From a virus, in IMG/VR virus record IMGVR_UViG_3300031337_000008, positions 1-24,070 of that record: a DNA stretch of 24,070 nt. One strand, 5' to 3'. The notes beneath the pieces were generated by a model. The model made no database searches and was not told the origin of the DNA. It saw only the letters and a list, made by a program, of their open reading frames with translations. Position 1 is the stretch's first letter. Each line of letters opens with the position of its first letter. Shown piece by piece: positions 1 through 24,070 of the stretch. Both the position numbers and the translations under genes were made by a program.

Positions 1-2659
1 CATTAATTATTTTTCGCTTTTTGTCCGGAATTTCCTCTCCGCTTATCCTGAATCCGAAGTCGTAATAGTAGACGGCCTTTGTACCTGAGACCAAATTTCG
101 CTTGACCACAAGCGCGTTGCAAACGGCGGATACGTGGAACTTGACCTGTTGGCCCCTGCGCCCGTGAAGGACATAAGTTCCTTTGGCAGGTTTAGCAACT
201 ACTCCTTCACTCCCCGGAAATTGCGTTAATTCAATCGTAGTTTCTCTTAATTCTTTTTCGTTTTTGCAAATAATAATCGGACTGCGATTTAGCCGAATAT
301 CAAGATCGGGTGCATCGTTAGTTTCCTGCCCGAAGTCAATCTCCTGCAAAACTTTATAACGAATCTCATACGGTTCTTTATGAATGTCGCCGGACGGCAA
401 TTCTTTTTCTTCTGAACCCTCCAATCCTCCGACGTAGACTACATCGTAGAAATTAAACACGATACTCGAATCGTCCGGTTCGGAAATTGAATTTGTATAT
501 CCGACAACCGCTTCTCTCGGAAGATGATGCTCGCCTTCCCACAATTCGACTTCCGCCAGCAGGCAGAGTTTATCCGCATTGAGTTTTCTGATCGCTTCTA
601 CAGTTTGCGGGTATCTGTCTGTATTCTCGTTTCCATCTTCTGAGTATATTTCGACGCGCTTTCCCGATTTCCATATTATCGAATTTAAACCATCATATTT
701 CTTTTGGTTTATAATTGGATAATCTTCCTCGCTGAATAAAGCCAGAAAATTCTCCAGCGATTGACGCTGCTCCGGCTGCGCTCCCTTCGTCGGTTTCATG
801 GTGATGAAGAATCTGAACATTTCTATTTCGTCTTCGTTCTTAGAGCGTTCGGCTTCGCGTTTCAATTCCGGTGGCGCGGCCCGCTGCTTCTGCGCATCTT
901 TTAACTTCATCTTATGAACGGGGACAAGCGCGAGTTCATATAAAGGAATATGAGATGTAAACGGCCCGTGGAAATAATCCTGAAGGATGTGAACGCGCTT
1001 CGGTGTAGATGACATTGACCTTAACGGCCCGGCGATTTTCTCACGAAATTCATCTTCAAAAACTCCGCGTATAAGAATGTCTATGTCTCCTTTAGTTGCT
1101 CGGCGATTTACAATTCCACCTATAAGGAAAATAAAAGGTGTTCGCAGTACGACAGTTTTAGCTTCATCGAGAATTTGTTGTTTAGTAACCGTCTCGTTAA
1201 TTACTGCGGATTCCGTAGTTTTTAACACGTCGCTTATTTGACTTCCGATTTCGCTCAATTCTTTTGTGAGATAATTCGTGTCAGCATCGAGCGACATTGC
1301 GACTACCTGGTGCTCCGCATTTATACGCCGTGCTACGAGAGCATAGAACGGCTCGTATGCTTCTTTATCAAGTTCCTCACTGTGATAATGATACTGTAAT
1401 TTTTCCGCGATTGACGAAGCGCGTCCTAAACGAAATTCAAGAGGTACTTTGAACGAACCATCAAAATTTCCGTTTACGTGAATGTCTACGGCACTCGCAC
1501 TTTCTCCAGAGAGAATATTTCCGCCGAGGCGCAGGAATGACGGGTCGATGATGAAGTCCTCATTGAAGTCTGAAATTACGTTTTCAAGTTTTAGTTCTCT
1601 GCCGATTTCTATGCCGGAACTATGAACAGGGGCAAGATCGTCTTCGTCAACGGCCTTTGCCTTATTGGAGTAATCCTCATCATATTCGCCTACGAGTAAA
1701 CTCTTTAATACACTTTCTTCCACAGCCGATTTTATTTTTCCTGCTAAACCTTCCCACCAATCTTCCCAACCCGGCTGGCCGTACCATGTCTTACCCGCTA
1801 CTGCTATTCGGGGATGTCCTTCGGTTCCCACATCATATTTTGCATAAATATTTTTCTTTCTGCTTAACGCTTCTGTCAATTTTTCGCTATCATTTTTATC
1901 GCGCGACAGCAGACGAATGACCACATAGGAAACTCGATCCTCACCATGCCCCTCACAAGAGGCTCTTATTTCCAGTTCTTCAATTTTTTCAATATTTTCA
2001 AGCCACTCGAATTTTAAGTGCTCGTCAATCATGATGCCGTTTTTCCATTCTTTCTCCGGAGTATCTATTCTACCCCGTAGCGGCGGGTCAGGTTCTTTTC
2101 CATAAACAGCTATGTAAGCGAGCGTCGGACTGTTGTAGCTTGTTCTCTGCCGCCCTACCGCGCCACTACCTGCGCCGCCACCTTGACTGCCGCCCTGTTG
2201 TTTTTCCTGTCCCCACGGCGGATTCGGACCGCCCGGCAATCCCTGATTATTGAGTTCCGTTTCTATTACGTCCCAGAGCGCAATCAATATTCCTTTCGGA
2301 ATCTCCGTATGCTGATGGACGTTTTCAATAAAATCTTCCGTGCGTATAAGATCATTCGGTTCGGCTGCACCGATTATACCCATCACATCTTTTTCAAGCC
2401 ACTCGCGCACTACTTTGATTGTCTCGGATGTTTGATCGAGTTCGAGCGACATGCTCGGAAACAGGAATCGCGAGAGCATCTCGTGGACGATCCAGGCGTG
2501 GGTCTTCCTGACGAGTTCCTCCGTCCAGTTTTCGTACTTCACGCCGCGCTTGAGGTTCGCCCAGTAAACATGCATCCACCTGTGGTCATCGAGCAGGACG
2601 CTGTCGTCGAGTTTGGTGACGGCTTCTCGGTTCTCATACGGCTTCGATATTTTCTGCAT
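1..2659 (-). CDS. Nucleotidyltransferase / ATP-dependent DNA ligase-like fusion protein (3' end off window)
   Basis: The minus strand is open for 886 codons from ATG at 2659 to the window edge with no stop, so the C-terminus is missing. GAGGAG lies 9 nt before the start. Residues 1-140 are unrecognised. A Gly/Gln-rich linker spans about 140-170. A GG...DIH patch (379-394) looks like a degenerate nucleotidyltransferase motif. Residues 510-530 carry a clean polymerase-beta-type signature, GG (514-515) then DID (525-527). Residues 650-845 look like a covalent nucleotidyltransferase (DNA ligase) core: KYDG (654-657, candidate adenylated Lys654), AEVEL (702-706) for motif III, FNFYDVVYV (735-743) for IIIa, EGVVAK (818-823) for IV and VKFHV (839-843) for V. 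The gene follows the minor head protein in the head operon, an odd place for a ligase. The domain motifs are seen; activity is inferred. It might be a virion-delivered modifying or repair enzyme. Residues 479-488 are encoded by a copy of the palindromic repeat. Confidence 0.8.
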   Translation of the reverse strand, partial: MQKISKPYENREAVTKLDDSVLLDDHRWMHVYWANLKRGVKYENWTEELVRKTHAWIVHEMLSRFLFPSMSLELDQTSETIKVVREWLEKDVMGIIGAAEPNDLIRTEDFIENVHQHTEIPKGILIALWDVIETELNNQGLPGGPNPPWGQEKQQGGSQGGGAGSGAVGRQRTSYNSPTLAYIAVYGKEPDPPLRGRIDTPEKEWKNGIMIDEHLKFEWLENIEKIEELEIRASCEGHGEDRVSYVVIRLLSRDKNDSEKLTEALSRKKNIYAKYDVGTEGHPRIAVAGKTWYGQPGWEDWWEGLAGKIKSAVEESVLKSLLVGEYDEDYSNKAKAVDEDDLAPVHSSGIEIGRELKLENVISDFNEDFIIDPSFLRLGGNILSGESASAVDIHVNGNFDGSFKVPLEFRLGRASSIAEKLQYHYHSEELDKEAYEPFYALVARRINAEHQVVAMSLDADTNYLTKELSEIGSQISDVLKTTESAVINETVTKQQILDEAKTVVLRTPFIFLIGGIVNRRATKGDIDILIRGVFEDEFREKIAGPLRSMSSTPKRVHILQDYFHGPFTSHIPLYELALVPVHKMKLKDAQKQRAAPPELKREAERSKNEDEIEMFRFFITMKPTKGAQPEQRQSLENFLALFSEEDYPIINQKKYDGLNSIIWKSGKRVEIYSEDGNENTDRYPQTVEAIRKLNADKLCLLAEVELWEGEHHLPREAVVGYTNSISEPDDSSIVFNFYDVVYVGGLEGSEEKELPSGDIHKEPYEIRYKVLQEIDFGQETNDAPDLDIRLNRSPIIICKNEKELRETTIELTQFPGSEGVVAKPAKGTYVLHGRRGQQVKFHVSAVCNALVVKRNLVSGTKAVYYYDFGFRISGEEIPDKKRKIIN
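1197..1225. repeat. Palindromic element copy 1 (intragenic)
   Basis: 29-bp imperfect inverted repeat, left arm TTAATTACTGCGGA, right arm TCCGTAGTTTTTAA. It lies inside the nucleotidyltransferase-ligase gene and is read in frame as LKTTESAVIN just before the DID nucleotidyltransferase region. The right outer arm has T in place of A or T-A-T seen elsewhere. Confidence 0.85.
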
Positions 2660-2675
2660 GATTTTCGGCTCCTCG

Positions 2676-2703
2676 TTAATTAATGCAATCCCGCAGTAAT
2701 TAA
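2676..2703. repeat. Palindromic element copy 2
   Basis: 28-bp copy and the most diverged (TTAATTAATGCAATC / CCGCAGTAATTAA). It fills the gap between the stop of the minor head protein gene (2707) and the GAGGAG ribosome site of the ligase-like gene (start 2659). Confidence 0.7.
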
Positions 2704-2706
2704 GGT

Positions 2707-4911
2707 TTAATTAGCAAATGATTTGCGAATTGAATCAGAAAAAATTTTCTTCATTTTTTCAGAAACTGAGAAAGCAAATGATGCGGCGATTGTCGAAATA
2801 ACCGTGGTGGTCCTACAATTCCCAGACCACGTACATTTACCATTTCTGCGAACATATAGAATATGATTTTCCGGCAATTCAACGCAGTATACTTTATCTG
2901 CATAATTTTCCACGGTAAACAAATCCCTCTTTTTAAAAATTTTATTTTTACTATTTAATTCAGAAACAAGAATAATATCATAGTTAGATGCATAAATTCC
3001 ATTTCGATGTTCTGATATAGTTCCCTTTTTGTTTCCGAGACGAAATGAAGGTAGCTTGCCACACTTAAAAATAAGTTCCCCAATATCATCAGCCAATTTT
3101 TTACTTGAAGTCGAAGCTATCCTTGTTGGTTTGAAGTTGGCTACCCAACTTCCTCCTTTTTTTGCGTTTATACTTTTGTTGTCGCGTACAGTACCGTCAC
3201 CATAAAAATAAGACCTCAATAATCTTCTTAAATATTTTGGAGATAACTTTTTCAATCCTTTCGGTATATATTTTTCATGGCTGTGACCAAGCCGTTTTAA
3301 ATATTTATATAGATCGTGATCTTTACCAGATACATAGACACCACCTTTCCATTTATCTACCTTAAAATGTTTACCGAATAATTTCGTAAGTATTGAAAAA
3401 ATTATTTCAATACTTTCAGCGTCCTTCTCTTGTGCTATTTTAATCGCCCAGTAAGACTCATTTTTGTTCCATGATCTATCTGATATACTTCCCTCTGATA
3501 AATACCACCCCATAAAATCCATAAATAAACCCATATTATATTTTTTATCACCGATGCTTATGATTTTTTTAGAAATGCCTTTCCATTTTCCAGTCCGTGG
3601 AATAACATCGCTGTCGGCCATTGAATCGGCACTTCTAATTCTTACTATAGTGCCACCTTTTTTTTTTTTGAAGCGATGTGACGGAATATAAGCCATATTG
3701 TGATCTGGTGTTACGAGTAAATCAAAATTTCTATTTTTAAAATGAATCATTTTGCCCTGATACTCGTATTCTATTTTTCCTATCCCTTCAACATATTCAA
3801 TTTCACGTGTTACCGGATTCAGCGATGCAAAAGATTCTGTTCCAGATATTTGTTCAAAATCAATCCATCCGTCTTCCGTCAATACTTCGGTTCCCTTCGC
3901 ATAACACAGATTATGAAACGGACTAAGTATAGCGCCCGACTTCTCTAACGCCGCCGAGTTCCTTCCCGCGTCATTCCCGCGCGGAAAACTGAACTTTTCA
4001 TCACCCACGTAATGCTGATATTTACCGGAACTTATTTCTTCCGACCGCGTGAACGGTTTGAAGGCGATGATGTCATCCGGCGTTTCCAGTGCGAGTAAAG
4101 TATCAACGTGATTCGCAACATTTTCCACATAAACAACTTTCCCATCTATGTCGAGACAGAACGGTGTGGTACGAGCATCTATGACCGCTGCATATTCTAT
4201 GACGGTGATTTCGGCTTGTTGATAAGTTCTGACCTGCCCCACGTTCCGCGCGAGGTTGACTTGATAACTCGCTAACTGGTTCCACGACTTATAATCCTTA
4301 TAAGTGTTCCCCAGTTTATCTTCGAGCATCCGCGCGATGGATTCAGTATCAAGAGTTTCCTTGAAACCCTGGGCCAGAATTTTCCTGATCCTGGGGTCTT
4401 TCACCCGCTCATAGTTGGTGGACATCCACGTCTCGAACTGACCGTCCACGGCGAGGAGCGACCTCTCATCTATAGTGGTAAATGGATTGACAAGCGCGGG
4501 TGAGACGCGAGTAGCCGCGAAATCCTTCGACGCCTCATACGTGACCCGGACAGTATCATTTATATCATCGAGAATTTCCTGAGAAAATTTTTTACCCCAA
4601 ACCGTTTTTGATACCTTTAGAAAATCATTCTGCGCCGACTTCTTCAAGGTTTTTATCCCGGCGCGAGTCGTGATATTCTCAGGCGTAACAAGATCGCCAA
4701 CCAAACGACTCAAATTTGCATCGGTCTCGGAAATTGCATCCGCATAACCAGCGAGGATACGAGCAAAAACTTCATCCTCTTTCCCTATGATAAAATTCTG
4801 AAATTCACGCGCGGTGGGTTGTTTCATAAGACCGACAGACGATCCGCCCAGCGTCAGCAGCAGAATATCATCCACAAGGCCCAGCGCCTGCTTACTCAGA
4901 ATCTTGTTCAC
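2707..4911 (-). CDS. MuF/SPP1 gp7-type minor head (head morphogenesis) protein containing an intein
   Basis: Minor head protein of the SPP1 gp7 / Mu gpF family, which helps assemble the procapsid around the portal. Numbering from the TTG at 4917, the longest ORF is 736 residues. GTG at 4911 is the better start because AAAGGA lies 8 nt upstream. The family's hallmark region is at about 220-262, with DARTTPFC (248-254) and LDIDGKVV. The terminal HxxC-R motif is split: HNL (335-337) is followed by a 363-residue intein (338-700), then CRTTT resumes at 701. Splicing would give about 373 residues and restore HNLCRTTT, matching the family's HPNCR-like motif. The gene overlaps the portal gene upstream, the usual portal-MuF order. 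The ligase-like fusion gene follows. The family call is firm; splicing is inferred from intact intein motifs. Confidence 0.93.
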   Translation of the reverse strand: MNKILSKQALGLVDDILLLTLGGSSVGLMKQPTAREFQNFIIGKEDEVFARILAGYADAISETDANLSRLVGDLVTPENITTRAGIKTLKKSAQNDFLKVSKTVWGKKFSQEILDDINDTVRVTYEASKDFAATRVSPALVNPFTTIDERSLLAVDGQFETWMSTNYERVKDPRIRKILAQGFKETLDTESIARMLEDKLGNTYKDYKSWNQLASYQVNLARNVGQVRTYQQAEITVIEYAAVIDARTTPFCLDIDGKVVYVENVANHVDTLLALETPDDIIAFKPFTRSEEISSGKYQHYVGDEKFSFPRGNDAGRNSAALEKSGAILSPFHNLCYAKGTEVLTEDGWIDFEQISGTESFASLNPVTREIEYVEGIGKIEYEYQGKMIHFKNRNFDLLVTPDHNMAYIPSHRFKKKKGGTIVRIRSADSMADSDVIPRTGKWKGISKKIISIGDKKYNMGLFMDFMGWYLSEGSISDRSWNKNESYWAIKIAQEKDAESIEIIFSILTKLFGKHFKVDKWKGGVYVSGKDHDLYKYLKRLGHSHEKYIPKGLKKLSPKYLRRLLRSYFYGDGTVRDNKSINAKKGGSWVANFKPTRIASTSSKKLADDIGELIFKCGKLPSFRLGNKKGTISEHRNGIYASNYDIILVSELNSKNKIFKKRDLFTVENYADKVYCVELPENHILYVRRNGKCTWSGNCRTTTVISTIAASFAFSVSEKMKKIFSDSIRKSFAN
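2818..3906 (-). other. Intein with LAGLIDADG homing endonuclease inside the minor head protein
   Basis: In-frame 363-residue insertion. The splicing motifs are present: block A begins at Cys338 (CYAKGTEVLTEDGW), block B is LLVTPDHNMAY with His406, block F is VYCVELPENHILYV with His685, and block G ends WSGN (Asn700) before the +1 residue Cys701. The penultimate residue is Gly instead of the common His, a known variation. Two dodecapeptide motifs mark a LAGLIDADG (DOD) endonuclease: LFMDFMGWYLSEGS (464-477, acidic Glu475) and LLRSYFYGDGT (566-576, Asp574). Both acidic residues are kept, so the endonuclease may be active. The sequence is more AT-rich and lysine-rich than the flanking extein, consistent with separate ancestry. 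Confidence 0.93.
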
Positions 4912-6616
4912 TCGCAAGTTCCTTTATTATAAGTTTCCTTATATCTAAGAGATGTTCGACAACGGCCGCTTCGACCTCCCCTTCGGAGGTAGGAACTCCT
5001 TCACTCCCGGATCCCGGAAGACCCTCGGTTCCTTCCGAGACGCGCTCGCTGTGCAGCAAAATAGGATATGGCAGGTTCGCCCAGTCCATTTCGATTTCAT
5101 CCTTACCGACTTTCTGTCGGAGTTCATTGATGGTATACGTGGCGAGCCGCGCGTAAATGTTATCGACCCGCGCCTCTTCGAGCGGATCGCCGATCTTCGG
5201 ATGCTCAAAATAAATAGTGACAAGTGCCTTCTCCTTGAACCTGATGTTGCCGTCCGTCGTCTCGGTGTACTCGAAGTGCTGCTTCCTCATCTCGTCTGCG
5301 AGTGCGTCCCGCTGCTCGAGCGGTGAGAGTCTCTTGAAGAGGGAGAGCGGAGTTCCTTCATTCTCGTCCATGCCCACGAAACGTGCCACGGCGTTATCGT
5401 GACTCAACTCGTGATCGCGTTCGAGCAGATCAGCGACGATGGTATGATAGAGGCGATATTCTTTTTTCTTCGTCGCGGGGAGGAACACCTGATCGTTAGT
5501 GATGCGGCGGGATTCAGTCGCGTTACCCTTCGAGATATTTTTCGTTCCAAAAAAAATCTGACCAATACCGAAAGATTCTCTAATCTCCTCATCGTTGGCA
5601 GCTCGATATTCCAAGAATGAGGCGTCGTCCTTCGACCCAACGCCGATCTCCTTAATCTCGATCTTCGCGCCGGTGTTGCCGAGCGGCCCCATACCCGCTC
5701 CTTCCGACTGTAGCACCATCGTGCGGTGTGCGTTCGCGGTTCCCTTCTGTTCGGCGGCCATGAATTCGCGGATACTCTGAACCGATTTGGACGAGAGCTT
5801 GCCGCCCGTCACTGTGATCGCCAAATTGGGAACGGCGTTGTTCTTGAAGAAATTAACGTTCCTCTCGGCGGCGAGCCTGTTGCCGGAGACGGCGGGTGAG
5901 CAAGACGTGTATCCTGGAACGCCGTAGATCGGCGAACTCGGTGAGTAAGTTTTAAAGTGAATGATCTCGGACGCCCGCTGGTCGAGTGGCAATTTCTCTT
6001 CAACAAATTTACCGGTGCTGACATCCATAGTTCGCAGATCGCCGAAGTTTTTGAAGAACCGTTTCTTCCCCTGAATCGTCTGGATGAAACCGTCGCCATT
6101 GGCGAGCACCCTCATTATGCTAGCGGGCGCGTGATATAGCTGTGCGATCTTGCCGATGAGATTCCTGACCACTTCAACATAGCCGTTACCCGTCGCTTCC
6201 TCATCGATACCCTCCTGCTCCATCATCTGATTGAAAGACATATCCTTATTCGGATGGTCGAACACGGTTCTCAAGGTTGCTATCTGACTGGCGACCTTTG
6301 CCTTGACTTCCGGCGATGTATTCGGCGTGATCTCAAACCCGTCCACGAATCCGATCCTGTATCCATAGCCGACCGTATTCTGAACCTCAGTATGGATGCA
6401 GCGCGAGAGGCGGGTCGAGTATTCCATCATTGATCCCCACAGCACGGGATCGAAGGGCGGCTTGAGCGCGCCCGTTCTCGTGAACGACTTGTCAGAGACT
6501 TTCAACTGTTGAGAGTGCTCGACGGAGGCGGACTTGATGACGAGAGCCTCCACGACTTCGACGTTCGATTTCTGCGACTCCGAACCCGGCCTATTACTCC
6601 TTCTCTTCTTTGCCAT
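4892..6616 (-). CDS. Phage portal protein
   Basis: Forms the dodecameric DNA portal at one capsid vertex, the docking site for terminase and tail. The longest ORF starts with GTG at 6625 (577 residues), but ATG at 6616 has AGGTG about 7 nt upstream and is preferred (574 residues). Seen: an N-terminal basic stretch (KKRRSNR), FDPVLWGSMMEYSTRLSRCIHTEV near residues 58-82 of the long form (given here only by its start, FDPVLWGSM), a Tyr-rich AGNGYVEVVRN-like core (ATGNGYVEVVRN), FGIGQIFFG and a C-terminal acidic, Gly/Ser-rich tail. This resembles the PBSX/SPP1-like portal group. It lies between terminase and the minor head protein, the standard packaging order, and overlaps the 3' end of its upstream neighbour and the 5' end of its downstream one, suggesting translational coupling. 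Confidence 0.88.
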   Translation of the reverse strand: MAKKRRSNRPGSESQKSNVEVVEALVIKSASVEHSQQLKVSDKSFTRTGALKPPFDPVLWGSMMEYSTRLSRCIHTEVQNTVGYGYRIGFVDGFEITPNTSPEVKAKVASQIATLRTVFDHPNKDMSFNQMMEQEGIDEEATGNGYVEVVRNLIGKIAQLYHAPASIMRVLANGDGFIQTIQGKKRFFKNFGDLRTMDVSTGKFVEEKLPLDQRASEIIHFKTYSPSSPIYGVPGYTSCSPAVSGNRLAAERNVNFFKNNAVPNLAITVTGGKLSSKSVQSIREFMAAEQKGTANAHRTMVLQSEGAGMGPLGNTGAKIEIKEIGVGSKDDASFLEYRAANDEEIRESFGIGQIFFGTKNISKGNATESRRITNDQVFLPATKKKEYRLYHTIVADLLERDHELSHDNAVARFVGMDENEGTPLSLFKRLSPLEQRDALADEMRKQHFEYTETTDGNIRFKEKALVTIYFEHPKIGDPLEEARVDNIYARLATYTINELRQKVGKDEIEMDWANLPYPILLHSERVSEGTEGLPGSGSEGVPTSEGEVEAAVVEHLLDIRKLIIKELASEQDSE

Positions 6617-6809
6617 CTTCGTCACCTACCGCTGGTATTAGTTTATATTCGCGAGAAGAGACCACATCCTGCACCATACCATCCTGTACTTTAATTGTCA
6701 ATTGCCCAGTACCGTAGGCACCTTTCTGGAGTAAGTTTTCTTTGATCCATCGAACGAGAGAATCAAGATACTGCTTGTTTCGTTTCTTATAATGAGTATT
6801 CTCAGTCAT
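6594..6809 (-). CDS. Small YezD/DUF2292-like protein
   Basis: 71 residues. The centre (LLQKGAYGTGQLTIKVQDG, then MVQDVVSSREYKL) resembles the short DUF2292/YezD family, whose members carry a 'G.v.i.vq.G.v..i' beta motif; the likeness is by eye. The C-terminus is acidic (DEDGKEEKE). The start codon overlaps the stop of the preceding gene by one base (TAATG), and its own 3' end overlaps the portal start, so it belongs to the packaging operon. The function is unknown, and a structural or regulatory role is equally possible. Confidence 0.75.
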   Translation of the reverse strand: MTENTHYKKRNKQYLDSLVRWIKENLLQKGAYGTGQLTIKVQDGMVQDVVSSREYKLIPAVGDEDGKEEKE

Positions 6810-7171
6810 TACTTTTCACCTACCGTCAGAGGTTCTGCCCGCGAGCACAACTGCTCGTCAGGTTTATAATTTTTATTACAGATTACCAGCTTTACATTTC
6901 CATCAGTAAATTTAAAACGGGGATCGTCAATCTCACTCTGAAAAGCGCAGTACGTATCTTGGTGACAGACCAGAAATACGGCACCTTGCTCGCCTTTCGG
7001 TTCTTCTTCTTTTGGAGCGTCAAGACTGTGGTCGCGCTCGACTATAACGCATCTAAGGCTATCCATTATGCCCACGACTGAATGTGAGTTTTCTACTTCG
7101 CGCAACAATCGTTCTAAGTCCGCAGCACCATCTACTTCGAGAACTATATAACGAAATGGATTATCTGTCAT
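6809..7171 (-). CDS. Hypothetical protein between terminase and portal
   Basis: 120 residues, not recognised. The N-terminal 50 residues (FRYIVLEVDGAADLERLL...) could form an alpha/beta unit. A Pro/Glu/Lys-rich linker (about 52-62, APKEEEPKGE) separates it from a second part with three spaced cysteines (C81, C87, C109 region; VCHQDTYC). There are no membrane segments. ATGA overlap with the terminase stop (7168-7171) indicates coupled translation within the head operon. Confidence 0.75.
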   Translation of the reverse strand: MTDNPFRYIVLEVDGAADLERLLREVENSHSVVGIMDSLRCVIVERDHSLDAPKEEEPKGEQGAVFLVCHQDTYCAFQSEIDDPRFKFTDGNVKLVICNKNYKPDEQLCSRAEPLTVGEK

Positions 7172-8814
7172 ATAATAAGCACGCCCCCTTCATTTCTCGA
7201 TCCGCGACCGCGCTCTTCGGATTCTTGTTCTTTTTCTTCTTCGCTTTCGCTTTCATCTTCGAGATCATCCGGATCAACTGGAAACTCACTGAGATATAAA
7301 AAATGCAGCATAGCACAAAGAAATGCGTCACAAGAATGGTCATCTTTTTTTACAGGCATCCCGCGCTCGTCCTTATGCAGCTTGTCGAGTTGAGAAGCAA
7401 GTATCGGGCATTTCCTCTTGCTAATCTTCACCTTGCCCGTCTCCATGTACTTCACACAGTTATCTATACCGATCTTCTTCCACTGTCCGAACGGAACGGC
7501 AACAACTTGGAATCCGGCGTTGTAAACGTCAGCATTATTGAAGGGATGAGAAGCATCCGCATAAACAATGAACTCACCGAGAATTTTTTTTAGTTTTCTA
7601 AGGTAAGAAATAATATCTACTGTACTTGTAGTAGTAAAAAGCGCTTCCGTCGGAACAGCCACATGCTCCAAATGTCTCTGTACGGGGATGACAGCAGTTT
7701 GGGAAGCGAAGCCCCAGTCTATACCTACCGCCGTCCTCGCACCCTTTATGATCCTGACCTGGTTAATGATATATGTGAGAGCGCGGTCAAGATCGTCCTT
7801 CGGATAAACGCGGCCTTTGCGCGTCGGCCTCTTGCACTCCCACTCGACACGGAAGTTCTCTGCGGTGTTTTTCTTCTTAGCGTCAAGGACATTACTGCGG
7901 TTGAGCCAGCCCTTCGAGTTCCTCGCCTTGCCGTTGCAGCCGTCGTACTTATATTTCGTTATCCGACCTTTGGTATCACGGACGGGAACTCTCTCTGTGA
8001 GCGGACAGTCGCGACAGTCGATCTTCGCCTCGCACTTCTTCATGATGTCGTAGACATTCCACTTATATTTCTTGTATCCGCGCGCCTTCGCGTGATCCCA
8101 ATTATCTTCAAACCAACCGCCCGTAACATGAAATGTGGAGAGTGCAAGAATGGTATATTCTGGTTCTGAAAAAACCATATTTATAGCGGTCTCTATAACC
8201 GGATCAACGGTTGTATCCTTCTGACAGGCCTCATCTATAAAAATATTTGGTGGATGTTTCCCACGAGCAGCTTTTTCTGATGTTGGCACACATTTTAACT
8301 TGGGACCCGTTACCAGTTCGGTATTGGATTTAAGAGGCTCGCCTTTTACTATCAAGACTCCTTTAACGCCGATACATTCCTCTGAGAAAAAACCAACAAC
8401 GTATTCATAAACATTTTGACTTTGCTCCATACTCCCCGCGAGGTCGATGCAGGACTCTTGTTTCCAAACCATTTTAATAAAAATAATAATAGCCGCAACA
8501 AGCGAACCGCCTCCGCCTCTACTTTTCCAGATGATGCCGCAGAACGTACTGTGAATCCAGAAGTCCCAAATAGCATCCATCTGTTTATCAATGAGAACAA
8601 TATCTATGACGCGCCCATCTTTTATAATCTTGAGGTTATTCTGAATCCAGTCCTGTAACTCTTCCCTATTTCTAAACGTAACAGGAAGTCCGTACTTACC
8701 GGGAGAGTATTCAGAATACGCTCCGCCTTCGAGCGTGGCGATCAGTTCGTCTATGTGCTCCGACCGCTGCTTAACCGGCGCTGTTTTCGCACTGGCTGTT
8801 TTCGATAAAGTCAT
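7168..8814 (-). CDS. terL: Large terminase subunit (TerL), ATPase plus nuclease
   Basis: Packaging motor that translocates DNA into the procapsid through the portal and cuts it. 548 residues. The ATPase domain occupies about 70-240. The Walker A region reads KSRGGGGS (97-104): the lysine is at the front of the loop instead of before the final Ser, the same layout as lambda gpA KSARVGYS. Walker B is IFIDEA (191-196; D194, E195). The coupling motif is LALST (223-227). A Cys cluster C261, C267, C270, C293 between the domains suggests a zinc knuckle. The RNase H-like nuclease domain shows GIDWG (D366), VYADAS (D420) and KKDDHSCDAF (D491/D492, D496). The C-terminal tail is very acidic (515-535). 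The 5' end overlaps the RHH gene by 44 bp and no strong ribosome site is visible, so the exact start is less certain than the identity. Confidence 0.92.
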   Translation of the reverse strand: MTLSKTASAKTAPVKQRSEHIDELIATLEGGAYSEYSPGKYGLPVTFRNREELQDWIQNNLKIIKDGRVIDIVLIDKQMDAIWDFWIHSTFCGIIWKSRGGGGSLVAAIIIFIKMVWKQESCIDLAGSMEQSQNVYEYVVGFFSEECIGVKGVLIVKGEPLKSNTELVTGPKLKCVPTSEKAARGKHPPNIFIDEACQKDTTVDPVIETAINMVFSEPEYTILALSTFHVTGGWFEDNWDHAKARGYKKYKWNVYDIMKKCEAKIDCRDCPLTERVPVRDTKGRITKYKYDGCNGKARNSKGWLNRSNVLDAKKKNTAENFRVEWECKRPTRKGRVYPKDDLDRALTYIINQVRIIKGARTAVGIDWGFASQTAVIPVQRHLEHVAVPTEALFTTTSTVDIISYLRKLKKILGEFIVYADASHPFNNADVYNAGFQVVAVPFGQWKKIGIDNCVKYMETGKVKISKRKCPILASQLDKLHKDERGMPVKKDDHSCDAFLCAMLHFLYLSEFPVDPDDLEDESESEEEKEQESEERGRGSRNEGGVLII

Positions 8815-8986
8815 AGATCAATGTCTCAGCATCATCCGTAACAGACGGACGGCTCGACAGAAATAGGAATAGTTTCACAAGACCTCGGACCACAACTACT
8901 CGCTTGATGCCCAGTTTATCCGCAATCTCATCCAGTTGCCGCACGTCTTCCGGTTCGAGCTGAATATTTATTCGTTGTAATTTCAT
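8771..8986 (-). CDS. Ribbon-helix-helix (CopG-like) DNA-binding protein
   Basis: 71 residues. MKLQRINIQLEPEDVRQLDE (1-20) followed by IADKLGIKRVVVVRGLVKLFL fits a beta strand plus two helices of the RHH fold. Such proteins bind short palindromic operators as dimers. The gene sits directly before TerL and overlaps its start. AAGGA lies just upstream of the ATG, and palindromic element copy 3 ends 5 bp before the start codon, so the element overlaps the ribosome-site region. It may regulate the head operon or bind the palindrome; a small-terminase role is an alternative but there is no direct support. Confidence 0.8.
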   Translation of the reverse strand: MKLQRINIQLEPEDVRQLDEIADKLGIKRVVVVRGLVKLFLFLSSRPSVTDDAETLIYDFIENSQCENSAG

Positions 8987-8991
8987 TTTCC

Positions 8992-9020
8992 TTAATTACT
9001 ACGGATTCCGCAGTATTTAA
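8992..9020. repeat. Palindromic element copy 3
   Basis: 29 bp, arms TTAATTACTACGGA and TTCCGCAGTATTTAA. It contains the stop codon of the 108-residue gene (9017-9019) and ends 5 bp before the ATG of the RHH gene, so it forms the whole junction between two genes of the leftward operon. Confidence 0.85.
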
Positions 9021-9343
9021 TCCAGTTCCCAATCGTGGACAGCGGATGACAAATTTTTTCTGACCTTTCCCTTCCTGGGTCCATCAGGTTTGCGCTTCAA
9101 AATCTTAAGCGTTTTCTTACCGGGACGAAGTTTGATCTCCGGCAGGATCGCTCCAACTAGAACGAAGGGCAGACTTTCGTGTCGAACGACGACTACGGCG
9201 TCGCCTTCGTCCTCGAACACCTGAACGATCTTAGCGTCGGCGGGCAGGCAGCCGTTCGCTTTGAGCATGCCGGATAAAAAACTCTTGGTCAGCGTCAAAG
9301 TTCCCAGGTTGCGATTATTCGATGTGTCTTTCTTTTTCGTCAT
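9017..9343 (-). CDS. Hypothetical basic protein, first gene of the head operon
   Basis: 108 residues, unrecognised. The N-terminus is basic (MTKKKDTSNNRN). The middle is compact and probably beta-rich (AKIVQVFEDEGDAVVVVRHE), followed by a basic stretch LRPGKKTLKILKRKPDGPRKGK (given here as two parts: LRPGKKTLKILKRK and PDGPRKGK) that could touch nucleic acid. A sigma70-like promoter lies so close upstream that the predicted transcript start is only about 4 nt from the ATG, so the message would be nearly leaderless. The stop codon lies inside palindromic element copy 3. Confidence 0.7.
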   Translation of the reverse strand: MTKKKDTSNNRNLGTLTLTKSFLSGMLKANGCLPADAKIVQVFEDEGDAVVVVRHESLPFVLVGAILPEIKLRPGKKTLKILKRKPDGPRKGKVRKNLSSAVHDWELD

Positions 9344-9353
9344 CTCTAACTAC

Positions 9354-9381
9354 ATGATACCATCCTGCTATCATTCGTCAA
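9354..9381 (-). promoter_or_regulatory. Promoter of the leftward head operon
   Basis: On the minus strand, TTGACG (9381-9376), a 16-bp spacer and TATCAT (9359-9354). Each hexamer differs from the sigma70 consensus at one position. The predicted start is near 9347, just before the ATG at 9343. Confidence 0.6.
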
Positions 9382-9393
9382 GAGACTAAGCCA

Positions 9394-9428
9394 TAAAAAA
9401 ATCCGGGTGACTCTGTGGTGACCCGGAT
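9394..9428 (-). terminator. Rho-independent terminator (leftward)
   Basis: 8-bp perfect stem ATCCGGGT (9401-9408) with ACCCGGAT (9421-9428), a 12-nt loop, then seven T residues on the minus strand (A run at 9395-9401 on the plus strand). It stops leftward transcripts before the head-operon promoter. Confidence 0.8.
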
Positions 9429-9461
9429 CGGCAGAGCGAACCTGCCGCGACGTGGCGATAT
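9394..9461 (-). ncRNA. Candidate small structured RNA in the divergent control region
   Basis: A free-standing transcription unit on the minus strand with no convincing ORF. A promoter-like TTGACG-16-TATTCT lies at 9495-9468. The predicted RNA is about 68 nt and holds a hairpin with stem GGCAG/CTGCC (9430-9434 with 9442-9446) and then the intrinsic terminator. Its placement between the leftward and rightward promoters suggests a regulatory RNA. It is inferred from sequence layout only. Confidence 0.45.
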
Positions 9462-9467
9462 ACCTAA

Positions 9468-9495
9468 AGAATACCGGCTTTCTCCGAAACGTCAA
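9468..9495 (-). promoter_or_regulatory. Promoter-like site for the candidate small RNA
   Basis: TTGACG at 9495-9490, 16-bp spacer, TATTCT at 9473-9468 on the minus strand. Its -35 hexamer and spacer match those of the head-operon promoter. The -10 is weaker. Confidence 0.4.
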
Positions 9496-9620
9496 GGGTA
9501 TAGGACGATCAATTATTCCGAGAAAACCTATTCGCTCTGAAATCACTTTTTCCAAAAATCGTCAAAATCGTCGGCAAAAACCCTTTTAATTAAAGGATAA
9601 ATTATTTCTTTTGAAAAGGG

Positions 9621-9648
9621 TAGACAAAATCAAATAAATTATTATAAT
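9621..9648 (+). promoter_or_regulatory. Strong promoter of the rightward accessory block
   Basis: TAGACA (9621-9626), 16-bp spacer, consensus TATAAT (9643-9648) in very AT-rich DNA, about 30 bp before the first rightward gene. This is the best sigma70-like promoter in the window. Confidence 0.75.
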
Positions 9649-9683
9649 TATATATAGAAGTTAAAAAAATAGGGAGGATGAAA

Positions 9684-10178
9684 ATGAACTACATGGAATT
9701 CAGACCAGAAGAGGCACAGAGAGTGCTACGGGAAATGGAGAGAAATCATCAGGTAGACTACTCAGGCCGCAGGGTATACCAGAGAAGAATATATCAGATA
9801 GTAGATGCCCTGACCTTCGCCCTCACGCCGACAGAAGAAATCAAAAGAGATCGAAAAGAAAGAGCGGAAAACAAAGCGAAGCGCGAGCGCAAAGCTCGCA
9901 TACAGGAGGCGCGCTATACGAGAGGAGGTGACGGAACGAGAAACCCAGACAACAGAATGATGATGGGAATATGGCAATGTGAAGCCTACAACAAAACAAT
10001 GTTGGACGCGATCAAGGCATTTGCGGAAACATATTGGGATAAACCGCGCAGGGCCAGGAAGCCCGATGAGCACGGTTATTTCAAAATTATGGGGGGAAGG
10101 AATACATACCGCTGCGAGCTGGTCAATGGTGTGCCCGGTGTTTCCCCTGAAGTTTGGAGAATAAAAGGAATAGCATAG
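9684..10178 (+). CDS. Hypothetical protein, first rightward gene
   Basis: 164 residues from ATG 9684. The ATG at 9678 is in frame, but AGGGAGG (9671-9677) abuts it directly, whereas it is 6 nt from 9684, which is preferred. The N-terminal helical part (FRPEEAQRVLREMERN) is followed by a very basic, charged helix rich in Lys/Arg/Glu/Ala (about 50-78, KRDRKERAENKAKRERKA). The C-terminal part ends GVSPEVWRIKGIA. No family is recognised. It is driven by the strong promoter and is likely an early, highly expressed protein, possibly nucleic-acid-binding from its charge. Confidence 0.75.
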   Translation: MNYMEFRPEEAQRVLREMERNHQVDYSGRRVYQRRIYQIVDALTFALTPTEEIKRDRKERAENKAKRERKARIQEARYTRGGDGTRNPDNRMMMGIWQCEAYNKTMLDAIKAFAETYWDKPRRARKPDEHGYFKIMGGRNTYRCELVNGVPGVSPEVWRIKGIA

Positions 10179-10226
10179 CCGCGCGTATAATGAGGTATAA
10201 TCAAAATAATGAGAGGATGTGACGGA

Positions 10227-10415
10227 ATGACGCGGAATGAATATTTCAGGAAATACGTAAAAGATCACAAAATAGTCTGCAATTGTGGCGGCCCGCAATA
10301 CGGGACAGATCATAGTCCCGATTGCACCTATGTGCTGGCATGGGATGACGCGATTGATGATTATAAATATTATGTCAGGGAAATAGAAAATTCGGGCAAG
10401 TCTCTCAGGGTCTAA
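10227..10415 (+). CDS. Small Cys/His protein, possible zinc-binding
   Basis: 62 residues from ATG 10227; the frame also allows ATG 10209 (68 residues). AGAGG sits about 10 nt before 10227, so the start is not certain. The centre carries CNCGGPQYGTDHSPDCTYV, with C-x-C and H-x3-C spacing that could bind one zinc. The C-terminus is acidic then basic. It is unrecognised beyond this motif and lies in the rightward accessory block. Confidence 0.65.
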   Translation: MTRNEYFRKYVKDHKIVCNCGGPQYGTDHSPDCTYVLAWDDAIDDYKYYVREIENSGKSLRV

Positions 10416-10426
10416 CCGCGCGGGGC

Positions 10427-10618
10427 GTGGCCTACCCGGTGTCGAAGCCGGTCAGTCATTACGATGTGCTGGTATTAGTCGCGCTCGACACCGACAGCAC
10501 GTACTATTTTGTATTACCGGCATCAGCAGCGCGCGGCAAACTGAGGATTCGTATCAACCAGGCGACGAAGAACGGCAAGTACAATCGCTACTTGAATGCC
10601 TGGCACAAAATAGGGTAA
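10427..10618 (+). CDS. Possible remnant or short form of a PD-(D/E)XK-type nuclease C-terminus
   Basis: 63 residues from GTG 10427, with no clear ribosome site. The pattern HYDVLVLVALDTDSTYYFVL and the ending KYNRYLNAWHKIG resemble the C-terminal half of PDDEXK_5-type phage nucleases, which end in KY..Y..AWH. The catalytic half is not found upstream: the frame is blocked by a TAA at 10364. It is therefore either a degraded gene or a separate small protein. The likeness is by eye. Confidence 0.4.
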   Translation: MAYPVSKPVSHYDVLVLVALDTDSTYYFVLPASAARGKLRIRINQATKNGKYNRYLNAWHKIG

Positions 10619-10652
10619 GTTAGACCGCCGAATGGAACGGAAAGGAGAATAT

Positions 10653-10865
10653 ATGACTGGTAAAAAAGGACGGAGCGGTGGAGCACGTCCCGGAGCCGGC
10701 CGTCCCGCCAAGCTGACCGATCCGCAGACGGTCAGCATACGTGTGGACGACGACACTCACGCCGCGCTGATAGCGGCGCAGAAGACGCTCAAGTACGATT
10801 CGATGAGCGACATGGTACGCGATTGGATCGAGAGCGCGCTGGATGAAGATAGGAAAGAAATCTAA
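10653..10865 (+). CDS. Ribbon-helix-helix DNA-binding protein with Gly/Arg-rich N-terminus
   Basis: 70 residues from ATG 10653, chosen over the in-frame ATG 10632 because AAAGGAG ends 5 nt upstream. The N-terminal GGARPGAGRPAKL motif resembles the AT-hook-like tails on many phage DNA-binding proteins. It is followed by an RHH-like segment: strand TVSIRVDDD, helices THAALIAAQKTL and SMSDMVRDWIESAL. The stop codon is supplied by palindromic element copy 4. A regulator of the accessory block is the likely role; the target is unknown. Confidence 0.8.
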   Translation: MTGKKGRSGGARPGAGRPAKLTDPQTVSIRVDDDTHAALIAAQKTLKYDSMSDMVRDWIESALDEDRKEI

Positions 10866-10890
10866 TTACTACGGATTCTGTAGTAATTAA
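10863..10890. repeat. Palindromic element copy 4
   Basis: 28 bp, TAATTACTACGGA / TTCTGTAGTAATTAA. It begins with the TAA stop of the RHH gene and runs directly into the GGAAAGGAG ribosome site of the next gene (start 10906). Confidence 0.85.
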
Positions 10891-10905
10891 GGAAAGGAGA
10901 TGAAT

Positions 10906-11298
10906 ATGAAATCGGATCAGGAAACATTCCTCGCAGTTAATCTCTGCGACCTGACAACGATCCCGCCGTTCATCGTCCAATGTTTATTTAGTAACTTGGA
11001 ACGCGAAGCAGTTATTTTTTCTGATAAGAGATGGGACGAATCCTATATTGTCTATAGAGCGGAAAAGACACAAGCGGAAGCAATCGCAAAGCTATTAAAG
11101 ACCGAACGCTTCCGATCAGTGCGCGCGGGAGCAGGGATACGTACAAAATTCCTGACGCAGAGAATCATAGAAAATCATTTACGAAATAGTAAAACCGAAA
11201 GAGAACTGACGGAGAAATTCAAGCGACTCGGGCTCCAGACGATGCTGGAACGGAAGTTGCGGTCACCGGAACGTTTGAAACTCACGAGAGGAGGTTAA
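10906..11298 (+). CDS. Hypothetical protein
   Basis: 130 residues from ATG 10906. AGGAG (10895-10899) is 6 nt before this start; the earlier in-frame ATG 10900 abuts it and is unlikely. The N-terminal half is mixed alpha/beta (AVNLCDLTTIPPFIVQCLF, then EAVIFSDKRWDESYIVYR). The C-terminal half is helical and basic (ELTEKFKRLGLQTMLERKLR). It is unrecognised. The upstream leader is palindromic element copy 4. Confidence 0.7.
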   Translation: MKSDQETFLAVNLCDLTTIPPFIVQCLFSNLEREAVIFSDKRWDESYIVYRAEKTQAEAIAKLLKTERFRSVRAGAGIRTKFLTQRIIENHLRNSKTERELTEKFKRLGLQTMLERKLRSPERLKLTRGG

Positions 11299-11304
11299 GT
11301 AAAA

Positions 11305-11376
11305 GTGCTGACAGTAACGAGCAACGAGGAAGCCGCGCTCGCGGTATTCGCATTAGAGGAGGAGGTGAACAAGTGA
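11305..11376 (+). CDS. 23-residue small ORF coupled to the next gene
   Basis: GTG 11305 to TGA 11374-11376, MLTVTSNEEAALAVFALEEE then VNK. GAGGAGG lies 10 nt upstream, and the stop overlaps the GTG start of the next gene (GTGA). It may be a short leader that couples translation, or a microprotein. Confidence 0.4.
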   Translation: MLTVTSNEEAALAVFALEEEVNK

Positions 11377-11666
11377 GACAGCACGCAGTCAACTACAAGC
11401 GCATCAGGAAGGACGTGGCGCGAAGGATGTTCGAGAACGATGAACTGTTTCTGATAGTGGCCTGCAACGTCCGCGAGAATCATTTTGAAAAAGGATGGTA
11501 TCACGGAGTAATAATCAAGGAGAAGGAATATAAAGATTTAAGGTATGACAACGACAAGATGACCTTCGACAACATGGTCAACAACTTCGAGGATTGTAAC
11601 TGCCAGGACCGGGAGACGGGATTGTATGCCGCATTTTACATCAAGAAAAAATCGAAAGGAGAATGA
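11373..11666 (+). CDS. Hypothetical protein
   Basis: 97 residues from GTG 11373. A run of GAGGAGGAGG ends 7 nt upstream, a very strong ribosome site that supports the GTG. It shows an alternating pattern of strands and helices (DELFLIVACNVRENHFEKGW, YHGVIIKEKEYK) and a CNC pair near residues 74-76. The C-terminus is basic (KKKSKGE). Unrecognised; part of a run of overlapping accessory genes. Confidence 0.7.
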   Translation: MRQHAVNYKRIRKDVARRMFENDELFLIVACNVRENHFEKGWYHGVIIKEKEYKDLRYDNDKMTFDNMVNNFEDCNCQDRETGLYAAFYIKKKSKGE

Positions 11667-11670
11667 AGGC

Positions 11671-11952
11671 ATGAGCGAAGCTGGAATACATCGTGGCGAT
11701 AAGTTCGAGATCGAGGTTTGTTTCTTCAAGCGGATGAGGGTGATCGGGAAGGTCGAGGACGTTTCACAGTCCAGCGGCCTCGTCAGCTTGTCGCTCGGCG
11801 ACCCGGAGCGGTTGATCGAGCGGCGGCGGGCGGACCTGAAGATCAGGCTCGCGCCGGACGCGCCGGAAGGCGTCATCACATATCCCGGAGACGCGGAAGA
11901 CGAAGTGCGGAGCCGTTACGCGGCCTTCGGAATCAAGGGGAGGAAGACATGA
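11671..11952 (+). CDS. Hypothetical small protein, possibly beta-barrel-like
   Basis: 93 residues from ATG 11671. GAAAGGAG lies upstream at 11654-11661, about 9 nt away, and the earlier in-frame ATG 11626 lies inside the preceding gene. Strand-rich text (GDKFEIEVCFFKRMRVIGKV EDVS) followed by VSLSLGDPERLIERRRADLK suggests a small OB- or SH3-like fold, but no family is recognised. Codon use is more GC-rich than in its upstream neighbour. The stop overlaps the next ATG (ATGA). Confidence 0.7.
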   Translation: MSEAGIHRGDKFEIEVCFFKRMRVIGKVEDVSQSSGLVSLSLGDPERLIERRRADLKIRLAPDAPEGVITYPGDAEDEVRSRYAAFGIKGRKT

Positions 11953-12254
11953 GCAAGCACACACCTGGGCCGTGGACTGTAAGAGAAAAACAAAATGGCG
12001 GTAAAAAATCTCGCGTATTTTCAACGGCGATAATGGGTGGAGATAACATTCATTGGGTTGTAACGCAAGTATGCGGGCACGACCACAAAGGATCACAAAA
12101 AGCCAACGCTGCACTAATAGCCGCCGCCCCCGACCTGCTCGAAGCCTGTGAGAAGGCAATCGTATACCTGAACCAGTGCCCGAACATCAAAGCGGCCCCG
12201 GCCCGAGAAGCAATCTTAAAGGCGCTGAAGAAAGCGGAGGGAGAATTAACATGA
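11949..12254 (+). CDS. Phage accessory protein of the 'HTPGPW...NAxLIAAAPDLLEA' type
   Basis: 101 residues from ATG 11949; GGGGAGGA sits just upstream. It starts MSKHTPGPW and contains KANAALIAAAPDLLEACEKA at about 52-71 and a helical C-terminus. This start and middle motif recur in many unrelated phage genomes as a small conserved protein of unknown function; I recognise the pattern but know of no assigned activity. Overlaps its upstream neighbour by ATGA, indicating coupling. Confidence 0.85.
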   Translation: MSKHTPGPWTVREKQNGGKKSRVFSTAIMGGDNIHWVVTQVCGHDHKGSQKANAALIAAAPDLLEACEKAIVYLNQCPNIKAAPAREAILKALKKAEGELT

Positions 12255-12370
12255 CCTGGTTCATCGAGACGTGGAAGACGATCCTCACCGAGGCGCCGGA
12301 GTACGGTTATCCGGCGATCCTGTTATTCATACTCATAACGGGATACTGCATAAGGAGGCTGACGACATGA
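12251..12370 (+). CDS. 39-residue single-pass membrane protein
   Basis: From ATG 12251; GGAGGGAG lies just upstream. MTWFIETWKTILTEAPEYG is followed by a hydrophobic segment YPAILLFILITGYCI (about 20-34) and a basic end RRLTT, predicting one membrane helix with the C-terminus inside. It overlaps both neighbours (ATGA with the coiled-coil gene). A membrane anchor or regulator for the following coiled-coil protein is possible; a holin role is not supported because it is very short and no lysin is nearby. Confidence 0.65.
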   Translation: MTWFIETWKTILTEAPEYGYPAILLFILITGYCIRRLTT

Positions 12371-12888
12371 GACCGAAGGAACAGAAAACGATGAAGGATC
12401 TGCGCGAAGCGCTGAAGAAAGCCCGCGAGGTCAAGAACACGATGAAGCTGGAACGAGATGCATCGGTCGAGCGAGCGAAGCGAGCGGAAGCGGCAGTAAG
12501 GGGAACTGAAGTCACGCGGCGCGATAACAGGAAACAAATCGAGCGGCTGAGTGACCACGTAGCCGAGCTCGAAGCAGAACAGGAAAAGCATCGACACACG
12601 CACGCGAATCAGCTGAACCTGATAAACGACTACTGGGCGCGGTACGAGAGAGCGCGCGATGCACTTGCAGTAGAACGCGACAAGATCGCCAGCGCGTTGC
12701 TCGCTGTGAACGACCTCGACCCACAGACGGGACTCGACGTGAACCGGCTACTGGAGAAATGCGGCGTAACACTGGCCACCTACGAAACCGAAGTACAGGC
12801 GCTGGAGTATCGGCTGATGCTGGGTGAAACAAAAGATCCCGAAACGACAGAACCGCCCCACACGCGGCAGGGCGGTCCCGGTGACTGA
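12367..12888 (+). CDS. Coiled-coil protein
   Basis: 173 residues from ATG 12367, which overlaps the preceding stop. Residues 1-120 are highly charged with heptad-like spacing (LREALKKAREVKNTMKLER, then RKQIERLSDHVAELEAEQ), predicting a long coiled coil. The C-terminus is Pro/Thr/Gly-rich (DPETTEPPHTRQGGPGD). No family is recognised. As the last gene of the rightward block it could pair with the small membrane protein just upstream. Confidence 0.75.
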   Translation: MRPKEQKTMKDLREALKKAREVKNTMKLERDASVERAKRAEAAVRGTEVTRRDNRKQIERLSDHVAELEAEQEKHRHTHANQLNLINDYWARYERARDALAVERDKIASALLAVNDLDPQTGLDVNRLLEKCGVTLATYETEVQALEYRLMLGETKDPETTEPPHTRQGGPGD

Positions 12889-12966
12889 GCGATCCATATT
12901 ACCCCTCAGCTTTCTGAGTCAATGATACCACGCCCAGGCGGCTGAAGTCAAGCGCGGAGGAGAAAG

Positions 12967-12994
12967 GGTCCGGTTTGCACCGCGGGCCTTTTTT
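12967..12994 (+). terminator. Rho-independent terminator of the rightward block
   Basis: Stem GGTCCGGT (12967-12974) with ACC-gc-GGGCC (12979-12988), with a 2-nt bulge and one G-T pair, 4-nt loop, then six T residues (12989-12994). It lies about 80 bp after the last rightward stop. Confidence 0.7.
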
Positions 12995-13003
12995 CATCTC
13001 TGC

Positions 13004-13032
13004 TTAATTAGTGCGGAATCCGCAGTATTTAA
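13004..13032. repeat. Palindromic element copy 5
   Basis: 29 bp, TTAATTAGTGCGGA / ATCCGCAGTATTTAA, 10 bp after the rightward terminator. It is the only copy not touching a gene end. Confidence 0.85.
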
Positions 13033-13683
13033 AAAACCGCTGCGGCTCACCCCCCCTTTTTTTTTACCGATTTCCTCTATTATACGCGCACGCGCACACA
13101 CGCGCCTGCGCACACATGATATTAGTAATATTTAAAGATATTAATCTTTTAAATACTTTAAATGATTATGCCGTAGCAGTTTCGAGATTGAAAAACGAAA
13201 TTACATAAGTAGTATAGAAAAACTTCTCTGAAAAAGACGTATCTCGAGATCGCGACGGGATCGGTAAAAAACACCGACCCGTACCACGGGCATGGTATAC
13301 CGCTACAGTACATAAAAATTCCAAAAATTTTTTCCCACGCAGCCCACCAGACCGGTTACGGTTTGGGACCCTCATCGATTAGGGACAAAATATAATCTGT
13401 TAGAGTCTGAGGCCCCCACCATATACGTTCAAAAATTAAATCCGTAAATCTGCATTGATTTTTCCTGAGAGGGAATATTCTGCAGACTTATTAAACCGCC
13501 GGTGTGTGGGGAACGGAGTCTTCATAGGGGACAACCATGCGTGACGCCCCTATAATTGCGAGCGCGTGGGTACACGTATACGCGGGATCATACACCATGC
13601 GCGCATGTGCTGCACGAACTCGCACAAGGGTATATCAATGTATGGGGCACGCCGTGAAAATCCCTTAGACGCTAAAACGAGAA

Positions 13684-13711
13684 GTGTCTGTGAGTGTCTG
13701 CGGGGTGTCTG
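13684..13711 (+). repeat. Three phased GTGTCTG repeats
   Basis: GTGTCTG at 13684-13690, 13694-13700 and 13705-13711, spaced 10 and 11 bp so that all lie on one helical face. This is iteron-like spacing, next to palindromic element copy 6. Confidence 0.6.
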
Positions 13712-13737
13712 TTGCGGGGTAATCATAATCGGGGATT

Positions 13738-13766
13738 TTAATTACTACGGAATCCGTAGTATTTAA
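13738..13766. repeat. Palindromic element copy 6
   Basis: 29 bp with a fully paired core: TTAATTACTACGGA / ATCCGTAGTATTTAA. It supplies the stop codon (13763-13765) of the leftward RHH gene. Confidence 0.9.
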
Positions 13767-14053
13767 CTTTTTGTGTGGTACTGATCCGGAGAGATACCGG
13801 TTGCCTGCCGGATGGCTTTTATCTTGGCGGTTCGGTCGTCGTCGGGAACTTCCAGGTCTTCTAATTCCTCGTCGATCTCCGGATTGTCTTGTTTTCTCAC
13901 GCGCTTCTTCTTACTGGAATTGCCGTTCATGGCGGCCTCGATCAGGTCGCGGATAGTGTCTGATTCCGAACGATCTCGCGTTCGCTGATCGTACAACCAA
14001 TCGTTCTGTTTCTTCGTGATGAAAAAGTTCTTTGAGATCATCTTCTTGGACAT
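13763..14053 (-). CDS. Ribbon-helix-helix-like DNA-binding protein
   Basis: 96 residues from ATG 14053, with AGGAGG 7-8 nt upstream. Residues 1-42 (SKNFFITKKQNDWLYDQ, then RDRSESDTIRDLIEAAM) fit an RHH/CopG-like fold. The rest is basic (SSKKKRVRKQ) then strongly acidic (EIDEELEDLEVPDDD). Two related AT-rich 21-23 bp sequences lie upstream, one over the promoter, so autorepression is likely by analogy with RHH repressors. The stop is inside palindromic element copy 6. Confidence 0.75.
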   Translation of the reverse strand: MSKKMISKNFFITKKQNDWLYDQRTRDRSESDTIRDLIEAAMNGNSSKKKRVRKQDNPEIDEELEDLEVPDDDRTAKIKAIRQATGISPDQYHTKS

Positions 14054-14074
14054 CGAAAAACCTCCTATATATTC

Positions 14075-14149
14075 ATATAACTATATATCTATATGCGACA
14101 CTCGTTTTTACCTTCTATAAATATATAACCATATAAGTATATATGTCAA
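14075..14149 (-). promoter_or_regulatory. Promoter and paired operator-like repeats of the RHH gene
   Basis: TTGACA (14149-14144) with a TATATA or TATATT -10 at about 14127-14120 on the minus strand. Two related sequences sharing ATATAACYATATA occupy 14075-14095 and 14123-14145, 48 bp apart. The upstream one covers the spacer and -10, the other lies between promoter and ribosome site: a layout expected for autoregulation by the RHH protein. Confidence 0.5.
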
Positions 14150-14166
14150 TACCCTGGATGAAATTC

Positions 14167-15321
14167 CTACGGAGTGGTTGCCCTCGTTAAATCCTTGCGC
14201 TCCCGGAGCTTCTGCACCAGCGTTTCGCGTATGCCGGGGAACGTCTCCTCCAGCTCGAGGATCGTCTCCAGGACGGTCTCCTGGAAAGCGCGCGTCTCCT
14301 GCACATTCATAATGAGCGCGTTCAATCTCGCCTGTAGATCGTTCTGTGCTTCTATTCTCTTCACCGCCGTGAGCTTCAGATTCGTACTGGTGCGCGCGCT
14401 CCTGAGAATATCCATAGTCGCGCGGTTGATGAAAGCGATCTGTTCGCGGAAGTTCAGGACGGGTTCCCCCGCCTCGGTTTCCCCTATGAGGACCGCGTCC
14501 AGTGTGTTCTGCTCCATGCGCCTGACGCGCGGGTAGAGAGTTTTTCTGCTCATACCGTAGCGAGAAGCGATCTCGGGTATGGTCAGGCCTGCCTCGATCT
14601 CTGTTCGTAGCTCTCCGTCGGTTATCTTGACGTTACCGCGCCCCACGGCGTGCTCTCCTGAGCGTTTTCTCTGTGACGGGATCAGTCCCGTGCCGGGAGG
14701 AGGATTCGGGAGGAGAGCGCTGGTAGAGGGGGATTTCAGGAGAGCGGAATCTGGAGAGGGGGCGAATTCGGATCCACGTGTACCCTGGGAGTGTGTACCC
14801 TGGGAGTGTGTACCCTGGGAGTTCTTTTTTACTGTTTCGGATCCACGTACCCTGCCAGCTGCCTTATCACTGTCTTTTCCCACACGTACCCCTTCAACCT
14901 GCCTGTCTCTCTCCGCCGTCTGTTCTCCTGAGCTACTCTCTCCTGAGAATATGTGTTCCTCTCCCGCGCTTATCTGCGCTGCGGGAATGGTTAGCGTCCC
15001 ATCCGGATTTTGTTGTATGTTTAGTTCCCTGCCGTCTTTTAAGATAACGGTTATACCACGTTTGAGATCCTCTTCCGCGATCGGTACTTTGTCTATGATG
15101 GGGCTTCGCCTCGTGCTCGGCTTCTTACGGCGTGAAGCCTCGCCCGAATTCGTTTTATTCTTGTGATCCATGCCCTGCGCCTTGATTGTGTTGTCTCGTT
15201 TCTTTTTCGCGAGTGCCCGCTGCAACATGGTGGGCGCCTTGTTTCTCTGGGGGACTTTCTTCTTGTGTCCCGGCGCGCGGGATTTCTTCTTGGCGCGATT
15301 TGCGGATTTATCCTGACTCAC
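14167..15321 (-). CDS. Helix-turn-helix protein with basic N-terminus and helical C-terminus (possible small terminase)
   Basis: 384 residues from GTG 15321, with AAAGGAGGT 5-7 nt upstream. Residues 1-75 are very basic. A short beta unit follows (GITVILKDGRELNIQQNPDG, 89-108). A Ser/Gly/Pro-rich low-complexity linker (120-225) includes three SQGTH/R repeats. The HTH domain is at about 234-270 (LTIPEIASRYGMSRKTLYPR) and resembles resolvase-type or terminase-small-subunit HTHs. Residues 290-375 are helical and could oligomerise. A HTH followed by an oligomerisation helix region fits a small terminase subunit, but the large linker and the distance from terL leave a replication or regulatory protein equally possible. 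Confidence 0.75.
   Translation of the reverse strand: MSQDKSANRAKKKSRAPGHKKKVPQRNKAPTMLQRALAKKKRDNTIKAQGMDHKNKTNSGEASRRKKPSTRRSPIIDKVPIAEEDLKRGITVILKDGRELNIQQNPDGTLTIPAAQISAGEEHIFSGESSSGEQTAERDRQVEGVRVGKDSDKAAGRVRGSETVKKNSQGTHSQGTHSQGTRGSEFAPSPDSALLKSPSTSALLPNPPPGTGLIPSQRKRSGEHAVGRGNVKITDGELRTEIEAGLTIPEIASRYGMSRKTLYPRVRRMEQNTLDAVLIGETEAGEPVLNFREQIAFINRATMDILRSARTSTNLKLTAVKRIEAQNDLQARLNALIMNVQETRAFQETVLETILELEETFPGIRETLVQKLRERKDLTRATTP
14778..14822. repeat. 15-bp tandem repeat, three copies
   Basis: GTGTACCCTGGGAGT three times in a row inside the HTH gene, encoding SQGTH-SQGTH-SQGTR in the disordered linker. The flanks share CGGATCCACGT on both sides, so the tract probably grew by slippage or recombination. 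Confidence 0.9.
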
Positions 15322-15493
15322 TGGGTACCTCCTTTTGTGGCCTTGCGATGTGAAACCGCGAGTGGCGCTTGTACTGCTCGATCATTATAGACGGGATGGG
15401 CGGTATTTGCAAGCGGCCTTCGAGGAACGATTTCTGGAGTTCGCGGAGGCGAGTTACTTTAACAGTAATTGGAGACTTATCGAGACTGGTTAT
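15308..15493 (-). CDS. Small protein with apparent ATA start codon
   Basis: The frame is open from 15541 to a TAA at 15308-15310. The likely start is ATA at 15493-15491, with AAAGGAG 5 nt upstream and the stop of the zinc-finger gene overlapping it as ATAA, exactly where ATGA overlaps occur elsewhere in the window. The 61 residues include SPITVKVTRLRELQKSFLEG and IPPIPSIMIEQYKRHSRFH, which look coding. No family is recognised. The 3' end overlaps the start of the HTH gene by 14 bp. ATA may be a decayed ATG or a real rare start. Confidence 0.5.
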   Translation of the reverse strand: MTSLDKSPITVKVTRLRELQKSFLEGRLQIPPIPSIMIEQYKRHSRFHIARPQKEVPSESG

Positions 15494-15679
15494 GGCTGCT
15501 CCTTTCGGCTGTGAAATTTCTTCATGTGTTTCTGATAATTTTTAACCGTCTTGAATATCCTCTGGCAGTACTTACATGTCCTCTCCGGATAGCACTCGGA
15601 ACGAAACGGAGGACCCCATCTTCTTATTCCAGATTTCTTCGATGATGCCGCAGCCTTCGCACTCCCAGATGTCCGTCAT
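15490..15679 (-). pseudogene. C2H2 zinc-finger protein gene split by a one-base frameshift
   Basis: ATG 15679 begins MTDIWECEGCGIIEEIWNKK (C7, C10). One extra base near 15612-15622 moves the frame, after which WGPPFRSECYPERTCKYC and the rest follow to TAA 15490-15492, about 62 residues in all. The second part has a textbook C2H2 finger: CKYC, 12 residues, H, 4 residues, H (starts CKYCQRIF, ends HMKKFH). C2H2 fingers are uncommon in bacterial genomes and better known from archaeal viruses and Ros/MucR proteins. The break could be a real mutation, a sequencing error or a programmed shift. A 13-bp sequence, CTTCTTATTCCAG, occurs both at the break and about 78 bp upstream. Confidence 0.6.
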
Positions 15680-15724
15680 ACGTTCTGTGGTCGCCAGGTT
15701 CTTCTTATTCCAGTTATGTTTTAG

Positions 15725-15811
15725 TTAGCCTTCGTCGATTATCTTGATAAGTTTTCTTTTCACTTCGTTCGGACGAAGGGTTCTGTTAAAATGCTTCGGA
15801 ATTATGCACAT
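15725..15811 (-). CDS. Possible 28-residue basic peptide
   Basis: ATG 15811 to TAA 15725: MCIIPKHFNRTLRPNEVKRK followed by LIKIIDEG. There is no clear ribosome site. Composition is protein-like, and it lies between two other small leftward genes; kept as a weak call. Confidence 0.3.
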   Translation of the reverse strand: MCIIPKHFNRTLRPNEVKRKLIKIIDEG

Positions 15812-15828
15812 AACAAAGCATAACCCTA

Positions 15829-15975
15829 TTATTTCCGTTTTTTCTTTTTAGCCACTTTCTTTTGTGCTTTAACTGGAGTTTTCATAAACGCGGATAGTGC
15901 CTGTTCGGGTGTAAGTGGATGTAAAGATAATGGTCCCTCGCGTTTAAGTTTTTGTTTTTGTGTTGGCTTTTTCAT
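15829..15975 (-). CDS. Small Lys-rich protein
   Basis: 48 residues from ATG 15975, or 63 from ATG 16020, which would overlap the methyltransferase 3' end. Neither has a strong ribosome site. The motif GPLSLHPLTPEQALSAFMKT followed by a Lys-rich tail (KKVAKKKKRK) is a layout I have seen in small hypothetical proteins of environmental bacteria, but no function is known to me. Confidence 0.5.
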   Translation of the reverse strand: MKKPTQKQKLKREGPLSLHPLTPEQALSAFMKTPVKAQKKVAKKKKRK

Positions 15976-15997
15976 TTCAGTGTTACCATGTTTTTGA

Positions 15998-17365
15998 TTA
16001 CTTCGGCGCTTTTGAAGCATTCCACCGCTTTATACTGTCGGGGGATTCTACGCCAAGTGCAACTATTCCTTTCATGGCTTTCTCTCTGTCGGCTTTTAAC
16101 TGCCGCTCTTGTTCCCATAAGAGTAACAGGGCTTCTCCAATTTTCTTTCGTTTAGCGGGCGATTGCCATGGAATAAGAACTTGCCCAACTTCTGGCCAGT
16201 ATGATGTGTACCGGCCAGACCCAGGTGACAGAGATTGCATATCCGCACGTATTTCGTATGACCGAAGTATCGCCCAAAGATAAGCGGTATCTTCGGGGCT
16301 TCCACACTCAAACACATTGTAGCTTCCAGATACAAGCGATTTGTCTAATTCTGTCGGCACAATCCCTATCGCGCCGTCCGTAGCCCGGATTGTAGAAAAA
16401 ACCATTTGCCCCGCTTTCACCCTGTACATTTTTTTCGCCTTAATCAATCTTCCAAGGCGCTTACGTTCAAGCAGACATACCCCGTCGTATGTAACTTTAA
16501 TTAGAGTAAACTCAATATCCGGATGGTCAGAGGGCACCACTTCATCTTCAATTATTTTCACGCATTGACTAAATTCCTTTATTTCAATTCCGGCTTTACG
16601 CCACTTGGCAGCCATGCGACCGAACAATGGCACACAGAATTTCAAATCTAACCGATCCGCAATATCCTCTGGTTTTAAGACGATCGGACCCGTTTGCCCA
16701 GAAAGGTACGCTTGATAGCCTGAAATAATTTTATCTGTCTCTTCTTCTGCTTTGTCTCTTGCTGCCTGAATATCGGCATCCGAAGCACGCGGGGTTAGAT
16801 CATCAATACCGAGATACTCAGAGAAGAAAGCAAAGCATCCAGGTTGTTTATCGGCTCGTGACCGCTTCTTTTCTAAGACCAATACCGAGGTTTTTACTCG
16901 AGAACCTGAACGACGGAATGTATCCCCAGGAAGGGAAATAATACCGCGAATCAAGAAGCGTTCCCTAATGAAATTTCTAACATAGTCAAATACGGTGCTT
17001 GAAAGAAGTGTATCATCAATAACCGTTATCAACCTACCACCAAGTTTGAGTATATTCCAGTATCGTTCAAGAAACATAACACTCGAACGTAGAGAAGGGC
17101 GCAACGCAGAAGAAGATTTGTCTTTGTGAGCAAGATCGTACTGTTCAAGGATTTTCAGTTCCGATGGGTTCTTTGTCTCTTTTGTCATAGAGAACGGGGG
17201 ATTGGTTAAGACTACATCAAATTTTCGTTTTCCCTGCAAAGTCTCCCTCAACTCTTGGATGTTTTGAACCACTTCTGGGTCATCCCCCCAAGTAGACGTA
17301 TCAAGGGCAGGATCAAGAGCATCCGCATAGTAGATACGACTTCCACCATCACCATATAAGTACAT
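15998..17365 (-). pseudogene. N-terminally truncated N6-adenine methyltransferase fused to a specificity (TRD) domain
   Basis: 455 residues from the first ATG, and similarity to HsdM-type enzymes starts earlier in the same frame at about 17416 (GIDYGKDPPLARIARINM). Seen: MYLYGDGGSRIYYADALDP typical of the HsdM core, motif IV NPPF (55-58), and HsdM-like IRGIISLPGDTFRRSG-type text. The last 200 residues are HsdS-like, with YWPEVGQVLIPWQSPAKRKK and a terminal helix that look like a target-recognition half-domain. The SAM-binding motif I region and the helical N-terminus are absent: a stop in this frame at 17465 and a different gene lie there. It is thus a remnant of a type I/IIB-like M-S fusion, probably inactive alone. 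Confidence 0.75.
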
Positions 17366-17385
17366 ATTGATTCTGGCAATCCGAG

Positions 17386-17574
17386 CTAACGGCGGATCTT
17401 TTCCGTAATCAATCCCGTCAGTGAGAACAAATCGGCAGAATCCGAACCGCCGAGTACGATGTCGTCAAGATCGGCCGGTTGTCTTACTTTCTCGTCGGCG
17501 AACAGGCACAGCAGGAATGTTCTGCACATTTCGCCGATAAACTCTTCCGTCAACTCTGTCTGTCCCGTAGCCAT
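17386..17574 (-). CDS. Small hypothetical protein, 3' end probably altered at a recombination junction
   Basis: 62 residues from ATG 17574 with AAAGGAGA upstream. MATGQTELTEEFIGEMCRTF opens a helical protein that I do not recognise. Its last 10-11 codons are read out of frame from methyltransferase-like DNA (similarity in the other frame starts at about 17416), so the native C-terminus may have been lost when the two segments were joined. Confidence 0.55.
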   Translation of the reverse strand: MATGQTELTEEFIGEMCRTFLLCLFADEKVRQPADLDDIVLGGSDSADLFSLTGLITEKIRR

Positions 17575-17662
17575 CTTTAGTTCTCCTTTTACTGCGGTTT
17601 TCCTCCAATGGCGCGATACACCTGCGTCGGAGCGCTTGCACTATTTTTTTCATTTTAAAATC

Positions 17663-17689
17663 TAATTACTACAGAATTGTAGTAATTAA
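17663..17689. repeat. Palindromic element copy 7
   Basis: 27 bp, TAATTACTACAGAAT / TGTAGTAATTAA. The core is shorter, but pairing is restored by matching changes on both arms. It lies 10 bp after the stop of the gene at 17700. Confidence 0.8.
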
Positions 17690-17699
17690 ACTAAATCAA

Positions 17700-17900
17700 C
17701 TACTTTTTTACTTCACCGAAGCCGCGCTGCGCCGGTTTGGTGCCACCGAACTTCTTGTCCATGATCGACTTGTCCTTGAACACGCGGACCTCGGCTACCT
17801 CCGGTTTCTCCATCTCTTCCCTGAAGGCGGTGATGAGCGCCTCGGTGGATTCGAGTTTCAGTTCCTTCAGCAGAGTTCCATCCTCATCAAAGGTTTGCAT
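17700..17900 (-). CDS. Hypothetical small protein
   Basis: 66 residues from ATG 17900; AAAGGGG is about 11 nt upstream. The N-terminal part is acidic and helical (LLKELKLESTEALITAFREE). VAEVRVFKDKSIMDKKF follows, then a basic end. Unrecognised. Palindromic element copy 7 separates it from the next leftward gene. Confidence 0.6.
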   Translation of the reverse strand: MQTFDEDGTLLKELKLESTEALITAFREEMEKPEVAEVRVFKDKSIMDKKFGGTKPAQRGFGEVKK

Positions 17901-17935
17901 GATCGTTGTTTCCCCTTTCTTTAATATTTTTTATC

Positions 17936-18244
17936 TCACAGCCAGTTTATCCGCTTCCGCAGCCTGCTTATGTTCTCCTTCAACTGCTCGTGCTGCCGGT
18001 CTCCGACCAAGCCGATCTCGTTCCGCTGCTTGCTCCAGTACAGCACATAACTCATCCTTATGTTCATTTTCCGGATGTCTACCCGGCCTGCTTCATCTTT
18101 ATTTTTTTCGACGTAGGCCCTCAACTTGTCCGCACAGAAACGAACGTGTTGCTTTGCCTCCAACATGCATCTGCTGTCTCTCACGACCTGCTCTTCGTCT
18201 GCAATCGCGTTGAGTATCTTCTCTGCCTCAGCTACGGTTTTCAT
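17936..18244 (-). CDS. Helical hypothetical protein
   Basis: 102 residues from ATG 18244, with AAGGAGGG 5 nt upstream. Mostly charged helices (EAEKILNAIADEEQVVRDS, then EQLKENISRLRKRINWL), probably a coiled coil. Unrecognised. The mobile element's left end lies directly upstream of its ribosome site, so insertion probably separated it from its original promoter or partner gene. Confidence 0.7.
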   Translation of the reverse strand: MKTVAEAEKILNAIADEEQVVRDSRCMLEAKQHVRFCADKLRAYVEKNKDEAGRVDIRKMNIRMSYVLYWSKQRNEIGLVGDRQHEQLKENISRLRKRINWL

Positions 18245-18268
18245 AACTTCCCTCCTTATAAAATTCCA

Positions 18269-19447
18269 TCAAAAACGATGGTACGCCAGGCCTCGCGGCC
18301 TCCACAACAGCCTTGTTTTGTTATAGCTTACAGGAAAATTATCATCAAAGTTTGTTCTCAGCGTTATACATCTTGTCTTTAAGCTTCTGATTGATCCAAT
18401 TACTGTTCCTCTGGTTTGGTGCAAAGCTTTTACAATGTCCCAATGTTTGAAACCATTTCGCTCTGTGGTGATTTTGGTCGGATTATTCTCCCAGATTTTT
18501 GTACGTTTTGGAACGATTAAATAAGGATGACATTGATAATTATTCGCTCCAGCCATTGCCGAGGCGTCAAAGTGGTGGTCTTTCTCCAGGCCCAGGGCGC
18601 TTCTCGCCCTGGCGGTCATCCAACCGAAACAAACTTTTACGTCGGTGAAGCGCTTCTTCAGTTCGTTGAACAAATACCATTTACCTTGCTGGAGATGCGC
18701 GGGGTATTTGAAATGTCTCGGGCTCTGCGTCAACACCCATTTGCCATTATGCAGGTCATCATGACATTCCTTGCAAAGCGTTATGCCATTCTTTGGCCTA
18801 TTGGTCCCGCCTTTGGAACGCGGGACAATGTGATGTGCCTGGAGATTTTCTTCACTTTTGCAATGCTGGCAAGTATATCTGTCTCTCCATAAAACTTTCT
18901 GGCGCCAGTTGTTGCCCTCATATTCGGAACGCTGGTACTCTTTGCCTGTTAATTTGTAGCCGGCGCTTATTGAAGAAGTATCAAATTGCCCCTGTTCAAC
19001 CACGCAGGACGTGATGTTGATACGCTTTTTCAGGTCGTCGATTACGCGGAGGATGGATTCCTTCTTCTGTTTGATCGTGGGTGGTAGCCAGGCTTTCTTT
19101 CCACGGTTAAGAAACCGGGGCTTTCTGTGGCGCAGTTTTTTGCCTCTGCGGGTGCGTCTGTACCGCATACGCTGAAGCATCTTTTTGTGAACGTCCTGTC
19201 TGAGCTTGATGTTCCCGGCGAAGACGACTTTGTCCTCATGTGCCACGGAAATACCGGCGACTTTGGCCCCGTCGTCAATACCTATCTTGAATTCTCCGAC
19301 GGGGTTACTGATCTTTCTTTTGAGCTGGATCGTGAACGGTACTACTGAATAAACGCCTGCTTTGCCTTTCCTTAACAAGATCCTCGCCCTTGCTTCACAG
19401 GTCGGAAGCAGGGGCGTTCCTTCTGTGTCGATTACAAAAATCGGCAT
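18269..19447 (-). CDS. iscB: IscB RNA-guided nuclease (OMEGA family, Cas9 ancestor type)
   Basis: 392 residues, normal IscB length. Order: PLMP-type N-terminus (MPIFVIDTEGTPLLPTCEAR), RuvC-I with GIDDG (D58), Arg-rich bridge helix (RYRRTRRGKKLRHRKPRF, about 95-112), RuvC-II with CVVEQG (E151), and an HNH domain with C193/C196, AHHIVPRSKGG (H205, H206) and C225/C228. RuvC-III reads HHFDAS (D294), and a C-terminal beta region closes with the family's tail (SYNKTRLLWR). All catalytic residues are present, so nuclease function is plausible. IscB uses an omega RNA, usually encoded just upstream, to cut target DNA and help keep the transposon. Here it is paired with an IS607-type serine recombinase in place of the usual Y1 transposase. 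The last residues read into the transposon-end hairpins. Confidence 0.95.
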   Translation of the reverse strand: MPIFVIDTEGTPLLPTCEARARILLRKGKAGVYSVVPFTIQLKRKISNPVGEFKIGIDDGAKVAGISVAHEDKVVFAGNIKLRQDVHKKMLQRMRYRRTRRGKKLRHRKPRFLNRGKKAWLPPTIKQKKESILRVIDDLKKRINITSCVVEQGQFDTSSISAGYKLTGKEYQRSEYEGNNWRQKVLWRDRYTCQHCKSEENLQAHHIVPRSKGGTNRPKNGITLCKECHDDLHNGKWVLTQSPRHFKYPAHLQQGKWYLFNELKKRFTDVKVCFGWMTARARSALGLEKDHHFDASAMAGANNYQCHPYLIVPKRTKIWENNPTKITTERNGFKHWDIVKALHQTRGTVIGSIRSLKTRCITLRTNFDDNFPVSYNKTRLLWRPRGLAYHRF

Positions 19448-19700
19448 TTAAGCCACCTTCCTTTCGGAATTATTGTTGTCCTCGACAAAGACCGTCTGTT
19501 CTCTGTTTAAGCTTCTTTGAGCATTCTCGGAAGCCATCAGAGCCTGGAACTGGACACATTCCAAGGTGACTGCCCTTTCGAGCAAACAGAAGTCATAGGC
19601 GTTCACCTCACCGGAGCAGACCGGCTTAACACGCGCCTTAGTCTCGGAGCCCTGGCCGAATCTAACTGAATTCAACCGATTATGACGGTTTTTCGTCATC
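19448..19700 (-). ncRNA. Candidate omega RNA (HEARO) of IscB
   Basis: HEARO/omega RNAs sit immediately 5' of iscB and can reach the start codon. This 250-bp interval fits in place and size and has local hairpin potential (for example around GCCGGTCTGCTCCGGTGAGG). An 83-residue frame spans it (ATG 19699 to TAA 19448, touching the iscB ATG), but its protein is unrecognised and Asn/Arg/Glu-rich, so the frame may be chance or a small protein sharing the DNA. Called from position, not from a covariance search. Confidence 0.5.
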
Positions 19701-19783
19701 TGCTTTGGGCTCCTTCATATCCACAGTTTTGGTAATAGATTTCCCGTACTGCTCGATCCTGAATCTTATCCTCCTTATATAAT

Positions 19784-20434
19784 TCAATCAAATTCCAACT
19801 CTCCGGTACTTTTCGGTATTTCCTGTAAAACTGCGACTTCTTCAACGGTTTTTGGTTTATGCTTGCCCTTCTTCCGACCGCCGCGAGCACCATAATATCT
19901 GGCCGAATAACACGTCAAAATCTTCATAATATCCTCTGCCAGTTCTTCTTCATACTTCTTTTCCTTGTCGTTGATTATCTCTATTTCGACTCCAGTATGC
20001 TTGCAGATAAGCAGTAAATACTCGTATCCAAAACGGGCAAGCCTATCTTTATATTCAATCAGAATCCGTTCAACGCGCCCCTCGAAGATCAGCCGGACAA
20101 GTTTGTGCAGTCCTTTGCGCTTCTCGTTTATCCCGCTCGATAGTTCTTCAATTATTTCGTAGGTGTATTGCTTGCCCTGCGCGTGTTCGATGAGTCTTTA
20201 TTTCTGGCGTTCAAGGTTTTCCTTCTGTTTCTGTGTTGAACATCTGGCATATATCATTGTCACTTTATCGTAGGCTTTCTTGCGTTCAACGCCGGTGAAC
20301 TCGTCAAGGACTTCGCGCTTGAAGCGTCTGTGCCCGCCGTTGGTCTTGTAGCACTTTATCTGCCCGGAATCGGCCATGTGTTTGAGCGTGTTGATTGATA
20401 CACCTAAATATTCGGATGCCTCTGTTATTCTCAT
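19784..20434 (-). pseudogene. tnpA: IS607-family serine recombinase tnpA with an in-frame stop
   Basis: 217 codons including the stop, the usual size for IS607 TnpA. A MerR-like HTH (RITEASEYLGVSINTLKHM, 2-20) is followed by the serine recombinase start TMIYARCST (S66 candidate nucleophile). Codon 79 is TAA in NLERQK-stop-RLIE, where the family normally has ERQKERL, so one base change (GAA to TAA) explains it. The frame then stays open through EYKDRLARFGYEYL to TGA 19784. The rest of the protein is preserved, so inactivation looks recent, or readthrough occurs. Confidence 0.9.
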
Positions 20435-20719
20435 TTAGATTCCCTTCCACTGTCTATGAAAACGCCTTAATTCGATATTGACTTCTTTTTGCGTCATGTT
20501 TTTCAGTGGTATTTGGCAAGCGTTTTCTTCTACGGTTTTAGGACACATTGTTCCCATCTTAAATCCGCCAGCATATTCAACAATGAAAAGTGCCCCAAAA
20601 GCTGTCGATGTAATCATTCCCAAAACCTTATATTCCATCCCCATCCGCGTCTTAAATTTTTTCCCGATTAAAACGCCGTAACGCCCACATATATTTTCTG
20701 ACACTTTAGTTGTTGTCAT
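20435..20719 (-). CDS. Hypothetical small protein
   Basis: 94 residues from ATG 20719, overlapping the stop of the PP-loop gene by ATGA, so the two are coupled. Beta-rich centre (YKVLGMITSTAFGALFIVEY) and basic helical end (KEVNIELRRFHRQWKGI). Unrecognised. Its TAA is directly followed by the tnpA ATG of the mobile element, so the C-terminus could have been changed by insertion. Confidence 0.65.
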   Translation of the reverse strand: MTTTKVSENICGRYGVLIGKKFKTRMGMEYKVLGMITSTAFGALFIVEYAGGFKMGTMCPKTVEENACQIPLKNMTQKEVNIELRRFHRQWKGI

Positions 20720-21552
20720 AATGTTTCCACCATTGTTTTGATTATTTCAATGCCCCTGTAATCCTTGCAGTCTTGAAATAGTTTGAGTTGATGCGGTTTT
20801 TCTATTATTTCAAAATTCACTTCATCAAGGGGAACTCTCGCCCTATGTAGATAGGCGGGGAGAATCAATCCTTTATAATTCCGTATCTGTTTATCAAATT
20901 CAACGGCTTGCTTCCATTCTTCGGGGCATTCTTTTACAGAACGCCATTCGTTATTATTTTTATAGGGACAACCAATACATGCGGATTTTTTAACTATTAG
21001 TTCTGGATAATTCATGGCAAGCCATGTTTTGCAATCTTCTCTATCCATTTTTAAGTCCGTTATCAGCGGAAAGGAAAAAACAGAAAATCGTTGTCTTGCA
21101 ACAGTCATCCTCTTTGATTCGTCAAGAGAAAATCCTATTACCTGTTCAACGCAGTCTTTTTCGGCTCGTTGGTATTTATTCAATCCAAGCATTTTTCGGA
21201 TTTCTTTTACAATTACAGACGATTTATATTCAGCAGTACATTGCCTGTGCGCCATTCCTTTTTGACCGTTTTTGCCCCTCAAGAAAAACGGCATTGAAGG
21301 ATAAAATACATTTCCACTTTGTCTTCTAAGCGGTTCTCTTATGTCGCCAGCCCGGACTACTATTATCTTTGTTCCGCTTATTTCGGCCTTTTGTTTTAAC
21401 TCATGTAACAACTGGTACGTGTGTGCCGACTCCCACCCGGTATCTGCAAATATAGTCGCGTCGAACTTTGGAATAAGGCCGTCGCACGCCATAAGAAAAA
21501 GCGTTGTGCTTTGTACACCTGCTCCGAGCGATAGAATTCGTAACTTGTACAA
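20716..21552 (-). CDS. Phage PAPS reductase-like PP-loop protein
   Basis: 278 residues from TTG 21552, with AAAGGGG about 10 nt upstream. The PP-loop is LSLGAGVQSTTLFLMA (8-23). Next come FADTGWES, RQCTAEYKSSVI (near 103), IGFSLDESKRM and the C-terminal SACIGCPYKNNNEW (about 190-203, C-x2-C). This is the adenine nucleotide alpha-hydrolase family often annotated as phosphoadenosine phosphosulfate reductase in phages. Phage members are probably not sulfate reducers; roles in nucleotide or nucleic-acid thiolation or modification have been suggested. Coupled to the next small gene. Confidence 0.85.
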   Translation of the reverse strand: MYKLRILSLGAGVQSTTLFLMACDGLIPKFDATIFADTGWESAHTYQLLHELKQKAEISGTKIIVVRAGDIREPLRRQSGNVFYPSMPFFLRGKNGQKGMAHRQCTAEYKSSVIVKEIRKMLGLNKYQRAEKDCVEQVIGFSLDESKRMTVARQRFSVFSFPLITDLKMDREDCKTWLAMNYPELIVKKSACIGCPYKNNNEWRSVKECPEEWKQAVEFDKQIRNYKGLILPAYLHRARVPLDEVNFEIIEKPHQLKLFQDCKDYRGIEIIKTMVETL

Positions 21553-21608
21553 ATTTTGCTTACCCCTTTCAAAAAATCCCGTTAAATTCGATTTCTGTCA
21601 TATCCCTG

Positions 21609-21809
21609 TCAGCCGACCGCTTCTTTCGGCTCTTTCTGACAGCTTCGTGACAGTTTACCCTTTTCGATCAAGTTATTTATGTGAGCGTTCGCGTCGTCCC
21701 ATAGCTCTTGCATCTCCTGGACGGTCAGATCGTGGTCCAGCGGTTCACCGAAATAGACCTTCTCGTCCTCTAAAACAAAGTATTCTCTGGTAACTTTTGT
21801 GACCTTCAT
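21609..21809 (-). CDS. Small acidic hypothetical protein
   Basis: 66 residues from ATG 21809. The in-frame ATG 21821 is rejected because the GGAG ribosome site lies between the two. MKVTKVTREYFVLEDEKVYF suggests strands, then a helix (VQEMQELWDDANAHINNLIE). Unrecognised. Confidence 0.65.
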   Translation of the reverse strand: MKVTKVTREYFVLEDEKVYFGEPLDHDLTVQEMQELWDDANAHINNLIEKGKLSRSCQKEPKEAVG

Positions 21810-21905
21810 ATCTCTCCACACTCCTTATTTTAGCAGATTTACAGTATAAAAGCAAGCGGTTTTAACTTATTTTGGTGGTTTTTGTTGGGAATTATTCAGC
21901 AGTTG

Positions 21906-22139
21906 CTACCTCGTACAGACTTTCTGTGACGATGTCTTTAGCCATTTGTCACCCCCCCCCTCGGCTCTTTCATATATCTCAACCAGCTTTGCCGTTTGTC
22001 GTTCTGTCAGATGATAGTTCTCGCGGATCGAATCGAGGAAGTCGATCTCCCAGTCCGTCGGCTCCCAGTCCTCGTTCTCGGCCCAGCGGTCGAGGTCTGC
22101 TATCAAATCTCTACACGGTACTTTCGCCAAATCAGTCAT
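21906..22139 (-). CDS. Small conserved-type phage protein with a G9 tract near the 3' end
   Basis: 77 residues from ATG 22139, with GAGGAGGTGATAA directly upstream. The core WEIDFLDSIRENYHLTERQT (about 31-50) then AKLVEIYERA matches a pattern common in small phage proteins: acidic start, 'FL.SI', 'LT..Q...L..I'. Function unknown. Nine G residues (21952-21960) encode EGGG just before the last 14 residues. One base more or less ends the protein almost at once, so the tail varies with tract length. Confidence 0.75.
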   Translation of the reverse strand: MTDLAKVPCRDLIADLDRWAENEDWEPTDWEIDFLDSIRENYHLTERQTAKLVEIYERAEGGGDKWLKTSSQKVCTR

Positions 22140-22150
22140 TTATCACCTCC

Positions 22151-22600
22151 TCACTGCATGTCCAATTCAAACAGGCTCTTAATACTACCGGGCGGGACAT
22201 GGAAGCGCCACAGTGCAAATGTTTTGTCGTCACAGAACCAGTTTAATCTTTGAGAATGACATTTAAAATTAAGTTCATCATAAACCTCAACGTAAGGATG
22301 TTCGTCTTCATCGAGGAATATTTCGCCCTGTTCCTTTGGAATTTCTGTCAGCTTGTAGCCGCCGGAGTGCTTGCGGACGTAGAAGAAATACTTGATCTCG
22401 ACCGTACCTTTGGATGACGTAATCGACCCGATGCCAAGGAAGAAGCTACCGTGGACACCGCCGCCAGATGTGATCGCTTTGTCTGACAGCGCGATGAGTT
22501 CGAGCCGGTCGCGGAACACGTACTTAGCTTCCGGTCTCGGCCCGGGATTACAACCTGCGAGTAGCAGACCGAACAAGAGTAACACAACTATTTTTTTCAT
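22151..22600 (-). CDS. Phage-encoded lipoprotein
   Basis: 149 residues from ATG 22600, with AAAAGGAGA upstream. Residues 1-17 form a lipoprotein signal: basic MKK, hydrophobic core IVVLLLFGLLLAG and Cys17 in the lipobox LLAGC. Signal peptidase II would cleave before it, anchoring the protein in the membrane of a bacterial host. The mature part is mixed and beta-rich with two Cys (FKCHSQRLNWFC). Unrecognised. Phage lipoproteins often act in superinfection exclusion, which is only a guess here. Palindromic element copy 8 lies about 30 bp upstream. Confidence 0.85.
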   Translation of the reverse strand: MKKIVVLLLFGLLLAGCNPGPRPEAKYVFRDRLELIALSDKAITSGGGVHGSFFLGIGSITSSKGTVEIKYFFYVRKHSGGYKLTEIPKEQGEIFLDEDEHPYVEVYDELNFKCHSQRLNWFCDDKTFALWRFHVPPGSIKSLFELDMQ

Positions 22601-22629
22601 GTTAATATCTCCTTTTATTTTTTTAATTC

Positions 22630-22657
22630 TAATTACTGCGGAACCCGCAGTAATTAA
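22630..22657. repeat. Palindromic element copy 8
   Basis: 28 bp, TAATTACTGCGGAA / CCCGCAGTAATTAA, fully paired arms with G-C in place of the A-T seen in copy 6. It supplies the stop (22654-22656) of the membrane protein gene and precedes the lipoprotein gene. Confidence 0.9.
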
Positions 22658-23502
22658 GCAAGCAACAAGATTCCCGCCAGCGAGAGCATGAACATGATGA
22701 AGAATTGAATCCTGACTATTCTATGTTCACCGAACAAGGACGTCTTGATTTCACACAAAAACATATACACCGACAGGAACAGGATGGCACACGCTGCTCC
22801 GCCGAAATTAGAATCAGCGAATGGTACAGCGACCAGACAAGCAACTACATAAACTATTAAAAAATAATGCAGGTCAAAGGACGGCACGGCTCTATCTTCG
22901 ATGAACCTGTTGAGGATGCTGAATACTGGAAATATCAGGATGAGCGCGATTAGGATTTTCGCCGTCTCCTCGTCGATCCATATCGGATTAACAATTGATT
23001 TATGTGCGAGCGCAAGATAGATACCAGCGTACAGAAACGCGCCCGTCACGAACTCCAGCAGCTTCCACGGCGCTACGTACCCCGCTGCGTTCGTCCTGAC
23101 GAGGGCCAGGATCGTGCTTAAGCCCCCGACGGCCGCACATGCGATGATGAGCCACCCCGTGTCCGTCCGCAGGCCGTAGCGCAGCACGGTGGTCATCGTG
23201 ATGCCATACAGGACGGCCGTGCAGGTGTAACCGATGATCCCGTCTCCTATTCCGAACGTCCTCTTGAATGGTCTGTTGACCGCCCAGTCAATGAACACCG
23301 CGTAAGGGAACAGACCGCACAAGCCCGAGACCACCACGACCACAAGCGCGAAGTTTGCGGAATGAGCGGGCGCCGTGAATAGGAGCATCGTAACGCCGAC
23401 CATTACTCCGGGAATGAACGCACCGGGCATACCGCCCATTACTCCGCGAATTCCCCAACCGAGCGCGCCGACTACTGCGATTAGTAAACATTCAAAGATC
23501 AT
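22654..23502 (-). CDS. Multi-pass membrane protein with WGIRG motif
   Basis: 282 residues from ATG 23502, overlapping the preceding stop by ATGA. Eight or nine hydrophobic segments. The first loop has GALGWGIRGVMGGMPGAFIP (13-32), similar to 'G.GIRG..G...GA..pG' in unstudied membrane proteins of environmental bacteria; I know of no function. The long spacing of Gly and small residues suggests close helix packing. It is an unusual gene for a phage, so it may be a host-derived cargo gene, or it may affect the host membrane. Confidence 0.75.
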   Translation of the reverse strand: MIFECLLIAVVGALGWGIRGVMGGMPGAFIPGVMVGVTMLLFTAPAHSANFALVVVVVSGLCGLFPYAVFIDWAVNRPFKRTFGIGDGIIGYTCTAVLYGITMTTVLRYGLRTDTGWLIIACAAVGGLSTILALVRTNAAGYVAPWKLLEFVTGAFLYAGIYLALAHKSIVNPIWIDEETAKILIALILIFPVFSILNRFIEDRAVPSFDLHYFLIVYVVACLVAVPFADSNFGGAACAILFLSVYMFLCEIKTSLFGEHRIVRIQFFIMFMLSLAGILLLA

Positions 23503-23714
23503 AGCACCTCTCCTATTTCTTCTATATCAACTTCGATGATTACCAGTTTTCCTTTCTCATTTTCAATTCTTGTGTCCCATTCTTTTTTATATATTTCCGC
23601 AATTCCTTCGGTAGAGAAAATGGCGAGTTGACCGTTGACTATAAGGATGACTTCTTTATTGTTTTTATCGACGTGCTTAATTGCAAATGCCGATCCTTGA
23701 ATCATTTTAGTCAT
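23499..23714 (-). CDS. Hypothetical small protein
   Basis: 71 residues from ATG 23714; GAGG is about 8 nt upstream. The longer frame starts inside the preceding gene. Strand-rich: AFAIKHVDKNNKEVILIVNG, then KGKLVIIEVDIEEIGEVL. Unrecognised. It overlaps the upstream stop and the downstream start, forming a three-gene coupled set with the membrane protein. Confidence 0.65.
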   Translation of the reverse strand: MTKMIQGSAFAIKHVDKNNKEVILIVNGQLAIFSTEGIAEIYKKEWDTRIENEKGKLVIIEVDIEEIGEVL

Positions 23715-24036
23715 TTCGTAACACCTCGTTTGTAAATTTCTCACCACGATAATTTAATACTGTGTAAGCAAAAATAGCAAAAGCAGCTTTATCTCCCCAA
23801 TCGTAAAAAATCTTTTCAGGTGTGATTCTAAACGGGAGTTCGCCAATAGCAATGTCCAGCACATAATCCGCAACAGTAGGTCCACCCGCTATACAGACAA
23901 CAGCACAAGCACCGATTTCGTAGAAATAACGTTCAACGTCATGAAGCGTCAATACCGTATGGTAGGAATTAAAAGATGAGACCGGTCTACCAGCCAGTGT
24001 CGATCTCCACGCTCGGAGTGGCTGAAGAAATCTCAT
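23707..24036 (-). CDS. Hypothetical protein near the window edge
   Basis: 109 residues from ATG 24036 (a TTG one codon earlier is also possible). The N-terminus is basic and aromatic; the middle is hydrophobic (EIGACAVVCIAGGPTVADYV), followed by KIFYDWGDKAAFAIFAYTVL. It may be a small alpha/beta or helical protein. Unrecognised. Only about 30 bp of upstream sequence is visible, with no strong ribosome site. Confidence 0.6.
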   Translation of the reverse strand: MRFLQPLRAWRSTLAGRPVSSFNSYHTVLTLHDVERYFYEIGACAVVCIAGGPTVADYVLDIAIGELPFRITPEKIFYDWGDKAAFAIFAYTVLNYRGEKFTNEVLRND

Positions 24037-24070
24037 CAAAAATTCTTTTATGAAATAAAACCTTATACGT

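Follow-up and report, generated by a model that had tools for sequence, protein, structure and literature searches.

The window, by which we mean the whole stretch of DNA that was analysed, is the linear IMG/VR fragment IMGVR_UViG_3300031337_000008, with a length of 24,070 b. At one end it carries a long open frame that starts with an ATG and reaches the end of the record without a stop codon, the gene being truncated by the record end. A spacer of 47 bases separates this frame from the gene for a MuF-type minor head protein, and the genes for the portal protein and the terminase large subunit (TerL) lie beyond it on the same strand (Table 1). The MuF gene contains an intein (Hint and LAGLIDADG-like) at 2818-3906 (-). 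Elsewhere the window encodes an N6 adenine DNA methylase at 15998-17365 (-) (PF02384, E=1.1e-10), possibly part of a restriction-modification system, and the RNA-guided nuclease IscB at 18269-19447 (-) (NF040563, E=1.7e-90, above cut-off). The same window holds an IS607-like remnant at 20198-20434 (-), composed of a MerR-type HTH and the start of a resolvase.

Table 1. Coordinates of the ligase gene, its domains and the adjoining head genes in the window (residues are those of the window protein)
Feature	Position	Strand	Remarks
Truncated polyprotein gene	2..2659	(-)	886 codons up to the record end; the protein of sister record L002 has 1,342 aa or more
Residues 1-165, helical N-terminal region without a family	2165..2659	(-)	Helices in the AlphaFold model, of low to middling confidence
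Residues 171-317, conserved uncharacterised domain "D2"	1709..2149	(-)	
Residues 353-457, degenerate Pol-beta-type NTase copy (GG...DIH)	1289..1603	(-)	
Residues 487-588, Pol-beta-type NTase with LIGG...GDIDIL	896..1201	(-)	
Residues 630-852, ATP-dependent DNA ligase catalytic (adenylation) domain, motifs I-V	104..772	(-)	PF01068 and fold match
Lys654 codon, predicted adenylated lysine (KYDG)	698..700	(-)	Invariant in 22/22 homologs
Residues 853-886, start of OB fold, cut by record end	2..103	(-)	
MuF-type minor head protein, directly upstream of ligase gene	2707..4917	(-)	
Portal protein	4892..6625	(-)	PF04860 E=1.7e-26, phrog_12 2e-41
Terminase large subunit (TerL)	7168..8814	(-)	phrog_2 E=1.8e-15

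Domains of the truncated protein and its sister

The initial annotation had named two nucleotidyltransferase (NTase) signatures and five ligase motifs in this frame, and all of them were located: the degenerate GG...DIH at residues 378-394 and GG...DID at 512-529, followed by KYDG (654-657), AEVEL (702-706), FYDVVYV (737-743), EGVVAK (818-823) and VKFHV (839-843), so that ligase motifs I, III, IIIa, IV and V occur in order. PF01068 is the sole Pfam match of the window protein (residues 646-835, E=1.7e-11, above the curated cut-off), and no match was obtained against PHROGs. The AlphaFold model matches archaeal DNA ligases with E=7e-18. Family and predicted fold both identify the frame as a genuine ATP-dependent DNA ligase, as had been proposed. 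Across 22 homologous open frames, the Lys, Asp and Gly of motif I (P0006 K655, D657 and G658) are invariant and the residues of motifs III, IV and V nearly so; the loss of Lys654 in homologs, which would have spoken against the assignment, did not occur. The domain identities and the conservation of the ligase catalytic residues are shown. The C-terminal OB fold, cut in the window, is whole in the sister record L002, where it is modelled at high confidence. Matches of relatives to mRNA capping enzyme and RNA_ligase were set aside as weak, as were those to PMBR, AbrB and ARPP-1.

In L002, which is 98% identical to the window record, the protein has a length of 1,342 aa or more. Its OB fold ends at about residue 945, followed by a complete cytosine-5 DNA methyltransferase at residues 1031-1341 (PF00145, E=6.9e-58), where L002 stops too; exact 30-base and 32-base patterns used to go beyond this end returned the same record alone. 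The two genes are 99-100% identical save for codons 445-545, which are 82% identical at the DNA level (dS 0.79, dN 0.089). The differing segment (window 1025-1327 (-) versus L002 9333-9638; 18% divergence) looks like a recombined allele that spans the intact NTase motif and is under purifying selection.

The NTase preceding the ligase is likely of the Pol-beta type, as first suggested, and in the window it forms a pair of which one copy is degenerate. The motif hG[GS] x9-13 DhD is conserved in most of the 29 NTase copies compared, and nearly all members having the domain keep DxD in at least one copy. The third acidic residue is variable among members. When the NTase profile was compared with the PDB, Pol-beta and TdT were the sole matches, both below threshold (E 0.04-0.7), and AlphaFold confidence over the region is middling (pLDDT about 50-73). 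Where the domain is duplicated, the degenerate copy is the first in the window and the second in L008, L011 and L013; the most distant relatives, L027 and L029, are without an NTase. In the 2,036-aa member L022 (6013-12123), an intein is inserted in the NTase domain (LAGLIDADG at residues 879-938).

The D2 domain, with the consensus SPT.AY..VYGKEP ... RASCEGH ... GTEG..RI..AGK..YG...W..WW, gave no credible match in the PDB and occurs only fused to the head-module ligase (5/5 records). A search with D2 as the only query recovered two new records, in which D2-NTase-ligase-OB-PE (PE, 3'-phosphoesterase-like domain) is located between TerL and MCP, and this architecture is therefore independently confirmed.

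Relatives, phosphoesterase-like domains and head genes

A first search for relatives, with the ligase regions of the window type, L003 and ANMV-1 as queries, returned 24 viral loci, and later searches brought the final set to 38 non-redundant loci, six MAG contigs included. These loci have the ligase core in common and, in nearly all cases, the NTase and the OB fold, the longest frame having 2,036 aa; some members are fused to a prohead protease, to Dam or to a metallo-beta-lactamase domain. In L017, L019 and L022 the metallo-beta-lactamase domain stands ahead of the NTase, and a NifX/FeMo-Co-like domain stands past the OB fold. In L024 the ligase core is divided between two frames (8563-9828 and 11949-13955) with three frames between them, possibly an inserted element. 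In the phage isolate collection, ANMV-1, an archaeal virus (PMC4372165), was the only match. The six genome matches were assigned to Euryarchaeota, Methanophagales, Methanosarcinales (three contigs) and one "bacterium" MAG. Within the class containing L031 and L032, a strong match was found in only 3 of 58 genomes, and therefore the gene is no host housekeeping gene. The host of the window's tailed virus is probably to be sought among methane-cycling archaea or their neighbours, and bacterial hosts are possible for part of the family.

Two conserved regions, PEa and PEb, sit after the ligase in most relatives and resemble the 3'-phosphoesterase (PE) of LigD. Such LigD-PE-like domains were found in 29 of the 38 loci, fused in 20 and at most five genes downstream in 9; six of the nine loci without them stop inside the ligase gene. 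The profile of the second region (A5) matched archaeal LigD-PE structures (3p43, E=1.9e-6; 3p4h, 6.3e-4), and Pfam LigD_N matched 4 of 13 PEa members, best at 4e-4. In fold comparison with the AlphaFold model of the PE pair (mean pLDDT 74), the top seven matches were all LigD-type PE, five of them with E<=0.001. By sequence, the PEa profile gave only lambda repressor in the PDB (E>0.4), which was dismissed as chance. PEa retains the pattern Q.H.RG.S.H.D.R, which we take to be the metal site and Arg of the LigD PE, one more residue of which (His84-like) is presumably replaced; PEb is without the His residues of the LigD PE. The domain was seen in relatives only, none being visible in the window or in L002, whose record stops at the methyltransferase; the window's own protein would presumably carry it as well. 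Fused or adjacent, these domains lend strong support to the earlier suggestion of an end-modifying or repair enzyme. Since no primase-polymerase (POL) domain was found among the 22 members scanned with Pfam and no Ku (PF02735) in any of 21 (partial) records, the protein is not filed as a LigD.

The placement of the gene in a head operon likewise holds and recurs in dozens of records. Within four genes upstream of the ligase gene, 26 of 38 loci have a portal-like gene in the same orientation; with L026, added by PF04860, the number is 27. The portal group C2 (e.g., L003 and L019) has no family match and was called portal from its position and its profile (hhalign against verified portals, 83%, E=9e-6). 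MuF is directly upstream of the ligase gene in 8 of the 38 loci, and in other loci genes for a prohead protease and the major capsid protein are downstream of it. XkdF (PF14550) was detected in 3 of 22 members, located in L014 and L018, the third being taken as L015, a close relative of L014; in these (L015 by similarity) the end of the ligase frame is an XkdF-type prohead protease, and in L041 it is an HK97-type prohead protease (TIGR01543, 3.3e-8). Both the linkage to head genes and the protease fusion in relatives can thus be read directly from the loci. A protein whose frame ends in a prohead protease should belong to the prohead, and the predicted virion-borne character of the enzyme gains from the fusions of either type. 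The other suggested role, that of a nucleotidylating effector, is possible, the NTase motif being its one piece of positive evidence.

Two neighbours in L004 (ANMV-1) are worth recording. The gene at 1913-3193 (AJP62005.1) is annotated as "MutT-like phage hydrolase" but codes for a portal protein (PF06381, E=3.2e-22), and that at 5868-9368 (AJP62007.1), adjoining the ligase, encodes a 1,166-aa repeat protein very rich in cysteine with, by eye, a MuF-like C-terminal tail.

Comparison with known systems

Iyer and others described phage polyvalent proteins as multidomain proteins that combine unrelated enzyme domains and are encoded beside virion genes in portal-terminase phages, often near MuF, and proposed that they are packaged and injected; the domains listed include DNA adenine methylases and Pol-beta NTases (Iyer et al., 2017; PMC5512222). 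The head-module ligase protein is similarly large, combines several unrelated enzyme domains (ligase, NTase, PE, C5 MTase, Dam, MBL and protease) and is encoded among the virion genes of portal-terminase viruses, often by MuF. However, a DNA ligase or LigD-PE domain is not mentioned in the text of PMC5512222, and the proteases fused in the relatives are prohead serine proteases, not zincins. Polyvalent proteins were also described as scarce in archaea, with examples above 1,000 aa almost only bacterial (PMC5512222), whereas relatives of the ligase protein occur in ANMV-1, an archaeal virus, and on archaeal MAG contigs. Set against the published polyvalent proteins, what is new is the core of ligase and PE, the fusion to prohead serine proteases and the occurrence in viruses of archaea.

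Another system for comparison is LigD, the NHEJ ligase with the PE, POL and LIG set (PMC7719229). As in bacterial and archaeal LigD, an ATP ligase with its OB fold is joined to 3'-phosphoesterase-like and nucleotidyl-transferring domains; in contrast, the latter is a Pol-beta-type NTase instead of a primase-polymerase, the PE is duplicated and placed after LIG, and the protein is viral, head-located and without Ku. End joining for phage circularisation is known in principle (Pitcher, 2006, as cited in PMC7719229). The ANMV-1 protein AJP62006.1, deposited as "ATP-dependent DNA ligase" (KP703175), shares the NTase-ligase-OB core of the window; it has the order NTase-ligase-OB-PEa-PEb directly after the portal and, unlike the window and L002, is without the D2 domain, the second NTase and the methyltransferase. 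The ligase is unmentioned in the main text of the 2015 ANMV-1 paper (PMC4372165). MuF polymorphic toxins (PMC5576092) resemble the present case in variable effector domains tied to the MuF/head position, whereas the enzymes described here have a gene of their own beside MuF and resemble DNA repair and modification enzymes, not toxins. In the open text of PMC, no description of a portal-linked ligase was found.

Proposed role and alternatives

That dozens of related viruses keep a fused ligase among their head genes suggests that their particles are equipped to mend or protect the genome on its way into the cell. We judge it somewhat more likely than not that the product of the gene is a polyvalent head-module protein, centred on its ligase and resembling LigD, which would probably be packaged and enter together with the DNA, there to repair, seal or protect the incoming genome; packaging, ejection, enzymatic activity and substrate are what we infer here. 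The polyprotein would be made alongside the portal, MuF and prohead protease and built into the prohead, where in some viruses the fused protease would free it; it would then enter with the genome and would seal and protect the linear DNA ahead of viral gene expression. The core of NTase, ligase/OB and, in most relatives, two PE-like domains would clean 3' ends and seal breaks, and the NTase could possibly add nucleotides. Further processing or marking of DNA may fall to the variable extras (cytosine or adenine methyltransferase, metallo-beta-lactamase domain). More tentatively, and with less than even confidence, we propose that in tailed viruses of anaerobic archaea a head-borne, Ku-free, LigD-like machine, with Pol-beta-type NTase, ligase and 3'-phosphoesterase on a single chain, would enter with the DNA and heal breaks, blocked 3' ends or free genome ends ahead of all viral gene expression.

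The main rival is an ordinary replication or repair ligase, encoded in a late operon, that seals nicks during infection and is left unpackaged. Each of the 17 records checked (mostly partial) has this gene as its sole PF01068 ligase, which could serve replication, and therefore a late-expressed ligase is a live alternative; the modest proteins of some records, such as L010 and L008 (590-630 aa), with no fused head protein, also fit it. It nonetheless seems rather unlikely in view of the gene's persistent location next to the portal, MuF and protease genes across divergent viruses, the prohead protease fusions of several members, and partners that are methyltransferases and PE instead of replication genes. 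The protease fusions, which put some members at the prohead, together with the immediate proximity of TerL, portal and MuF, would suit an enzyme acting at the portal or terminase during packaging, sealing nicks or repairing ends in the producing cell and not in the newly infected one; the C5 and Dam methyltransferase fusions better fit protection from restriction on entry, and we regard this possibility as improbable.

A counter-defence effector, whose NTase would nucleotidylate a host target and whose ligase/PE would repair RNA (e.g., cleaved tRNA) or neutralise a defence signal, would agree with the proposal that Pol-beta-type NTases of published polyvalent proteins are protein modifiers (PMC5512222), and with the swapping of the NTase segment by recombination between near-identical records, as can happen in conflict genes. 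It is nevertheless very improbable: DNA ligases account for the matches by family and by fold, RNA-ligase models scoring lower or not at all, the PE and the DNA methyltransferases point to DNA, and a dN/dS of about 0.11 gives no sign of diversifying selection.

If the favoured reading of a delivered, genome-mending head protein is true, virions would bring DNA repair with the genome, besides counter-defence proteins, and a new explanation would be at hand of how long-persisting sediment viruses deal with DNA that is damaged or linear, and of how genomes are closed in tailed archaeal viruses without Ku. The NTase-ligase-OB-PE set beside a portal is a marker by which such viruses can be found, and compact new ligase/3'-phosphoesterase fusions are on offer. 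The theme of polyvalent proteins is likewise extended to viruses of archaea whose proteins are very large.
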